A stretch of DNA of 64,000 bases from Lactobacillus hominis DSM 23910 = CRBIP 24.179. GTDB taxonomy: Bacteria; Bacillota; Bacilli; Lactobacillales; Lactobacillaceae. Made by a program: the position numbers and the translations under genes. This document shows positions 1-64,000 of this stretch, in pieces (the stretch's first letter is position 1; every line of letters starts with the position of its first letter). A model generated the notes under the pieces. That model worked only from the letters and a program-made list of their open reading frames with translations. It had not been told where the DNA came from and did no database searches. Location of the stretch: contig NZ_CAKE01000002.1 of NCBI RefSeq assembly GCF_000296835.1, positions 248,001 through 312,000 on the forward strand, read 5' to 3'.

Positions 1-666
1 TCCGTAATCGCCTTGTGGATCATCATAGCGCATTCTTGAATATGCTAAAGCTTGACTGCCGTTTAAGTGAACTTTCTTACCCTTAGTAAAGGAATATCCG
101 TCATAGCTAAAACTTAATGGTGGCTTCACATCAACTCCACCTACACCATCAACTAGCTTTTGCATACCTCCCATGTTCATCACAATGTAATATTTCAAAG
201 GTACATTTAATAAGCGGCTTGTAGTTTTCATTGCCATCTTAGGGCCACCGATATTATATGCGGCATTTATTTTATGGACACTAAAATCTTCAGTTCCAAT
301 CATTTGTGCCATAGTATCACGCGGAATAGACATTAACGAAACTTTTTTCTTTGATGAGTTAACGGTGGCAATGATCATGGTATCTGAATTACCGTTTTTC
401 TCTTTCCGCCCAAAAGCACCTGTATCAGTACCTAAAAGTAAAATAGAGAACGGTTCTTTTCCATTAAAGCTATCTTGCGTCACTGCATTTTGTGGATCAT
501 AAGTTTTATCAACAGCATTTTTAGTTTTTACATAAATTGAGCCTACATAAACTCCAATACCTGCGATTAAAAGCACAATAATTAAAGTGATCCAGCGCCA
601 GATATGTTTTTTATGATGCTTTTGTTCATTAAGTTCCATTCGTGACGGCAGCGGTCTTTTATCCAT
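1..666 (-). CDS. LCP (LytR-CpsA-Psr) family wall-polymer transferase, 3' end cut by window edge
   Basis: The frame is open from an ATG at 666 to the window edge and gives 222 codons. Residues 1-20 are basic and cytoplasmic, followed by one hydrophobic segment (about 22-40) and then an extracellular LCP domain. Visible hallmarks are LLLGTDTG, the SDTMIIATVN strand, MSIPRDT, KINAAYNIGG and, at the cut edge, RMRYDDPQGDYG, which are the conserved Arg/Asp blocks of the family. LCP proteins move undecaprenyl-linked wall teichoic acid or polysaccharide onto peptidoglycan at the outer membrane face. The SD AAAGGA lies 7 bases upstream, and an extended -10 (TGCTATAAT) lies at 711-719. The C-terminus and the identity of the exact paralogue cannot be determined here. 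Confidence 0.9.
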   Translation of the reverse strand, partial: MDKRPLPSRMELNEQKHHKKHIWRWITLIIVLLIAGIGVYVGSIYVKTKNAVDKTYDPQNAVTQDSFNGKEPFSILLLGTDTGAFGRKEKNGNSDTMIIATVNSSKKKVSLMSIPRDTMAQMIGTEDFSVHKINAAYNIGGPKMAMKTTSRLLNVPLKYYIVMNMGGMQKLVDGVGGVDVKPPLSFSYDGYSFTKGKKVHLNGSQALAYSRMRYDDPQGDYG

Positions 667-710
667 AATAAATCCTTTGCTTTCTAAAAAATCAAAATTC
701 ATTATAGCAA

Positions 711-719
711 ATCAAACTT
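711..719 (-). promoter_or_regulatory. extended -10 promoter for the LCP gene
   Basis: On the minus strand the element reads TGC-TATAAT, about 45 bases before the ATG at 666. There is no good -35 element, as is common for extended -10 promoters. Confidence 0.55.
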
Positions 720-779
720 GCTTTAAAAGATTAATTTAAAATCTTTACTAATTAATAATTAATCTTACTCGCCTATTTT

Positions 780-811
780 AAAAGCACAATACCTAATTGA
801 TATTGTGCTTA
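780..811 (-). terminator. rho-independent terminator after the aldose epimerase gene
   Basis: The inverted repeat AAGCACAATA / TATTGTGCTT (782-791 with 801-810) is followed on the minus strand by a T-rich stretch, just past the stop codon at 815. Confidence 0.7.
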
Positions 812-814
812 GCT

Positions 815-1696
815 TTATTGCAATGTTAAAGTAGTTGAAAATTCGATTTTTTGATCAGGTTCAAGTTGATGATTTCCTTCTTTTTCGTTCCAGTTAACCA
901 AGGTATTGCTTTCTTGATCAGGCAAGCCATTTAAAAGCGCAATGCATAAAAACTTAGCTTCTTGATCTGGCATCGTCCATAAGGCAACATGGTCGAATTC
1001 TTCTATTGAAACGCCGATCCTATGATCTGATTTTTCACTTGCTATATCTACTCGCGTTAAACCTGGTGTAGCTATAATAATTGGGCCATCTTCAAAATCT
1101 GCATATTTTAATTGCAAACTATTTTTATCAGTTCCAGATACTGTAAAAATTTCTTTTTCACGTAATGAATTATCATTTAGCTTGTATTTAGTTAATTTTG
1201 GTACTTCTGGCGTAAAAGTTAACCGATAATCAGAAAAATTAAGATTATCACTAATAATTGGAATATTAAATGTGGGTTTTAGCCCTAACGCAAATGGCAT
1301 TGTCTTTTGAGAATTATTTTTAACTAAAAAACGAATATGAAGATTATTGCCCTCTAGGCTGTAAGTGACCATTAGTGAAAACTCAAACGGATATATTTTT
1401 AAAGTGTCTTCGCTATCAGTCAAAGTTAAACTTACCTGTTCATCACCCTTATCTACCACAGTCCAGGCAGTATCTGACGCAAATCCATTTGGCTTCATCG
1501 AAAATGTTCTTTCATTAACGACATATTGATTATTCACTGATCCTCCAACTGCAGGAAAAAGAATTGGTGCATGTTTTTTCCATTCAATTCCATTCCATAT
1601 AAAGTCAAAATTACCACTTTTATCAATGACATGGGTCAGCTGAGCCCCCATTTCATCGATACCAACTTTCAGCTGGTTATTTTCAATTGTTAACAT
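815..1696 (-). CDS. aldose 1-epimerase family protein (LacX/galactose-mutarotase-like)
   Basis: This 293-residue soluble protein has the all-beta fold signature of the aldose epimerase superfamily: an N-terminal IENNQLKVGIDEMGAQLTHV strand pair, IWNG, the FPAVGG turn, PNGFASD and a C-terminal ALWTMPDQEAKFLCI block. Members interconvert alpha and beta anomers of sugars or sugar phosphates. It resembles the LacX-like branch common in lactobacilli rather than canonical GalM, so its substrate is not known. The SD is AGGAG, followed by an ATG. A promoter (TTGACA, 17 bp, TATTTT) and a cre-like site lie just upstream, suggesting carbon-catabolite control. It is transcribed alone and ends at a hairpin. 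Confidence 0.85.
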   Translation of the reverse strand: MLTIENNQLKVGIDEMGAQLTHVIDKSGNFDFIWNGIEWKKHAPILFPAVGGSVNNQYVVNERTFSMKPNGFASDTAWTVVDKGDEQVSLTLTDSEDTLKIYPFEFSLMVTYSLEGNNLHIRFLVKNNSQKTMPFALGLKPTFNIPIISDNLNFSDYRLTFTPEVPKLTKYKLNDNSLREKEIFTVSGTDKNSLQLKYADFEDGPIIIATPGLTRVDIASEKSDHRIGVSIEEFDHVALWTMPDQEAKFLCIALLNGLPDQESNTLVNWNEKEGNHQLEPDQKIEFSTTLTLQ

Positions 1697-1740
1697 TAAC
1701 GATTCTCCTAGACACTATTAAACCATTATCTCTCTTTTTG

Positions 1741-1769
1741 AAAATATCATGGAAGTCTTAACATGTCAA
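1741..1769 (-). promoter_or_regulatory. sigma-A type promoter for the aldose epimerase gene
   Basis: On the minus strand, TTGACA (1764-1769) is followed by a 17-base spacer and TATTTT (1741-1746). It lies about 45 bases before the start codon at 1696. Confidence 0.55.
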
Positions 1770-1770
1770 C

Positions 1771-1784
1771 TGTAAGCGTATTCT
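1771..1784 (+). promoter_or_regulatory. cre-like site (CcpA)
   Basis: TGTAAGCGTATTCT fits the TGNAANCGNWNNCW consensus. It lies directly upstream of the -35 of the epimerase promoter and about 60 bases before a plus-strand promoter at 1843. It is a consensus match only. Confidence 0.45.
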
Positions 1785-1842
1785 TAATTTTCATTTTTTA
1801 CGATCGATAACGAAAAACGCAAAATTTTTTATTATAAATTGC

Positions 1843-1947
1843 TTGACTTTTAATTTTAATTTAATACAATAAAAGATGTTCTAAGAAATCATTTTAATTA
1901 GGACAAGTTGATACAAAAAAGGCATCCTTCCGGGGATGTCTTTTTTG
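1843..1947 (+). ncRNA. possible small RNA: orphan promoter followed by a terminator, about 70 nt transcript
   Basis: On the plus strand TTGACT (1843-1848), a 16-base spacer and TACAAT (1865-1870) form a good promoter. Transcription from about 1877 would stop at the hairpin at 1918-1947 (ATCC / GGAT stem core with a following T run). No plus-strand ORF lies between them. The hairpin also serves as terminator for the minus-strand permease, so the small RNA is an inference from promoter plus terminator. Confidence 0.3.
1918..1947. terminator. bidirectional terminator
   Basis: The hairpin GGCATCC-TTCC-GGGGATGTC has an A run on its left and a T run on its right, so it can act in both directions. 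It lies 11 bases past the stop of the permease gene. Confidence 0.7.
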
Positions 1948-1957
1948 TTGTCTTAAA

Positions 1958-2821
1958 TTAAAACAAAGTAGTCATTACTGCACCAGCAATGATTAATACT
2001 AAACCTAGAATTGTAAAGATAAGACCTTTTTGGGTCTTTTTTTCGTGTAGGAAAATTAGACCACCTAAAGTTGAAATCACTACACACAATTGTGAGATAA
2101 CAAAGGCCATGTTTACACCATTTGCTTGAACAGATAAGATGTAAGCTAGTGCTGCAACTGAATATAAAACACCTGCTAAGCCGCTTTGGAAAGTTGCTTT
2201 TTCAGTCCAAGATTTTATATTGCCAGTTACTAAAGTGTAGACAAATACGGCCACTAACATTCCAACAGTTTGACCAAAAAAGATTGAAACGCCAGAACCA
2301 TGTAATGCTTTAGGAATGGAACTAGAAGCTACGTATCCTAAAGTTGTTAAGACCAATAAGATAATTGTACTTACTTGATTATTTTTATTACCTTCTGCAG
2401 TACCTTTATCAGTCAGCGAAGTAAATACAACACCTACGATTAAAACCAGAATTCCTAAAAAGCCCCAAACTTTAGCTTGATTTGTAGCCCATTCACCAAA
2501 GGCAATTACTCCAACCAACGGAACACCAATTAGTTGCAGACCAGTTGAAATTGGCATTGTTTCAGAAACACCAATTCTAGCATAAGAAATGTATTGACCA
2601 ACTTGGCCGACTACCCAAAGTGCACCGCCTAATGCCGAAAGTAAAAATAGCGACCAACTAATTGCCGGATGCATAATTAACATTACTAACGCACCAAAAA
2701 TAAATGATGCCGCAACTGTTCCGACAATTTGATTATAAACTGTACTTTTTTTAACGCTCGCAATGACTAATGGCATCAAGCCCCAGCCAATTGCTGGAAT
2801 AAATAAATATAGATATTTCAT
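1958..2821 (-). CDS. GRP-family (GlcU/RhaT-like) glucose uptake permease
   Basis: The ATG at 2821 has SD GGGAG and gives 287 residues, the normal length for this drug/metabolite-superfamily branch. A longer frame to 2905 would add a tail that runs through the promoter, so I rejected it. The protein begins KYLYLFIPAIGWGLMPLVIA and is almost entirely hydrophobic (about ten helices), with the duplicated-half layout of GlcU-type transporters. The motif GALWVVGQVGQYISYARIGVS is typical of the family. GlcU proteins import glucose by proton symport in Gram-positives. The gene is monocistronic, with its own promoter at 2853-2881 and a terminator after it. The substrate is by family only. Confidence 0.85.
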   Translation of the reverse strand: MKYLYLFIPAIGWGLMPLVIASVKKSTVYNQIVGTVAASFIFGALVMLIMHPAISWSLFLLSALGGALWVVGQVGQYISYARIGVSETMPISTGLQLIGVPLVGVIAFGEWATNQAKVWGFLGILVLIVGVVFTSLTDKGTAEGNKNNQVSTIILLVLTTLGYVASSSIPKALHGSGVSIFFGQTVGMLVAVFVYTLVTGNIKSWTEKATFQSGLAGVLYSVAALAYILSVQANGVNMAFVISQLCVVISTLGGLIFLHEKKTQKGLIFTILGLVLIIAGAVMTTLF

Positions 2822-2852
2822 AGTTTTCTCCCTAACTTTTTGTAACTTTAGT

Positions 2853-2881
2853 ATTTTAACAAGGATGTAAGGGGTTTGCAA
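2853..2881 (-). promoter_or_regulatory. promoter of the GlcU-like permease
   Basis: On the minus strand, TTGCAA (2876-2881), a 17-base spacer and TAAAAT (2853-2858) lie 32 bases upstream of the ATG at 2821. Confidence 0.6.
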
Positions 2882-2886
2882 TCCTA

Positions 2887-2919
2887 TATAAAAAAGTAAG
2901 GACATTTAAACCTTACTTT
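2887..2919 (-). terminator. terminator after gtrB-like gene
   Basis: The inverted repeat AAAAAGTAAGG / CCTTACTTTTT overlaps the stop codon region of the glycosyltransferase at 2913. A T run follows on the minus strand. Confidence 0.65.
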
Positions 2920-3845
2920 TTCTCTTTAATAATATAAATTGGACGATTCTTAACTTGGATATAAATTCGTCCCAAATATTTACCCAAAATACCGATACAA
3001 AGCAGTTGCAGGCCACCTAAAAGCAAAATGATACATACAAGCGACGCCCAACCAAAAATACTAGAATCAGGATCTAAAAAGTGCCGAATAATGACTGCAA
3101 AAAAACCAATAATTGAAATAATAAAAGAAGTGGTTCCAATCCACACAGCAATATTTAATGGGGCTTGAGAAAAATCAGCGATGCCGTCCATAGCATACTT
3201 AAATAACTTCCAAGTATTCCAATCGCTTTCACCTGCTACACGTTCAACATTATGATAGTCTAAATACTTTGTTTTAAAACCAACCCAAGAAAAGATTCCT
3301 TTTGAAAAACGGTTATATTCTGGCATTGCCAAAACTGCATCTACCATTTGCCGCGTCATCATGCGGTAATCTCTAGCCCCTGGCACAATTTCAGTATTAG
3401 AAATTCGATTTACTACTTTGTAAAACATATCTGATAAAAACGACTTAAACTTTGCTTCGCCTTTTCTATCTACTCGCCGTGTGCCAATACAGTCATATTC
3501 ACCAGTTTTAATTAACTTATACATCTTAGGCAAAAATTCTGGTGGATCCTGCAAATCTACGTCCATGACAACAATATAATTACCAGTTGCCGCTTGCAAA
3601 CCAGCATATAAAGCAGCTTCTTTACCAAAATTTCGTGAGAATGAAACAAAATGAACATGCTCGGGATCCTTTTGATGAAGCCCGTGCAGCTCATTTAAAG
3701 TATTATCATGCGAGCCATCATTAACAAACCAATATTCATAAGATAAATCAGGAATAGTTTTCATTACTTTTTGAACAGCAGAATAAAAAAGAGGGATACT
3801 TTCTTGTTCGTTATAGCAAGGTACAATTATTGATAATTTATCCAT
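2913..3845 (-). CDS. GtrB-like bactoprenol glycosyltransferase (GT2)
   Basis: The 310-residue protein has a GT-A domain at about residues 1-230: LSIIVPCYNEQES at the N-terminus, FVNDGSHDNT, the DVDLQDPP metal-binding acidic motif and EKGIFSWVGFKT-like acceptor loop (FSKGIFSWVGF here). Two C-terminal membrane helices follow (about 235-260 and 270-295). This is the GtrB/DPM1-type architecture, which charges undecaprenyl phosphate with a sugar on the cytoplasmic side. It starts one base after the GtrA gene ends, and GtrA-type proteins are thought to flip that lipid-sugar. The pair probably supplies a sugar for glycosylating teichoic acid or polysaccharide. The sugar cannot be told from the sequence. 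Confidence 0.88.
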   Translation of the reverse strand: MDKLSIIVPCYNEQESIPLFYSAVQKVMKTIPDLSYEYWFVNDGSHDNTLNELHGLHQKDPEHVHFVSFSRNFGKEAALYAGLQAATGNYIVVMDVDLQDPPEFLPKMYKLIKTGEYDCIGTRRVDRKGEAKFKSFLSDMFYKVVNRISNTEIVPGARDYRMMTRQMVDAVLAMPEYNRFSKGIFSWVGFKTKYLDYHNVERVAGESDWNTWKLFKYAMDGIADFSQAPLNIAVWIGTTSFIISIIGFFAVIIRHFLDPDSSIFGWASLVCIILLLGGLQLLCIGILGKYLGRIYIQVKNRPIYIIKEKK

Positions 3846-3846
3846 T

Positions 3847-4272
3847 TTATTCTTTTACCCTCTTTTTATCTTTTCTAAAGGTAATGACTTTGTTAATTAC
3901 AAATTGAATTAACGTAGCAATAAAAGTCGAAATAATTTTTACGATTATTTTGTCATATCCCAATTTATCAACAAAAATAAATAAACATGCGGTAGTAAAT
4001 AGCGTTGTAATTTGACCAACTAAATAATAAGAAATAAATCTTAATAACAATTTATCATGGACTTTAAAGTTGGCAAACGAATTCCAAAAGAAATTGTTAA
4101 CTAACCCGCAACTTGAACTAATAAAATTAGCCAACTCCACATTAATATTGATTTTTACAAGAAGAGTGAAAACTCCAAAATCAACTACCAAACCTAAAAG
4201 ACCAATTAAAATATAGCCTACTAATTGGCGGAAATCTTGTGACAAGAGTATCTTCTTACTTTTACTGAGCAT
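3847..4272 (-). CDS. GtrA-family membrane protein (putative lipid-sugar flippase)
   Basis: This 141-residue protein has four hydrophobic segments and the GtrA signatures YILIGLLGLVVDFGVFTLL, the ANFISSSCGLVNNFFWNSFANF motif in helix 2 and a C-terminal QFVINKVITFR. GtrA/DPMS family proteins are proposed to move undecaprenyl-phosphate-glucose to the outer face of the membrane. The SD is AGGAA and the start is ATG. It is the first gene of a two-gene operon with the GtrB-like transferase, with a one-base gap. No third (Gtr specificity) glycosyltransferase is adjacent, so the final acceptor enzyme must be elsewhere or be an unlinked GT-C. Confidence 0.88.
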   Translation of the reverse strand: MLSKSKKILLSQDFRQLVGYILIGLLGLVVDFGVFTLLVKININVELANFISSSCGLVNNFFWNSFANFKVHDKLLLRFISYYLVGQITTLFTTACLFIFVDKLGYDKIIVKIISTFIATLIQFVINKVITFRKDKKRVKE

Positions 4273-4359
4273 CTTTTTTCCTATATAACTTAATAGAATA
4301 TCTTTTTGAACATCAATTTATATCATCAAAATTTTTTATATTTTTGTCAAGTCTTTTAT

Positions 4360-4388
4360 TTGACATTATGATAAAACCATAATAGAAT
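4360..4388 (+). promoter_or_regulatory. rpsN promoter with internal palindromic operator
   Basis: TTGACA (4360-4365), a 17-base spacer and TAGAAT (4383-4388). Within the spacer is the inverted repeat ATTATG-N7-CATAAT (4365-4383), which overlaps both promoter boxes. That placement is ideal for a repressor. A Zur-type metal repressor would be the expected regulator of a zinc-free S14, but this is inference. Confidence 0.6.
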
Positions 4389-4451
4389 ATACTTACTTTT
4401 AATTAGCACATATTTTAGTACAGAAAAAATTTATAATAAAGGAGTAGATAT

Positions 4452-4709
4452 ATGGCTAAAAAATCAAAAATTGTTAAAGCTGCTAAGCAGCGTGAATTAA
4501 TCAAAAAGTATTATGAATTAAAAGAGCAGGGCAATATCGAAGCCTTAGCTAAATTGCCACGTAATGCACGTCCAGTTCACTTCCACAACCGTGATTTAGA
4601 AGATGGACGTCCACATGGATTTATGCGTAAGTTCGGTATGTCTCGCTTACGATTCAAAGAACTAGCTCATAAAGGCCAACTTCCTGGCGTTAAAAAGGCT
4701 AGTTGGTAA
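4452..4709 (+). CDS. rpsN: 30S ribosomal protein S14, zinc-independent type
   Basis: The 85-residue basic protein has the S14 core [29 protein letters not shown]...[20 protein letters not shown]. It has no CxxC pairs, so it is the C- (zinc-free) form, comparable to B. subtilis YhzA/RpsN2. It sits alone, outside any ribosomal operon, which is typical of the alternative paralogue used under zinc limitation. The SD AAAGGAG is well placed before the ATG. The promoter carries an inverted repeat that could be a metal-responsive operator. It ends at a strong bidirectional hairpin. Whether the genome also has the zinc-binding S14 cannot be seen here. Confidence 0.95.
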
Positions 4710-4767
4710 AATTATAAGATTAATCTCTTAGTTGAATTACAACTTAAAGCAATGAATAAGTCACACA

Positions 4768-4799
4768 AAAAAGCCTCCGACAGTGTCGGAGGTTTTTTA
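4768..4799. terminator. strong bidirectional terminator between rpsN and gpmA
   Basis: Perfect 8-bp stem CCTCCGAC / GTCGGAGG (4774-4781 with 4785-4792) flanked by an A run and a T run. It serves both convergent genes. Confidence 0.9.
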
Positions 4800-4811
4800 T
4801 TAGCTTAAAAA

Positions 4812-5504
4812 TTACTTATCAAGCTTTTCCTTGTTAACAACATTTAATTGGTCATCAAATGTGTAAACAACTGGTTCACCAGTCTTCATTTCTAAGTCCA
4901 TAATGTCATCATCTGAGATGTTTTCAATGTACTTAGTTAAAGCACGAAGTGAGTTACCGTGTGCAGCAATAATAACGTTCTTGCCGTCAAGTAAGTCTGG
5001 TGCAATGTGATCTTCCCAGAATGGCATTACACGATCCAAAGTAACGTGTAAGTTTTCTGCCTTAGGAACAATATGTGGATCAAGATTTGCGTAACGACGG
5101 TCATGTGCTTGACTAAATTCGTTATCATCATCGATAGCTGGTGGTAAAACATCGTATGAACGACGCCAAATGTGAACTTGTTCATCGCCGTACTTTTCAG
5201 CAGTAGCTTTCTTGTTTAAACCTTGCAATGCACCGTAGTGACGTTCGTTTAATCTCCAGGTCTTAGTTTCTGGAATCCAAAGTTGGTCGCTTTCTTCAAG
5301 TGCGTAGTGTAAAGTCTTGATGGCACGAGTTAATAATGAAGTGTAAGCTTGATCAAATTCAAGACCGTGTTCCTTAATTAACTTACCAGCCTTCTTGGCT
5401 TCTTCAACACCCTTAGGTGAAAGATTAACGTCTACCCAACCAGTAAATTGGTTTGAAAGGTTCCATTCACTTTGACCGTGACGAATTAAAACTAATTTCG
5501 ACAT
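4812..5504 (-). CDS. gpmA: 2,3-bisphosphoglycerate-dependent phosphoglycerate mutase
   Basis: The 230-residue enzyme of glycolysis interconverts 3- and 2-phosphoglycerate in the cytoplasm. The histidine phosphatase motif [12 protein letters not shown] at the N-terminus carries the phospho-accepting His. [24 protein letters not shown] and the second catalytic His in [12 protein letters not shown] are all present, so the enzyme should be active. Length is normal for the dPGM type. The SD AAGGAG precedes the ATG. It is monocistronic, convergent with rpsN, and shares its terminator. The nucleotide sequence looks codon-optimised, as expected for a highly expressed glycolytic gene. Confidence 0.97.
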
Positions 5505-5672
5505 GAACTGTATCTCCTTTTAAATTCAATGTTTCATCAACTATTTTACACGCTTCGCCAAAAAAATCATAGGAAATCAGAAAAAAACTCCTAAAACTCT
5601 TCCAAAAATTAGTGTTAAAATGTAATTGTATAGTTTATAGTAATTTTTTTAGTATTCAGACGGGTGTTTTTT

Positions 5673-6098
5673 ATGAACAATGTAATTAAATTAGATGGCG
5701 GACATTTAACATTAGAGCAATTAAATGCGATTTTTTACACCATCCCTCAAGAAATGGATGTTCTAGATGAAAATGATGTAGTTGTTTGGTCCTCAATGAA
5801 CAAGCATCGTCTTTTTAAACGTACCGAAGCTGACATTGGCAAAACTGTTTATCAAGTCCATCCAGGCCATTCGCAAAATCATGTTAAGGCTGTTTTAAAG
5901 CAAATGCACGACAACAAACGTGATTCTCTTTCAATTACTATTACCAAAGATAAGCAACCGATCAATATTTCTTTTTACAGTTTACATAATGATCAAGGCA
6001 AATATATTGGCTGCATTGAAGTTACTCAACCAGTAGCTAAATTGCAGGTAAAGCACAGTAAATTACGCAACATTTTAAATATGATCAAAAAACATTAA
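5673..6098 (+). CDS. stand-alone PAS-domain protein related to the C-terminal PAS of the DUF438 protein
   Basis: The likely start is the ATG at 5673, 8 bases after GGG. A GTG at 5664 in the same frame is possible. The 141 residues hold essentially one PAS domain: LTLEQLNAIFYTIPQEMDVLDENDVVVWSS, then IGKTVYQVHPGHSQNHVKAV and a final GKYIGCIEVTQPV strand. The same blocks occur in the C-terminal third of the DUF438-hemerythrin-PAS protein at 52335-53546, so this looks like a duplicated or detached sensor domain. No output domain is present. Ligand and partner are unknown. It ends at a clear hairpin. Confidence 0.75.
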   Translation: MNNVIKLDGGHLTLEQLNAIFYTIPQEMDVLDENDVVVWSSMNKHRLFKRTEADIGKTVYQVHPGHSQNHVKAVLKQMHDNKRDSLSITITKDKQPINISFYSLHNDQGKYIGCIEVTQPVAKLQVKHSKLRNILNMIKKH

Positions 6099-6104
6099 TC
6101 GTTT

Positions 6105-6127
6105 GGCACCATCAAGGTGCCTTTTTT
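6105..6127 (+). terminator. terminator of the PAS gene
   Basis: GGCACC-ATCAA-GGTGCC followed by TTTTTT, seven bases after the stop codon. Confidence 0.9.
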
Positions 6128-6178
6128 GTACATAAAAAGTGTAAAATATGAGTTATAGATTTTTGTGAAGGAGTTTTA

Positions 6179-7000
6179 ATGTTGAAAAAACGGAAATTAA
6201 CTTTTATTGTAATACTTGCTTTAATTTGCTCAATTACAGTTCTAACTGGTTGTAGCAAAAATAAGAACAGTGGTGAAAACTTGCCATCAGCAAATAGTTT
6301 AATTACTAATAAATTTGCCCAAAGCATGGCAAGCGGACACTACAGCCAGACTATTAAATCAACAGAAATGAAACAAAGTAGCCGAGACAATGGCTACTTT
6401 AAAGGTACTAATCCAATTAGTATGACTTATTCTTTAACTAACAAAGATAAAACTCAAGGGGAACAACTTTGGCTGACTGATTCAGAATTATATTTATTCC
6501 TTGAACAAAACAAGGGTAAATGGATTAAGAACAAGTCTACTGCAGATAACTTTGATCCGGATCAAGTTACTCGTCGCTTTAAGCCAAGTGCTTATACTGC
6601 ATTAAATAAAGCAGTCGCAAAACACGCCATTGTAAAACAAACTAGTACTAATTACACAGTAACTTATAATGGTAATGACGAAAGCGTTTGGAAGAAGTTA
6701 AACAGCTTAATTGTTGATACTTTAAATACCCCGGGATCTCAAAACATGAATGTTGCACAAATGGTCTCCGCTGCTCAAGTGCAAAATATTCATATCTCCT
6801 ACACCGTTAACAAATCTTCAAAGATGATCACCAAAATCGATATGAAAGCTAATTTTAGCGTTGGCGATCAATATAACTTTGCTTGGACTAGTAAGTTTGA
6901 TGAATTAAATACTCATTCAGATCTCAGTGTTCCAGCTAATATTCAAAAAGATGCAATTGATGTACAAAAATTAAAGGCTAGCCAAAAGGCTGATAACTAA
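6179..7000 (+). CDS. lipoprotein of unknown function, first of a paralogue pair
   Basis: The 273-residue protein has a lipoprotein signal: basic MLKKRKLT, a hydrophobic core and the lipobox LTGC with the lipidated Cys at 25. The mature part is soluble and Lys/Asn-rich, with elements such as YTVTYNGNDESVWKKLN and INIHISYTVN-like strands (IHISYTVNKSSKM). These recur in the downstream membrane protein, so the two are paralogues with different anchors. The general layout resembles the LppX/DUF6612 type of lipid- or ligand-binding lipoproteins, but I cannot assign a function. The SD is GAAGGAG. The stop is 18 bases before the next start, so they form an operon. Confidence 0.75.
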   Translation: MLKKRKLTFIVILALICSITVLTGCSKNKNSGENLPSANSLITNKFAQSMASGHYSQTIKSTEMKQSSRDNGYFKGTNPISMTYSLTNKDKTQGEQLWLTDSELYLFLEQNKGKWIKNKSTADNFDPDQVTRRFKPSAYTALNKAVAKHAIVKQTSTNYTVTYNGNDESVWKKLNSLIVDTLNTPGSQNMNVAQMVSAAQVQNIHISYTVNKSSKMITKIDMKANFSVGDQYNFAWTSKFDELNTHSDLSVPANIQKDAIDVQKLKASQKADN

Positions 7001-7018
7001 TTTCAGAAAGAGGATAAG

Positions 7019-7816
7019 ATGGATCAAAAACAAGAAAAGCTACCTACTAAAAATAAAAACTCTAAAATTGTCGCAATCGTTATTGCCTGCTTAGTTGTAG
7101 TTGCAGCTGCAATCTTTTTATTCTTAAACTTAACTAAGCCGACTGCTAAAACTGCTTTAACCACTGCTGCTAAAACCAATATCACTTCAGCTCGTAGCAC
7201 AATTGTAGTTACTAATAAAGCTTCTAAAAAAACTCAAATCGGCACTATGAATTATGAATTCAATAAAGACTACATCCACATAAGCAGCAAATTCAAGCCA
7301 AAATCTGCTGGCGAAGAACAAGAATTATGGTCTACTCCTAAACGCGTTTATAATAAAGATAAAAACGGCAAGTGGCAATATATGGCTAAATCAGGCTTAG
7401 CCCAGGGTGTTTTTGACCAAATGTTTGATTCTTACAATAAATTATTTACTGCTCACCACTTTAATCGTTTCTCAAATAAAGCATTTAGTGCTTTAAAGGT
7501 TAATTTAGACGGCTTAGGCGGCTATACAGTTACTTATCAAGGCAACGACAAAGATGTCTTAGAAGGCTTACAAAAGGCATCTACAGTATCTGGAACTGGG
7601 GAAGAAGTTGATATTTCTCAAATCAAAAACGTTGATTTAGCAATTAAGGTAAATCGCAAAAACCAATTACGTGAAATGAACTACACTGTAACTTACAAAA
7701 ACAATCAAGGTAATGTTTCAGTTCACCTATTTGACATTAACGGCGTTAATAATTTACAAACTCCTAGCGAATTGAAGAAAGCTACCCGCGTTACAGCTTC
7801 TAACATCGAAGATTAA
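7019..7816 (+). CDS. membrane-anchored paralogue of the preceding lipoprotein, function unknown
   Basis: The 265-residue protein has a short cytoplasmic basic/acidic N-terminus (MDQKQEKLPTKNKNSK), a single membrane helix at about residues 18-39 and an extracellular domain. The blocks YTVTYQGNDKDVLEGLQ and VDLAIKVNRKNQLREMNYTVTYKN match YTVTYNGNDESVWKKL and IHISYTVNKSSKMITKIDM of the upstream lipoprotein. The SD is AAAGAGG. It is co-transcribed with the lipoprotein and the unit ends at a strong bidirectional hairpin. It may act at the membrane-wall interface, but no catalytic motif is visible. Confidence 0.75.
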   Translation: MDQKQEKLPTKNKNSKIVAIVIACLVVVAAAIFLFLNLTKPTAKTALTTAAKTNITSARSTIVVTNKASKKTQIGTMNYEFNKDYIHISSKFKPKSAGEEQELWSTPKRVYNKDKNGKWQYMAKSGLAQGVFDQMFDSYNKLFTAHHFNRFSNKAFSALKVNLDGLGGYTVTYQGNDKDVLEGLQKASTVSGTGEEVDISQIKNVDLAIKVNRKNQLREMNYTVTYKNNQGNVSVHLFDINGVNNLQTPSELKKATRVTASNIED

Positions 7817-7830
7817 TTTTAATATCATAC

Positions 7831-7872
7831 AAAAAAAGACTCTGATCAAAAACTTAATCAGAGTCTTTTTTT
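7831..7872. terminator. bidirectional terminator
   Basis: GACTCTGAT / ATCAGAGTC stem (7838-7846 with 7857-7865) with A and T runs on either side, between convergent genes. Confidence 0.9.
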
Positions 7873-9712
7873 AGTTTTCTTTTCCTAATTCGTCACGAAT
7901 ATGTTCGGCATTTTCATTATTTGAAGTAAAAATCAATCTATCTCCTACTTCAATTACTGTATTACCATGAGGCGCTAGCCACTTATTGCCACGACGAATA
8001 CGGCTAACTGTCATTTGATCAACAAATGGCAAGTTCATTAACTTTTGACCAGCAAATTTGTGGTTCTTAACGTTAACTTCATATAGAGCATTCTTAGTAT
8101 CCATCAGCATTCTCATCAATGATGGTGACTCAATTAATCCCCGTAATACTGAAGTTTGCACATTAAAGACATTGAAGATCTCTAGTCCTTCTTCAACCAT
8201 CTCATTAGTCTGCTGCGGAGTTGGATGTTCTTGACTAACGATTACACGTCTAACCCCTTGAGATTTAGCAAGCTGTGCTAAATTCAAGTTAGCTTCGTCA
8301 TCTCTAAATCCAGCAACCAAAATATCACAATCAAATACATCAGCTTGCTCTAAGGTAACATCATTTAAATCAGTTAAGTATTCGAGCCTACTTACCCGGC
8401 TCTTATAAGTATCGTAATTTTCTCTACGATGAGTAAACATCGTTACATCATACCAGTTATCATGCAATTCTTGAGCAACTGGCACAGTAAACATGTTAGT
8501 GCCGACAATGTTAACCCTTTGCTTAATTTTATCTTGAACTGTTAATTTGAAGGTTGCATTAAATAAGATTGGTCCCACAACGCAAACAATAACTGCGGCT
8601 AAAATAAAGGCATCTGACTGAATAGCAGTAATAGCTTTTAATTTACGCGCAACTTGCAAAGTTGGTAAGACAATCGTAATTGTTGTCATAATTAAGAACG
8701 TCCCTGCCCAACTATTGCGTTTGTTAAAACTGCGACTATAGACCAAAAAGATTGGCAATTTTGCAATAATTAAAAACAAAACCAAAACTGGAATCAGCAT
8801 TAAGGCTTGCGGCTGAGTGAATAAACTTCTCAAGTTCAATCTTACCCCAGTCATAATGAAAAAGATTGGAATAAAAAATCCATAACCAATTGATGTTAAC
8901 TTATCCATTGTAGCTTCGCTTGGCTCAAGCAATTTCATAACCATTCCAGCTAAAAAGGCACCAAGAATATTTTCAGCTCCTACTCTTTCAGCTACAGTTA
9001 CTAAAGTAAAAATCAAAAAGAAAGCTAAACGAATGTCTAATTGCGTAGTTGCCTTAGTAACCTTAGTAAACCAAATATAAGGCTGCTTAAAGCGTCGCAG
9101 TAAGAAAATAGCTACAACAAACAAGATAACGATTAACCATAATCTCTCAGCGTTCCCACCATTGATTGAAGCATAAATTGTCAACAGCATTAAAGGTACA
9201 ACTTCGCCAAGAACTGCCGTTAGTAAAATTGTTTGCCCAATTGGTCGAGATAAAATTTCTTTTTCTTTCAAAGTAGCAATAACTACTCCTAAAGCTACAG
9301 TCATAAAAATAATCGTTGCCAGCATAATATCATTGAACATGCCAAATAATTTCAATAAGTATGCTAGAACTACAGCGACAATAGCCACTAAAACAAATGA
9401 AAATATTGCCGTCTTAGCAGGATTTACTTCATGACTAAGATCTTTTTTAACAGGACGAGCTGAATCATCGCGCTTAAAAAGATCAAAGTTAATTTCCATC
9501 CCTGATAAAAACATTAACAAGGTGACTCCAAGACTAGATAACAGACTTAACGCATCATTTTCACGAATAATGTTAAAACAAGATTGTCCTAAAAGTATTC
9601 CGGCAATAATTTCCGCAACTGCCGTCGGAATCGTATTTACTTTAAAGCGCGCCATCAATAATGGAATCAGCAACGCTGCTAAGGAAACAATAAAGATTGA
9701 AAGTTGTTCCAC
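7871..9712 (-). CDS. CPA2-family cation:proton antiporter with TrkA-N and TrkA-C domains (KefB/GerN-like)
   Basis: 613 residues. Residues 1-390 are a hydrophobic transporter domain with about 12 helices. It contains the family core LADVVLTLLMFLSGMEINF-like motif (LGVTLLMFLSGMEINFDLF) and the GAFLAGMVMKL half-helix. Then comes a Rossmann TrkA-N-like domain (NIVGTNMFTVPVAQELHDN, about 400-510) and a C-terminal TrkA-C domain (about 530-613). Such proteins exchange Na+ or K+ for H+ and are gated through the nucleotide-binding domain. The start is GTG at 9712, with AAGGAG eight bases upstream. The ATG at 9719 is in another frame. It is monocistronic. The ion is not known. Confidence 0.88.
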   Translation of the reverse strand: MEQLSIFIVSLAALLIPLLMARFKVNTIPTAVAEIIAGILLGQSCFNIIRENDALSLLSSLGVTLLMFLSGMEINFDLFKRDDSARPVKKDLSHEVNPAKTAIFSFVLVAIVAVVLAYLLKLFGMFNDIMLATIIFMTVALGVVIATLKEKEILSRPIGQTILLTAVLGEVVPLMLLTIYASINGGNAERLWLIVILFVVAIFLLRRFKQPYIWFTKVTKATTQLDIRLAFFLIFTLVTVAERVGAENILGAFLAGMVMKLLEPSEATMDKLTSIGYGFFIPIFFIMTGVRLNLRSLFTQPQALMLIPVLVLFLIIAKLPIFLVYSRSFNKRNSWAGTFLIMTTITIVLPTLQVARKLKAITAIQSDAFILAAVIVCVVGPILFNATFKLTVQDKIKQRVNIVGTNMFTVPVAQELHDNWYDVTMFTHRRENYDTYKSRVSRLEYLTDLNDVTLEQADVFDCDILVAGFRDDEANLNLAQLAKSQGVRRVIVSQEHPTPQQTNEMVEEGLEIFNVFNVQTSVLRGLIESPSLMRMLMDTKNALYEVNVKNHKFAGQKLMNLPFVDQMTVSRIRRGNKWLAPHGNTVIEVGDRLIFTSNNENAEHIRDELGKEN

Positions 9713-9749
9713 TTTTCATTCTCCTTTTTCTAATTAACACAGATATTGT

Positions 9750-9800
9750 ACTAAAAAAGTGCAAAAAAAATAAGCCCTAGCACTTTGGCTAGGACTTATT
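9750..9800. repeat. 51-bp duplicated terminator cassette, copy 1
   Basis: A 51-bp segment containing the hairpin TAAGCCCTAGC...GCTAGGACTTA. It matches 11488-11538 at all but two positions. Here it terminates the GT-C-like gene (stop at 9805). Confidence 0.9.
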
Positions 9801-9804
9801 TGAA

Positions 9805-11445
9805 CTAACGTAGCTTTTTAATTGCTAAATAAAGACTATAAATTATAGTCATTACCCAAGAAATACCTACAATAATTAACATCGGCGTCCACCATTTCGG
9901 AGCTTGATAAGATAATATTGCCTGATTAAAACCCTTTTGCTCCTTAATAGTAGGAATTCCAATAGCATTTTTCAAAATAAAGCTGTCTTTTTTATTAACT
10001 GTTAGTTTTGAATAACGATACATCACTATTGGAAGCTTTACTTTTCCTGGATTATTTGCCTGCCACGTAAGCCTTAATGATCCATCTTTTAGAACTTGAT
10101 GACGATATTCATTTTTATGGTTAATTACATCTTTTTGATAAAGAGCAACCTTGTCTTGAGTAGGTATTTTATCATGTCGTGGCAAATAGTCAGGAGCAGG
10201 CCGATTAATATACTTGAACAAATCACCTATTGGATAAGAGAAAGCCATCTTTTGCACTGGTTTATTCATAAAGGAATTAATAGCATAAAAAGAATTATCC
10301 CGAATACTACTGTTAAAGTTGGCAAATACAGTGGTTAAGACTAATGCTCCGACGAAATAGCGCCAGTTAATTCTTTTTTGCAATAAATTTTGAATTGAAA
10401 TCGTACTCCCTGCAACAATTAATGGTAGCGCGATTGTAAAAAGACGACGCGGTATCTGGAAGGTTTCTCTTAAAGTTGGAAATGCATTTTGAATCCAGCC
10501 CCATGGCATTAAACTTGACCCCATCAAAATAAAAACTAAAGCAGTCAGAGTCAATGTCATATTTAGTTTTGATTCTTTAAAGTTAAAGACAACATAAATC
10601 AGCTGAAATACCATAAATAAGTTGAAAACAAATGAAAAAGCACTAAAGTTAATTGTTGATTCTGCCATATTAGTAGCAATTGGATTGCCCAATGGATCTA
10701 CAACTTTAAAATACCCTACTCCCAGCCAAATATTAGCTGTTAAAAGTAAAGTTAAGCCAAGCGCCACTAGCAAATTAATAACCATCTTTTTACGATTCTT
10801 AGTTTGAATAAAGCCAACCACTGCAAATGGAATTAACATTAATGCTGATAAAACTGTCGACATTAAATGAATTTGACCCACAACGCTCATTGTTAATCCA
10901 AGCTGCAACCAACTTACTGGTCGCTCTTTATTTTGAATCATTCTAATAGCGCATAAAACTACAAAAGGCAGCAAAGCATAACTTACTGCGCTAAAAGTCG
11001 GGCCATTATTCCAAGTACTAATTTTGAAAAGATAAACTAAAGCTAATAATGTATTAATAACCAGGTTAGGCTTAATCTTATCTAAAACCTTATACATCCC
11101 GCTAACTGCAATTATAGAAATAACAAAAGCTGTTAAAATTTGAAATCTAAACCAAGAACCAGTAATTAGTAAAATGCCACCCATTAAATAAGCAAAAAAT
11201 GGTCCATAAACTGCATTTATTACTCTACCAGATTGATCAAAGCCCCAATTAGTTTGAAAATAATTAAAACTATGATGCCTAATTTGCTCAGCTACATCAT
11301 AAATTCTACTAAAATGAAAATATCCATCTCCTACAATAATCGTAGTTTTAGTTTGAATTTGATAGCTGAGTAATAAATACACAGCAATAATAAAAACAAG
11401 ATATGGTACATAGGGATTTATGCGTTTTAATATTTTTGAAGTCAT
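9805..11445 (-). CDS. polytopic membrane protein, GT-C/PTPS-related glycosyltransferase-like
   Basis: 546 residues with many hydrophobic helices to about residue 380 and an extracytoplasmic C-terminal part with a final membrane helix. The first loop holds VGDGYFHFSRIYDVAEQI, an acidic/His motif like the catalytic first loop of GT-C glycosyltransferases. It fits the 6-pyruvoyl-tetrahydropterin-synthase-related membrane family (PF10131), which has no link to pterins. GT-C enzymes transfer sugars from polyprenyl carriers outside the cell. With gtrA/gtrB in the same window it is a candidate acceptor-side transferase, although it is not adjacent to them. Function is inferred only. The gene is preceded and followed by near-identical terminators. 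Confidence 0.65.
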   Translation of the reverse strand: MTSKILKRINPYVPYLVFIIAVYLLLSYQIQTKTTIIVGDGYFHFSRIYDVAEQIRHHSFNYFQTNWGFDQSGRVINAVYGPFFAYLMGGILLITGSWFRFQILTAFVISIIAVSGMYKVLDKIKPNLVINTLLALVYLFKISTWNNGPTFSAVSYALLPFVVLCAIRMIQNKERPVSWLQLGLTMSVVGQIHLMSTVLSALMLIPFAVVGFIQTKNRKKMVINLLVALGLTLLLTANIWLGVGYFKVVDPLGNPIATNMAESTINFSAFSFVFNLFMVFQLIYVVFNFKESKLNMTLTLTALVFILMGSSLMPWGWIQNAFPTLRETFQIPRRLFTIALPLIVAGSTISIQNLLQKRINWRYFVGALVLTTVFANFNSSIRDNSFYAINSFMNKPVQKMAFSYPIGDLFKYINRPAPDYLPRHDKIPTQDKVALYQKDVINHKNEYRHQVLKDGSLRLTWQANNPGKVKLPIVMYRYSKLTVNKKDSFILKNAIGIPTIKEQKGFNQAILSYQAPKWWTPMLIIVGISWVMTIIYSLYLAIKKLR

Positions 11446-11487
11446 TTTTTCTCTCTATCATTAATTTATATACTAGTTAAATATATC

Positions 11488-11538
11488 ACTAAAAAAATGC
11501 AAAAAAAATAAGCTCTAGCACTTTGGCTAGGACTTATT
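11488..11538. repeat. 51-bp duplicated terminator cassette, copy 2
   Basis: A hairpin cassette with two mismatches to 9750-9800. It terminates the PfkB-like gene whose stop is at 11543. Confidence 0.9.
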
Positions 11539-11542
11539 AAAG

Positions 11543-12385
11543 CTATTCAGCTTCTTCAAAAGTAATCTTGTGCGCCATAATTTGACGTTGTAATTCACTA
11601 GTTGACTCAAAATCAGTCAATCTTTCATTTTGGATAGTATCAGTAGCGGCTGCAATACTATCGGCCAAATTTCTAACTGGAGTATGATTTTCCAGCATCC
11701 CTGCTAAAAATGTCGCAAGTAAAGTATCGCCTGCACCATCTTGGCTCACCACATTAACTTTAGGAGCCGGTGCTACATAAGCATGCATTAGGTTAACAAT
11801 GGCTGCACCGTCGGAAGCTAATGAAAGTAAAACATGGTCTGCACCGCGAACTACCATATCATGCGCTAATTCAACTAATTCATCAGTAGTTAAATCTTCA
11901 TTTTCTTTGTTAAACCAATGCTTTAATTCTGTCGCATTAGGCTTAATTAATAAAGGATGCAATGGTAATATATCTAAGACATTGACATAAGGCACGTCAA
12001 CAACCAAGTGCGTCATTTTTTCCTGAGCTAATTTTGCTAAATCAGTTAAATAAACTGGATCAATTCCTGGCGCAAATGATCCGGCTACTACTAAAATATC
12101 GCCCATTTTTAATTGCTTTTTTAGATAATCTAATAATTCTTGCTGCTTTTCAGCTGGAACTTTTTGTTCATCACTAGAAAAAAGATCTAATTGCGCCACC
12201 TGATCTTGTTTAATAAAATGATGCTCAATTTTTGCTTGATCTAATTCTTTAAAAACATTATTTTCACCATTAGCCATAATTCCAGTAGCCACAGAATCAA
12301 TGCCTAATTTTTTTAAAACTAAAGAGATATTAACACCTTTGCCGGCTACACTCTCATTAGTGTTTAAAGTAACTGTATAAATCAA
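11543..12385 (-). CDS. shortened PfkB-family sugar kinase (1-phosphofructokinase/tagatose-6-P kinase-like)
   Basis: 280 residues starting at a TTG with GGGAGG upstream. The C-terminal half is a normal PfkB ATP site, with PNATELKHWF and the anion-hole motif DGAGDTLLATFLAG containing the catalytic Asp. The N-terminus opens like 1-PFK (MIYTVTLN) but then jumps to SVAGKGVNISLVLKKLG. The roughly 25-residue segment that normally carries the substrate Asp (NPAID) and part of the lid is missing, and a second lid strand is also short. Typical members have about 305-310 residues. The Gly-Gly sugar-binding motif is changed to AGKG. It could be an altered-specificity or non-catalytic paralogue. The frame is open and ends at its own hairpin, so it is not a simple pseudogene. 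Confidence 0.75.
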   Translation of the reverse strand: MIYTVTLNTNESVAGKGVNISLVLKKLGIDSVATGIMANGENNVFKELDQAKIEHHFIKQDQVAQLDLFSSDEQKVPAEKQQELLDYLKKQLKMGDILVVAGSFAPGIDPVYLTDLAKLAQEKMTHLVVDVPYVNVLDILPLHPLLIKPNATELKHWFNKENEDLTTDELVELAHDMVVRGADHVLLSLASDGAAIVNLMHAYVAPAPKVNVVSQDGAGDTLLATFLAGMLENHTPVRNLADSIAAATDTIQNERLTDFESTSELQRQIMAHKITFEEAE

Positions 12386-12433
12386 AGTACAATACCTCCC
12401 AAAATTTCTAACACTTCAATTATAGCTTAAGAT

Positions 12434-12470
12434 ACAAAAAAAGCGCCACTCTTAATAAAAGAGTGACGCA
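12434..12470 (-). terminator. terminator after the GH25 gene
   Basis: GCGCCACTCTT / AAGAGTGACGC hairpin followed on the minus strand by a T run. Confidence 0.85.
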
Positions 12471-12485
12471 AAATATTAAATTCAA

Positions 12486-13829
12486 TTATTCCATAATTAA
12501 GTATTTACCGTCCAGCCATTGGTTACCACCTAGGTTGTACCAAGTATGACCGTTAACAGTTACTTTCTTAAATACTTTCCAGCGTGAACCATGTGGCAAA
12601 CGGCGACCGCTAAAGTGAGCGTTTGAACCATAACCATACCATAAGTTAATTCCATAACCTGGAACATAGTTTACACGACCAATTCCAGTAAATTTAGTTT
12701 CACCTGAATTTGAACTAGTATGTGAAGAACTAGATGAGCTTGAATTTACACTAACAACTGGAATTGAAGAAAATCCAGTTACGTAGCAGTACTTTCCTGG
12801 AACCCATTGGTTACCACCTAGATTGTACCACCATTCACCATTAACTTGTGCCTTACCAGAAACGACCCAGCGTGAGCCACTTGGTAAGTAACGACCAGTC
12901 ACATGACCATTTGGACTTTGCCAAAGAGCAATGTTACCAGGATATTTAACAGTAGCAATTTTACTGCCTGAATTTGAAGTTTGACCCATTGCACCTTCAC
13001 TTACTGCTGGAGTTGAAGGTTTAGAAGTGTTGGCAGGTTTGTTAGTGTTGCCAGCTGGAGCTTGACTTGAAGTAGTATTGTATGAAAGTGGCAATAAACT
13101 AATATTACCATCTACGTACAGACCTCTCCAGTTGTCAGTAAATTGCCAAATGGCAATTCCATCCATAGATGGGAAATAGTTAAAGTCTGGTGTATCGATT
13201 CTACCAGTAGTTGCATAAGAAGCTACCCATAATGAGTTAGGATATGATCTTAAAAGCGTAGTAGTATCAATATTATTTTTTAATAAGTACGCACCTGAAT
13301 AAATCATTGGTTGATAGCCAGCGCTTTTAATGGTATTCATAAATGCCATAATTGCATTAGTGTTAGCTGACATACTACCAGTTACTACATTTCCGTCACC
13401 AGTTTCCCAGTCACAGACAATGTATGAACCCTTTGGTAAACCAAATGCTTGAGCTGAGCTAATTGCGTAACGTGCTTCGGCTTGTGCTGCAGAAGCGTTG
13501 TTACCAAAAATAGCAAAGTGATATGACATAGGCATCATATTGTGTTGCTTTGCACTTGCAATTTGACCTGCAGCGTTAGGGTTACGGTAAGAAGTACCTT
13601 CAGAAACCTTAACAATCGCAAATTGAGCACCAGCTTGTGCATGAGGTCCCAGGTTAGTACTTTGAAAGCTTGAAACATCAACTCCGTATGAACGAGCTGG
13701 AGCATAATTAGTTGCAGCTTGCACCACTGACTTAGATGAAAGTGGTGTATTTCCAGTATATGCAGCTACGCCCGCCAAAGCTGAAACACAAGCTAAAGTA
13801 CCTAAAATTCTATTTTTTGCAGAATGCAT
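12486..13829 (-). CDS. secreted GH25 lysozyme with two C-terminal SLAP/SH3-like wall-binding modules
   Basis: 447 residues. A signal peptide (about 1-39, ending VVQAA) precedes a GH25 domain at about 45-245. It shows the substrate Asp in YGVDVSSFQ (D51), the catalytic pair in CDWETG (D140/E142) and the C-terminal IAIWQFTD strand. It cleaves the MurNAc-GlcNAc bond of peptidoglycan. Two related modules follow after Ser/Thr linkers: WQSPNGHVTGRYLPSGSRW...WYNLGGNQWVPGKY and LWYGYGSNAHFSGRRLPHGSRW...WYNLGGNQWLDGKY. These modules recur in six neighbouring surface proteins and presumably bind the wall non-covalently. The promoter is at 13850-13877. It is most likely an autolysin. Confidence 0.9.
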   Translation of the reverse strand: MHSAKNRILGTLACVSALAGVAAYTGNTPLSSKSVVQAATNYAPARSYGVDVSSFQSTNLGPHAQAGAQFAIVKVSEGTSYRNPNAAGQIASAKQHNMMPMSYHFAIFGNNASAAQAEARYAISSAQAFGLPKGSYIVCDWETGDGNVVTGSMSANTNAIMAFMNTIKSAGYQPMIYSGAYLLKNNIDTTTLLRSYPNSLWVASYATTGRIDTPDFNYFPSMDGIAIWQFTDNWRGLYVDGNISLLPLSYNTTSSQAPAGNTNKPANTSKPSTPAVSEGAMGQTSNSGSKIATVKYPGNIALWQSPNGHVTGRYLPSGSRWVVSGKAQVNGEWWYNLGGNQWVPGKYCYVTGFSSIPVVSVNSSSSSSSHTSSNSGETKFTGIGRVNYVPGYGINLWYGYGSNAHFSGRRLPHGSRWKVFKKVTVNGHTWYNLGGNQWLDGKYLIME

Positions 13830-13849
13830 GAAATCCCCCGTTAGTAATT

Positions 13850-13877
13850 AGTATAAATATAATTTGCGTTTAAACAA
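13850..13877 (-). promoter_or_regulatory. promoter of the GH25 gene
   Basis: Minus-strand TTGTTT (13872-13877), 16-base spacer and TATACT (13850-13855), 20 bases before the start codon. Confidence 0.5.
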
Positions 13878-13885
13878 AATCTTTT

Positions 13886-15625
13886 TTATCTTACGTAAAC
13901 ATATTTTGCTGGAACCCATTGGTTACCACCAAGGTTGTACCATACTTCTCCATTAATCGTAGTAGATCCGAAGAATCTCCAGCTGGTACCATTTTGTAAA
14001 TACTTACCAGTAGCTTTACCATTTGGCATATTCCAAACAGTTACACCTTGATCTGCACGCCATTTAATAGTTAAAGTGCCGTTTTGACGCTTGTCATTTT
14101 GGGTGTGTGCAGCAGGAGCTGGCATAGATTTAACAGTAGATGCAACACCAGTATTTTCACTGACATAGCTACTATCAATCCATTGATTAATGCCAATTCT
14201 GTACCATAACTTACCATTAACGTAAGCTTGACCAGTTACCTTCCAGCTTGAGCCATTTGGTAAAAATTCACTGGTAATATTTTGTCCAGGATTACTCCAT
14301 ACTGCAACAGCGTATGAAGGTGCATAGTTGATTCTAACAACTTTTTGAACTGATTGATATGCTGGCTCAACTACGTTATTTTGAGCTGAAATATTATTAA
14401 CTACTTTAGAAGCAGTCTTGGTTACTTGAGTATTATTTTGAATAGCTTTAGTTGATGGAACTTTATTTTCTTTGGTTTGTACTACAGCAGCAGTTACTTG
14501 CTTAGCTGGAGTTTGAACTGCTTGAGTTGCAGCTGGCTTTACAGTTTCACTAGTCTTAACAGCTGGTGCTTGAGAAACAGCTGTTTGAGCTTCAACTCTA
14601 TTTACTTGTGGTTTAACAACAAGTTTTTGATGAGCTTCAGTAGCACTTATTTTAGCTACAGGCTTAACTACTTTACTGCTTGCTAAAAGTGCAGCAGTAT
14701 TAGTAACCGGAGCCTTTTTATTAGTAGTTGCAGGCTTAGCAGCTGGCTTCAAAACTAATGTATTAGTAGTAGCAGGTTTTGCCACTTGAGTATTAGTAAC
14801 AGGCTTTGCTGGTTGTTGAACACCATTACCAAAGGCAATTGCATTTACCCAACCATTAGCGTTAGTTAAATATGCGTATTTAACACCATTGTTATAGGTG
14901 ATGTATTTGCCCACGTTAAAACTTTGACCTGCTTGAGCAGTGCCTACACTGTTACCAACACTAGCATCAACAGGTGCTGAAGTGATAGTAGTAGTTTGAG
15001 TAACTTTTCTGTTTTCGTTAACTACCTTAGTAACGGGATCGTATCGATCTAAATGGTTAGCTCTAATTACGGAATTAAGAGTTGCTGCATAGTTAGGTGC
15101 AGTAGCATATTTATTTTGCAATCCATTTTGAGTAGCTTGAGCATAATTACTTGAATTTTCTACCCAAGTACCACTGTAGTAGCTACCCATTTGGTTTCTT
15201 AATAAAGAACCGTTATCTTCAAATGATTGCTCATAAGAAGGATATCTTCTAAAGTTGGCATTAGTTGTGTAATATTGGCCACCCTTAGTATATTCTCCGG
15301 TAGACATATTTGCAGATTGACCATTATATGAACCCTTAATACCAAATAAGTTATTATTTGGTGCTTGAGCTAAGCCTGAATTGCCCCAGCCTGATTCAAC
15401 AGCAGCTTGAGCAATCATAACAGAAGTATAAGTTCCGTATTTTGAAGAAGCTGCAGTAGCTGCAGGAATGGCTTTGTTTAAAAATTGTTGATTAGATTGA
15501 ACTGTGGCCGCCTGAACAACCCCTTCTGAAGGATTATTTACCTTCTTAAGGTTGTTGGTAACCGATATTCCAGTAGCCGTTAAAGCTGCCGCGGTAGCAA
15601 TACCGGTGATTGTTCTCTTATTCAT
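13886..15625 (-). CDS. secreted GH73-type N-acetylglucosaminidase with SLAP/SH3-like modules
   Basis: 579 residues. The signal peptide runs to about residue 41 (VVQAA). The glucosaminidase domain at about 45-195 carries the motif SVMIAQAAVESGWGNSGLAQAPNNNLFGIKGSY, whose Glu is the catalytic acid, and YPSYEQSFEDNGSLL. A short SH3-like module (about 215-270) and a Pro/Ala/Thr/Val-rich linker (about 275-425) come next. Two C-terminal wall-binding modules end ...WYRIGINQWIDSSYV and ...WYNLGGNQWVPAKYVYVR. It hydrolyses the GlcNAc-MurNAc bond and probably acts in cell separation or remodelling with the adjacent GH25 enzyme. The SD is AGGAGG. The promoter is at 15659-15687. Confidence 0.92.
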   Translation of the reverse strand: MNKRTITGIATAAALTATGISVTNNLKKVNNPSEGVVQAATVQSNQQFLNKAIPAATAASSKYGTYTSVMIAQAAVESGWGNSGLAQAPNNNLFGIKGSYNGQSANMSTGEYTKGGQYYTTNANFRRYPSYEQSFEDNGSLLRNQMGSYYSGTWVENSSNYAQATQNGLQNKYATAPNYAATLNSVIRANHLDRYDPVTKVVNENRKVTQTTTITSAPVDASVGNSVGTAQAGQSFNVGKYITYNNGVKYAYLTNANGWVNAIAFGNGVQQPAKPVTNTQVAKPATTNTLVLKPAAKPATTNKKAPVTNTAALLASSKVVKPVAKISATEAHQKLVVKPQVNRVEAQTAVSQAPAVKTSETVKPAATQAVQTPAKQVTAAVVQTKENKVPSTKAIQNNTQVTKTASKVVNNISAQNNVVEPAYQSVQKVVRINYAPSYAVAVWSNPGQNITSEFLPNGSSWKVTGQAYVNGKLWYRIGINQWIDSSYVSENTGVASTVKSMPAPAAHTQNDKRQNGTLTIKWRADQGVTVWNMPNGKATGKYLQNGTSWRFFGSTTINGEVWYNLGGNQWVPAKYVYVR

Positions 15626-15902
15626 CTTTCTATTCCTCCTAGGATATATACAATGTTTATTTTAGTTAGTCTGCTTAGCATATACAACCGAACAACAGTT
15701 TTGCAACAAAAAAGTAATATAACGACTTTTGTCTGTAACAAAACTAGTCCTTACAGCCTGTTGGCTTTGCAAATATTCTAATTAATAAACAGTGTAATAA
15801 AAACATAAATATTTTTTTATATAGGTATAAGTTTTATCAGACTTATCCATTAAGATTATATATTTTATTGCTTTATCACATATAGAAAAAAGCTTGGGAA
15901 AT
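15626..15902. other. intergenic region with GH73 promoter, otherwise featureless
   Basis: This very AT-rich gap contains the promoter at 15659-15687 (minus). It also has a weak inverted repeat ATAAGT...ACTTAT near 15828-15847. I see no ORF with a ribosome binding site and no other convincing element. Confidence 0.5.
15659..15687 (-). promoter_or_regulatory. promoter of the GH73 gene
   Basis: Minus-strand TTGTAT (15682-15687), 17-base spacer and TAAAAT (15659-15664). Confidence 0.55.
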
Positions 15903-15932
15903 AAAAAAGAGTCGCACATGCGACTCTTTTTA
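15903..15932 (-). terminator. terminator after the SLAP-sunset gene
   Basis: Perfect 12-bp stem AAAAGAGTCGCA / TGCGACTCTTTT with a 2-base loop, ending about 10 bases after the stop. Confidence 0.9.
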
Positions 15933-15939
15933 AAACTTA

Positions 15940-16464
15940 TTATTTTAAGGACTTAGTGTAGCCTGCAGCTCTTGCTTGAGCTTCTGAACTGAAGTAAACA
16001 CGGTTAGCTGGGCTAATGTGGTAAGTTTCTTGACCTGCTAAGTGGTATTTCTTAGTTCTTCTGTTACCAACTAAAACTTGGTTAGTTCCACCATGTCTTG
16101 ACACTACAGCTTTCTTAGCTGGAGCAACTGCTTTTTTAGCAACTGGGGCAGAGCCAGTAGCAATACTGCTATATTGTGCAGGAATCCATTGACGTTGGCT
16201 TCCAATACGGTACATTACGCGACCATTAATAGTTGCCTTTGCAAATACCTTCCAACGACTATTCTTAGAAACGTATTGCATTTGGTACTTGCCATTGTTG
16301 TCAAGCAAGTTAACTCTTCCGCGGCCATTATATTTAACAGTTAAAACACCGTGAACTGGGGTCTCGTTAGTGGCAGCTTGAACTTGATTTGAAGCTAAGT
16401 CAGCACCAACAAACATGGTAAAAGCAGTAGCTAAGACTGCTAACATCTTAGTGAACTTCTTCAT
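15940..16464 (-). CDS. small secreted protein with a SLAP/SH3-like module and a sunset-type C-terminal domain
   Basis: The ATG at 16464 has SD GGAGG eight bases upstream and gives 174 residues. A GTG at 16467 is in frame. The signal peptide ends at about residue 31 (VQAA). A wall-binding module follows (VHGVLTVKYNGRGRVNLLD...MYRIGSQRQWIPAQY), of the type that ends both S-layer proteins. After an Ala/Lys linker comes LVGNRRTKKYHLAGQETYHISPANRVYFSSEAQARAAGYTKS. This matches the small sunset domain (K-x-YHL...V-F-S-E-A-A-GY) often found beside nucleases and in surface proteins. No catalytic site is seen. It is most likely a structural or ligand-binding wall protein. Confidence 0.75.
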   Translation of the reverse strand: MKKFTKMLAVLATAFTMFVGADLASNQVQAATNETPVHGVLTVKYNGRGRVNLLDNNGKYQMQYVSKNSRWKVFAKATINGRVMYRIGSQRQWIPAQYSSIATGSAPVAKKAVAPAKKAVVSRHGGTNQVLVGNRRTKKYHLAGQETYHISPANRVYFSSEAQARAAGYTKSLK

Positions 16465-16541
16465 CACTTATTCCTCCGATAATTAAAATCTCAATCTAGC
16501 TATAATTTTAGCGCTATCTCTCAAGATTTAAAAGAGAAATT

Positions 16542-17741
16542 TTATCGAACGATAACTGCATAGCGTCCATCAATCCATTGACTTCCGCCTAAGTTATAAA
16601 AGGTTCGCCCATTATTCTTAGCTGTAGCAAAATATTTCCAGCTTGTGCCGTGCTTTAAGCGGCGTCCAGAAAAATGAGTTCCGTTTGGATTATTCCACAT
16701 GTTAACACTGTAGCCAGGTCGATACTTAATTCTAATTACGCCACTCTTTTTGGTTTCTGAACCAACAGTTGGATTGCTAGTTGAATAAAAAGCAATATAT
16801 TGACCATCAACCCACTTATTATTACCCAAGTTATACCAAGTCTTACCATTTTGAATTGCAACCTGGATTACCGCATGAGTCGTGCCATCTTTAAGACGCT
16901 GACCACTAAATCTTGCAGATCTGCCATAGCCGTTCCAAACATTAACAGCACCATTTTTTCTATATTTAATAATGATCTTGCCTTGAATATCTTGTGCAGG
17001 ATATGACGTTACGCCTAATATCTTAGAAAGTTCGCCAGGAAAGTTTGTAATAATTCCTTCAATATTGCCTTGCTGAACTAATTTTCTCATAGTGGCTGGA
17101 TCATTAGCACCGAAAACTAAATATTTCTTACCATGCATCTTTAAGTAATCTGAGATATTTTGATTATAGTAATAACTTGCAAAATATTGATTATCGCCAA
17201 TATCACGGTAGTTACGTCCTAATAATGTCCGCGGAATGTTAGGTGCAAGCTGAGCTAAAAGTTTTAATGATGGCTGCGAAAATGATTCAAACAAAATTCT
17301 GTTCTGTAATCCATAGCTATTAATCAAGTTAACTAATTGTCGCTCCATCCCTGTTGGTGCGGTTTCATTTTTAGTTTCTACCATAAATTTAACATTTGGA
17401 TTATTCTTATATCTTTCGAAAACTTCTTTGAGCGTGTGAATAGGTTCGCCAGATTTATTACGATATTTTAATAAATCTCTATACTTGCTAGATGTAATAT
17501 TTACGTTCGCACCAAAATTATTCTTTAAATTATTATCATGGCTTACCACTAATACGCCGTCGGCAGTTCTATGAATATCCATTTCAATATAATTTGCTCT
17601 TTGAGCAACTGCCCGATCATATGCTTGAAAACTATGCTCGGCATACTTGCCTGCTTCATTATCGCCACGATGCGCAATATTAGTAAAACCAAATAAAAAT
17701 GGTAAAGCAGCCACTCCTAATATAACCTTGGGAAATTTCAT
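16542..17741 (-). CDS. surface glycerophosphodiester phosphodiesterase (GDPD) with two SLAP/SH3-like modules
   Basis: The ATG at 17741, with GGAGG upstream, gives 399 residues. The frame to 17753 begins with a TTG inside the SD. A hydrophobic leader (PKVILGVAALPFLFGFTNIA) leads straight into the catalytic core IAHRGDN. Then come YIEMDIHRTADGVLVVSHDNNL, KFMVETKN and GIITNFPGEL, so both catalytic His residues and the metal-binding Glu/Asp are present. GDPDs release glycerol-3-phosphate from glycerophosphodiesters. Outside the cell this could act on deacylated lipids or poly-glycerophosphate teichoic acid. Two wall-binding modules occupy about 255-399. A paralogue of the same length lies at 20950-22149 in opposite orientation. 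A -10 TATAAT lies at 17809-17814. Confidence 0.9.
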   Translation of the reverse strand: MKFPKVILGVAALPFLFGFTNIAHRGDNEAGKYAEHSFQAYDRAVAQRANYIEMDIHRTADGVLVVSHDNNLKNNFGANVNITSSKYRDLLKYRNKSGEPIHTLKEVFERYKNNPNVKFMVETKNETAPTGMERQLVNLINSYGLQNRILFESFSQPSLKLLAQLAPNIPRTLLGRNYRDIGDNQYFASYYYNQNISDYLKMHGKKYLVFGANDPATMRKLVQQGNIEGIITNFPGELSKILGVTSYPAQDIQGKIIIKYRKNGAVNVWNGYGRSARFSGQRLKDGTTHAVIQVAIQNGKTWYNLGNNKWVDGQYIAFYSTSNPTVGSETKKSGVIRIKYRPGYSVNMWNNPNGTHFSGRRLKHGTSWKYFATAKNNGRTFYNLGGSQWIDGRYAVIVR

Positions 17742-17808
17742 TTTTTCCTCCAAATAAAAAAATCCTAATGATATCTACATTAAGATACGACGTAAATTTT
17801 CTTAAAAG

Positions 17809-17814
17809 ATTATA
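17809..17814 (-). promoter_or_regulatory. -10 element for the GDPD gene
   Basis: TATAAT on the minus strand, about 68 bases before the ATG at 17741. No clear -35 is seen. Confidence 0.4.
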
Positions 17815-17858
17815 CCCTATTTTAGTTATTTTTACCATACTATTTTTATCATTTAATT

Positions 17859-17875
17859 GAGGTCGCAACGAGGTC
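17859..17875 (+). repeat. GAGGTC-N5-GAGGTC direct repeat upstream of the integrase
   Basis: GAGGTC at 17859-17864 and 17870-17875, spaced 11 bp and preceded by AATT. The same arrangement (GAGGTC-N5-GAGGCC) follows the integrase at 19039-19055. These look like recombinase arm- or core-type binding sites. This is inference from symmetry of position. Confidence 0.5.
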
Positions 17876-17889
17876 ATTTTGATAAGATA

Positions 17890-17916
17890 TTTCTTTTAAT
17901 TATTAATTAAAAGAAA
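17890..17916. promoter_or_regulatory. 27-bp perfect palindrome overlapping the integrase ribosome binding site
   Basis: TTTCTTTTAATTA, a central T, then TAATTAAAAGAAA. Its right arm runs into the SD (AAAGGA, 17914-17919). It could be an operator, or a hairpin that hides the SD. Confidence 0.6.
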
Positions 17917-17925
17917 GGAAATATT

Positions 17926-19032
17926 ATGGGAGTATATTTAGATAAAAACGGGACATGGTTTGTTAACAAGTCATGGACCGATACTGGCGGAAAGAGACAT
18001 TTCAAAACGAAGCGTGGCTTTAAAACCAAGAAAGAAGGACAGTTATTTGAAGCTGAACTGATCTTGCAAATAAAAAACAATGTCTATAATTCTGATAATC
18101 CTCGCTTCAGTTCGTACTTTCATGAATGGGTTAAGACTTATAAAGGCGAACTTGATAAAAAGACTAATGCAGTAAGACCTAACACATTGCGCGAATATTT
18201 ACTTGATGAAAAACGGATCATCTATGGCTTAGCTAATCTAAAAATAAAAGATATCACTCGCTTTCATTATCAAAATTTTATTAATGAATTCGGCCAATCT
18301 CATGCACAAATCACAGTTAAAAAACTCAACAATCATATTCGAGCATGTGTGAAATATGCTATAGAAGATGGATTAATTCAACGCGATTTTACCAAAGGAG
18401 TTCAACTTAGCTTCAATCCTAAAAATACACGTCAATTAACCTATCTCGAAGATTATCAATTAAAGCAATTATTGCATCACCTCCTTAAAATTCGAAATTC
18501 TAATTATTCTGGCGTTTACATGATTATTACAATTATGTATACAGGTCTGCGTGAAAGCGAAGCAGCTGGCCTTACATGGGACTGCGTGAACTTTGATAAT
18601 TTAACCTTAAATATTAATAAAGCATGGGATTATAAACAAAAAGACTATTCACCAACTAAGAATAAGTCTTCTCAACGAATTATCGGAATGTCACCCAAAT
18701 TAGCATCCTTACTTAAAGAACTCAAAGATAATCATCCCACCAAAGTTTTTTGGTCAAAAAGCTATCAGACACTCCCTCAATCGCGGAGTTTAATTGACAC
18801 TTTAAGACGCAGTTTAAAAGAATTAAATATTAATGCATCAGGTGTGCATATCCATTCTTTACGTCATTCTCAAGTAGCAATTTTGCTTAATGCGGACATC
18901 AATATTTACGATATTGCGCAGCGTTTAGGACATGAGGATATCAAAACGACACAAAAAATTTATGCTTATCAATTTAAAAAGCACCAAGCCAAGGTTAATA
19001 AAAAAATCAACCAAGCACTTGATGCTATTTAA
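17926..19032 (+). CDS. tyrosine recombinase / phage-type integrase
   Basis: 368 residues. The N-terminal arm-DNA-binding domain (about 1-55, GTWFVNKSWTDTGGKRHFKTKRGFKTKKEG) is of the phage/ICE integrase type. A SAM-like core-binding domain spans about 60-160 and the catalytic domain about 170-365. Catalytic residues are visible: Arg in TGLRESEA, H-x-x-R in IHSLRHSQ, His in RLGHEDIKTTQ and Tyr in KIYAYQ. The protein therefore looks intact and active. No phage or conjugation genes accompany it. It lies between the first GDPD and the silent S-layer gene, about 80 bases outside the left inverted repeat. It is flanked by paired GAGGTC motifs. It may be a remnant of an element or the recombinase of the S-layer switch. 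Confidence 0.93.
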   Translation: MGVYLDKNGTWFVNKSWTDTGGKRHFKTKRGFKTKKEGQLFEAELILQIKNNVYNSDNPRFSSYFHEWVKTYKGELDKKTNAVRPNTLREYLLDEKRIIYGLANLKIKDITRFHYQNFINEFGQSHAQITVKKLNNHIRACVKYAIEDGLIQRDFTKGVQLSFNPKNTRQLTYLEDYQLKQLLHHLLKIRNSNYSGVYMIITIMYTGLRESEAAGLTWDCVNFDNLTLNINKAWDYKQKDYSPTKNKSSQRIIGMSPKLASLLKELKDNHPTKVFWSKSYQTLPQSRSLIDTLRRSLKELNINASGVHIHSLRHSQVAILLNADINIYDIAQRLGHEDIKTTQKIYAYQFKKHQAKVNKKINQALDAI

Positions 19033-19038
19033 TAAATT

Positions 19039-19055
19039 GAGGTCAATTTGAGGCC
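19039..19055 (+). repeat. GAGGTC-N5-GAGGCC direct repeat downstream of the integrase
   Basis: Same 11-bp spacing and same AATT prefix as the pair at 17859-17875. It starts 7 bases after the integrase stop. Confidence 0.5.
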
Positions 19056-19109
19056 AAGATCTAAAAATTTTCCTTATCTTTCTTTTAATAATACCTACCC
19101 TGCAGCAGT

Positions 19110-19239
19110 TTTATAGACCTCTGATCTTTGATGAAGGGATTTTGTACAATTATGGGCGATTTCACGATGAGCCTTTTGCCTATTACATTTGTATTATCAA
19201 GGAGGAAAAGACCACATGAAGAAAAATGTTAAATATTTA
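19110..19239. repeat. left arm of 130-bp perfect inverted repeat (S-layer switch)
   Basis: All 130 bases equal the reverse complement of 26868-26997 (coordinate sum 46107, no gaps). With two mismatches the identity runs on to 19274. The repeat covers the 5' leader, the SD AAGGAGG and the first codons of the S-layer gene. Confidence 0.97.
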
Positions 19240-20865
19240 GGTGCTGCTGCAGCTGCATTGTTAGCTGTTGCTCCCGTAGTTGCTTCAACTACTGTTGCTA
19301 ATGCTGATACTGTTGTAGGCGACGATATGGCTGCTGGTTCTACTACACCAGCTAACCCACAATATCCAGCAATTACTCTCGATGGCTCGGTTAATGCAAA
19401 CGTTAATACTAGCGTTAGTTCATTAACTTCAGTATCAGCAGTTAAAAATGCTTTAAAGGTTTCCGGTGTTAACGGTGCATTTATTGCTGGTGTTCAATCT
19501 GCAAAGGTTTCTGAGCAAAATAATGGTGGAAACGCTGTAAGTTCTTTACAAGAAGGTAAAACTTACTGGGTTCAAACTACTATTACTCTTGCTGGATTAG
19601 AAGCTAACAAGACTTACACTATTAACGGTAAGGAATACAAGTCTGATGCTCGTGGTGTTATTAATGGCTTAAACAACGATGGTAAAGGTGTATTTGTTGC
19701 TTACAGCTTTGTTGCACAAAACCCAGAAGCAGTTGGTAACCCATACTTCTCATTCAATGGTGCTAACATTGCAAATGGCTCTTTTGTAAACAACAAATTT
19801 GATATTCCTGCAAATGTTTCAGACATTAAGAACATTTGGACTGGTACTACTGCTAAACTTCTTGCCAGATATGAAGCAGCTAACACTAGTATCCAACCAG
19901 CAACTATCACTACTACTGATGCTCAAATTAAGGAACAATTAGCTAACCAAGGTGTTTCAGTTGCTGATAATGGTGCAATTTCTGCTAAAGCACAAAGCTT
20001 TAACGTAACTTTAACCGCAGTTAACCCAGTTAATAACTCATTGACTGCTACTGTTAAATTACAATTCAACAGAAACACTGCATTCCAATTATACCCAATG
20101 ATTCGTTATGAAAATAACTACATTCAACAAGGTGGACATAACTTCCAACAAGTTCCTGCTAACAAGTTGGCATTTAAGGTTAACTCACCAGAAGCTAAGG
20201 CAATTGCTGCAAATCCAGCTAAAGGATTTACTGCTACTACCACTGCTGATGGCACTTCTGGTTTAATTGATATGCACGTTTTGAGTAACAAGGTTGACGC
20301 TTCAACTGTTGGTGTATACCCTGTAACTGTTTACGCAACTAATGCTAATGGTTACAAGACCACTTACAGCTTCAACGTAACTATTTTACCAGTTGCTGCA
20401 TCAAACACTCGTACTGCGGTTGTTAACTACAAGCCAGGTTACGGTGTAAACATTTGGAACGTATTAAGTTCTACTAGTGTTGCATTTACTGGTAACCGTC
20501 AAGCTTCAGGCTCAACTGTAACTATTTACGGTGAAAAGACCGTTAACGGAACTAAGTACTACCAAATCAATAAGGAAGGTACTCAATTCATCCAAGCACA
20601 ATACATCGACGGTGAAACTACCACTCCATCTACTAAACCTTCAACTTCATCAAACGAAGAAAAGGTTTCAGGTGTAGCAACTGTTGTTTACAACGGTCGT
20701 GGTGGTGTAAAACTTCTTAACGGTGAAGGTAAATACCAATCACAAGTTGTTAAGAACCGTTCTGCATGGAAAGTCTTTGCTAAGAAGACTATCAATGGTC
20801 GTGAAATGTACCGTATCGGTAACGACAACCAATGGATTCCAGCTCAATACGTTAACTTCCGTTAA
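19216..20865 (+). CDS. slpB: S-layer protein, silent (promoter-less) copy in this orientation
   Basis: The ATG at 19216 follows SD AAGGAGG and gives 549 residues. A frame from a TTG at 19189 would read through the SD. The signal peptide is typical for lactobacillar S-layer proteins (MKKNVKYLGAAAAALLAVAPV...VANA). A Val/Thr/Asn-rich self-assembly region (about 31-395) ends in an Ig-like strand set, VGVYPVTVYATNANGYKTTYSFNVTI. Two wall-binding modules then follow: YKPGYGVNIWNVLSS... and YNGRGGVKLLNGEGKYQ...WIPAQYVNFR. It is codon-biased like highly expressed genes. I find no strong promoter in the 80 bases between the integrase and the repeat. The symbol is provisional, by analogy with the L. 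acidophilus silent gene. Confidence 0.88.
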   Translation: MKKNVKYLGAAAAALLAVAPVVASTTVANADTVVGDDMAAGSTTPANPQYPAITLDGSVNANVNTSVSSLTSVSAVKNALKVSGVNGAFIAGVQSAKVSEQNNGGNAVSSLQEGKTYWVQTTITLAGLEANKTYTINGKEYKSDARGVINGLNNDGKGVFVAYSFVAQNPEAVGNPYFSFNGANIANGSFVNNKFDIPANVSDIKNIWTGTTAKLLARYEAANTSIQPATITTTDAQIKEQLANQGVSVADNGAISAKAQSFNVTLTAVNPVNNSLTATVKLQFNRNTAFQLYPMIRYENNYIQQGGHNFQQVPANKLAFKVNSPEAKAIAANPAKGFTATTTADGTSGLIDMHVLSNKVDASTVGVYPVTVYATNANGYKTTYSFNVTILPVAASNTRTAVVNYKPGYGVNIWNVLSSTSVAFTGNRQASGSTVTIYGEKTVNGTKYYQINKEGTQFIQAQYIDGETTTPSTKPSTSSNEEKVSGVATVVYNGRGGVKLLNGEGKYQSQVVKNRSAWKVFAKKTINGREMYRIGNDNQWIPAQYVNFR

Positions 20866-20889
20866 TAATTGAGAATCAATTCAAGTAAA

Positions 20890-20921
20890 AAAGGTCGACT
20901 CTTTTAGAGGCGGCTTTTTTC
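20890..20921 (+). terminator. terminator after the left S-layer gene
   Basis: Imperfect hairpin GTCGACTC-TTTTA-GAGGCGGC followed by TTTTTT. It resembles the terminator of the right copy at 25204-25237. Confidence 0.75.
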
Positions 20922-20949
20922 ATGCAATTTATTAATTTTGTGAGGAAAA

Positions 20950-22149
20950 ATGAAAGCTAAAAAATGTTTAGTTGCTTTGGCAGCTTTACCATTTTTATTC
21001 GGTTTTACTAATATTGCATACCGTGGAGATAATCAAAATGGAAAGTATGCTGAACATTCATACCAAGCTTACGATCGCGCGTTGACCGAACAGGCTAACT
21101 ATTTAGAGTTAGACATTCATAAGACAAGCGATAATGTGCTAGTAGTAAGTCATGACAACAATCTCAGTAGATTATTTGGTGTAGATTTAGACATTAATAA
21201 AACTCCTTACGCCAAATTAGCTCAATATCGTAACCAAGCTGGCGAACCAGTTCATACTCTTGCAGAAGTATTCAATCGTTACAAAAATGATCCAAATATC
21301 AAATTTATGATTGAAACTAAAAACGTGGGATCAGCAACAGGTATGGAAAATGAGCTAGTGAACTTAGTTAGACAATATGGGATGCAAAATCGTGTTTTAT
21401 TTGAGTCGTTTTCTATTCCATCTTTAAATGCTTTAGCACAATTAGCGCCAGAAATTCCACGAACTCAATTATCAGGTAGCTATCAAAACATTGGCGACAG
21501 TCAATATTATGCGAATGGCTATTTTGATTCAAATGTAAGTGCCTATCTTAAGAGCCAAGGTAAGAAATATTTGCTCTGGGGCGTCGATAATGCAGATAAA
21601 ATGCGTCAATTGGTTAATTCTGGTCAAATTGACGGTATTATCACTAATTATCCTGGCACTTTATCTAAAGTTCTTGGAGTAACGCAATATCCAGCTAAAA
21701 ATATTGATGGAACGATAATTGTTAAATACAAGAATAATTATTCAGTAAATCTATGGAATGGTTATGGTAAAAATGCTCATTTCAGTGGTTTGCGCGTTAA
21801 AAACGGTACGTCGCACCATGTAACTCAAGTGGCAATTGAAAATGGCAAGACTTGGTATAAGCTTGACAATAATAAATGGATTGATGGGCAATACGTTGTA
21901 TCCTATGCAGCAAATAAAAACTCTAATAGCGTACCAGTCCAATCTCACGGAGTAATCCAAATTAAGTACAAACCTGGCTTTGGCGTTAACTTATGGGGCA
22001 GCCCTCAAGGTACACACTATTTAGGACGTAGATTAAAGCATGGCAGCCGTTGGAAATACATGGCTACTGCTAATTACAACGGACGTACTTTTTACAATTT
22101 AGGCGGAAGCCAATGGATTGATGGAAAATATGTTATAAAAATTAACTAA
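20950..22149 (+). CDS. GDPD-like surface protein with two SLAP/SH3-like modules, first catalytic His replaced by Tyr
   Basis: 399 residues, the same length and domain order as the GDPD at 16542-17741: hydrophobic leader (CLVALAALPFLFGFTNIA), GDPD domain and two C-terminal wall-binding modules (about 255-399). The core reads IAYRGDN instead of IAHRGDN, and IHKTSDNVLVVSHDNNL instead of IHRTADGVLVVSHDNNL. The HRG histidine, a conserved catalytic residue in this family, is therefore Tyr (codon TAC), while the second His and the ELD acidic pair remain. It may be a poorly active or non-catalytic binding protein. It lies inside the invertible segment, 29 bases after the terminator of the silent S-layer gene. 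The SD is GTGAGG. Confidence 0.85.
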   Translation: MKAKKCLVALAALPFLFGFTNIAYRGDNQNGKYAEHSYQAYDRALTEQANYLELDIHKTSDNVLVVSHDNNLSRLFGVDLDINKTPYAKLAQYRNQAGEPVHTLAEVFNRYKNDPNIKFMIETKNVGSATGMENELVNLVRQYGMQNRVLFESFSIPSLNALAQLAPEIPRTQLSGSYQNIGDSQYYANGYFDSNVSAYLKSQGKKYLLWGVDNADKMRQLVNSGQIDGIITNYPGTLSKVLGVTQYPAKNIDGTIIVKYKNNYSVNLWNGYGKNAHFSGLRVKNGTSHHVTQVAIENGKTWYKLDNNKWIDGQYVVSYAANKNSNSVPVQSHGVIQIKYKPGFGVNLWGSPQGTHYLGRRLKHGSRWKYMATANYNGRTFYNLGGSQWIDGKYVIKIN

Positions 22150-22191
22150 ATAAAAATCCCTCGAAACGTAATGCTTCAAGGGATTTTTTGT

Positions 22192-22713
22192 TTAATCTTT
22201 TAGCAAATCCGCAATAGTTTCATCATTTGGGTGATAAGATTTGTATTGCTTTAAAATGCTAATTAACATATCAAAATTTTGGTCCCAAAAGTCAAAATTA
22301 TCCTGATATGATTTTACTTTATTTAGGTCATTATAGTTATCTTTTACATAAATACTAGGTTTTGCAAAATTTCCGTTAGTATATCGTTGATAATCATGAT
22401 GGTAAAGAATGAATAATATTTCTATTTCCGGTCTAGTAGTAAGATTAATGACTTCAGAAATTTTACGTTCATACGCTTTCGGCACGTTAAAATTCTCTGC
22501 TCGTGAATCAAGAATTCGATAAACGCGTATCTTTCTGTCAAAACTTTTATCCAAAAATTGGCTTGCAAAACGTTTACCGTTACGACACCGAATAATTTCT
22601 TCTTGTAACATGTCTTGACGATTAAACTTAAGTGCATCATGAGCAAGCAAAACATCAATAATTGCTCGTTCAGTGTTTCCTTCCGTAATAATGGCGATTA
22701 ATTCGTTACTCAT
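22192..22713 (-). CDS. small TOPRIM/RloB-like partner protein of the upstream AAA ATPase
   Basis: The ATG at 22713 overlaps the end of the ATPase gene by 8 bases and gives 173 residues. A longer frame to 22803 would overlap the ATPase widely and has no SD. The N-terminus LIAIITEGNTERAIIDVLL matches the beta1-Glu-helix of TOPRIM nucleases (compare IFCEGETEENYF in RloB). A later RVYRILDSRAENF strand may hold the acidic pair, but the second Asp of DxD is not evident. PEIEILFILYHHDYQRY resembles the EIW helix of RloB. Genes of this size next to an AAA15-type ATPase are known from RloAB, AbiL and PARIS-like phage defence. I cannot place it in a named family. Confidence 0.6.
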   Translation of the reverse strand: MSNELIAIITEGNTERAIIDVLLAHDALKFNRQDMLQEEIIRCRNGKRFASQFLDKSFDRKIRVYRILDSRAENFNVPKAYERKISEVINLTTRPEIEILFILYHHDYQRYTNGNFAKPSIYVKDNYNDLNKVKSYQDNFDFWDQNFDMLISILKQYKSYHPNDETIADLLKD

Positions 22714-23938
22714 GCTTATCTTGCACCACTTTCTTTGTAGCCTTTTTAAGTGCCAAATAAGCAGAGTATTCAGGAGCCGTGCCTCCAAGATAATCCGATT
22801 CAAATACTTCGGCTTTCTTTAGATCACTTCTTACATTAGCAGCAGAATATCTTTGCAGTTCAATCTTATCATTTCTCTTGGCAACATAGACTTCGTCGCC
22901 TCTATCCAAATCATTTAATAATTCAGAATAATGGGTACTAAAAATTAACGTCGCCCGATTAATATTAATCTTTGGGTCAGAAAAGTCTTCGATGAATGAG
23001 CGTACAATTGCATGATTAAAGTGATTTTCTAACTCATCAACAAACATTATGCCACCTGTTTTTAAAGCAATCATTACACGTCCATAGAGAGTGATACCTT
23101 TAGCTGTTCCTGAAGACAGATAATGCTGTATTACATCAAATCCTGTCGCAGTAATTTCTTCTTCTGCATTTTTAAATTTTAAATGATAGATAATCTTTTT
23201 AATGTGATTAGCATCATCAGTTTCTGATTCAATATTTAAGTACTCAATAGAAGGATCTAAAAAGTTCAATATTGCAACAGGTACTTTTTCCTCATCGTAA
23301 AATAGAGCATTGATATTGGCTAACATTAAGTTGTCGAATATTAATTGGCAATGATAATCTTCTTTCGTCAAAATCAACCTAAATATTGAATCATCAGGTG
23401 ATAAGATCGAGGAAGCCAACTCTCCCAAGTCTTTTCGGTTATATAAAGGCTCAATATTGTCAAAATTCAATATTTCTTTTTTAGTTAATCTATCTTTAAA
23501 TTCCTTACGATAAATTAATTCATTATCAATGATCCATTTTTTATTTAGTTTATCTCTAGTTTGCTTAAAAGTTACTACATCTTTATAAAGCAATCGATCT
23601 GTACCATAAAAATAAGTAGTAATAGTAATAGGCTGGTCACCAACTAAGATGTCTTGTAGAGAAGTTTGGTCAATTGAATTTCCATATAGCAATAATTGAA
23701 GCATACCAATAATCGTTCTCATAATTGTTGTTTTACCCGTAGCATTTTTTCCTACGATCGTGATCAAATTATTAATCCATAAATTACCCGCAAGATTTGT
23801 TAATTGATCTCGAGTATTTTCTGTGATACGGGCATCACTCATTAGAGAGAACTCTAATCCATTTTTGAAAAGTGGATGATTTTCTATTTTCATTTTTAGA
23901 AAATATAAATTGTTATCAACTGTGGTTATATTTTTCAT
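22706..23938 (-). CDS. AAA15/OLD-like ATPase, first gene of a putative defence pair
   Basis: 410 residues. LKMKIENHPLF starts the SMC-like strand. Walker A is ITIVGKNATGKTTIM (about residue 60-70). A signature-like YLSSGTAKGITLYGR, Walker B GIMFVDELENHF and the switch His in LIFSTHYSELL all occur in order in the C-terminal half. This is the layout of overcoming-lysogeny-defect-like and RloA/AriA-type ATPases, which hold or activate a nuclease partner. The TOPRIM-like gene overlaps its 3' end, so translation is coupled. The pair is transcribed from the region at 23957-24015, which has a 15-bp palindrome and a 14-bp tandem repeat. It is located inside the invertible S-layer segment. Confidence 0.85.
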   Translation of the reverse strand: MKNITTVDNNLYFLKMKIENHPLFKNGLEFSLMSDARITENTRDQLTNLAGNLWINNLITIVGKNATGKTTIMRTIIGMLQLLLYGNSIDQTSLQDILVGDQPITITTYFYGTDRLLYKDVVTFKQTRDKLNKKWIIDNELIYRKEFKDRLTKKEILNFDNIEPLYNRKDLGELASSILSPDDSIFRLILTKEDYHCQLIFDNLMLANINALFYDEEKVPVAILNFLDPSIEYLNIESETDDANHIKKIIYHLKFKNAEEEITATGFDVIQHYLSSGTAKGITLYGRVMIALKTGGIMFVDELENHFNHAIVRSFIEDFSDPKININRATLIFSTHYSELLNDLDRGDEVYVAKRNDKIELQRYSAANVRSDLKKAEVFESDYLGGTAPEYSAYLALKKATKKVVQDKHE

Positions 23939-23956
23939 CGCTTATTCTCCCTAGTG

Positions 23957-23984
23957 TGTATTATGTAGTATGTATTATGTAGTA
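23957..23984. repeat. two tandem 14-bp repeats in the ATPase promoter region
   Basis: TGTATTATGTAGTA occurs twice head to tail, a few bases before the SD of the ATPase gene. It may be an operator or simply slippage. Confidence 0.7.
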
Positions 23985-24000
23985 TTTACAATTTATATTT

Positions 24001-24015
24001 TACACAATTTGTGTA
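24001..24015. promoter_or_regulatory. 15-bp palindrome, candidate operator of the ATPase pair
   Basis: TACACAA-T-TTGTGTA, a perfect 7-bp inverted repeat about 65 bases before the ATG at 23938, where a -35 box would be expected. No regulator gene is adjacent. Confidence 0.5.
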
Positions 24016-24045
24016 TTTTTATACAGATAAAACGTTTAAAAATGT

Positions 24046-24081
24046 AAAAAGAGATTCAAAAATTAATTGAATCTCTTTTTT
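24046..24081 (-). terminator. terminator after the acyltransferase gene
   Basis: GAGATTCAA / TTGAATCTC stem with A/T runs, 5 bases after the stop at 24086 on the minus strand. Confidence 0.85.
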
Positions 24082-24085
24082 CTGT

Positions 24086-25174
24086 CTACATCAAATGCAT
24101 ATTAGCCCAAGATATGTACGATAATCCCCATGCTAAAAGTCCTGAAATAATAAAGATAATTATTGACATAACCGGAACTGCAATAAAAGTATTGGGTATC
24201 AATTCAAATATACGGCAGTTTCTAGCCGCTATATGAACAAACATAAAATGAATCAAATAAATTCCAAACGTTAATTCCGATGTCTTTAGCAATACTTTCT
24301 TAAAAGCGGTATCTTTAGTCCAGTCAATCTTTGAACCAAGTTCTTTCATTGCCACAAAGATTGCTACGCTAGTTAAAGCAACTGGGATCGACATGTATTG
24401 GTAAAATGGCAAGATTGGCGTATTGAACTTCATTGACAGCCATTGAGTTGCGCCAAATGACCAAATAAGTCCAAAAATGCCAAAGCCGTAAATCCAATAG
24501 CGATTCTTGCGACTTAGCTTAAGCTGGCTTAAATAATATCCGGCAACAAAGTAAGTTGGAAAGCTCAAAGTAAAATTGAAATGAGTATTGATATTCAAAC
24601 GATACAAGCTATTCATAATAGTTTGCACAACAACTGGCATATGATAATGCGCTGATACGTCGCCATAAGTTCCAAAAAAAGTAGTCAAGAAGACTGAAAA
24701 GAAGGCTGCCAAGACTAAGAAATACCTAGTTAAACCAATATTAGCAGTAATCTTTCTTAGAAATGGGACAATTAAGTAAAGTCCAATAATCATTGGCAAG
24801 AACCACAAGTGAGTATAGCCTTTAACTAAGACGTCAAGCGTTGCCATCTTGCTGTAGCCTTCAAAAAAGTAGCAGTAAATGGCGTAAAAAATATCCCAAA
24901 AGATAAAGGCAGTTACAATCCGCCAAATATTCTTGGTAAACAAATGCTTCACAGTGATCTTTCTTTTAGGGTCTAAAAACAATGCTCCTGAGATCATCAC
25001 AAAGATTGGTACGCTCCAGCGACTAATTGCATCCCAAAAGTTTACGCCCATCCAGGATAAAGTATGGATGTTTTTAGCATAAAAAGGCTGCTGGCTTGCT
25101 GCATGGATTAAGATAACTGCAAAAGTTGCACTTACGCGTAGTAGATCCAAATAATGGATTCGATGTTTTTCCAT
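24086..25174 (-). CDS. acyltransferase 3 family membrane protein
   Basis: The ATG at 25174 with GGAGG upstream gives 362 residues. A TTG at 25186 is part of the SD context. The N-terminal HYLDLLRVSATFAVILIHAASQ carries the conserved Arg and His of the family, with VPIFVMISGALFL after it. The protein has about ten membrane helices. Such enzymes O-acylate sugars of wall polysaccharide, teichoic acid or lipids, using acyl donors from the cytoplasm. It lies inside the invertible segment directly behind the expressed S-layer gene's terminator, and the leader before its start resembles that before the GDPD at 20950. This suggests that the cassette ends were duplicated. The acceptor is unknown. Confidence 0.85.
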   Translation of the reverse strand: MEKHRIHYLDLLRVSATFAVILIHAASQQPFYAKNIHTLSWMGVNFWDAISRWSVPIFVMISGALFLDPKRKITVKHLFTKNIWRIVTAFIFWDIFYAIYCYFFEGYSKMATLDVLVKGYTHLWFLPMIIGLYLIVPFLRKITANIGLTRYFLVLAAFFSVFLTTFFGTYGDVSAHYHMPVVVQTIMNSLYRLNINTHFNFTLSFPTYFVAGYYLSQLKLSRKNRYWIYGFGIFGLIWSFGATQWLSMKFNTPILPFYQYMSIPVALTSVAIFVAMKELGSKIDWTKDTAFKKVLLKTSELTFGIYLIHFMFVHIAARNCRIFELIPNTFIAVPVMSIIIFIISGLLAWGLSYISWANMHLM

Positions 25175-25203
25175 TATTTCCTCCAAAAGATAATAATTTG
25201 CAT

Positions 25204-25237
25204 AAAAAAAGCCGTCTCCGAGGAGCCGACTTTTTTA
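25204..25237 (-). terminator. terminator after the right S-layer gene
   Basis: Minus-strand hairpin GTCGGCTCC-TC-GGAGACGGC followed by TTTTTTT. Confidence 0.8.
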
Positions 25238-25256
25238 TTTGAATCAAAACTCAATA

Positions 25257-26891
25257 TTAACGGAATTGTGCGTATTGAGCTGGGATCCATTGGTTTTGAG
25301 TACCAAGACGGTAGTAAGTCTTACCGTTGATAGTCTTCTTAGCAAATACCTTGTATGCTGCGTTCTTTGATACGTAGTTACCAGTACCGTAGTGACCATC
25401 TTGGTTTACTAAAGCAACCTTACCACGACCGTTGTATTTAACAACGATTACACCGCTCACTGCTTCTTCCTTAGAAGAATCAGTTGAAGGCTTAGATGGG
25501 GTAACAGCTTGTTCACCGTCTACGTATTGAGCTTGGATGTAGTCATTGCTGTTCTTTGCATTGATTTGGTAGTATTTAACACCATTAACAGTCTTTTCAC
25601 CAAAGATAGTAACAGTTTCGCCATCCATTACACGTTTACCTGAGAATGAAACGTTAGTTGAGCTTAATACGTTCCAAACGTTTACACCGTAACCAGCCTT
25701 GTACTTAACAGTAGCTTTACGTCCTTCACCTGGAAGTGCAGGATTTACAACAACATTAAATGAAAGAGTTGTAGTGTAACCATTAGGGTTAGTAGCAGTT
25801 AAAGTTACAGGGTAAACACCTACAGTGTTAGGATCAATCTTGTTTGAAAGAACTTTAAGATCAATTTGACCAGAGTTCTTATCATCAATAGTGTATGCCT
25901 TTAACTTAAGAGCTGCGATTGGATCAGTAGCTAAAGCCTTAGCTTCTTTTGAACCAACTGTAGTAGGTTGAACTGTAACACCTGCACCAGTATTACCTTG
26001 TTTTACCAAAGTAGCATCTTCGTAGATTGCTGGGTAAACTTTTGAATTTACATCTTTATTAAATTGAACTTTAGCAGTAGCAGTTTTATTGTTTGCAGGA
26101 TTAGTAGCAGTTACAGTTAAGTAGAAACTAGTTGCGCTTGCTGGGATAGTGTTGTTGCTTGTTAAAGTAACACCTTGGTTAGCTAATTGAGCCTTAACAT
26201 CACCGTAGTTAATAATTAATGGCTTGTTAGTACCGTCAACATTAACCATTGGTTGAACTGCACCAGCAACTGTCTTTTCTAAGTCTGCAACGGTTTCACC
26301 AGCAGTGAAGCTTTGAGCCTTGTATGCAAATGCACCTTCAGTAAGGTTTACGTGGTTAGCAGTAGTTAAGTCTACAAAGTATGGTGCACCTTGAACAGCT
26401 GCATCATAAGCACTAAAGTTAAGAGTTACGTAAACATTTGGGATAACACCATTTTGGTTAGCAGTAGCAGAAACGCTTTCGCTACCTTGTTTGATAGTGT
26501 AAGTCTTGTTAGCTTCTAAGCCACCAAGTGCAACAGAAGCTTGTAATTGGTAATTTTGACCAGCTTCTAAACTAGTTACACCAACAGTTGGAGCGTTAAC
26601 ATTAACAACTGCAGCTTTAGAAACACCAACAACTTTTGCGTTGGAACCGTTAACTGATAATGCACTTTCAACTGCTGAAGCAGTAGTTAAAGTAGAAACT
26701 TGGGTGTTAGCAGCTTGTGAATTCATAGTGCTTGCAACGTTGATAACTGGATCAGTAGCTGGCTTAGTAGAAGTGTCAGCTGGTTTTCCATCCAAGTTGA
26801 TTGCAGCATTAGCAACACCTGAAACAGCAACTGGAGCAACAGCTAATAATGCAGCTGCAGCAGCACTTAAATATTTAACATTTTTCTTCAT
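25257..26891 (-). CDS. slpA: S-layer protein, promoter-linked (expressed) copy
   Basis: The ATG at 26891 follows SD AAGGAGG and gives 544 residues. The leader MKKNVKYLSAAAAALLAVAPV...VANA is nearly the same as in the left copy. The middle region (about 30-390) is different in sequence but alike in composition and in its Ig-like end (VGVYPVTLTATNPNGYTTTLSFNVVV). The C-terminus has the same two modules (YKAGYGVNVWNVLSS... and YNGRGKVALVNQDG...WIPAQYAQFR). S-layer proteins form a crystalline outer coat, held here by the C-terminal modules. A strong promoter and a long leader of about 190 nt lie upstream at 27089-27116. In this orientation it should be the coat protein made. The symbol is provisional. 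Confidence 0.9.
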   Translation of the reverse strand: MKKNVKYLSAAAAALLAVAPVAVSGVANAAINLDGKPADTSTKPATDPVINVASTMNSQAANTQVSTLTTASAVESALSVNGSNAKVVGVSKAAVVNVNAPTVGVTSLEAGQNYQLQASVALGGLEANKTYTIKQGSESVSATANQNGVIPNVYVTLNFSAYDAAVQGAPYFVDLTTANHVNLTEGAFAYKAQSFTAGETVADLEKTVAGAVQPMVNVDGTNKPLIINYGDVKAQLANQGVTLTSNNTIPASATSFYLTVTATNPANNKTATAKVQFNKDVNSKVYPAIYEDATLVKQGNTGAGVTVQPTTVGSKEAKALATDPIAALKLKAYTIDDKNSGQIDLKVLSNKIDPNTVGVYPVTLTATNPNGYTTTLSFNVVVNPALPGEGRKATVKYKAGYGVNVWNVLSSTNVSFSGKRVMDGETVTIFGEKTVNGVKYYQINAKNSNDYIQAQYVDGEQAVTPSKPSTDSSKEEAVSGVIVVKYNGRGKVALVNQDGHYGTGNYVSKNAAYKVFAKKTINGKTYYRLGTQNQWIPAQYAQFR

Positions 26892-26997
26892 GTGGTCTTT
26901 TCCTCCTTGATAATACAAATGTAATAGGCAAAAGGCTCATCGTGAAATCGCCCATAATTGTACAAAATCCCTTCATCAAAGATCAGAGGTCTATAAA
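26868..26997. repeat. right arm of 130-bp perfect inverted repeat (S-layer switch)
   Basis: Reverse complement of 19110-19239 with no mismatch. The repeat ends at 26997, 92 bases before the -10 of the promoter, so the promoter is outside the invertible part. Confidence 0.97.
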
Positions 26998-27088
26998 TCC
27001 TCTGAGGTAGTCAGTCCTTGATAAGAAATCCGCATGCTGTACAGGCATCACGCCTGAAGCATTTGTCCTATTACTTACCACGACTCAT

Positions 27089-27116
27089 ATTATATCTTGT
27101 TTCTCGCTTTTTGCAA
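27089..27116 (-). promoter_or_regulatory. strong S-layer promoter
   Basis: Minus-strand TTGCAA (27111-27116), 16-base spacer and perfect TATAAT (27089-27094). Transcription from about 27082 gives a leader of about 190 nt, as is usual for stable S-layer mRNAs. Confidence 0.85.
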
Positions 27117-27211
27117 AGTTTACTTGCATTTTTTATATTTTTTAATGTTGTTGTAATATTCACAAAGACGAATTTTATGCAATTTTTCCTATACGCTTAT
27201 CAAGTGTAAGC

Positions 27212-27242
27212 AAAAAAGAATCCCATAATACTGGGATTCTTC
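27212..27242 (-). terminator. terminator after the DUF1659/DUF2922 genes
   Basis: AGAATCCCA / TGGGATTCT stem with a T run on the minus strand. Confidence 0.85.
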
Positions 27243-27375
27243 TCACTTGGTTAATGTTTACGCAAGAGTTTTAAGACCTGTTTAATTTGATAAAAAATTA
27301 TTTCAAAAATATTTCAAAATATACCAAATATTCCAAAATAAGTTATTTAATTCTCTTATTTCTTCAAAAATTAGT

Positions 27376-27615
27376 CTACATTGATTTAGAATCATTAAAC
27401 ACAGAAGTAGTAGTGCGTTCAATATATTGAGCAGACTGAGCTTTGGTATAAAGATCTACTCCCTTTCTTTCAAAAACATTTGCATTGGCAATCTTGTCCA
27501 TTGCATCCCTTACTTGAACTTCTTCTAAATCGCCCGCTGCTTCTGGCACGTTAATTGAAGCTTTCTTGTTATCACTAGTTACGAAAGTTAATCTTAAAGT
27601 CTTAGTTGTTGGCAT
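27376..27615 (-). CDS. DUF2922 family small protein
   Basis: 79 residues: TKTLRLTFVTSDNKKASINVPEA followed by VQVRDAMDKIANANVF, the usual DUF2922 pattern (beta strand pair and a helix, ending in the variable tail). The function of the family is unknown. In Firmicutes it is nearly always paired with a DUF1659 gene, as here. The SD AGGAGA precedes the ATG. About 75 bases separate it from the upstream gene, and this gap contains a 20-bp direct repeat. The terminator lies at 27212-27242. Confidence 0.8.
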   Translation of the reverse strand: MPTTKTLRLTFVTSDNKKASINVPEAAGDLEEVQVRDAMDKIANANVFERKGVDLYTKAQSAQYIERTTTSVFNDSKSM

Positions 27616-27637
27616 TTTGTTTTCTCTCCTATTTCTT

Positions 27638-27680
27638 CTATAAATATGCTTTATTTTTTTCTATAAATATGCTTTATTTT
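27638..27680. repeat. 20-bp direct repeat, period 23
   Basis: CTATAAATATGCTTTATTTT at 27638-27657 and 27661-27680, between the two small genes. No function is evident. Confidence 0.85.
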
Positions 27681-27690
27681 CGAACTAAAA

Positions 27691-27912
27691 TTATTCGTTT
27701 GCGTCTAATTCAAGTTCATGATGTTGAATTAACATAGCGCTTTGCAAGCCATCGTCTTTTTGAAGCGTAGATAATGCACGACCTACTTGAGCCACTTTTT
27801 GTGCATCTGCATCTAGCTTCAAGTTCTTAAAAGTACGTTCTTTAAGGTTGTCTTTGTACTTAGCACCACTAAAGCCGAATTTTACTGATTGTTCTACTAA
27901 ATTAGTCTTCAT
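27691..27912 (-). CDS. DUF1659-like small protein
   Basis: The ATG at 27912 with AGAGG upstream gives 73 residues. An upstream in-frame start at 27954 has no SD and would add 14 residues. The sequence TNLVEQSVKFGFSGAKYKDNLKERTFKNLKLDADAQKVAQVGRALSTL fits the DUF1659 pattern (strand, linker, helix), and its pairing with DUF2922 supports this. Function is unknown. A perfect 10-bp palindrome TCACCGGTGA (27951-27960) lies 38 bases upstream. Confidence 0.65.
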   Translation of the reverse strand: MKTNLVEQSVKFGFSGAKYKDNLKERTFKNLKLDADAQKVAQVGRALSTLQKDDGLQSAMLIQHHELELDANE

Positions 27913-28037
27913 TTTTCTACCTCTATTATTAATTAATTTTTGTAAGAACTTCACCGGTGATTTGCCTTACACTATTACTAACGAAATAGATCTTAATTTT
28001 GGCTCAACTTTTTAAAGAAAGTTCAAAAAATAGTTTT

Positions 28038-28046
28038 TGTTATAAT
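28038..28046 (+). promoter_or_regulatory. extended -10 promoter of the TPR-like lipoprotein gene
   Basis: TGT-TATAAT, about 52 bases before the ATG at 28098. Confidence 0.6.
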
Positions 28047-28097
28047 GAAAAGTGTAAAATCAAACTTGATCAATAAGTTAAGGAGGATTTATATATA

Positions 28098-28994
28098 ATG
28101 AAAAAATCCAAAATTTGGGTAGCTTTAGTTGCCCTCTTCGTAGTTTTAGTCGGAGCTGGATGCAGTAAACAATCTAACTCTTCTGGCGACTACTCTACTT
28201 TAATGAAGCAAGGTAAAACCTATGTAGCCGACGAAAAGTATTCCCAAGCTGAAGATAAATTCGAACAAGCTCATCAAGTTAAAGCCACTGATGAATCAGA
28301 TGTTTATGCTAAACAAGCTAATCACATGTCTGATGCTAAAGACAGCATTAGCGAATATAACTTTAGCGAAGCTTTAAAAGATTTAAATAAGGTAGTTTAT
28401 GCAAACAATGGCTACTCAGTAATGACTAACCGTGCTAAGAAGCAATACAAGACGATTAGCCGTGTTCAAAGCAATATTAAAAACGAGATTAATCCATTAT
28501 ATGACAATGCAAAATCAGCTTATAAAGACGGTAACTACCAACAGGCTGAGCAATACTGCATCCAAATCTTAGACTTACCTTATATTAATGGTAAATACTA
28601 CAAACAAATCAGAAATAAAGTTAACGACTTGTTAGATGATGCAAAAGATGCTAACGGCGATAGCAAGAGCGATGAAAATTCTTCATCTAAGACTAACAGT
28701 TCAAACTCTAATGAAGAAAACAAATCTTCAGATACCGAAAAAGAAAATAATAATTCCTCAACTTCATCTAACGCAAACAGTTCATCTTCAAACTCAAATA
28801 ATATGACTGTCGGCGGTCAAGCAGTTACTGCTCGTGTAATTGCTCAAGTACGTGATAAATTAAGTTCTATGGGCGTTTCTACTTCATCTTGGAGCGATCA
28901 AGACGTAGTTAACTTCATGAACTCTGCAGCTAAAAATGGCCACACTACTATTGATTCTTACACTCAAAGCGACGTAAATAACTTTAATAAATAA
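28098..28994 (+). CDS. lipoprotein with TPR-like helical domain and Ser/Asn-rich linker
   Basis: 298 residues. The lipoprotein signal ends in VGAGC (Cys at 22). Residues about 35-185 hold helical repeats with TPR character (YSTLMKQGKTYVADEKYSQAEDKFEQAHQ and NPLYDNAKSAYKDGNYQQAEQYC). A low-complexity Ser/Asn/Glu linker follows (about 190-240). The last 60 residues (VTARVIAQVRDKLSSMGVSTSSWSDQDVVNFMNSAAKNGHTTIDSYTQSDVNNF) form a small compact domain. The linker would let this domain reach through the wall. The SD is AAGGAGG. Function is not known. Confidence 0.75.
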   Translation: MKKSKIWVALVALFVVLVGAGCSKQSNSSGDYSTLMKQGKTYVADEKYSQAEDKFEQAHQVKATDESDVYAKQANHMSDAKDSISEYNFSEALKDLNKVVYANNGYSVMTNRAKKQYKTISRVQSNIKNEINPLYDNAKSAYKDGNYQQAEQYCIQILDLPYINGKYYKQIRNKVNDLLDDAKDANGDSKSDENSSSKTNSSNSNEENKSSDTEKENNNSSTSSNANSSSSNSNNMTVGGQAVTARVIAQVRDKLSSMGVSTSSWSDQDVVNFMNSAAKNGHTTIDSYTQSDVNNFNK

Positions 28995-29082
28995 GAAGAA
29001 AAGTTGCTTTTAGAATGATTTCAATGTAAGATTATATTGAATTTTTGTACTAGTACGACATTATTTAAAGGAGCTCTTAACT

Positions 29083-29508
29083 TTGACTGAAGAAAGCAAA
29101 AAAACTGCCGCTGAAAAAACGGAAAAAGACGAAAAGTTCCAAGTTGTCATCCCAGAAGCTAACCGCGTTGAGATGCCAGCAACCGAATTTGCAGTTCAAC
29201 CAGATTATTTAAAAGTTTTTGCTAACTTTTATATTGCAAAATTTGAACAAGCTGACCTCGAAATCATGGATACTTTTGATGGTAACCACGACGTTGTTGA
29301 AATTAATACCTACCTTACTAACAACGAAGCATTTTCTCGTCAAAATTTGATTAAGCATGTTTTGAACATCCATGCTCAACGATTTGAAGATATTTTAGCT
29401 AATATCAAAAAAGAAACTGGTATAGATCCTCAAAGTATGAAGACATATGAGGATTGGGATAAGTGGTATACTGATCGTCGCAATAATATTCCACAAACTA
29501 TGTCTTAA
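29083..29508 (+). CDS. conserved-looking cytoplasmic protein of unknown function
   Basis: 141 residues starting at TTG, with AAAGGAG ending nine bases upstream. After a Lys/Glu-rich N-terminus (TEESKKTAAEKTEKDEKF) comes an acidic, helical protein without signal or membrane segment (FANFYIAKFEQADLEIMDTF, NLIKHVLNIHAQRFEDILANIKKE). I do not recognise the family. It lies between the lipoprotein and kup, and has a strong terminator at 29554-29580, so it is probably monocistronic. Confidence 0.6.
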   Translation: MTEESKKTAAEKTEKDEKFQVVIPEANRVEMPATEFAVQPDYLKVFANFYIAKFEQADLEIMDTFDGNHDVVEINTYLTNNEAFSRQNLIKHVLNIHAQRFEDILANIKKETGIDPQSMKTYEDWDKWYTDRRNNIPQTMS

Positions 29509-29553
29509 AGGCTTGAAACTTTAAGCAAAATATATAAGAATAAAGTAACTAAA

Positions 29554-29580
29554 AAAGAATGCAATGGCATTCTTTTTTTG
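29554..29580 (+). terminator. terminator after the unknown protein
   Basis: GAATGC-AATG-GCATTC followed by TTTTTTT. Confidence 0.85.
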
Positions 29581-29631
29581 ATTTTTATATTATCTTGATA
29601 AGCTGATAGCTTTTATTAGGAGTATTTATTC

Positions 29632-31671
29632 ATGAATAATAAACGAAAAAATCTCACCGCAGCAGGTTTACTGATTGCTATTGGGATTGTGTATGGTGAT
29701 ATCGGAACGAGTCCACTGTACGTTATGAAGTCCATTGTTGCCGGAAACGGCGGTATTGGCAATGTTAACCGCGAATTTATTATTGGTTCGATTTCCTTAG
29801 TTTTATGGACGGTTACCCTGCTTACTACCTTACAAACTGTGATTATTGCTTTAAAGGCAACTAACCATGGCGAAGGTGGTATCTTTGCCCTTTATACTTT
29901 AATTCGTAAACGTAAAAAATGGTTGGTGCTTCCTGCTTTAATTGGAGGAGCTGCTATCTTAGCTGATGGTACTTTAACACCAGCCGTTACTGTTACGACA
30001 GCGATTGAAGGATTAAAAGGGATTGAATTTGGCAAAGGCAATATTCCGGTTAACACTCAAAGTACGGTTATTGCTATTACTGTTGTGATTTTGCTGGTTC
30101 TATTTTCTATTCAACGAATGGGAACAAGCATTATTGGTAAGGCATTCGGGCCAATCATGTTTGTCTGGTTCACTTTCTTAGGAATCGTCGGAATCATGAA
30201 TATGGCTGGCGACTGGTCAATTCTTGAAGCCCTCAATCCTTACTATGCTATTAAGCTTTTATTTAGTCCGTATAACAAGGCCGGAATTTTTATCTTAGGT
30301 TCCATCTTCCTTGCTACTACCGGTGCTGAAGCCTTATATTCTGATGTAGGACACGTGGGAAAAGGCAACATTATCGGTTCTTGGCCTTACGTTTTTGTAT
30401 GTTTGTCACTGAACTACTTCGGCCAAGGCGTTTGGATTTTGAATAACCCAACTTACAATGCAGGTAATGGTGATTTTAATCCATTTTTTGAAATCATTCC
30501 GCAAGACATTCGTTTAGCCGCAATTGTTTTAGCTACTATTGCCGCTGTTATTGCTTCACAAGCCTTAATCACTGGTTCGTTTACATTAGTTGCTGAAGCC
30601 AGTGGTTTGAAGTTCTTACCTAGAATGAATATTGTTTATCCGTCGACTGAAAAGGGACAAATTTATATTCCATCTGTTAATAAGATGATTTGTGTAGCCA
30701 CTATTTCAATCGTCTTATTCTTCCAAACTTCGGCTCACATGGAAGCAGCTTATGGTCTTTCTATCACGATTTCAATGCTAATGACGACCATCTTGCTATA
30801 TGAATGGCTAGTCATGAAAGGCATCAACTGGTTCTGGAACTGGCTATTTCTTATTTTCTTCGGCTTTTTAGACATTATGTTTATGGCCGCAAGCTTGAGC
30901 AAGTTTACCCATGGCGGTTACGTATCATTAGTTATCGCTGGTTTTATCGGAATTGTAATGTACATCTGGTTCTACGGAAACAAGATCCGCGACAAGCGTG
31001 AATCACGCAATGCATATGTGCGTTTAGATGAATATACCGATATGCTGACTGACTTAAGTCACGATGAAGACTATCCAACTTACGCCACCAACTTAGTTTA
31101 CATGGCTAAAGTTAAGTACAATAAATTTATCAAACGAGAAATTTTATACTCGATCTTGGATAAACGTCCTAAGCGTGCTAAGGCATATTGGTTCGTTACA
31201 GTTAACGTAACTAACGAGCCATTTACTGCTGAATATGCTGTTAACACTTATGGCACTAAGAACGTAATTAACGTTCAGCTTTTCCTAGGATTTAAGCAAC
31301 AACAAAGAGTTAATGTTTACTTGCGTCAAATTGTGCATGACTTAATTGCTGACGGTACAATCGAATCACAGCCCCAAGAATACACGACCACTCCCGGACG
31401 TGATGTCGGAGACTTCTCATTCGTTATTGTTAACGACGTAATTAGCCCTCAAACTCAATTACGTAACTACGAAAAGTTCTTAGTAGAAGCTCGTGTATGG
31501 CTCCAAAACCTGTCTTCTAACCCTGCTTCTTGGTTTGGGTTAGATTATGCAGACACCGTCATTGAACGTGTCCCATTGATCTTAGGTGACCAACACAAGC
31601 AGCAAATCACTCACATTGCTCCCAAGAAATACGAGCAAATGAAAAAGAAAATCCAAGAAGGTCAAATTTAA
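29632..31671 (+). CDS. kup: Kup/HAK potassium uptake protein
   Basis: 679 residues, the normal length. The first helix and loop carry IGIVYGDIGTSPLYVMKSI, the family hallmark, followed by NHGEGGIFALYTLI and a GALFADGTLTPAVTV-like motif (AAILADGTLTPAVTV). About 12 membrane helices run to residue 450, followed by a hydrophilic cytoplasmic C-terminus of about 220 residues. Kup imports K+ with protons and matters in acid or low-K+ conditions. Lactobacilli often carry several copies. The SD AGGAG precedes the ATG. It is monocistronic. Confidence 0.96.
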   Translation: MNNKRKNLTAAGLLIAIGIVYGDIGTSPLYVMKSIVAGNGGIGNVNREFIIGSISLVLWTVTLLTTLQTVIIALKATNHGEGGIFALYTLIRKRKKWLVLPALIGGAAILADGTLTPAVTVTTAIEGLKGIEFGKGNIPVNTQSTVIAITVVILLVLFSIQRMGTSIIGKAFGPIMFVWFTFLGIVGIMNMAGDWSILEALNPYYAIKLLFSPYNKAGIFILGSIFLATTGAEALYSDVGHVGKGNIIGSWPYVFVCLSLNYFGQGVWILNNPTYNAGNGDFNPFFEIIPQDIRLAAIVLATIAAVIASQALITGSFTLVAEASGLKFLPRMNIVYPSTEKGQIYIPSVNKMICVATISIVLFFQTSAHMEAAYGLSITISMLMTTILLYEWLVMKGINWFWNWLFLIFFGFLDIMFMAASLSKFTHGGYVSLVIAGFIGIVMYIWFYGNKIRDKRESRNAYVRLDEYTDMLTDLSHDEDYPTYATNLVYMAKVKYNKFIKREILYSILDKRPKRAKAYWFVTVNVTNEPFTAEYAVNTYGTKNVINVQLFLGFKQQQRVNVYLRQIVHDLIADGTIESQPQEYTTTPGRDVGDFSFVIVNDVISPQTQLRNYEKFLVEARVWLQNLSSNPASWFGLDYADTVIERVPLILGDQHKQQITHIAPKKYEQMKKKIQEGQI

Positions 31672-31681
31672 TTAGATAAGT

Positions 31682-31719
31682 AAAAAGACTTCAGTTCGAT
31701 TATGAACCGAAGTCTTTTT
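31682..31719 (+). terminator. kup terminator
   Basis: AAAAGACTTC-A-GTTC / GAAC-C-GAAGTCTTTT stem followed by T run. Confidence 0.85.
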
Positions 31720-31724
31720 GATGA

Positions 31725-31762
31725 ACAAAAATGCTCCCCAGTCAAAACTGAGGAGCATTTCT
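31725..31762 (-). terminator. pckA terminator
   Basis: AAATGCTCCCCAGT / ACTGAGGAGCATTT stem (one mismatch), T run on the minus strand, about 20 bases after the pckA stop. Confidence 0.85.
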
Positions 31763-31781
31763 TGCTTACGCGGTAAAATTA

Positions 31782-33440
31782 TTAACTTAATTCTTTAATG
31801 ATGTTTTCTAAGGTTTCCTTAGCTTCATCTTGGATCTTTTGAGTTGGGTGTTCTTCATCATATTTGTTGAGCCAGTTCAAACGATCTTGCATTCTCTTAG
31901 ACAAGGTCTTTTGGTATTCAGGATCTTCTAAGTGAACTTCGTAGCCTTCAATTGGCAAGTAGCTTACGCCCTTGAAGTTGCCAAATGGCTTCCAGTCGCT
32001 GTCCTTGATCTTGTCAGTAGCTAAGTCTTCAACAATCTTCTTAGTTACTTCCTTAGGAATATCCTTGCCCATAAATGCGTCAGTATTCAAGATGTAGCAG
32101 CTTGCACCACGCTTAGTGAACAATTCCTTGAAGTCTCTGTAATCACCAGAAACAGGATATGCTCTGAATGGGTCTGCGAATGGTTCAATAACCAAAGTAT
32201 TCATATCAAATCCCTTTGGTAAGTTTTCAGCACTAGTTCTCTTAGTTGCCAAAGTACATCCCATAGTAGTTGCCAAAACTGGATCATCAACTTTAAGTAG
32301 TGGAGGCAATGAACCATCTTTCATAATCCAGAACAAAGCAGTAATTGGGGCTTTTTCAAAGTCAACACGGTGAGGACTAGTGTAGCGAGTCTTGATAACA
32401 CGACCGTTGTTGTTACGTAAGTCTTCAGTAACAATTACCTTCTTGCCATCTTCGTCTTCAGTAACGGCACAGTTCATGATTGTAGTGTAGTACTTAGTTT
32501 CGTGGTGGCCTGCTGGGTAGTCGTGAGTCTTATCAAAGTATGAAGGCTCCAATGCTACAGAAGAACCATCTTCACGTGAAATAATAAATGCATCATCGTG
32601 CAAAACAGTAATATCGTATTTACCATCGTACATTTCGTGAGTCAAAGTTGATTTACCTGAACCTGACAAGCCGTAGAATGCAAATACCTTATCGTCTTTG
32701 TCTTTAAAGTGGAATGACTTTTCACCACCGTGACATGCAGTGTAGCCATGTCTGTGAGCCATTGCCCAAGCCAAAGTCAAAGTACCCTTCTTCAATTCAC
32801 CAAAGTAACGTAAACCAAAGACAGCAGCACAGTTGTGAGGTGCATCAAAGACGCCGAAGCCCTTTGGATAATCATCATCAGTAACATTTGGATCGAAGTA
32901 GAAGTAAATGTCTCCTTCATCATAGAACTTAGATTTTTTGTACATTTCTTCAGCTTCTTCATCATAGAAGTGGAAGTTCAAAATGTAAGAAAGCAAGTTA
33001 AATGCTTGATCTTCTGGCATCATAATGTGAGCTTTAACAGTATAAGTTGGATCAAGTCCTACTAAAACAGTTGCCTTCAAGAATTTTTCATTGTGACCTT
33101 TATAAATATCTTCACGCAAATTGCCAGCCAATGCTTCTGGGTCTTCTTTTGGATCGTCTACAAAGTGACGCGCACTAGCAGTTCTGCCCAAAATCTTACC
33201 ATGGTTATAAACTAATTGCTTAGCACCTTGTGGCAAGCCCAAATCCTTAGTATGTAAAATTGGCAAGTCAGTTTCAATTACACCAGGTTGCTTCTTAGCT
33301 AAATTATAAGCTTCAGCAACACTTGTGACTTCATGAACATTGTTGCCATAAAATGCTGATTCAATTGTAGAACGAACACGACTAAATTTTGGATTATCTT
33401 TTCTTAATTCTGAACTAGAATAGCGTTCTTGTGTACTCAT
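31782..33440 (-). CDS. pckA: ATP-dependent phosphoenolpyruvate carboxykinase
   Basis: 552 residues. The C-terminal half has the PEPCK nucleotide site FYGLSGSGKSTLTHEMYDG (kinase-1a P-loop) and the metal-binding LHDDAFII. The substrate region includes HRHGYTACHGGEKSFHFKDKDDK. It interconverts oxaloacetate and PEP with ATP. In a lactic acid bacterium without a full citrate cycle, it may either make PEP for gluconeogenesis or fix CO2. The SD is GAAGGAGG. The promoter region has an extended -10 (33496-33504), a palindrome over the -35 (33511-33530) and a good cre site in the leader (33467-33481). CcpA repression on glucose is therefore expected. Confidence 0.96.
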   Translation of the reverse strand: MSTQERYSSSELRKDNPKFSRVRSTIESAFYGNNVHEVTSVAEAYNLAKKQPGVIETDLPILHTKDLGLPQGAKQLVYNHGKILGRTASARHFVDDPKEDPEALAGNLREDIYKGHNEKFLKATVLVGLDPTYTVKAHIMMPEDQAFNLLSYILNFHFYDEEAEEMYKKSKFYDEGDIYFYFDPNVTDDDYPKGFGVFDAPHNCAAVFGLRYFGELKKGTLTLAWAMAHRHGYTACHGGEKSFHFKDKDDKVFAFYGLSGSGKSTLTHEMYDGKYDITVLHDDAFIISREDGSSVALEPSYFDKTHDYPAGHHETKYYTTIMNCAVTEDEDGKKVIVTEDLRNNNGRVIKTRYTSPHRVDFEKAPITALFWIMKDGSLPPLLKVDDPVLATTMGCTLATKRTSAENLPKGFDMNTLVIEPFADPFRAYPVSGDYRDFKELFTKRGASCYILNTDAFMGKDIPKEVTKKIVEDLATDKIKDSDWKPFGNFKGVSYLPIEGYEVHLEDPEYQKTLSKRMQDRLNWLNKYDEEHPTQKIQDEAKETLENIIKELS

Positions 33441-33466
33441 TTAAAATTTTCCTCCTTCGAAAGCTA

Positions 33467-33481
33467 AGTAAGCGGTTTCAA
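33467..33481 (-). promoter_or_regulatory. cre site (CcpA) in the pckA leader
   Basis: Minus-strand TTGAAACCGCTTACT matches WTGNAANCGNWNNCW at every position. It lies downstream of the -10, a repressing position. Confidence 0.8.
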
Positions 33482-33495
33482 CAATTGACACCTTT

Positions 33496-33504
33496 ATATT
33501 AACA
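33496..33504 (-). promoter_or_regulatory. extended -10 promoter of pckA
   Basis: Minus-strand TGT-TAATAT, 56 bases before the start codon. There is no clear -35; a palindrome occupies that place. Confidence 0.5.
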
Positions 33505-33510
33505 TAACTA

Positions 33511-33530
33511 TTTGTGCATAGCTACACAAA
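33511..33530. promoter_or_regulatory. palindrome at the pckA -35 region, candidate operator
   Basis: TTTGTG-N8-CACAAA directly upstream of the -10. It may bind an activator or repressor, possibly one of the CRP/FNR size class. The regulator is unknown. Confidence 0.45.
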
Positions 33531-33621
33531 TTTGGTGTTAACCGCCTAAGAAATTATTGGTCTATCGTAAGGATTGCTATACAAGTAATGTCTAGGTATT
33601 TTGGTATGAAATCTAAAGTTT

Positions 33622-34692
33622 TTAATAACCTAAATAATATACAGAGTTCGGATCTTGCACTTGGTTAAGATAATCTGCAAAGTATGGCAAAGTGAAATTT
33701 ACTATTCCATGTCCAACCGGCTTTACTAAATCTCTTTCAATTGCCCGTCGACGATATTGAGCCACATAAACTCGACTCTTGCCCCACTTTTGAACAATCT
33801 CTTCTAACTTTCCACCGTCTTTAACAAACAAAAGATACTTACGATCATTTTCGGATAGATCATCAAAAATCTTTTGGTATGCATTGTCAAAAAGTTGGAG
33901 TTTATATTGGAGCGTGATATTCTCCAAGTCTGCAAATGTTGGAACTTTTCCATTTACTTCATTAAACAATAAAAAGCCCAGCAATTGAAAACCATACGCA
34001 TAGCCACCCACCATTTGCGCCATTTTATTGGCAAGCTCAAGTGAACATTTAAAAATCTTTTGATAACTAGCAATTACATCTGCAGGTTTCAAAGGTAAAG
34101 TGTGAATTTTTTCTGATCTGAGCAAAAATGTAAGATTTTTTTCAGTTTGTAAATTCAAGACGAGGTCTGGCAATCCCGTCATTAAAACAAATAGAGGTAA
34201 TTTTTCACCTTTTAGTTCGTTAGAAACTTGCGCAAACTTTCTTACAGCTTCAGAATTGCTGATCTCATCTATCGTCACTACTACATATTTATTTTGCTTT
34301 TTCAAATGTATCAGCATTTCTTTCAAAGCCTCATCATATTCAAGACTATCACTAGAAAGATCAATATTAAGACCTTTGACAGAAATGGAACTTACGCTTT
34401 TAACTACTTTTTTTAAATTAGATGTGGTTGCATGAAGTAATTTCTTAGTAAAACTTTCAACTAGGTTATCATTATTTAACAAATTAATTCGAATACAACT
34501 TTTATCTTTATCCAGTGTCTGTCCTACTGCATTTAAAAAGACTGTTTTTCCAGATCCACGCACCCCAGTAATAAAAAAGGAGCGTGCGAAGCTGCTATTT
34601 TTAATAGTTTTGATTAAATCATTAATTCTAGAGTCCGTATCTAAGAAAATCTGGGGCACATCCCCAAAAGTTGGATTAAAAGGATTGTTCAT
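33622..34692 (-). CDS. AAA/STAND-like ATPase with C-terminal winged helix
   Basis: 356 residues. Residues about 35-55 hold Walker A in FFITGVRGSGKTVFLNAVG. Walker B is VVVTIDEIS (about 145), and LPLFVLMTGLPDLV is sensor-1-like. The lid region (about 210-290) is followed by a winged-helix part (LSENDRKYLLFVKDGGKLEEIVQKWGKSRVYVAQYRRRAIERDLVKPVGHGIVNFTLPYFADYL). This is the layout of ORC/Cdc6-like and archaeal-type ATPases found in mobile elements and some defence systems. It is a single gene. Three 20-bp repeats lie directly before its start codon. Function is unknown. The wHTH suggests DNA binding, possibly to the repeats. Confidence 0.75.
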   Translation of the reverse strand: MNNPFNPTFGDVPQIFLDTDSRINDLIKTIKNSSFARSFFITGVRGSGKTVFLNAVGQTLDKDKSCIRINLLNNDNLVESFTKKLLHATTSNLKKVVKSVSSISVKGLNIDLSSDSLEYDEALKEMLIHLKKQNKYVVVTIDEISNSEAVRKFAQVSNELKGEKLPLFVLMTGLPDLVLNLQTEKNLTFLLRSEKIHTLPLKPADVIASYQKIFKCSLELANKMAQMVGGYAYGFQLLGFLLFNEVNGKVPTFADLENITLQYKLQLFDNAYQKIFDDLSENDRKYLLFVKDGGKLEEIVQKWGKSRVYVAQYRRRAIERDLVKPVGHGIVNFTLPYFADYLNQVQDPNSVYYLGY

Positions 34693-34770
34693 TTTTAAAC
34701 TCCTTTAAACTTTATATCTATTTTTAAACTCTTTTAAACTTCATACTACATTTTAAACCCTTTTAAACTT
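34693..34770. repeat. three 20-bp direct repeats with exact 29-bp period before the AAA/wHTH gene
   Basis: TTTTAAAC-NNY-TTTAAACTT occurs at 34693-34712, 34722-34741 and 34751-34770. The copies differ only in the middle three bases. The first copy touches the start codon (34692) and contains the SD on the minus strand. Each unit itself has two TTTAAAC half sites 11 bp apart. Confidence 0.92.
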
Positions 34771-34774
34771 TGCC

Positions 34775-34810
34775 GCAAAAAAAGAGCTCCAACATTTTGA
34801 GGAGCTCTCT
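34775..34810 (-). terminator. terminator of the RloAB operon
   Basis: GAGCTCC / GGAGCTC stem (34784-34790 with 34801-34807), T run on the minus strand. Confidence 0.85.
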
Positions 34811-35420
34811 AAAACTGATCCGTATGAAATATCTCTCCTAGATAACAATTGATATTAGTAAACGGATCATCTGTTAATAAATTGTTTTTTCTTAGGTAAA
34901 GGGCATCTGCATTTTCTTTTGCTGTTTTTATTCGATCATATAAAAACTTTCTCATGTGTAAAACATCTGCTCCTTTAAAATCTTTATAATTTTGGGCAAA
35001 ATACTGCGGACCCGATAACTTTTGAAATAAGGCTGGGCGCGAATAACTTTTAAATACTGGCTCAAAATGCATTAAGATCCATATCTCAAAACAAATTGAA
35101 GAAAACAGTATCTCAATATTATTTTTTTGAGCTAACTTTCGACATTCTGAAATTTCTTGCAAACCATGATCATCTCTGTCAAAAACAACATATATTTTAC
35201 CGGGATCTTTTCCTTTAGTATGGGCGATGGCTTCATGAATTAGCATTTTACCAGATCGCCCCATCGCCTTTATTTCAATTTTAGGACGAGCAATAGATAT
35301 TTCAGTACGATGATATTTTTGCTTTAGCATTCTAAAATAATTTTCTTCAGTTTCGCCTTCGCAAAAAATATAAATGCTTTGTTGCAGAGAAAGCTCTTTA
35401 GGTTTACGCTTTTTTCTCAT
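34809..35420 (-). CDS. RloB-like TOPRIM protein
   Basis: 203 residues. It has the complete RloB signature: SIYIFCEGETEENYF (TOPRIM Glu), KIYVVFDRDDHGL (DxD) and SSICFEIWILMHFEP. The N-terminus is basic (RKKRKPKE). RloB and its ATPase RloA were first noted inside restriction loci and are linked to phage defence. TOPRIM proteins of this kind are expected to cut nucleic acid. The start overlaps the end of the ATPase gene by 17 bases, so the two are translationally coupled. No restriction-modification genes are nearby, so this is a free-standing pair. The motifs are intact. Confidence 0.85.
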   Translation of the reverse strand: MRKKRKPKELSLQQSIYIFCEGETEENYFRMLKQKYHRTEISIARPKIEIKAMGRSGKMLIHEAIAHTKGKDPGKIYVVFDRDDHGLQEISECRKLAQKNNIEILFSSICFEIWILMHFEPVFKSYSRPALFQKLSGPQYFAQNYKDFKGADVLHMRKFLYDRIKTAKENADALYLRKNNLLTDDPFTNINCYLGEIFHTDQF

Positions 35421-36699
35421 TATTAGATTTCTTCACCTCTTCATGTATCGACTTTAAGGTCTCTTTCAACCCATCTAAATCAATAATTGGCATCGCACCA
35501 AATTGTCCCTTAAGATACCGATGTAAGAATGATACATTTAATCTTCCCAAATTTCTTGAATCGGAAAAATCAAAAATTGATTTTAACGTACTTACACCCT
35601 TAAAGTCTTTTTCAATTAAATAGATCTGGTCTGTTCTAATTTCATTATCCAGCAATTCTAAATCATGGGTTGCTAATAGAAATTGATTACTGTTTTCCTT
35701 TGTATTAAATAATTTAACTAAACTGTCAGCCAACTCATGATGGAGCGACTCATCAAATTCGTCGATAACTATTGTTTTATGGTTGCCATTAACTTGAGAG
35801 AAAATCATCGCCAAGACAATATAAAAGATCCTTTGTGTCCCCTGCGATTCAGAACTTAACGGTAATTCTTCAGTTCTTAAAACATTTCCTTGATCATCAT
35901 AAACTTTATGAGATGTATAAATTTCCAACCTATCAGTCGGTAAGGGCGCATCTAATTGTGTCGAAATTTTTCTCAATATTGGATCATCAATCGCAACACG
36001 TCTCAAATTTAAATCTACAATATTAAAATCCGCAAAACTTAAGAAATCAATCATTTCCTGCTTTAATTTTTCATTTGATAATAATTCCAACATTTTTTCT
36101 GGAATCATTACGTTTGAGCCTAAAAAGACCAAATCTTCACTAAACCAAGTAAAAACTCCCGAGGCATGTAGATCATTATTTTGTTGAGCTAAGTAGAGAA
36201 AGAGAGCATTTTTTCTCAAATTATCTGTTAAGCCTTTTAGCTTATCCGGTAAGACTAAGAAATCCTGTCCCTTTCTTTCAAAATACGTCTTCTCACTATT
36301 AGATAGAATTAGTACTAATTTTTCACTTTCAATGTGATCAGCATCATACGAAAATGAATATTCATATATTTGCTTTTGATATTTTAAAGTTACTGCAAAA
36401 TAAGTTAAATCTTTAGCACTATTGGGATTGAATAAAAATGGATTGTATACCAATTTATCTGTAATCGATTTGGTACCACCAATTCGAATTAAATGAGCCA
36501 TAGTTAAAATTCCTTGGAGAAGCTCAGATTTCCCTGCACCATTGGGCCCAAATAACAGTAAATTTTTTAATACAGAAACATCTTTTCCTGGGAAAGTATT
36601 CGTTTCCTTGTACTTATATAACCGTGCACCAGTTTGAAAAGACAATTCAGTTTCATTTTTAAATGAAGCAAAATTCTTAGTAATAAAATCGATTAGCAT
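35404..36699 (-). CDS. RloA-like AAA15 ATPase
   Basis: The start is ATG at 36699, because the in-frame ATG at 36714 overlaps the SD (GGAGG). This gives 431 residues. The N-terminal IDFITKNFASFKNETELSFQTGA is the SMC-like strand pair, then Walker A NLLLFGPNGAGKSELLQGI (about 50). Further on are the SSESQGTQRIFYIVLAMI signature, Walker B KTIVIDEFDESLHHELAD and the His switch QFLLATHDLELL. This matches AAA15/RloA proteins, which pair with RloB. A perfect 10-bp inverted repeat at 36744-36769 sits upstream of the extended -10, so the pair may be regulated. A role in defence is inferred from family knowledge. Confidence 0.87.
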   Translation of the reverse strand: MLIDFITKNFASFKNETELSFQTGARLYKYKETNTFPGKDVSVLKNLLLFGPNGAGKSELLQGILTMAHLIRIGGTKSITDKLVYNPFLFNPNSAKDLTYFAVTLKYQKQIYEYSFSYDADHIESEKLVLILSNSEKTYFERKGQDFLVLPDKLKGLTDNLRKNALFLYLAQQNNDLHASGVFTWFSEDLVFLGSNVMIPEKMLELLSNEKLKQEMIDFLSFADFNIVDLNLRRVAIDDPILRKISTQLDAPLPTDRLEIYTSHKVYDDQGNVLRTEELPLSSESQGTQRIFYIVLAMIFSQVNGNHKTIVIDEFDESLHHELADSLVKLFNTKENSNQFLLATHDLELLDNEIRTDQIYLIEKDFKGVSTLKSIFDFSDSRNLGRLNVSFLHRYLKGQFGAMPIIDLDGLKETLKSIHEEVKKSNNEKKA

Positions 36700-36723
36700 A
36701 TATTTTACCTCCATTATTGATTG

Positions 36724-36732
36724 ATTTTAGCA
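36724..36732 (-). promoter_or_regulatory. extended -10 promoter of the RloAB pair
   Basis: Minus-strand TGC-TAAAAT, 25 bases before the start codon. Confidence 0.5.
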
Positions 36733-36743
36733 CATAACAGGTC

Positions 36744-36769
36744 AAAGATCACATTTTTTTGTGATCTTT
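36744..36769. promoter_or_regulatory. inverted repeat upstream of RloAB, candidate operator
   Basis: AAAGATCACA-N6-TGTGATCTTT, perfect 10-bp arms. The loop is all T, so it could also act as an additional terminator hairpin for the gene before it, but no proper T run follows on the minus strand. Confidence 0.5.
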
Positions 36770-36779
36770 ATAAGATAGC

Positions 36780-36809
36780 AAAAAAGAAGCCCCCATCACT
36801 GGGAGCTCC
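36780..36809 (-). terminator. terminator of the small LPQTG gene
   Basis: Minus-strand AGCTCCC-N6-GGGGGCT stem with a T run, 24 bases after the stop codon. Confidence 0.75.
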
Positions 36810-36832
36810 CTAAGAACTAATTATCATTACTT

Positions 36833-37774
36833 TTAATTGTCCTTCTTTTTCTTAGAAGCCCATGCGCCACTAATCAAGGCACCTAATACGCTACCTAAAC
36901 CTAAAATCAAGAATAAAGTATTGTTTTCTCTATTCCCAGTTTGTGGTAAAGCTTGTTTCTTGTGATATACAGGTATTGGATGTTTTACTTGCTTAGTCAC
37001 AGAACTATTCTTTTGAATATTATTTTGACTAATGGTGTTGTCCTTATGTTCAGTATTGTTATCTGCAATATCTTTATCATGTTGATCATTTGAAATAGTT
37101 GGTTTTTCAGGATCTGGACTGGAGGTAGAGGTATTCAGAGTCAACTTAATCGTATTATTTGCGTCTTTGCCTACATTACCCACTTGGTTGTTATCCATAG
37201 ATAACATAGCTGTCCCATCTTTTGATTTAACAGATTCGGTATTATTTTCACCAGCGCTAAGAACTGCTTTTGATGAAGCTTTTTCAGCTAAACTTAAATT
37301 AGCTTCTATAACTTTTTCTTTATCAGAAGCTTTATGATCAGTTGCAAAATTCTGAGTATCAATCTTTGATTGAACTGCTTTTGGTTCTTCTTTTGCCCCA
37401 GTAACTACATCATAAGACGCTGTTTTTTCAGTAGTAGCAGTACTATCAGTATTTTTAGCTTCTACCTTATTTTCGTCGGAAGAAGTTTGCGTATTATTAA
37501 CGTCTGCTTTAGGTAAAGTAACTTCTTTTTGGTGAATATTCTGACTAGTCAGTTCTTCATCACTAGTTGAATTTTTATCATGGGCAGCTGCTACAGTGTC
37601 CGTTGAAAAACTAGTATCAGCTGCTTGAACAGTATTATTATCAAAAAATAAAAATGCACCGATAGCTGCTGAAACTAATAACCCTGAATTAAGCTTACGA
37701 AAAGAATAGTGATGTTGTAACTCACTTTGGCTTTTTTCTCTTCCCAACTTATTATTACGTGATAGCTTTTTCAT
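36833..37774 (-). CDS. small sortase-anchored LPQTG protein without recognisable adhesive domain
   Basis: The ATG at 37774 with AGAGG upstream gives 313 residues. A TTG at 37798 is in frame but has no SD. A long basic YSIRK-type signal (HHYSFRKLNSGLLVSAAIGAFLFF, cut after VQAA near 52) precedes about 220 residues rich in Ser, Thr, Asn, Lys, Glu and Asp. There are no repeats and no folded domain that I can recognise. A cationic stretch (VTKQVKHPIPVYHKKQ) leads to ALPQTG, a hydrophobic helix and KKKK. Sortase A would link it to peptidoglycan. It may be the remnant of a larger adhesin, since it has a stalk and both sorting signals but no head. Confidence 0.8.
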   Translation of the reverse strand: MKKLSRNNKLGREKSQSELQHHYSFRKLNSGLLVSAAIGAFLFFDNNTVQAADTSFSTDTVAAAHDKNSTSDEELTSQNIHQKEVTLPKADVNNTQTSSDENKVEAKNTDSTATTEKTASYDVVTGAKEEPKAVQSKIDTQNFATDHKASDKEKVIEANLSLAEKASSKAVLSAGENNTESVKSKDGTAMLSMDNNQVGNVGKDANNTIKLTLNTSTSSPDPEKPTISNDQHDKDIADNNTEHKDNTISQNNIQKNSSVTKQVKHPIPVYHKKQALPQTGNRENNTLFLILGLGSVLGALISGAWASKKKKDN

Positions 37775-37965
37775 TTGCTTGCCTCTTTGCTCATTCAAGC
37801 CTTTATTATTAACGCCAAATTATCGTTATTTAATTTAGCATATTGAATTGTAGCCGTCTTGAAAGCGATAACTAATTCAATCTTATTGTTCAATAATACC
37901 ATCTTAATTCATCACTTGATACCTCCTGTTATTAAATTAGCCATAAATTATTTAGTTTTCTATAC

Positions 37966-38010
37966 AAAAAAAGACATTGAACCACTCATAAATAGTTCAA
38001 TGTCTTTTAA
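37966..38010 (-). terminator. pepO terminator
   Basis: AAAAGACATTGAAC / GTTCAATGTCTTTT stem and T run on the minus strand. Confidence 0.9.
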
Positions 38011-38023
38011 ATTTCTATGCCTA

Positions 38024-39973
38024 TTACCAGATAACTACACGTTTTTCTGGATCAAGCCACATACCATCTTCTGGCTTTACATCAAATGCCTTGTAGAATT
38101 CTTCTTGACATTGTGATTGAACATTTGCTCTTTCTGGACCAGGAGCGTGAACGTCAACAGAAACTTGAGTCTTGATACTTTCTGGCAATTGCTTAGTTGC
38201 CCAAACACGTGCAAAGTTTTCAAAGACTTCTTTCATATCGCCGCCTTCGCCCTTATTTGCTTCAACAGCAGCAGTCAGTCCACCTTGGTCAGCAATATTT
38301 TCAGAAACAATCTGCTTACCATTCAAAGTAACTGGACCATATTCAATGCCGTTGAACAAATCAATTTCAGCTTGCGTACGCTTCTTGAATTCAGCAAAGT
38401 CTTGGTCAGTCCACCAATTCTTCAAGTTACCAAATTCGTCGAACTTAGCCCCATTGTTATCGAATGCGTGAGAAATTTCATGAGCAATAACCACACCAAT
38501 ACCACCATAGTTCAAGCTACGTGATTGCTTCAAATCATAAAATGGCTTTTGCAAAATTGCAGCTGGAAAGGTGATGTCGTTTCTTTGTGGGTCGTAGCAA
38601 GCGTTAACCAAGTTACCTGGCATCAGCCATACGCTGCGGTCAACGTCTTTATACAACTTATCCAAGTTGTACTTTAAGGCAACTTTGCCAGCTTGAGATT
38701 CATTAGCATAAAGGCTGCCGCCTTCAGATTCTGGAGTAACTTCGTAAAGATCATAGATTCTTTCGATCTTTTCTGGATAGCCAATCTTCAAAATTAAAGC
38801 GCGAAGCTTAGTAATAGCCTTTTTCTTGGTTTCTTCACTGAGCCAGCTATTAGCGCTAATTCTTTGTTCATAAACATCAATCATCTTGTGAATCATGTCT
38901 TCAACGTCAGCTTTTGCTTCAGCGCCAAAGTAAGTTTGACCGTAGTAAACACCTACTACTTCACTAAAGAGGCCGTTTGCCAAGTGATAGGCTTGCTTAG
39001 TGCCAGATGATAATTCTGGTTGACCTGAAAGTGCCTTGTGGAATGGGAAAGCAGCCTCACGGAAGTCTTGTGACAAGTAACTAGCCACACTGTTGATAAA
39101 TCCAGTAATCATCCAGCCCTTGATTTCTGAGAAATTATCCTCATTAACTAATTCGTCAAAATGATCTAAATAGCGTGGTTCAGTAACGATTACGCGATCA
39201 GGCTTTTTATCAAAGATTTCGCCTAAGAAGTAATCGATCTTGAAGTTCTTGATCTTAGCTTCAAAGTCAGCAAGTGAAACTGGATTGTACATTGCTGGGT
39301 AATCTGCCCATTCTTCAGTTGACTTAACAATCTTAGAAAGCTTTTCATCAAACTTCAAAGCTCCAGCAACATAAGCATTAGCTTGAGCTTCGTCAATGCC
39401 AGCCATGGTTAATAAGTTAATAGTTTGTTTTGACCAAACGTCAAGCAAGTCCTTAGCAGCTGGATTGTCGTAAGTAGTAGTATCAGGCAAAATTAAACCT
39501 GCTCCACCAAAGTGAAGTGCGTGAATCTTGGTATTCTTCATGTCGGCTTCAACATAGAAGCTAAATGGAAGACCAAAGCCGTTTTTGAATAAATCAGCTG
39601 CTTTTAAGTTGAAATCAGCAAAATTCTTCAAATCAGTCAAAACTGACAAGTCTGCCTTAATTGGTTGTGCACCGTCAGCATTTCTCTTTTCAAAGTTATT
39701 GGCGATTCTGTAAAGTGCTACAGCCTTACCGAAGTTAGGAACCTTAGGTAATTCTTTGTCACCGGATGCAAAATCAGCAAAATCTTGCATTAAGTTTTTT
39801 TCAATATTAAGATCAATTCCGTCAAAACTACTAGTGCGTGAACGATCTGATGGAATCTTCGCATTTTCCAACCACTTAGAGTTAACCGCTAAATATAAGT
39901 TATCTTGAACACGAGCATTGGTGTCGGGCTTGGTGATATCGCCAGCTCCACCGCGAACGTTAAAATGAGTCAT
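38024..39973 (-). CDS. pepO: M13-family endopeptidase PepO
   Basis: The ATG at 39973 follows AGGAGG and gives 649 residues. The TTG one codon upstream is not needed. The C-terminal catalytic part has the zinc motif VIAHEISHAFD (HExxH) and VSENIADQGGLTAA (ExxxD, third zinc ligand Glu). There is no signal peptide, as in other lactic acid bacterial PepO enzymes, which are cytoplasmic and cut medium-length peptides imported from casein or host proteins. About 630 residues is the normal family length. It is monocistronic. Confidence 0.96.
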   Translation of the reverse strand: MTHFNVRGGAGDITKPDTNARVQDNLYLAVNSKWLENAKIPSDRSRTSSFDGIDLNIEKNLMQDFADFASGDKELPKVPNFGKAVALYRIANNFEKRNADGAQPIKADLSVLTDLKNFADFNLKAADLFKNGFGLPFSFYVEADMKNTKIHALHFGGAGLILPDTTTYDNPAAKDLLDVWSKQTINLLTMAGIDEAQANAYVAGALKFDEKLSKIVKSTEEWADYPAMYNPVSLADFEAKIKNFKIDYFLGEIFDKKPDRVIVTEPRYLDHFDELVNEDNFSEIKGWMITGFINSVASYLSQDFREAAFPFHKALSGQPELSSGTKQAYHLANGLFSEVVGVYYGQTYFGAEAKADVEDMIHKMIDVYEQRISANSWLSEETKKKAITKLRALILKIGYPEKIERIYDLYEVTPESEGGSLYANESQAGKVALKYNLDKLYKDVDRSVWLMPGNLVNACYDPQRNDITFPAAILQKPFYDLKQSRSLNYGGIGVVIAHEISHAFDNNGAKFDEFGNLKNWWTDQDFAEFKKRTQAEIDLFNGIEYGPVTLNGKQIVSENIADQGGLTAAVEANKGEGGDMKEVFENFARVWATKQLPESIKTQVSVDVHAPGPERANVQSQCQEEFYKAFDVKPEDGMWLDPEKRVVIW

Positions 39974-40100
39974 CAAATAAAAATCCTCCTTTGAATTTAT
40001 AAGTAACTATCTAAATGATATCATTCTTAAAATTGTTAGTCTATTATTAAAATTAAAAAGGAGCTAACTATATTTAGTTGCCTTCAAAAAGTTCCCTATT

Positions 40101-41318
40101 TTACTTAAATAATTCTAACTGCTGCTTCAATTTCGCATGCATTGGTACTAAAACTACGATCATTAAAAAGATTCCAATTGCAGCAACAATAAAGAAGTCG
40201 ATATAACCAAATCTATCAATCACAAGTCCGCCAAATAACGGCCCTAACGCTCTACCAATAGCTGAAGTCGATAGCGTCAAGCCCTGGTATTTTCCCTTGC
40301 TCGACATTGGCGATAAATCATTTACATAAGCTGGGATAGCTGGCATAGCAGTAGATTCTCCGATGGTTAAAGTCACCATCGAAAAGACAAAGTGAGCATA
40401 ATCTTTGGCAAAAATTAGCGTCACAAAAGAAATCGCAAACATCGTCACACCAAATATCATCTGGTGAAAAATGTTCTTAAAAATATTAGGAAATTTGCTA
40501 AGTAGCGCTTGAACACAGACGATAATTCCTGCATTGATCGTCCACAGCAAACTGTATAAATGAAATGGAATGCCTAGTGAAACCATATAAACTGATAAGT
40601 TCGACTCCCAATTCATATACATCAACCAAATCACAGCTAAAGTAGTATAAAAGCCAATCGTTAAGATCAAGTTAGCCTTTGGCATTGGCTGAATCTTTTG
40701 CTTAACTTGCTTATCTTTGTTAGCCATTCTTTCTTTATGAAATTGAATAATTGGGCGGTAATTAAAAATCGTGTTAACACTAACTGCCACAAATAAGCAC
40801 GCTGCAATGATAAATAGCAACGTCACCGAGTAATCATACAAGTAGCCGACCGTTAGCGTACCTAATACAACACCTAAATTTTGGGCAAAATAAATCACAT
40901 TAAAGACGTAGCGCCCAGGTTTAGACTTGATACTAGTAGCAATTGAATTAATTAATGCTCCATTCCAGCCGCCGAGTAATCCAGTTAGTGTCATCCATAC
41001 CCAATAAATTGGCCAGCCATGAAAAGCAGCCATTAAAAACAAAACTAGTGCATCTAAACTTCCACCAGCGATCAGTAAATAATATGGATCTAAGTGGTCA
41101 TAAGCCCATCCTGCGACAAATGAGCCCAGCATATTAGCCAAACAGTTAAAAAGCAGTACTACCCCAATCATCGCTAATGAAACGTGTAGACGCTTATTTA
41201 AATAAACCGATGTTAGTGGCCAAATAAAACTAGCTCCAATCCAAGTTAACAATTCACCTAGTAATAACCAATGCAACTTAATCTCATCTGCTGGTTGTTT
41301 ACCATGTGCAGTCTTCAT
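40101..41318 (-). CDS. MFS transporter
   Basis: 405 residues with about 12 hydrophobic segments. It has the MFS loop motif GSFVAGWAYDHLDPYY (motif A-like GxxxDxxxxxx) and a second copy GGLVIDRFGYIDFF in the C-terminal half. The family (drug:H+ antiporter or DHA-like) is likely, but no substrate can be assigned. The SD GGGAGG is well placed before the ATG. It is monocistronic. Confidence 0.85.
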   Translation of the reverse strand: MKTAHGKQPADEIKLHWLLLGELLTWIGASFIWPLTSVYLNKRLHVSLAMIGVVLLFNCLANMLGSFVAGWAYDHLDPYYLLIAGGSLDALVLFLMAAFHGWPIYWVWMTLTGLLGGWNGALINSIATSIKSKPGRYVFNVIYFAQNLGVVLGTLTVGYLYDYSVTLLFIIAACLFVAVSVNTIFNYRPIIQFHKERMANKDKQVKQKIQPMPKANLILTIGFYTTLAVIWLMYMNWESNLSVYMVSLGIPFHLYSLLWTINAGIIVCVQALLSKFPNIFKNIFHQMIFGVTMFAISFVTLIFAKDYAHFVFSMVTLTIGESTAMPAIPAYVNDLSPMSSKGKYQGLTLSTSAIGRALGPLFGGLVIDRFGYIDFFIVAAIGIFLMIVVLVPMHAKLKQQLELFK

Positions 41319-41350
41319 GCAATCCCTCCCATTCTCTAACCTAGTCTAAC

Positions 41351-41381
41351 AAAAAAGACATGGATATTTCCATGTCTTTTC
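41351..41381 (-). terminator. terminator of the giant surface protein gene
   Basis: AAAAGACATGGA-TATT-TCCATGTCTTTT, perfect 12-bp stem with T run on the minus strand. Confidence 0.9.
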
Positions 41382-41401
41382 GTTTAAAGAAGTAAGTTCA
41401 A

Positions 41402-44400
41402 TTACTTATCTTCTTTTCTCTTTTTACGTCTATCAGCTAAACCAAAGAGTCCTAAACTTGCACCTAAAATTGCCAAACCTGCCACAACAGGATTGTCAGA
41501 AGCAGCTCCAGTTTGAGGAAGATGCTTCTTAACAACTCTTTCACCAATACGTGTAAGCATCCCTGCGTGATATAGAATACGTCCATTTGGTCCAATCACG
41601 TCACCGTTAGCAGCAATATGGCTTCCCTTAGGAAAGATCTTGCCATCTGGAGCTACGAGATGACCATGATTGTCAGTATGTGGCTTATCTGGGACTGCAG
41701 GTTTGTTATTTGGCTTATCGTTATTATCATCTGGTTTAATATGTGGATGATCATCTGGCTTGTTATCTGGTTTATTATCACCATTATCTTTAACAATATT
41801 AATAATTGTTACTCCATTAAGGATAGTAATGGTGGTTGGCAAACTTTCACCTTCAGCTAACTTGTAGCCTGCTGGAATCTTAAGATCTGCCGAAACAGTC
41901 GAATCATATGCACCAGTATAGGTCTTAGAATCAATTACATTTCCCTCACTATCCACAAATTTAACTAACTGATCAGCACTTTGTGGAATTGGTGGTTGTG
42001 GAGTAGTCTGCTTCTTGATTGCAATTGAAGTAATTCCATTATTAAGGGTGATTTCCGTTGGTAACTTGCTTGGATCACTTGCGACCCAACCAGCTGGAAT
42101 TTCTGGCTTAAATGGAAGCTTAGTGCCCTTAATGTGACCATCAATAACAATTGAACTAATTACCTTGTTATCAGCATCTACATAGTTAATAGTTTGACTA
42201 CTATTTTCTAGAATAAATGTTGCAGTTGAACTAAAGCTAATATTGTAGTTTGGATATTCTTGACGGATCTTATTAATTGCATCCCCACTAAGTTCAACAT
42301 CATAAGTTCCTGCTTCAGTTAATTGAGCTGGATGACCATCTTTACTAAAGACAAAATCATTAGCAGTTAAGCCTGAGATAACTTGCTTGTCGCCATTGAT
42401 TACCACAACAACAGAATAATTACGAGGATCTACTTCTAAGTCCTTAGTAGTTTGAGAGCCACTAATAGTTGCAGTAGCTTCAGCTGGAGTAATTACCAAT
42501 AATCCTTGACTACCATCATAACTGTAGTCGTAGTTACTATCAGCTGCCTTAATTGCATCAATTCCAGCTTGACTGAGCTCAACTTGGTAAGTACCAACAT
42601 TTACTGGGTTACCAATAACTTGAATATCTTTGTCAGTTAACTTATAAGTTTGACCATTAGAAAGTTTAACTTCAAATTTATCAGGCTCTAATGCTATAAC
42701 GCTTCCAGTGTAAGAAGATTCTTGACTACCATTAAAGCTAATTGTTGCAGTAGCTTTACTAATTGTGACACTGGCTAAACCATCAAAACTCCAGTCGTAA
42801 TTATTATTAGTAGCAATCTTACTTTGACTAGAATCCTTGAGCTTCAAGTAGTAAGTACCCACATTTACTGGGGCAGCAATTACCTTACCAGTTTCATCAA
42901 CCCATTCATAGTCGTCAGCAGATAGAGTTGGGACGGTAAGATCTACACCATTGTTAGTAGCAATAGCGTTAGTAATCTTATCAACATTAATTTCTGGAGT
43001 TTGGCCGTTGTAAACTACATCATATGAACCTGAAGTGGTTACATCAGCGTTAGCTTTTTCAATTGTAAAGTCTACCGCATCATTATTATAAGTATAGTTA
43101 TAATGATTACTTTCAAGATTTCGAATTTGACCTAATGCTGCTTCGGTTAATCTAACCTTGTAAGTACCTGCATTAGTTGGTGCAGGAATTGGATTGCCTT
43201 GATTATTTACAAATTCAAGATCTGCCGGCTTTAAGACATAAGTTTGGCCATTTGATAACTTCACATTAATGCCGTTAACAACTCCATCAGTAGCTGGAAT
43301 AACTACTGGATTTCCTGTGTAAATTGTTGAAGCTGAACCGTCAAGAGTAATGCTTGCAGTTGCCTTTTGAATATGATAATTACCTTCGCCTTGGTAACTC
43401 CAAGTATAGTTAGTATTTCCAGTAATCGCATTTTGAACTTTTTGCCAGCCAGCTTCAGTTAAACGAACTTGATAAGTTCCAACTTCGCTTGGTGCAGAAA
43501 TCACTTTTCCATTTTGTAAGAATTCATAATCACTTGTAGTTAATTGCAAAGTACTTGGCAAAGCAATGGTCTTTTCATTTGGATTATCAGTAGTGATTTC
43601 TGGAATAAAGTTAGCTGGATCAATTGTTGCTGGATTACCAGTCCAAGTAATAGTTTGATCACTAGTACTTGGCAAAGTAATCTCAGCCTTAGCTTGGCTA
43701 ATAATATAAGTATACTCACCGCTAATTGCACCAGTGGCAAAACTGTAGTTAGGGTTAGCTGCCTGAATTTTAGCAATTGAACTATCCTTAAGCTTCAAAT
43801 AGTAAGTACCAGCATTAGTTGGTAAGCCAGTCATTTCAGTATAAGTACCGTCTGAATTCTTGGTATACCAAGCATAGTCAGCTTCGCTTAGCTTAGAAAG
43901 ATCTAAGCTTTGGCCAGCAACTAAGCCACTTGGCGTCCAAGTAATTGAATTAAAGACATCACTAACTGAAGTTTCCTGACCATTGTAAATCTTATTGCCA
44001 TTTCCACCTAAAGTATCAGTAGCTGCTTTTTGATTAATTGTGTACTTAATCGTGCCACTTGCAGCATTAAAGCTGTAGTTAGGATTATCCTTTTGCAATG
44101 TTTGCAGAGCAGAAGGTTTCAAACAGGCTTCATAAGTGCCAGAATCAGTTGGGATCGCATCTAGCTTCTCACCTTGGGCATTATACCAATCAAAATCACT
44201 GATAGTAATACCTTTCATTGATAATGGGTTATCAGTAACAAGATCATTAGCGTTAATCGTTAAGTCTTTTACATCTAAACTAGCAGGCTGACCATCGTAA
44301 GTCTTTTCTTGATCTTTACCAGAAATAGTTACATCGGTAATTGACTGAGGAACGATTTCAAAAGTAGCTGAACCAGTTAAGCTATCCGCACTAATTTTTA

Positions 44401-47400
44401 CATTCCCTGAACCAGCATATTGATCAATTGCAGCCTGCAAATGAGCCAAACCAGCTTGGGTCAACTTAATAGTGTAAGTACCTACATTAGTTGGTGCCTC
44501 ACCATCTGTCCAAATGTAATCACCATCTTGCAAGTGGTAAATACTATTTTCAGTACTACCAGGGAAGGTCAAGTTAACAATAATGTCACCACCATTGTTA
44601 AGTTCAGCGGTAGTTACTGCTGATCCATTAAATGTCATTTGGTTAGAACCTGACAAGCTTGCACTAGCCTCAGTGGCTGCATTAATCGTGTAAGTGGCCT
44701 TAGTATTAAATGTCCACTTGTAGTTATCGCCATTGTTGCCAGTTAAATTCTTCAACTTAGCTTCACCGGCTGGTGATAATTCAACCGTATAAGTTCCAGC
44801 ATTAATAGGATCACCATTAGCAAACTGCAAATCATCACTAGTTAACTTAATCGTTTGTGCAGTACCGTCGGGAGCATAAACAGTTGCTGAATAAGTTAAA
44901 TTATACTTACCAGTATTTAAATCAGCTGGTGTTGTAGCGTTTCCATCATAGGTCTTACTATCGCTACCATCTAAGCTAATCGTGACTTCGCCTTGGTTCA
45001 CCTTAAAGATGCCATAAGTAGTTACATCGCTCGCATCCTGTGGATAAGCATAGTTAGTACCCAATACAGTCTTGAGATTATCCAGACCTTGAGATGATAA
45101 GACAACTTGGTAACTACCAACATCTCCTGGCGTTTGACTAAAAATCAAATCTCCATCTTTAGCTTGGTAGTTTAAAGTAGTACCATTTTCAGTCTTTACA
45201 GTTAAGGTATAACCTTGAGGATTCTCCTTAATAGCCTTTAACCAATCATTGGAACCATAAGTTACGTTTCGCTCATTACCACCAACAGTAATTGTCACTG
45301 GCATTTGATCAACAAAGAAGTTGGCCCGTGCTGCAGAACCTTGAGTCCAATTATAGTTAGTTGAACCAGTTAAATCTTGGAGCTTCTTCAATCCTTGAGC
45401 AGATAATTTGACTTGATAAGTGCCAACATTATCTGGAGTAGTTACAAACTCTAAATCGCCTGTTTCAAGCTTCAAATCTGTATAAATTGGCTCATGTTCA
45501 TTGTCAGTTGTCGCATTCTTAACAGGTGCAGTAATAGTTATACTGTAGCCATTATCGCCGCCATATTGAATCGTGGCAGTTTCGCCATATTTAATATGCT
45601 CTGCGCCACTAATCGTAACGGTAGTATCAGCCGGCGTAATTACATATGTAGCTGGTTCATGTCTAGCATCAATAGGATCTGAATTAGATGAACCGCTTCT
45701 AGCAGTGCCATTATTTCCGCTAACAGCATCCCAATCATAATCTGGAAAAGCTGCTTGGAGTTTTTGCAATAGTTGATCAGTAATCTTAACTTGGTAAGAG
45801 CCGACATTAACTGGCATTTGCCCGTTAGTAAAGCCATTAATATAGACATCGCCAGCTTTCAAACCACCAATTTTTTGAATAATTTCAGCCTCGGTTGGCC
45901 CAGGAACACTGCTATTCCAATTAGTTAATTCAATATGATATGCACTTGGATCGAGTGGTAAATCAGTCCCGTAAGGGGTCGTTTGATTACCATTTAAGGT
46001 AACCTGAGCCTTGCGGGCATAGATCAAGAAATCACCAGTTGCCTTACCTAAACTAATGTCATAATTACTTGCACCTGTTAGATTCTTAATCTTATTAAGT
46101 GCAGCACTTGTCAAACGAACATAATAAGCTGGATTACCTATTTTATCGTTTTCTTGGGCGTTAGCATGGCTGACTGGATTACCAGCACTATCAACTACTT
46201 CTAAATCTTCTGGGATTAAAGTGAAGCTTCCCAATCCAATTGGCTCATTATTTGAGTTACCCCACATTAATTTAATATCACCATTATCAAGCTGAGCTTG
46301 GGTAATAGCTGCATTTTGACCATTATAAACTTGTGATGCAGTTCCACTTACGCCGATAATCAAACTTGCTGGATAAATGTGGTAAGTAATGCGGCCTGAA
46401 ATCGTGCTATTTCCGTCCTTAACAAATGTGTAGTTAGGGTTAGCATTCGCAAAAGCGGTCTTACCTTTTTCATTCAATTGCAAGTAGTAGTAACCAGCAT
46501 CAGTTGGAGCAGCAATCGGTTTGCCATCTTGATCGACCCATTCAAAGTCATCAGCAGTTAAATCTGGAATAGTCAAGCCTTGAACATTATTGAAGCCAAA
46601 GTTTTTCTTGGTTTCTTCATTACTTGGATCAAAGCTGACCGCTTGACCATTGTATTCACTCTTTTCACTACCATCTAACTGAACGTTTGGTGAAACAGCT
46701 TGTTCAATTTGGAAAGTGGCACTCCCTGTATTGTCCTTAGATAAGATTACATTACCTTTACCAACCGCTTCATCAATTGCAGCTTGAATTTTATCAAGAC
46801 CTGCACTAGAAAGAGTCAGAGTATAGGGACCAGCATTAACAGGTGCTTTACCATCTTGAGTATTCCAAGCGTAGTCTCCCTCTGCAAGAGTGAAACTAGT
46901 TGGCAAGTTAACAACATTATTACCACTAATAACTACATTAATGGTTGAACCATCAGTATACAAATCAGCTGTTGTTACTGAATTGCCATTGTAAACCATA
47001 GAATTGTGACCGCTAAGTTCAGTATTAGCGCTAGCAGGAGTAATGTTGTAAGTGCCAGTTCCACTAGATGCGGTGGCAGACCAAGTTACATTATCACTAT
47101 TAATCTCTTTGATATGATCCCAACCAGTTTGGGATAAACGAACTGCATATTTTCCAACATTAATTGGAACAGTAGTAGTCCAAGTCCCATCGATATTAAA
47201 TTCAATATCACCAGCAACTAAGTTATAAGTTGGATTATTTGGTTCATTCAGCTTAATTGAGAAGCCGTTTAAGTAATCACTATTAGGACTACCAGTGTAA
47301 GTGTATGAAGGATTGCCACTAAATTCTGCAGATGCTTGGGCCTTGTTAATAACTAAAGTACCGAAACTTGTACCTTGGCTAATCTTGTAATTATCACCAA

Positions 47401-50400
47401 CGGCTTGTTGAATCTTATTGGCACCGGCATCAGTTAAGACAATATGGTAAACACCACCAGCATTCGTTGCAGTGATAGGCTTACCGCTGACATCAACAAT
47501 TTGGAAGTCACCAGAATCTAATTGTACATTGCTCAAGCTAGCTGTTGCTCCATCTTTAGAGCTAATGCTTACTTGAACACTGTTATTTCCATTAGCATTG
47601 TATTTAACGCTAATTGGTTGGCCAGTGTAAGTTTCGGTTTGTGTACCATCGACACTTACAGTATTTTCAGCAGCTGTAATAGTGTAAGTAGCTAAGCCAC
47701 CACCATTAATCAAAGTAAAGTTAGGATTATCCTTCTGTAGAGTAGATAGTGCAGCGTCCTTAAGTTTTATGTAGTAAGTTCCAACATTTTCAGGATTACT
47801 GATCGAATTACCCTGAGCATCTACCCACTCATAACTATCACTGGTGAGGCCAGTCGTATCTAAAACTACTTTGGCATTGTTAAAGTTAGTAGTAATTGTT
47901 AATTTTGAAGGATCGATACTAGTCGCAGGTTGGGCATCATAGATCTTACTATAATTTCCAGATGTCTGGTTGCTTAAAGTGAAAGTAGCTGGGGCCGGAT
48001 TAATAATATAGGTTGCAGTACTGGTAAAGGTTGAATTACCCTGAGCATCTACCCATTTAATACTGTTATTACCAAATTCTTTTATAATATTCTGCTTGCC
48101 ATGTTCTGACCAACGTAACTCATAGGTACCTGCATTAGTTGGCATTTCAGTCGTCCAAGTTTGACCATTATTAGATGAAAATTCAACATCCCCGGCCTGT
48201 AAAGTATAGACATCCCCAGTGGGCCCTGTAACTCCAGCATAAATTGGATTGTCACCATCCCCATTATTAAGGTCATCAAGAGTGATTGGACTGCCAGTGT
48301 AAGTTGACTCATTAGTACCTGCCAAAAATGCTGTTGCAGTTGCCGTATAGGTTATATTAATTACAGTCGGAAGTGTATCGATAGTGACAGTTTGAGCTGG
48401 AATAGGTCTCCAGTTTGGAATATTTAATGTTGTTTCAGTAGTTGTCCCATCAGGATGCGTAACTATTTGTTTAATGACTTTCGTATAATTATTAGGAACC
48501 GGTATATTGTTATAGCGGTCCCATTCACCTGTAGTCCAGCCACTACCATCAAAGCCATCAAATACTACTCCGCTATCATCAGCATTTACGCGTACAGGTC
48601 TAGTAATTGTTGCTGATTGAGTCGTAGTTTGGGTAACTGAAGGAGTTCCTGGTTGGTTAACTGGCGTGAAGTTAATTACACGGTTAATAGTTTTTTGCGT
48701 CAATGATTTAGGTACATAGTAAGTTGTCAATTCGTTACGAACATACCATTGAGGAGCATTATTAGTAGTAAATACTGTATTGGAATTATAATTTGGATTA
48801 GCAAAATTTACAGTAGTATATGTGCCTGTAGAATTGAGGTTTGCTACTACATAGTCATTGCCAGCATCAGGAGGAGTAACAGTAAATTGTCCATCTTGTG
48901 CTATATTCCAGTTTCCAGAAATCACATGGAAACCTAAGTTATCCTCAGTCTTATCCCAAGTCCAATCTCCATAAACCACTTTATTGGTTGAAGCATTAAT
49001 GGTCCCAGCTTGTTTGAAGAAAACTTGAATCTGCGCATCGGGTGCAACTGATTGGCCATTCTTATCACCACCTGCATACACAAATTTAGCGGTTATTGTT
49101 CTAGCTTCAGTTTTATTTGGAACATAGAAAATAGTATGAACAGGTTGAGCTTCATAAAGAGATGCAGCCGTAGTATATGCAGTTGAGCCTTTAGAAATAT
49201 CGCTGGTATCGCCATCACTACCATTCCAAGTAGGGAAAACAAATTGATTAGCAGGAACTTTACTAGTATTTGTAGCAGGACCACCAGTGTAAGCTGTATA
49301 TCCATCTAAGGTTGGTACATCGGCAGTTACTGTAGCCCACTTTTGCGGTAAATTAGTCCAAGTCCCGGATACTACATGGTAACCAGGTGTATTACTATCA
49401 CCTTTTTTAGTATTCCATTGCCATGGACCATACGTAACAGTTCCAGTTACCAAATCTTTTGTAGCTTGCCGAATATAGTAAACATCTAAAACTGCAGAAG
49501 TAAAGGCATTACCATCCTCGGTGTAAGTACCGTCTTCATTAACCTTTGTCTTAACGTAATTTACGGTAACAGTGCGTGTTTCTTGTGCAGCTGGATCAGT
49601 ATTAGTTACGTCTTGAGTTTTATGAACTAAGTGAACAACAACATTTGCACCATAGAATGAAGGAGCAGCCTCAGTCGTCCATTTATAATTTGGTATTGTC
49701 CAATTACAACTTGGATCTGTAAATGATCTCCACTGATCTCCAGCAACTGTTGCTCCTGCAGGTACTCCAGAGACACTAACAGATTGATACTTAGCTGGAT
49801 TTACGCCATCTGGAAACTTAAGATCATTACTATAGCCACCATTACCAGCATTTTTTATATCAAATTGAATAATTTCCTTATTTTCCGTATCATCCCAGTA
49901 AGTGATTGTAAACTGCATTTGTTGAGTAACAGTAACCTTAGCAGTAGCTGGAGCAGTTACGGCAGTGTATTGCTGGCCATTCACAGAAACCGGATAAGTT
50001 GCAATAACTTTAACATTATATGTCCCTACTTGATCCCAATTTGGTTCACTATTATCAGCAAATTCAAATGTAGTACCTGATGGGAAATCAGCAACATTAG
50101 TGACTAAATCTTTAGCTGTTAAAGTCTTCCCCTTATAGGTAGTCTTATCTTGAATCTGAAGGTTTTTCTTTTGATCTGCAGGGATAGTAACAACTTGGTA
50201 TGTAGCATTCGCATAGTTAACTAGATGATTATTGTGACCCGTTACATCATCAACAGGGGCAGTTGAAACTCTCTTTAGTACATAGTTATGCTCAGTAACA
50301 TAATCCTCAAGCTTTTGATCAACCATGTCTTTGTAACTATTAATGGCATCCGTCATGTTACTTGCACCAGCTGCATCATAAACAACAGGTACAGAAATAG

Positions 50401-52162
50401 TAGTAAGTTGGCTACCACTGGCATTATTAATAGTGATATTGTGTGTATTATTGTTTTTATTGGATAAAAGAGTGTAGAGACTACCACTAGCTAAAATGAT
50501 TGGTTGAGTAAAGCCACCATTGGCAATACCCAAAGTGTTTAACTTATCAGCAGTAAGTGTGGAGTTATTACCGAGATAAACGACTGACTGAGTATTATTT
50601 ATGACATTAGATGCACTGGTTACCTTACTAAAGTCCCAGTTAGAAAGATCAACATATTGAGCATTTGACCCAGCAAACAAAACTGACATATTGGTAACAT
50701 TGCTCGTGTTCCAGTTAGCAATCGCACTTGCATCAACCAATGATCCTTCATTGGCAAAAGTTGCTTCAAGATTAGTTACCTTACTGGTATTCCAGTTTTC
50801 CAAACCATGCAGGCTCGTTAGAGCCTGGTTAACATTAAATGCCCGATTCAGATCAGTCACATTGCTAGTATCCCACTTAGCTAAGGCACTAATGTCAGTC
50901 AAATTAGCATCACTCATAAAAATGACGCCCAGATCAGTTACATGACTTACATTCCAATTTTCTAGACCTTGTAAGTTCGTAAAACTATTATTAGCAAATG
51001 CAGTGTTAAGTTTTTGTAAACTATCAGTCTTCCAATTGCTTAAAGGAGAAAGATCTGTAACTTTGTTAACATTGTTAAAAATCCGGGTCATATTCGTAAC
51101 TTTTTGAACATCCCAGTTTTCCAAACCAGTTAAGCTAGTCAAGCCAGTCGCATTTTGGAATAAAAGGGACATATTAGTTACATTGGAAACATCCCAGTCA
51201 CTGATTCCAGTCAAAGATGATAGGTTAGAAGCACCTTCAAAAGTACTTTGCATCGAAGTAACGCTACTTGTGTCTAAACTGTTGGCATCTAAATTGGTCA
51301 AAGTAGTGTTCTTTTGGAAAGTATTATCTAAGTTAGTGCTTGCAAGCTTAATTTTCTTATCATCAGTTTTACTAAAGGCAATAGTAGCAGCATTTTGCCA
51401 GCTTTTAATTAAATCATTAGATATTGATACTTGAAGATTATTAGTTGATTTATCAGCAGCCGTAAAGTCAGCCTCATTAGGCACAATAATGTGAGTTTGA
51501 TCGCCGGTGTAGCCAGTTAATTGGTAATAATTGTTTCCATCAAATGTCGTGTTCTGCCCTGTCCATTTAGAGGTATCTAATGTCCCCCAAGTAGCAGAAT
51601 CATATCCGCCGTTAGTTGTGGCTGCTTTTGCTGCAGCTTTATTTTCTTGAAGAGCTTTAACATTTGCTACATTAGCAGCAGCCTTGCTTACATTAAGTTT
51701 ATTTGTCTTTTGATCTGCATTCTTAGCAGTATTTTCTTGAGTTGCAGAATTTGTTTCGTTTTTGGTTTGAGAAGTAGAAGAATTAGGCTTTGAAGTTTCA
51801 GATTTTTGAATAGTAGAAGGAGTTTCTGTAGACTGCGCAGTTGCACTAGCTTGATTATTATTTGAAGGAGTAGCTGCCGCGCTATCATCCTTTGTAAGTT
51901 CATCAGACTTGTGAACTACACTCTTTTGTGAATCATTATTTGTAACATCCTTTTGAACTGGATTAGCCTCAGTTTCTTGATCTTTTTTATTAGTTTGAGA
52001 ATTCTGCTCTTGTATATTATTAGGTAAAGTATCTGCATGAACCACTTCATTGTTACTTAATCCTAAAAATAAAGTTGACAAAAGAACAGAACAAGTTCCA
52101 ATAGTTAACTTTCTTATCCCGAATCTTTGTTTTGCATCTAAGTCACGTTTATTGAATAACAT
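41402..52162 (-). CDS. giant (3586-residue) LPQTG surface protein with BspA/DUF285, MucBP-like and about 19 MBG-type repeats
   Basis: The YSIRK-type signal (QRFGIRKLTIGTCSVLLSTLFLG) ends at VHA near residue 44. A Ser/Thr/Gln/Asn/Lys-rich region (about 45-190) follows. Residues about 265-530 hold DUF285/BspA-like leucine-rich repeats with the pattern LTGLENWDVSxVTNM. A region of mucin-binding type modules spans about 560-1270. From about 1275 to 3320 I count 19 repeats of roughly 90-130 residues, each with an SG-N-T-YTG-like start, a DxEFV strand and an NVGTYxVxLT core, as in MBG-type domains. Two MucBP-like modules follow, and then a Pro/Asp/Lys stalk and LPQTG (near 3550). It should reach far from the wall and bind mucus or other surfaces. 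The frame is open throughout. Confidence 0.92.
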   Translation of the reverse strand: MLFNKRDLDAKQRFGIRKLTIGTCSVLLSTLFLGLSNNEVVHADTLPNNIQEQNSQTNKKDQETEANPVQKDVTNNDSQKSVVHKSDELTKDDSAAATPSNNNQASATAQSTETPSTIQKSETSKPNSSTSQTKNETNSATQENTAKNADQKTNKLNVSKAAANVANVKALQENKAAAKAATTNGGYDSATWGTLDTSKWTGQNTTFDGNNYYQLTGYTGDQTHIIVPNEADFTAADKSTNNLQVSISNDLIKSWQNAATIAFSKTDDKKIKLASTNLDNTFQKNTTLTNLDANSLDTSSVTSMQSTFEGASNLSSLTGISDWDVSNVTNMSLLFQNATGLTSLTGLENWDVQKVTNMTRIFNNVNKVTDLSPLSNWKTDSLQKLNTAFANNSFTNLQGLENWNVSHVTDLGVIFMSDANLTDISALAKWDTSNVTDLNRAFNVNQALTSLHGLENWNTSKVTNLEATFANEGSLVDASAIANWNTSNVTNMSVLFAGSNAQYVDLSNWDFSKVTSASNVINNTQSVVYLGNNSTLTADKLNTLGIANGGFTQPIILASGSLYTLLSNKNNNTHNITINNASGSQLTTISVPVVYDAAGASNMTDAINSYKDMVDQKLEDYVTEHNYVLKRVSTAPVDDVTGHNNHLVNYANATYQVVTIPADQKKNLQIQDKTTYKGKTLTAKDLVTNVADFPSGTTFEFADNSEPNWDQVGTYNVKVIATYPVSVNGQQYTAVTAPATAKVTVTQQMQFTITYWDDTENKEIIQFDIKNAGNGGYSNDLKFPDGVNPAKYQSVSVSGVPAGATVAGDQWRSFTDPSCNWTIPNYKWTTEAAPSFYGANVVVHLVHKTQDVTNTDPAAQETRTVTVNYVKTKVNEDGTYTEDGNAFTSAVLDVYYIRQATKDLVTGTVTYGPWQWNTKKGDSNTPGYHVVSGTWTNLPQKWATVTADVPTLDGYTAYTGGPATNTSKVPANQFVFPTWNGSDGDTSDISKGSTAYTTAASLYEAQPVHTIFYVPNKTEARTITAKFVYAGGDKNGQSVAPDAQIQVFFKQAGTINASTNKVVYGDWTWDKTEDNLGFHVISGNWNIAQDGQFTVTPPDAGNDYVVANLNSTGTYTTVNFANPNYNSNTVFTTNNAPQWYVRNELTTYYVPKSLTQKTINRVINFTPVNQPGTPSVTQTTTQSATITRPVRVNADDSGVVFDGFDGSGWTTGEWDRYNNIPVPNNYTKVIKQIVTHPDGTTTETTLNIPNWRPIPAQTVTIDTLPTVINITYTATATAFLAGTNESTYTGSPITLDDLNNGDGDNPIYAGVTGPTGDVYTLQAGDVEFSSNNGQTWTTEMPTNAGTYELRWSEHGKQNIIKEFGNNSIKWVDAQGNSTFTSTATYIINPAPATFTLSNQTSGNYSKIYDAQPATSIDPSKLTITTNFNNAKVVLDTTGLTSDSYEWVDAQGNSISNPENVGTYYIKLKDAALSTLQKDNPNFTLINGGGLATYTITAAENTVSVDGTQTETYTGQPISVKYNANGNNSVQVSISSKDGATASLSNVQLDSGDFQIVDVSGKPITATNAGGVYHIVLTDAGANKIQQAVGDNYKISQGTSFGTLVINKAQASAEFSGNPSYTYTGSPNSDYLNGFSIKLNEPNNPTYNLVAGDIEFNIDGTWTTTVPINVGKYAVRLSQTGWDHIKEINSDNVTWSATASSGTGTYNITPASANTELSGHNSMVYNGNSVTTADLYTDGSTINVVISGNNVVNLPTSFTLAEGDYAWNTQDGKAPVNAGPYTLTLSSAGLDKIQAAIDEAVGKGNVILSKDNTGSATFQIEQAVSPNVQLDGSEKSEYNGQAVSFDPSNEETKKNFGFNNVQGLTIPDLTADDFEWVDQDGKPIAAPTDAGYYYLQLNEKGKTAFANANPNYTFVKDGNSTISGRITYHIYPASLIIGVSGTASQVYNGQNAAITQAQLDNGDIKLMWGNSNNEPIGLGSFTLIPEDLEVVDSAGNPVSHANAQENDKIGNPAYYVRLTSAALNKIKNLTGASNYDISLGKATGDFLIYARKAQVTLNGNQTTPYGTDLPLDPSAYHIELTNWNSSVPGPTEAEIIQKIGGLKAGDVYINGFTNGQMPVNVGSYQVKITDQLLQKLQAAFPDYDWDAVSGNNGTARSGSSNSDPIDARHEPATYVITPADTTVTISGAEHIKYGETATIQYGGDNGYSITITAPVKNATTDNEHEPIYTDLKLETGDLEFVTTPDNVGTYQVKLSAQGLKKLQDLTGSTNYNWTQGSAARANFFVDQMPVTITVGGNERNVTYGSNDWLKAIKENPQGYTLTVKTENGTTLNYQAKDGDLIFSQTPGDVGSYQVVLSSQGLDNLKTVLGTNYAYPQDASDVTTYGIFKVNQGEVTISLDGSDSKTYDGNATTPADLNTGKYNLTYSATVYAPDGTAQTIKLTSDDLQFANGDPINAGTYTVELSPAGEAKLKNLTGNNGDNYKWTFNTKATYTINAATEASASLSGSNQMTFNGSAVTTAELNNGGDIIVNLTFPGSTENSIYHLQDGDYIWTDGEAPTNVGTYTIKLTQAGLAHLQAAIDQYAGSGNVKISADSLTGSATFEIVPQSITDVTISGKDQEKTYDGQPASLDVKDLTINANDLVTDNPLSMKGITISDFDWYNAQGEKLDAIPTDSGTYEACLKPSALQTLQKDNPNYSFNAASGTIKYTINQKAATDTLGGNGNKIYNGQETSVSDVFNSITWTPSGLVAGQSLDLSKLSEADYAWYTKNSDGTYTEMTGLPTNAGTYYLKLKDSSIAKIQAANPNYSFATGAISGEYTYIISQAKAEITLPSTSDQTITWTGNPATIDPANFIPEITTDNPNEKTIALPSTLQLTTSDYEFLQNGKVISAPSEVGTYQVRLTEAGWQKVQNAITGNTNYTWSYQGEGNYHIQKATASITLDGSASTIYTGNPVVIPATDGVVNGINVKLSNGQTYVLKPADLEFVNNQGNPIPAPTNAGTYKVRLTEAALGQIRNLESNHYNYTYNNDAVDFTIEKANADVTTSGSYDVVYNGQTPEINVDKITNAIATNNGVDLTVPTLSADDYEWVDETGKVIAAPVNVGTYYLKLKDSSQSKIATNNNYDWSFDGLASVTISKATATISFNGSQESSYTGSVIALEPDKFEVKLSNGQTYKLTDKDIQVIGNPVNVGTYQVELSQAGIDAIKAADSNYDYSYDGSQGLLVITPAEATATISGSQTTKDLEVDPRNYSVVVVINGDKQVISGLTANDFVFSKDGHPAQLTEAGTYDVELSGDAINKIRQEYPNYNISFSSTATFILENSSQTINYVDADNKVISSIVIDGHIKGTKLPFKPEIPAGWVASDPSKLPTEITLNNGITSIAIKKQTTPQPPIPQSADQLVKFVDSEGNVIDSKTYTGAYDSTVSADLKIPAGYKLAEGESLPTTITILNGVTIINIVKDNGDNKPDNKPDDHPHIKPDDNNDKPNNKPAVPDKPHTDNHGHLVAPDGKIFPKGSHIAANGDVIGPNGRILYHAGMLTRIGERVVKKHLPQTGAASDNPVVAGLAILGASLGLFGLADRRKKRKEDK

Positions 52163-52229
52163 GTAGCCTCATACTCCTGTAGTAATTTCTATTAATAATA
52201 TGTTTAATTTAATACTATAAACCAGTTTT

Positions 52230-52235
52230 ATTATA
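52230..52235 (-). promoter_or_regulatory. -10 element of the giant surface protein gene
   Basis: TATAAT on the minus strand, about 70 bases before the start at 52162. The -35 is weak. Confidence 0.4.
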
Positions 52236-52334
52236 CCGCTAAGCATAACATAACGCTATTTAGAAGGTAATAAGTTAATCATTATTAAGTAATTAGATAA
52301 TCGGAGCTGAGCTTGTATATTCTTTTACGATACT

Positions 52335-53546
52335 TTATAAAGTTTTCTTTTCTTTTTTAAAGCTGCGAATCTTAGTAACATCTTGGGCAACTTCTAAGCA
52401 TCCCAAATACTTGCCTGACTCATCACGCACTGCAAAATATTGCAAATATAAATATCGCTTCATATGTCTAGGTTCAAACCAAAATTCATACTTATCCTTT
52501 TCACCTGTATGAAAAGCATCAAATATCTTTTTAACTACCGGTACACTTTCTGGAAGATGACAAGAGTAAACAGAGTTTCCCAGTGCATTGCTTGAATGAG
52601 GAAAAATTGAAGCACCGCCTCCAAAATAAACTACCTTATCATTTTCATCAATAAAAGTTAAAGCAAACGGCAACAAGTCCAAAATAGCATTGAGCTGCCT
52701 TAAATTCAGACTCCCTTCTTTAAAGTTAAGTATTAAACCAGATAGTTTTTCTAATGATACTGCACCTGAATTTGTATTAGCAGTCGAATTATGGCTTGCT
52801 TGCCAGTTCATTGGCTTTTGAATCAAGGTATAACCAATCTGGTCTTCTTCTTTTTTAACGTTATACCAATCCTGCTCATTTGCGACTTCGTCTATCATTG
52901 GGATCATGATTTTTTCTTCTTTAACGATCATCTCAAGTACTTCATGGCTGGCTTGTTTAATGGTCGACTCTACATAATTCATGTCAGGTTTTGGTGCATC
53001 GACAGCTTCATTTGCTTGCGCGATCAATTTTCTGATCTTATCATCAACGCCCCACATCACTTGCGGCGGCGCTGTAATCCCGTATTTATTCATTAGCGGA
53101 AAAATCGATGTTTCTTTTCTAGCATAGTGCTTGTGGATCGTGGCTAAATCACGCAATTCTGTTTGAAGCTTATTTAAGGCTGCCTGATCACCATTTTTAA
53201 ACTTTTCAAGATCTGGCAGTAAAGCATCTTCAATCAAGGACTTAATGACGAGATTTTCTAACTTGATAGTGTGGACTGGATGACCAGGAATTGAAAAATC
53301 GGGATTTTCTTTATTTTGCTTAATATTATCTTTGAACAAGTCCACATGTACATTACACAAATACTGAATTTGGCGCGGATCTAGCCCGCCTGCAATTAGT
53401 GCACGTTCAGCTTTAGTGATCTCGCTGACGTCGACTTGGTCAAAATTTTCTTGAAACATTTTTTTAGCGTTTGCTAAGTCGCCGCCATCTTGAATATAGT
53501 GTAGAATCTTTAAAATCGCTGCTTGTCTTTTGTTATCTTGCTTCAT
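52335..53546 (-). CDS. DUF438 - hemerythrin - PAS protein
   Basis: 403 residues. Residues about 5-75 match DUF438 (LHYIQDGGDLANAKKMFQENFDQVDVSEI...ALIAGGL). About 85-215 form a hemerythrin-like four-helix domain with the ligand-type residues in HPVHTIKLEN, TIHKHYARKETSIFP (HxxxE) and SHEVLEMIVKEEKIMIP. About 275-400 is a PAS domain (LRQLNAILDLLPFALTFIDENDKVVYFGG...GKYLGCLEVAQDVT). Such proteins bind a di-iron site or haem and are thought to sense oxygen or nitric oxide, or to protect iron enzymes. The DUF59-DUF1858 gene lies directly upstream, and the oxygen-sensitive nrdDG genes follow beyond it. The PAS domain has a stand-alone relative at 5673-6098. Confidence 0.9.
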   Translation of the reverse strand: MKQDNKRQAAILKILHYIQDGGDLANAKKMFQENFDQVDVSEITKAERALIAGGLDPRQIQYLCNVHVDLFKDNIKQNKENPDFSIPGHPVHTIKLENLVIKSLIEDALLPDLEKFKNGDQAALNKLQTELRDLATIHKHYARKETSIFPLMNKYGITAPPQVMWGVDDKIRKLIAQANEAVDAPKPDMNYVESTIKQASHEVLEMIVKEEKIMIPMIDEVANEQDWYNVKKEEDQIGYTLIQKPMNWQASHNSTANTNSGAVSLEKLSGLILNFKEGSLNLRQLNAILDLLPFALTFIDENDKVVYFGGGASIFPHSSNALGNSVYSCHLPESVPVVKKIFDAFHTGEKDKYEFWFEPRHMKRYLYLQYFAVRDESGKYLGCLEVAQDVTKIRSFKKEKKTL

Positions 53547-53635
53547 TTTGCTTCCTAAACTAAAAATTTATATTATATTTTCAAAGTCAATTGAGAGTGG
53601 CTCATCAAAACCTACGTAAAATTGCAATTTCACTA

Positions 53636-54229
53636 TTATCCATCAATTACTTTATAGCCCTTATCTTCAAAGGCTTTTTTTATTTTAGCTAAATCTAAAT
53701 GCATAGCTTGTGCACCTAGTGGGATCGTCATTACCCTTCCTACTGTTGAAAGCAGTCCTGGGATCTTAATTCTAGTAAAACCACAATCATACATAATCTG
53801 AATAAAATCAGGATATTGGCTGGCTAGTTTTTTAATTGGAACACTAAAGTCAATAATTTTTTCTTTTTCTTCAGTTGCTTCAATTTCCTCTTCTTGATCA
53901 ATTGCTTGCTCATTATCTAACATTCCCAATTGCTTTTTAGCTGCCTGAGTCATTTTTTCTGGACTCCAAACCGGATACCAAACAAGCTTAACGTCAACTT
54001 TATCAATACCATCAACTTGCAAGACGGCTTTTTCAATTTGATCTTGCAAATATGAAGAAAGCGGGCAACCTGAAATAGTAAGTGTCATCTTCACCGTGGC
54101 ATGCGAGCCTTCAATATCAATACCATAAATTAACCCCAAATTAACTACATCAACTAATAATTCAGGATCTTGGACCTTTTGCAGCTGAGTCATAATTTGA
54201 TCAACCAATTGTAAGTTCTTTTCTTTCAT
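53636..54229 (-). CDS. DUF59 (MIP18/SufT-like) - DUF1858 fusion protein
   Basis: 197 residues. The N-terminal 100 residues are a DUF59 domain (VQDPELLVDVVNLGLIYGIDI...TLTISGCPLSSYLQDQIEKAV), with the conserved Cys as in SufT/PaaD-type Fe-S maturation factors. After an acidic linker (EEEIEATEEKEK) comes a DUF1858 domain (IKKLASQYPDFIQIMYDCGF...GRVMTIPLGAQAM). DUF1858 commonly accompanies DUF438-hemerythrin proteins, encoded here 90 bases downstream. A role in assembly or repair of iron-sulfur clusters, perhaps the one in NrdG, fits the neighbourhood but is an inference. Confidence 0.85.
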   Translation of the reverse strand: MKEKNLQLVDQIMTQLQKVQDPELLVDVVNLGLIYGIDIEGSHATVKMTLTISGCPLSSYLQDQIEKAVLQVDGIDKVDVKLVWYPVWSPEKMTQAAKKQLGMLDNEQAIDQEEEIEATEEKEKIIDFSVPIKKLASQYPDFIQIMYDCGFTRIKIPGLLSTVGRVMTIPLGAQAMHLDLAKIKKAFEDKGYKVIDG

Positions 54230-54240
54230 TGCTTTACCTC

Positions 54241-54275
54241 AAAAAAATAAGAGAAACAAAATTGTCTCTCTTATA
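54241..54275 (-). terminator. terminator of the nrdDG operon
   Basis: ATAAGAGA...TCTCTTAT hairpin with T run on the minus strand, 12 bases after the nrdG stop. Confidence 0.8.
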
Positions 54276-54286
54276 TTCTACATAAC

Positions 54287-55000
54287 CTATCGGACTAATT
54301 TGTCCCAAATTATAACTTTATTAGCTTTGAGCGATTTTTGAACGTCAATAATTCTTTGATTGCTTGAACCTCTAAATTGTAGGGTTAAGTCCTTCAAATC
54401 ATCCATAAAGCGACCATCAACTAAAATATCAATCTTAGATAGCATCTCTTTTTTATCGGGGGTTTCTTTTTGCAATTCATCCCAGGCATAGCCAGACCAA
54501 GACCAAATATCTTTACTATGACCAAACTCCTTGCGGACGCGATTTATAATTTTTAGACAAACCCAGGTATTCAAAAATGGTTCGCCACCAAGTAGCGTTA
54601 AGCCCTGAACATAAGATTGAGACATATCTTCAATGATCTTATCTTCTAGTTCTTGGGTATAAGGTCGACCATAATTAAAATTCTGAGCAGCTAAGTTATA
54701 GCATCCCGGACAGTCAAACAAGCAGCCACTCACATAAAGACTGCACCGCACTCCTTCACCATCAACGAAGTTAAACGGCTTATAGTCTGCAATCTTATGT
54801 TTAGAATATTCTTCTGAAACCCACTCACCTGGCTTAGGATTTTTAGGCATTTTGTGCTGACGCTTGAGGAGTTTAGCATGCTGGACTTGGGGCTTATATT
54901 GGTTAGCATCGACAAAAACGGTATCGCCGCCAATATTTACTTTGATTAAATTACCACGGACGTCAGGTCCTTCTTGGTTATTTTTATCCTTTTCAGGCAT
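54287..55000 (-). CDS. nrdG: anaerobic ribonucleotide reductase activating protein (radical SAM)
   Basis: 237 residues, longer than the minimal NrdG because of an N-terminal extension of about 70 residues. The radical-SAM cluster motif is CLFDCPGCYN (Cys-x4-Cys-x2-Cys spacing), followed by LTLLGGEPFLN. It binds a 4Fe-4S cluster, cleaves S-adenosylmethionine and makes the glycyl radical on NrdD. Its ATG overlaps the nrdD stop codon (TAATG), so the two are translationally coupled. Confidence 0.95.
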   Translation of the reverse strand: MPEKDKNNQEGPDVRGNLIKVNIGGDTVFVDANQYKPQVQHAKLLKRQHKMPKNPKPGEWVSEEYSKHKIADYKPFNFVDGEGVRCSLYVSGCLFDCPGCYNLAAQNFNYGRPYTQELEDKIIEDMSQSYVQGLTLLGGEPFLNTWVCLKIINRVRKEFGHSKDIWSWSGYAWDELQKETPDKKEMLSKIDILVDGRFMDDLKDLTLQFRGSSNQRIIDVQKSLKANKVIIWDKLVR

Positions 55001-57210
55001 TAATATTCCTTGTTCTTTCTAATTTCTTTACTTGCTACTTGTTGCTCCATACCTAAGTTCATGTGCTTTACCCGGTGGACAATTTCTTCGTGACGGCCAT
55101 GAACCATTGGACGCTTAAGTGGATTTCCTAAATAGCCACAAGTACGTTTTACACAATCACAGGTTTCTGGATCGTGATTGCCACACTTCGGACATTCAAA
55201 TCCCTTAGCAGTTGCCTTAAATTCACCGGCAAAGCCGCACTTGAAGCAGTGGTCAATTGGAGTGTTTGTTCCTAAATATCCCACCTTATCATAAGCCCAG
55301 TCCCAAACAGCTTCTAAGGCCTTAGGATTTTGCTTTAAGTTAGGGTATTCACAGTAATGGATAAAGCCACCAGCAGCATAATATGGGTATGGTGCTTCAA
55401 AAGCTAACTTTTCAAATGGGGTTGGGTGTTTTCTAACATCGTAGTGGAAAGAGTTAGTGTAGTATTCCTTATCGGTGATGTCTTTGACCTTGCCAAATTT
55501 TTCAGTATCTAATCTGCAGAATCTATCAGTTAAGCTCTCACTAGGAGTTGAGTAAACGCTGTAGTGGTAGTGGTTAGGATCTTGTTTTTCCCACTTAGCG
55601 CAGTAGTCGTGAAGCTGCTTAACAATATTAATTGTAAATTGGTGAGCTTGCTCATTATGCTCCCAATTAGGACCATAAAAGACAGTGCCGACTTCATAAA
55701 GTCCGATGTAGCCAAGTGAAACGGTGCAGCGACCATTGATAAAGAGCTGGTTGACGTCATCAGTTGCCTTTAAACGTTTACCAAACGCACCATATTCATA
55801 CAAAATTGGAGCATTATCAGGCACGGCTTGGCGACAGCGCGCTGCTTTGACTTGGAGTGCTTCGTGAGCAGTTTGAACTTTTTCTTTAAAGATCTTCCAG
55901 AACAAGTCCTTGTCACCCTTTGATTCCATTGCAATTCTCGGTAGATTTAAAGTGACAACTCCCAAGTTCATTCGACCCGAGTTAACTTCCTTGCCAGTTT
56001 CAGGATCTTCCCAGCCTTGTAAAAATGAGCGACAACCCATTGGCGCCTTAAAGGATCCAGTGATCTTTTTAAGAGTGTCATACATGACAACATCTGGGTA
56101 CATTCTCTTAGTTGAACATTCTAAGGCTAATTCTTTGATGTCATAGTTAGGATCACCAGGATGCAAGTTAAGGCCTTTTTTTAAGGTGAAAACTAATTTA
56201 GGAAAGATTGCAGTTCGCTTATCTTTACCTAATCCTTCAATTCGGATCTTAAGGATAGATTTTTGAATTTCACGCTCAATCCAGCTCGTACCCAGTCCAA
56301 AGCCTAAAGTGGTAAATGGTGTTTGACCCTGACTTGAAAACAAGGTATTAATCTCATATTCAAGTGCTTGCATAGCATCGTAGATATCTTTTTTAGTGCG
56401 CTTTTTGGCAAAAGCTTCGATCTTTTCTTCATCATCAAAGAACTCACTGGCTTCTTTAATATTCTTGTGGTAGTTCTTTTCAGCATATGGAGCTAAGACC
56501 TCGTCAACGCGATCAGCACTACAGCCACCGTATTGACTAGAAGCGACATTAGCGATGATTTGTGACATTTGAGCTGTTGCGGTTTCAATTGAATGTGGAC
56601 TTTCAATATTTGCATTACCGATGGTAAAACCATGAGCCAGCATTTCTTTAAAATCAATCAAGCAGCAGTTAGTCAACGGACTGAGTGGAGTGTAGTCTAA
56701 GTCGTGCCAGTGAATATCACCACGCAAGTGCGCTTTTGCAATATGTTCAGGCATCATAGTTAGACCGATAGTTTTACCCACCACACCAGCTGTTAAATCA
56801 CGCTGGGTTGAAAAAACTCGTGAATCCTTATTAGCATTTTCATTAACGATAGTTGGATCATGGTGGACTAAACGTTGCAAACGGTTAGTAGTCTTAGTTT
56901 GCTCTTTAAAGTTAAGTTCATCTTGTCTTCTATAGTCAATATAAGCTTGGGCCTGTTTAACGTAGCCTTCTTCACGCAAAACTGCCACAAAGCTTGCCGC
57001 AATATCTTGGGCACGCACATTATCTTTATTGCTGATCTTTTTCAAAATCAAGGGCAATAATTGACCTTCTTGATCCTTTAAGCCCATTTTTTCTAAGATC
57101 ATTTGTAATTTATAAAGTCCAAAGTCGTAGACGCTACCGTCACGTTTAGTAACTTTTTCAGGGATATTTAAGTCATTGGCTTTTTGAATTTCGCGGCGTT
57201 GTTTTAGCAT
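55000..57210 (-). CDS. nrdD: anaerobic (class III) ribonucleoside-triphosphate reductase
   Basis: The start is ATG at 57210 (736 residues). The frame reaches up to 57336 but would read through the promoter/operator. An ATP-cone (VTKRDGSVYDFGLYKLQMILEKMG) is at the N-terminus. The catalytic barrel contains SPLTNCCLID. Near the C-terminus there are two CxxC zinc pairs (CFKCGFAGEF, CPKCG) and the glycyl radical loop RTCGYLG. It makes dNTPs without oxygen and needs NrdG. The promoter region carries one good and one weak NrdR-like box. Confidence 0.97.
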   Translation of the reverse strand: MLKQRREIQKANDLNIPEKVTKRDGSVYDFGLYKLQMILEKMGLKDQEGQLLPLILKKISNKDNVRAQDIAASFVAVLREEGYVKQAQAYIDYRRQDELNFKEQTKTTNRLQRLVHHDPTIVNENANKDSRVFSTQRDLTAGVVGKTIGLTMMPEHIAKAHLRGDIHWHDLDYTPLSPLTNCCLIDFKEMLAHGFTIGNANIESPHSIETATAQMSQIIANVASSQYGGCSADRVDEVLAPYAEKNYHKNIKEASEFFDDEEKIEAFAKKRTKKDIYDAMQALEYEINTLFSSQGQTPFTTLGFGLGTSWIEREIQKSILKIRIEGLGKDKRTAIFPKLVFTLKKGLNLHPGDPNYDIKELALECSTKRMYPDVVMYDTLKKITGSFKAPMGCRSFLQGWEDPETGKEVNSGRMNLGVVTLNLPRIAMESKGDKDLFWKIFKEKVQTAHEALQVKAARCRQAVPDNAPILYEYGAFGKRLKATDDVNQLFINGRCTVSLGYIGLYEVGTVFYGPNWEHNEQAHQFTINIVKQLHDYCAKWEKQDPNHYHYSVYSTPSESLTDRFCRLDTEKFGKVKDITDKEYYTNSFHYDVRKHPTPFEKLAFEAPYPYYAAGGFIHYCEYPNLKQNPKALEAVWDWAYDKVGYLGTNTPIDHCFKCGFAGEFKATAKGFECPKCGNHDPETCDCVKRTCGYLGNPLKRPMVHGRHEEIVHRVKHMNLGMEQQVASKEIRKNKEY

Positions 57211-57244
57211 AGTTAATTCTTCTTTCGTTAGATAGCATATGTCT

Positions 57245-57253
57245 ATTCTAACA
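57245..57253 (-). promoter_or_regulatory. extended -10 promoter of nrdDG
   Basis: Minus-strand TGT-TAGAAT (57245-57250 plus TG), 35 bases before the start. The NrdR-like boxes lie just upstream over the -35. Confidence 0.55.
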
Positions 57254-57257
57254 GAAA

Positions 57258-57301
57258 ACACAACATATTGTATGCTGCAGAATCCGAACAATACATTTTG
57301 T
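57258..57301. promoter_or_regulatory. nrdR box: NrdR-like operator (one good, one weak box)
   Basis: ACACAACATATTGTAT (57258-57273) differs from the NrdR consensus ACACWATATATWGTGT at two positions. A second, looser element ACAATACATTTTGT lies at 57288-57301, with a centre-to-centre distance of about 29 bp. Paired boxes about three helical turns apart are the usual NrdR layout. Confidence 0.6.
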
Positions 57302-57376
57302 AGGTGCAAAAAGCCTACTGGGATAGTAATACACACTTTTAAAAATATTTTTCAAATTTTGTATAGGATTCAATAG

Positions 57377-57417
57377 ACAAAAAAATAGTGGGTTCGCAAT
57401 CTCGAATCCACTATTTT
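57377..57417 (-). terminator. terminator of the 1171-residue surface protein gene
   Basis: AAAATAGTGGGTTCG / CGAATCCACTATTTT stem (one mismatch) and T run on the minus strand. Confidence 0.9.
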
Positions 57418-57439
57418 ATCTTTGATAAGGAAGAATTAT

Positions 57440-60400
57440 TTAGTTTTTCTTTTTACGATCTGCAGCAATTCCAAATAAACCTGCAATTGATGCAACTACT
57501 AAGCCCATGATTGAAGCAGAATTTTGTTTAGCACCAGTTTGTGGAAGTGGTCTAACCGTATCATCGTGCTTTTTAGTTGTATTTTGAGCACTCGAATGTG
57601 CAAAATTGGTCTTTCCATTATTTACATCATTAGTGGCAACAACCTTTTCTGAAATAGCTGGCGTTTCACTTGCGTGAGGCTTAACTGTTTCTTCATCATT
57701 AGAAGTATTATCAGTATTTGGATTAGTTGGTTGATCTTCACCATGAGGTGCTGGCACATCATTATTGTCAGAATTATTGTTATCACCATTATCGTTTGGA
57801 ACATCAGGTTGTGGTTCTGGTTGTGGTAATGGGTAAACTGGATTATCTGGCTGAATGATTGGATCGTCAGTTTGACTTTGCTTTTTAGTGTAGTGAATGG
57901 TGATAGTTTCATCCTTAGTTGCATTTTCAGCGCTGACATCTTTTTCATTAGTAAAGTAGCCATCAATTACTGGATTCTTTACTGCTTCAAAGTCTGCCTT
58001 TGTCCAATTAGTGACGTCTGTTTCTTTTTTGGTTTCTGGATCTACTGATACCCACTTAGTTATAGTGACTTCTTGCTTAAATGGAGTTTGAAGGGCTGCA
58101 CCATTTTCATCTACATAGTTGATAGTTCTAGTGTAAGTCTTACTTCTTTGCTCTAAAGCTGGCTTAGTATTAGTGGTTGGATCGTCGGTTTGACTTTGCT
58201 TTTTAGTGTAGTGGATGGTGATGGTTTCATCTTTTACTGCATTTTCAGCATCGACGTCTTTTTCATTAGTAAAGTAGCCATCAACTACCGGATTCTTTAC
58301 TGCTTCATATTTATTGTCAGACCAAGATCCATAGTGCTTATTACCATTTTTATCCACAACGAATGGTCTAGTTTGTGTAACGACTTGAACAACTGGATCT
58401 TGTAACAACTTGTTGTTTTCATCTACATATCTAATTGTTCTAGTGTAACTAGTAGCTTCGTGGTCAATTGGCAAAATTGGCTTACTTGGTTGAGTAGTTG
58501 GATCACCAGTTGCTGTTTTCTTCATAGAATAAGTAACTATTATGGTACCTAAATCAGTCTCATCAGACTTAGAATCAACGCTCATCCCTGCGACAGTAGC
58601 CTTATCAACCAAATCATAGCCAAGATCTTTTGGTGCTTTAGAAACTACATCAGCAAATGCCGGTTGATCTGATGTCCAATCAGTAGTCTTTACAACTTTA
58701 TCGCCATCTTTAATAATATGACGCGTAAATGTAACTGTTTGAACATATCTACTCTTACCATCTGGTGCTCCATTTACAGGAATGTTTTTGGTTGAATCGT
58801 TTTTATCAGTTCCAACGTATTCAATAGTTCTAGTGTAAATCTTACTTTCTGTAGTATCGGTTAATAATTTAACATCTACAGTTTGATCGTCTTTTTGAGA
58901 TTCAAAGACTGTATTTAAGGCATTTTTGACACTATCAGAATCAATGACATACTTTTCTTTCAAGTTATTCAAAGTATCATTCCATTTTGCCTTAGCACTA
59001 CTATCAGCCCAACTTACTTGGTCACCAAAAGTATTGGAGTTATTTGCATAACTGTAAAGTGGGAAAATTGCAACAGTTTGATCACCATCTTTAAAGTTAA
59101 CAGTAATCTTTTGCAATACACTAATGTGGTCCTTTACATTAAATGTACGACCATCAGCATCAGTAATAACGATCTCAACTGGGACTTCATTGGTTGCAGC
59201 ATCATAACTTGGTGCTTTGACCCATGAAACGGTATAACCATTATCTTTTAAAAGATTTTTACTGTCATCATTAATAATGCTGTCTGGCATTAAATCAACA
59301 TGATTTGCATCACTACTCTTATATGCATGTGGCGTTACAGTATTAAAGACAACCACGTTAAAGACGCGACTAGTATTATCTTTTGAAACCTTAACTGGAT
59401 ATACACCTGCTTTATGAATATCAATTTGTGAAGTATCAACACTTGCATCATCAGTAAACATATTCTTTACAGTTTGGATATAAGTTTGATCATTGTCGTC
59501 CGGTCCTTGAGCTTCAAGCAAAGTTGGCGCATCGGCTTTTTGATAAATTACTCGTTCAACCGGAAGAAATAAACTTGAAATATTGCCAGTTCCTAATTGA
59601 ATTGGCTTACCTTGAGCATCGTAAAACTTATACTCTGATCTATAGAAGTAGCCATTTTGAACATCGGTAGCAGAACCAAAGTTTAATAGTTTATAACCGA
59701 AGCTTCTTAAAGTAGAATCCAAGCGTTTCATAGCTCCATTAAGGTTAACTTGAGCTTCTTTAGTTAAGAAATCATCTTTTCCAGGCTTATAGTAATTAAA
59801 TGAGAAGTTATTAACTGACGCATCACCATCTTCATAAGTTGGATATTTATTATCCTTCACTAATGCATCAATGACGCTTTGAGGTACTGAGTGTAATTCT
59901 CTAGTATTAGCGTTAACACCAGTCATATCTACTAAGAAGTAATCTTTACCAACCTGATCACTCAAGTTAGTTTCAAATGCAGTATCTGCAATGTTAAACC
60001 CAGTCTTATAGAAAATACCAATAGGACTTGAAGTAGTAACTGGGTAATTCCTATTAACATCTTTAACAGTAAACGGAACGACGATTGTCGCACTCTTACC
60101 TGCTTGCAGCTTACCAACAACAGTAAAGCCTGCAATCTTACTTGGATCTTTAGCAGCATCAGCTGCAGATTTACTATAGCCTGATGAACCAACGACTGCT
60201 GCCATACCAAAATTGGTCAAGCTTAAGCCTTGCTCACTATAATTTCCATCAAAGACAATATTGCCTGCAGCATCTGTCTTAGTTCGACTAGCATCTACAA
60301 CGATGTTAGCATTAGTTCCATCCCATGCTGGAAATTGATAAGCGTAATCGCCAAAACCTGTAATGTCTTGAGTTTTATCAGTTGGGTTAGTGATAGTAAT

Positions 60401-60955
60401 TTTAAAATTGGCGTCACTAGCAGTAGATGTATTATAAATTAATTTGCTATCTTTAGTGTCGTCATTCAAGCCAATGGTAGTAATTTGACCTTCCTTATTT
60501 TTGGCATTAAATTCAATATTAGTTACTACACCATTTTTATCGACAAAAGTCGGCTTTGAATTATCTTGCTTTTTATCAGATGGAAAAAGCAATGCTGGTG
60601 ATTCAGCTTTACTTTGAGCAGTGTAATCTTCACCTGCTTGAGGAGGAATTGACTTAGTAGCAGCTTGACTAGTTACAGTTGTGTTGTCTGAGCTAGGAGC
60701 TTGACTAGCTACACGTAAAGTTACACTCTTTTTAGCAGGCTTAGTATCTAAAATTTTTTCAGAATCAGTAGTACTCTCGTCAGTTTTTGCCTGAGTTTGA
60801 CTATCTTCAGTGTTTGCCTGAGTTTGACTACCTTCGTCAGTAGTAGCTGCGTGAACTTGATTGTTGGCACCCAACATCACCAAACCAAACATCACACTAA
60901 CAGCACCAATTGTTAATTTTCTAATTGAAAAACGAGGTTGTTGATCTTGTTTCAT
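57440..60955 (-). CDS. LPQTG mucus-binding type surface protein (1171 residues, three Muc_B2-like repeats)
   Basis: A YSIRK-type signal (PRFSIRKLTIGAVSVMFGLVMLG) ends at VHA near residue 36. A short repeat with SQTQA(N/K)T(E/D) follows. The N-terminal 650 residues form a large domain of unknown fold with MucBP-type surroundings. Three repeats of about 100-125 residues follow (starting near 708, 832 and 938), each with YTRTI-YVD or YVG at its start, an FTNEKDVxAENA core and an ETITIHYTKK end in the last two. These are Muc_B2-like. A Pro/Asn/Asp-rich stalk leads to LPQTG, a hydrophobic helix and RKKK. Sortase anchoring and binding to mucin are the likely roles. Confidence 0.92.
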   Translation of the reverse strand: MKQDQQPRFSIRKLTIGAVSVMFGLVMLGANNQVHAATTDEGSQTQANTEDSQTQAKTDESTTDSEKILDTKPAKKSVTLRVASQAPSSDNTTVTSQAATKSIPPQAGEDYTAQSKAESPALLFPSDKKQDNSKPTFVDKNGVVTNIEFNAKNKEGQITTIGLNDDTKDSKLIYNTSTASDANFKITITNPTDKTQDITGFGDYAYQFPAWDGTNANIVVDASRTKTDAAGNIVFDGNYSEQGLSLTNFGMAAVVGSSGYSKSAADAAKDPSKIAGFTVVGKLQAGKSATIVVPFTVKDVNRNYPVTTSSPIGIFYKTGFNIADTAFETNLSDQVGKDYFLVDMTGVNANTRELHSVPQSVIDALVKDNKYPTYEDGDASVNNFSFNYYKPGKDDFLTKEAQVNLNGAMKRLDSTLRSFGYKLLNFGSATDVQNGYFYRSEYKFYDAQGKPIQLGTGNISSLFLPVERVIYQKADAPTLLEAQGPDDNDQTYIQTVKNMFTDDASVDTSQIDIHKAGVYPVKVSKDNTSRVFNVVVFNTVTPHAYKSSDANHVDLMPDSIINDDSKNLLKDNGYTVSWVKAPSYDAATNEVPVEIVITDADGRTFNVKDHISVLQKITVNFKDGDQTVAIFPLYSYANNSNTFGDQVSWADSSAKAKWNDTLNNLKEKYVIDSDSVKNALNTVFESQKDDQTVDVKLLTDTTESKIYTRTIEYVGTDKNDSTKNIPVNGAPDGKSRYVQTVTFTRHIIKDGDKVVKTTDWTSDQPAFADVVSKAPKDLGYDLVDKATVAGMSVDSKSDETDLGTIIVTYSMKKTATGDPTTQPSKPILPIDHEATSYTRTIRYVDENNKLLQDPVVQVVTQTRPFVVDKNGNKHYGSWSDNKYEAVKNPVVDGYFTNEKDVDAENAVKDETITIHYTKKQSQTDDPTTNTKPALEQRSKTYTRTINYVDENGAALQTPFKQEVTITKWVSVDPETKKETDVTNWTKADFEAVKNPVIDGYFTNEKDVSAENATKDETITIHYTKKQSQTDDPIIQPDNPVYPLPQPEPQPDVPNDNGDNNNSDNNDVPAPHGEDQPTNPNTDNTSNDEETVKPHASETPAISEKVVATNDVNNGKTNFAHSSAQNTTKKHDDTVRPLPQTGAKQNSASIMGLVVASIAGLFGIAADRKKKN
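57861..58280. repeat. near-identical segments at 318-bp period within the Muc_B2 repeats
   Basis: The segment beginning GGATCGTC at 57861 recurs at 58179, with few substitutions over roughly the first 100 bases. The 318-bp period is 106 codons, so in-frame gain or loss of one repeat by recombination is possible. Confidence 0.7.
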
Positions 60956-61010
60956 TGCTCATCCATCTCTTCTAAATAGCATTTTTTGATTTATCATTCT
61001 TTACCAATTA

Positions 61011-61038
61011 ATAATAACACATGTTATTGAAAGTGCAA
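61011..61038 (-). promoter_or_regulatory. promoter of the 1171-residue surface protein gene
   Basis: Minus-strand TTGCAC (61033-61038), 16-base spacer and TATTAT (61011-61016), the latter with an extended TG. Confidence 0.6.
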
Positions 61039-61091
61039 CAATGTTTTCTATTCTTGGCTAAGCAATATATACTATATTATTTATTATGTTA

Positions 61092-61131
61092 ATAAAAAAA
61101 GCCCCACCAAGCTCTTTAGCTTAGTGGGGTT
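61092..61131 (-). terminator. terminator after the D-aspartate ligase gene
   Basis: CCCCACCAAGCT / AGCTTAGTGGGG stem (one mismatch) with loop CTTT and T run on the minus strand. Confidence 0.9.
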
Positions 61132-61137
61132 ATTTAA

Positions 61138-62463
61138 TTAAAGTTCGTTTTCGTGATTTTGCTCTTCGCCAATTCCTTCAGCTTGCTTTTTAATACTTTG
61201 GGCAGCCTTTTCGAAGTATTGTCCTTTATTTACTTGGTAGTACTTCTTGTAGCGGCCAATGTAGTTGTGGAACATATAATGCATAAGCAACCAGCGTTTG
61301 AAGCTTTCGTCTTTCTTGTAAAAGACAGTTGTGCCGTAGCGACCTTCTTTAATCAAGCGTTCAGCTAAACGCTTGGCACCATTATCATAGGCATATTTCT
61401 TAAAGACCTTCACTGGAACACCAAGCCATAAGACATAGTCTTTACCATCTTTATTACCGTAAACAGTTGGCTTATCTTTTAAACTATCTTCTACGTAGTC
61501 ATCAATGTACCATTTAGCTAAATTATAACCATTTAAAGTTACGTAGAAACTTGAACGACCTTGACGTAAGTTAATTTCAAAGAACTTGTATTCACCATCA
61601 CGAGCATCATATTTGATGTCAAAGTTAGCCATACCTGTATAATTTAACTTTTCAAGGAATGCTTGCACTGTATCGTACAACTTTTGACTAAATGCTGGCA
61701 AAATTGCCATATAGTTTCCGATTGATTGTGGAGTTGGATCTTCAAGTAATGGGTGTCCCAAGCACATCATCTTAACTTTATGGTTTTTATCCACATAAGC
61801 GTTAAGTACACGCATGTTAGAGTCATCGCCAGGGATAAAGTCTTGCAAAATCAAGTCTTCTTTATAGCCGTGAGTATAAATCTTACCCACGATATCAGCC
61901 AATTCAGCTTCATCATGAATAGTGAAAGCTTTTTTACGACCTTCGAATTGGCAATCAAGCCAAGAAACAGGATCTTCAGGCTTTAATTCAACTGGATAAT
62001 CAAATGGGATAGTTAAATAGTTTTCTGCCTTGTAGTCAGCCATAGTGATGATCTTAGTCTTAGGATATGGCAAGCCGTACTTTTCAGCGATTTCATAAAA
62101 ACCTTCTTTTGAAATCAACTTTTCAAGTAAATCGTATTGAATATAAGGTACAATAAATGCCTCTTGTAATTCTTCCTTGTGCTTAGCAAGAAGCTCTGCA
62201 TATCCATCCCCACAAGCAATCAAGATAACTGGTTCTTCGTGGTTTTTGTATTCTTGGATCTTTTGTTTCATAACGTTCATAAAACCAGGATCTTCCGCAA
62301 ATCCCTCATGAACTTCAACATCGACGATCTTAGAATAACGCGTAGCAGCTAAATGACTAGCAGCCCAAGCCTTAACCTTGATTCCGTAAGCTTCGTTAAA
62401 TGAACGAGCCATCCCATATACGTTAATATCACTACCTAAAAGAATTGGCGTAAATTTTTGCAA
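61138..62463 (-). CDS. asl: D-aspartate ligase (ATP-grasp, Asl family)
   Basis: 441 residues starting at TTG (SD AGAAAGAAG, moderate). The sequence is very close in pattern to the Enterococcus faecium D-aspartate ligase: FTPILLGSDINVYGMARSFNEAYG, RYSKIVDVEV, LIACGDGYAELLAKHKEEL, IPGDDSNMRVLNAYVD and FEINLRQGRSSFYVTLNGYNLA, with the ATP-grasp metal ligands in the last. The enzyme adds D-Asp to the side chain of Lys in the UDP-MurNAc-pentapeptide, making the cross-bridge. The asparagine synthetase-like gene lies directly upstream, 31 bases before, consistent with amidation of that D-Asp. Any racemase gene must lie outside the window. Confidence 0.92.
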   Translation of the reverse strand: MQKFTPILLGSDINVYGMARSFNEAYGIKVKAWAASHLAATRYSKIVDVEVHEGFAEDPGFMNVMKQKIQEYKNHEEPVILIACGDGYAELLAKHKEELQEAFIVPYIQYDLLEKLISKEGFYEIAEKYGLPYPKTKIITMADYKAENYLTIPFDYPVELKPEDPVSWLDCQFEGRKKAFTIHDEAELADIVGKIYTHGYKEDLILQDFIPGDDSNMRVLNAYVDKNHKVKMMCLGHPLLEDPTPQSIGNYMAILPAFSQKLYDTVQAFLEKLNYTGMANFDIKYDARDGEYKFFEINLRQGRSSFYVTLNGYNLAKWYIDDYVEDSLKDKPTVYGNKDGKDYVLWLGVPVKVFKKYAYDNGAKRLAERLIKEGRYGTTVFYKKDESFKRWLLMHYMFHNYIGRYKKYYQVNKGQYFEKAAQSIKKQAEGIGEEQNHENEL

Positions 62464-62494
62464 AACAATAACTTCTTTCTGTCTATCTTATCTT

Positions 62495-64000
62495 TTAAAC
62501 TAACTTACCAGATGCAATCAAACTGGCAACTTCAGGTTGAACATGTTGGTACTTTTTGACGGTATTGTCATAATCCACAAAGAAAAGTTTATACCAAACT
62601 AAAAATGTGTAAATAGCCCAAATTTGACGTCTTGCGCTACCATCACCTTTGTAGTTGTCATCTAGCAACTTGAGGATTTTTTCTTGGTCAAAAATTTCAT
62701 TTACAAAGTCTTCACTAAAGACTTCACGTACTTGCTTGTAAAAACGTGGTTCTTTAAGCCATTGCTTAATCGGAGTTGGGAAACCTAACTTAGGTCTTTG
62801 AGCCCATTCTTTAGGCAAGACTTTTTCAGATGCTTTACGTAAAGCATACTTGGTATCATGACGGTTGACTAAGTACTTAGTAGGAATTGAATTTGCAAGT
62901 TCAGCAATCTTCTTATCAAGATATGGAACACGCAACTCTAATGAGTGAGCCATTGAAATCTTGTCAGCTTTTTGTTCAATATCGTTAAGCATGAAGTGGT
63001 GCAAGTCGATGTATTGCATTTGCTTAACGCTATCTAAGTTTTCAACTTTCTTGAAATCTTCTTGGTAGTTGCCGTTAACAGTTAAGTCGTTTTGATATTT
63101 TTCTTTCAAAATACCGTTAGCATCTTTTGAAGAAAAGATTGTTGGATAATCCATGTCGTAAATAACTGATTGACCTACGTAAAATTCGCTTGGCTTAGCT
63201 AAGTTAGTGTACATGTGAACTTTACCTGGAAAGTTTGGCATCTTCTTAATGCCGTGGGCTAATTTCACGCGAGCGCCTTTAGGAAGCTTCTTAAGTCCTG
63301 CAGTAAAGACCTTAATAACGTTGTTGTGCGTATGCATGCCGTAGTTAACGTATCCGGCAAACAATTCGTCGGCACCTTCACCAGAAAGTGCAACCGTAAC
63401 GTGCTTACGAGCTAACTTACATAAGTACCATAATGGAATAATTGATGGATTGGCATCAGGTTCGTCCATATGGTATTGCATTTCTGGAAAATCACGCATT
63501 GCTTCATCGGCATCAACCTTATCAGCAAAGAATTTCCAACCATTTAAATCAGATAAGGCTTTTGCTTTTGATGCTTCGTTATAAGTTGAATCGTCAAAAC
63601 TTACTGAGAAAACATCTTCTGGTTGAAGCAAACTAGTTAAGTAAGATGAATCGATTCCTTCAGATAAGAAGGCCCCAACTGGCACGTCCGCATTACGGTA
63701 CAAGTCAACAGTTTCTTTAAGATCTTCGTTGATCTTATCCAAAGTTTCTTCAAAGCTAAGGCTATTTTCAATGTATTCTGCATCCCAGTACTTGTGGATA
63801 TTCATCTTGCCATCTTTATATTCGAACCAGTGTCCTGCTGGGAAGCGATAAACGCCCTTAAAGAATGTTTCTTTTAAGTCGTTGTATTGGTTCATGAGGT
63901 ATGGCTTAACAGCACGAGTGTTAAGCTCTTTTTTAAATCCAGGAACAGCTAAGAAACTCTTTAATTCTGAGCCTAAAATTAATTGACCATCGTGGTCTGA
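62495..64000 (-). CDS. asnB: asparagine synthetase (glutamine-hydrolysing)-like protein, 5' end outside window
   Basis: The frame is open to the right window edge. The methionine at 63895 is internal, because the upstream codons read DHDGQLILGSELKSFLAVPGF, the end of the glutaminase domain of AsnB. The catalytic Cys2 is not in the window. The synthetase domain has the P-loop PVGAFLSEGIDSSYL (SxGxDSS), EGADELFAGY and LRVPYLDKKI. By context with the D-aspartate ligase it is probably the enzyme that amidates bridge D-Asp to D-Asn (AsnH-like), although an ordinary free-asparagine synthetase cannot be excluded. Confidence 0.88.
   Translation of the reverse strand, partial: SDHDGQLILGSELKSFLAVPGFKKELNTRAVKPYLMNQYNDLKETFFKGVYRFPAGHWFEYKDGKMNIHKYWDAEYIENSLSFEETLDKINEDLKETVDLYRNADVPVGAFLSEGIDSSYLTSLLQPEDVFSVSFDDSTYNEASKAKALSDLNGWKFFADKVDADEAMRDFPEMQYHMDEPDANPSIIPLWYLCKLARKHVTVALSGEGADELFAGYVNYGMHTHNNVIKVFTAGLKKLPKGARVKLAHGIKKMPNFPGKVHMYTNLAKPSEFYVGQSVIYDMDYPTIFSSKDANGILKEKYQNDLTVNGNYQEDFKKVENLDSVKQMQYIDLHHFMLNDIEQKADKISMAHSLELRVPYLDKKIAELANSIPTKYLVNRHDTKYALRKASEKVLPKEWAQRPKLGFPTPIKQWLKEPRFYKQVREVFSEDFVNEIFDQEKILKLLDDNYKGDGSARRQIWAIYTFLVWYKLFFVDYDNTVKKYQHVQPEVASLIASGKLV

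Follow-up and report, generated by a model that had tools for sequence, protein, structure and literature searches.

The window, i.e., the whole 64,000-nucleotide stretch of Lactobacillus hominis DNA analyzed here, contains two S-layer (slp) genes facing each other between inverted repeats. As described in the earlier note, the left repeat (19110-19239, + strand) is the exact reverse complement of the right one (26868-26997, − strand), with 130 of 130 bases identical, and the base-for-base comparison showed that identity ends exactly there on both sides. With mismatches tolerated, the inverted arms reach 185 nt at 95% identity. The 130-bp sequence occurs at only two places in the 1.93-Mb genome. 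Each repeat carries the leader, the SD, the ATG (19216 on the + strand and 26891 on the − strand) and the first eight codons, also as previously read. Thus, two different opposed slp genes have a leader and start that are identical as inverted repeats, which is the arrangement of the L. acidophilus type.

The integrase-side gene, slpL (19216-20865, +), is followed by a GDPD gene (20950-22149, +) with an SlpA-like end; its GDPD match is over the cut-off and its SlpA match is below it. On the opposite strand lie an AbiLi-like AAA ATPase with an overlapping 203-aa ORF (22192-23938, −), an acyltransferase of family PF01757 (24086-25186, −), which is linked to slpR in four species, and the promoter-side gene slpR itself (25257-26891, −). 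The GDPD, ATPase (with its overlapping ORF) and acyltransferase genes are regarded as cargo of the segment. Scanning the window against Rfam and for tRNA genes gave no match.

Both Slp proteins contain an SlpA domain (PF03217) over the cut-off, and they are 49% identical to each other. Identities per 50 alignment columns are 11-25 in columns 51-350 and rise to 26-33 in columns 351-550, in accordance with the proposal of shared wall-binding ends and divergent assembly regions. A PDB sequence search with slpR gave no match. The two slp genes and the integrase gene of the window are intact ORFs.

A predicted fixed promoter, TTGCAA-16-TATAAT (27089-27116, −), matches the consensus at 10 of 12 positions and is located 92 bp outside the right repeat, as the earlier note had it. 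Its TATAAT and surroundings are kept in three close relatives, and the left flank is occupied by the integrase gene in all four species that carry it. From sequence match and conservation, a single promoter is predicted, flanking the segment on just one side, and slpL is probably silent. The description of this site as the only strong promoter was slightly overstated, since a second site with an equal 10/12 score lies within the integrase gene (18794-18823, +). In total, 29 promoter-like sites were found, which is not above the shuffle mean of 35.9.

Comparison with related genomes supports inversion between the repeats. Relative to G054, the nearest relative compared, window positions 13042-19306 are collinear with contig C2 and 26802-31674 with contig C10, while in between, two stretches of 1778 and 1216 bp, with about 80% identity, run in the opposite direction to these flanks. 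At the gene level, slpR with the acyltransferase, and also the AAA ATPase, are inverted against the flanks. Each of the two G054 contigs has its end within the segment. Since the interior is opposite and the flanks are collinear, the segment appears to have inverted in evolution. Likewise, the slpR-like gene and its acyltransferase are on the integrase side in L. rodentium and G005 (one contig each) and on the promoter side in the window. Both orientations thus exist between species; the finding of a single orientation across related genomes, named beforehand as evidence against a switch, was not obtained. In addition, slpL shares only 36-38% identity with the slp genes found next to the promoter in the other three species, indicating that the far end of the segment was also replaced.

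A tyrosine recombinase gene (17926-19032, +) lies 77 bp outside the left repeat and is the candidate invertase. The protein matches PF00589 over the cut-off, with R209, H310, R313, H336 and a Tyr at 346 or 348, which we take to fill the catalytic roles. It also has the arm-binding domain PF14657 of phage integrases, and candidate direct repeats adjoin the gene; it may thus be of the arm-binding type. Relatives with at least 64% identity were found in 4 of 75 Lactobacillus genomes, always beside the slp repeat (in the window and in three other species). The ORF is intact in three of the four. In G005, an apparent frameshift in an A-run just before the catalytic tyrosine removes this residue, and both junction sites are intact. 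Between the window and G054, pN is 0.084 and pS 0.728 (dS near saturation), values that indicate that the integrase is under purifying selection. Eight other PF00589 genes of the genome could act on the segment. Serine recombinases (PF00239) had no match in any of G000, G054, G009 and G005, which makes a Hin-type invertase unlikely there. The possibility that the integrase belongs to an intact prophage was rejected, its neighbors being SLAP-domain and slp genes; no phage genes were recognized beside it among the genes and domains of the window.

The outer edge of the repeats is at the same base in the four integrase species, which are related to each other; for L. rodentium and G005 it was taken from direct alignments, the automatic 19-nt edge being an artefact caused by divergence of a block ahead of the SD. 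The L. rodentium repeat copies have 3 differences in 77 positions from the edge to CTATTAC and more beyond. A 17-mer at this edge, allowing up to one mismatch, occurs in the same 4 of 75 genomes as the integrase, at eight sites, two in each, whereas the reversed 17-mer control gave no site in the 75 genomes. The left junction site, AGCAG-TTTTATAG-ACCTCTG (19104-19123, +), is half inside and half outside the repeat. The right one, TCAGAGG-ATTTATAGA-CCTCTGA (26983-27005, −), coincides with a hairpin of the slp leader. Two direct repeats, GAGGTCA/GAGGCCA (19039-19056, +), are candidate arm-type integrase sites; they are kept in all four species, 51-53 bp from the junction site. In the window, this repeat pattern has one match for 0.16 expected (also found in 16 of 100 shuffles), and the GAGGTC motif alone is not enriched (10 found versus 9.57 expected). 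A further GAGGTC pair on the upstream side of the integrase (17859-17875, +), resembling a repeat pair of G011 (L073), is possibly a second arm or an autoregulatory site. At the promoter-side site, arm repeats were not recognized. Integrase, arm repeats and junction site co-occur in four species but, since these are related, not as four independent events; the Kup tree did not establish a single origin.

The junction dyad was also considered as a pure recombinase site, which proved untenable alone, as it covaries genus-wide, including in species without the integrase, and so is primarily an RNA hairpin. Of five covariation measures, three (cells paired, cells changed on both sides, and covariation score) exceeded all 500 shuffles, with 98.2% of cells paired and 24 cells changed on both sides versus 9.3 in shuffles. 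The other two, pairs changed on both sides and pair types, were unexceptional (reached by 113 of 500 shuffles).

Taken together, we consider it somewhat more probable than not that 19110-26997 is an invertible S-layer switch, most likely flipped by the adjacent domesticated prophage integrase. The fixed promoter would stay on the right side together with the leader's 5' half, and each flip in the cell would join the other slp gene, with its cargo, to this promoter, giving one coat or the other. In this view, the integrase would attach to the arm-type repeats (19039-19056), and strand exchange would take place at the TTTATAG center of the dyad site found at the outer edge of each repeat. In the site next to the promoter, this center is also the hairpin loop of the slp leader. 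The earlier reading of the locus as a switch is thus supported but was incomplete, having missed the integrase, the arm-type repeats and the position of the junction in the leader hairpin.

The appreciable, though less probable, alternative is that the 130-bp repeats recombine by ordinary homologous (RecA-type) exchange, inverting the segment, and that the integrase is an old prophage leftover. Eight species have paired leaders whose repeat edge lies 137-203 nt upstream of the ATG, at eight different places (approximate in G026 and G058, where the leader pairs are imperfect, 163/175 and 126/141). In four of the eight, the leaders are identical over the whole stretch from edge to ATG, and nearly so in a fifth. 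No PF00589 gene was found on the slp contig (two species) or within 90 kb (six species), so such a locus needs no nearby integrase. The window repeats themselves are identical throughout, and 130 bp of identity exceeds what a site-specific crossover needs, suggesting that homologous exchange or conversion also takes place. The apparently broken integrase of G005 fits this alternative as well, as does one leader variant in L. rodentium and G005, which shows no linkage to the gene that follows it. Against this alternative, the integrase stays an intact ORF under purifying selection in three of four species, its location is always the same and includes arm repeats, and all four species share one position of the repeat edge. 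Moreover, the block ahead of the SD that has diverged in L. rodentium and G005 indicates that exchange did not homogenize the whole leader in these species.

That switching has been lost seems very improbable. In this reading, slpR would be permanently active, and the relatives' opposite order would go back to one ancient inversion or to cassette exchange through homologous leaders. The comparison covers one genome of this species, by sequence, and the far-end slp gene differs between the window and its relatives, as this reading would have it. On the other hand, the two leaders of the window are 15-16% diverged from their L. rodentium and G005 counterparts and yet are identical to each other at 130 of 130 bases, which argues for recent exchange, and slpL, slpR and the integrase have all stayed intact.

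Returning to the integrase-driven switch, its origin can be proposed tentatively, with somewhat less than even confidence: a temperate-phage integrase, of a kind whose relatives are located at tRNA-Arg anticodon arms, would have been captured by the S-layer locus and become a dedicated coat-switching invertase using the leader-hairpin DNA as its crossover site. If so, the leader RNA would be restored unchanged at each flip while the coat gene behind it changes. The integrases of L. gasseri phages phi jlb1 and KC5a and the prophage-like ones of G011 and G030 are 47-52% identical to that of the window and have similar repeats just after the gene, and the G011 and G030 genes adjoin tRNA-Arg genes. 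No phage carrying a close relative of the integrase was confirmed in a scan of IMG/VR. The left junction site matches tRNA-Arg sites at best at 13 of 20 positions, equaled by 2% of random stretches. When a pattern was fitted to the slp and tRNA-Arg sites, it matched the genome exactly four times, in the tRNA genes Trp, Arg-CCT and Arg-TCT and at the left slp site. A search of the window alone that tolerated two mismatches gave 3 matches versus 1.96 expected, not above chance. Support for a tRNA origin of the junction site is therefore modest.

The slp inversion switch of lactobacilli, which the earlier note took as established, is indeed so presented in passages of PMC7858073 and PMC6176008. 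A literature search on lactobacillar S-layer inversion found no paper naming its recombinase. To this long-known inversion, the present locus adds a specific candidate recombinase with its sites, in culturable and harmless hosts. An invertible slp segment with slpA and slpB was reportedly described in L. acidophilus by Boot et al. in 1996, and is said to have, like the window, opposed slp genes, near-identical inverted-repeat leaders and one outside promoter. Genome G047, which we take to be L. acidophilus from its SlpA sequence, has an Slp protein that matches solved "S-layer protein" chains, and shares the o29083 and Kup genes as neighbors. Unlike the window, it lacks a PF00589 gene closer than 290 kb to the locus, and the edge of its repeat precedes the ATG by 183 nt, whereas the adjacent integrase, the arm-type repeats and the edge fixed in the hairpin loop are particular to the window's group. 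The related integrases of phi jlb1, KC5a, G011 and G030 belong to phages and a tRNA site, while the sites in the window lie within slp leaders, as a pair in inverted orientation. Campylobacter fetus sap also switches its S-layer by inversion beside one promoter but, unlike the mechanism proposed here, depends on RecA and is not known to have a dedicated integrase. The fim-type inversion switch (see PMC9993118) likewise combines a tyrosine recombinase with invertible DNA. There, a short promoter element flips, whereas here genes would flip past a fixed promoter, and the fim recombinases FimB and FimE are not known to have an arm-binding domain like that of the window's integrase. If the proposal is correct, a phage integrase has been turned into a surface switch in this group, in contrast to related species that seemingly manage without a neighboring enzyme.

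Comparison of the two ends of the S-layer locus bore out both the exact identity and the end points of the 130-bp inverted repeats (19110-19239 and 26868-26997) claimed in the earlier note, and a search of the 1.93-Mb Lactobacillus assembly (36 contigs) gave no copies beyond these two. The ATG starts of slpL (19216-20865, plus strand) and slpR (25257-26891, minus strand), at 19216 and 26891, are both within the repeats. SlpA domain scores over its cut-off in the two proteins alike, which share 49% identity, lowest in alignment columns 51-350. The putative promoter (27089-27116, minus strand) was found in the sequence where it had been placed, 92 bp outside the right repeat. The reading of the locus as a known kind of switch was judged correct and the finding real.

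The orientation of the segment (19110-26997) was compared with loci from three Lactobacillus genomes with a close integrase: G054 (MAG SRR15429248_bin.2, locus on two contigs), G009 (L. rodentium DSM 24759) and G005. In all three, an slpR-like gene followed by an acyltransferase gene is on the integrase side and the promoter is followed by a different slp gene, whereas the window has its own slpR and acyltransferase genes as a block on the promoter side. At the DNA level, both flanks of the window and G054 are collinear, while two interior stretches with about 80% identity are reversed relative to the flanks, with the change of direction at the leader repeats. The acyltransferases are 95% identical over 221 residues, up to the end of the G054 contig. 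Weaker matches of slpL (68-70%) to the integrase-side slp gene of G054 have the opposite direction, as kinship among slp genes would predict. These alignments indicate that the segment is one that has inverted in evolution. Its far ends differ, with an identity of 36-38% between slpL and the promoter-side slp gene of each of these genomes; the slpL 3' end is 83.6% identical to that of G054 over 293 bp, and the slpR 3' end matches the same G054 3' end at 83.1% over 118 bp.

To the left of the segment, genes for SLAP-domain proteins are followed by the integrase, an intact gene (17926-19032, plus strand) for a tyrosine recombinase, 77 bp from the left repeat, with catalytic, core-binding and arm-binding domains. 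To the right are a short ORF and lipoprotein-like, Kup-like and pckA-like genes, named from a reading of their sequences. Within the segment are a GDPD gene, the gene of an AbiLi-like ATPase, an ORF that overlaps it, and the acyltransferase gene. The ATPase (PADLOC E 1.6e-34; also present in G054, 84.7%) and the overlapping ORF (203 aa, no family) are at 22192-23938 (minus strand) and possibly form a phage-defence pair carried as cargo. The GDPD gene (20950-22149) has a relative outside the segment on the opposite strand (16542-17753), with a 184-nt stretch 72% complementary between them. At 15940-16467 (minus strand) lies the gene of a protein that looks secreted and has a 'sunset' domain (NF051437) at its C terminus.

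The integrase gave matches at E up to 1e-70 in 9 of 75 Lactobacillus genomes, but identity of at least 64% in four only, all beside slp. The 17-mer TTTATAGACCTCTGATC at the outer repeat edge was found, with at most one mismatch, in exactly those four genomes, two copies each. In each, within-genome identity of the two repeat copies starts at TTTATAG, the base before it also being common to both in G005; G009 and G005 share this edge even though their leaders have only 84-85% identity to that of the window. In G013, where one leader at 85% identity to the window's leader is present, both the 17-mer and the integrase are missing. Integrases at 47-52% identity come from phages (phi jlb1, KC5a) or resemble phage integrases (G011, G030); those of G011 and G030 adjoin tRNA-Arg genes. 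Two G011 integrase regions with equal match score (C1:600784 and 640870) are 40 kb apart, one beside tRNA-Arg, a pattern as in tandem prophages.

Two GAGGTCA-type direct repeats (19039-19056 in the window) lie between the integrase stop and the site in all four species, 51-53 bp from it; in L. rodentium the first copy has one change. The motif gave one match within 3 mismatches in the window against 0.16 expected (16 of 100 shuffles had one), and the hexamer GAGGTC was not enriched there. Repeats of the GGGGTCATTTGGGGGTCA type directly follow the integrase genes of G011 and G030. A similar pair upstream of the integrase, present in the window and G054 and absent from G009 and G005, resembles the other arm in G011. 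Of 20 positions, the left slp sites share 11-13 with the tRNA-Arg sites and the right slp sites 10-11, always in a single register; since 2% of random stretches reach 13, this resemblance gives weak backing to a kinship of the slp sites with tRNA-Arg sites.

Confidence in the inversion switch is far higher than in the enzyme that would drive it. Inversion could also proceed through homologous exchange between the repeats, as suggested by their identity over the full 130 bp in the window, which points to exchange along the whole length, and by one leader variant in L. rodentium and G005 that is unlinked to the gene behind it. In addition, the reading frame of the G005 integrase (locus L059:6670-7737) shifts in an A-run directly ahead of the catalytic tyrosine, which may be a real loss or a sequencing error, and the window's genome holds eight other PF00589 genes. 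The co-occurrence of integrase and site is weakened by the relatedness of the species; the best Kup tree has two changes, with one in 54% of bootstrap trees, compatible with one or two origins. In view of this evidence against the integrase, inversion by the adjacent enzyme is favoured with only modest confidence, and homologous exchange is a possible but rather doubtful explanation.

The repeat edge also has a structural side. Shuffled versions seldom fold as well as the leader of the promoter-side gene (z −2.8; 1 of 200 did), and in the integrase group the edge sits in the hairpin loop. Among 16 sequences, 98.2% of 112 cells of the tip hairpin are paired and 5 of 7 pairs changed on both sides, both far above slid controls; against 500 shuffles, three of five measures exceed all and two were reached by 113. 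Backed by this covariation, the hairpin means that dyad conservation alone is no evidence for recombination. Each flip would rebuild it, because one arm would come from the promoter side and the other from the invertible side.

In a leader search of 61 genomes, 12 had two facing matches within 12 kb on one contig, three of them with the integrase. The remaining nine comprise G007 and the eight that were inspected further: G056, G025, G026, G047, G024, G058, G053 and G008. The repeat edges of these eight are 137-203 nt upstream of the ATG at eight different places (approximate for G026 and G058), all further out than the window and G054 edge (106 nt). No phage-integrase-family gene is listed on the slp contig of G025, which stops less than 1 kb from the locus, or of G026, or within 90 kb in the other six. 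Serine recombinases were found in five of these eight; a search of the four genomes that carry the integrase gave none. The G008 locus (L068) has three slp leaders (ATGs at 5860, 9894 and 13094), one of which is opposed in orientation to the remaining pair, an arrangement that would allow more than one inversion.

According to PMC7858073, the L. acidophilus NCFM slp locus permits inversion, slpA inactivation leads to slpB expression by this route, and slpB is overexpressed in the ileum; PMC6176008 describes SlpA as movable to an inactive position. In the part of PMC4236617 consulted, inversion turns up in the reference list only, and among the matches listed no title or abstract opening gave a recombinase for the lactobacillar switch. 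What sets the present locus apart from the known switch is the phage-type integrase next to it, together with putative arm repeats and an apparently fixed site; this is what is new here and merits testing.
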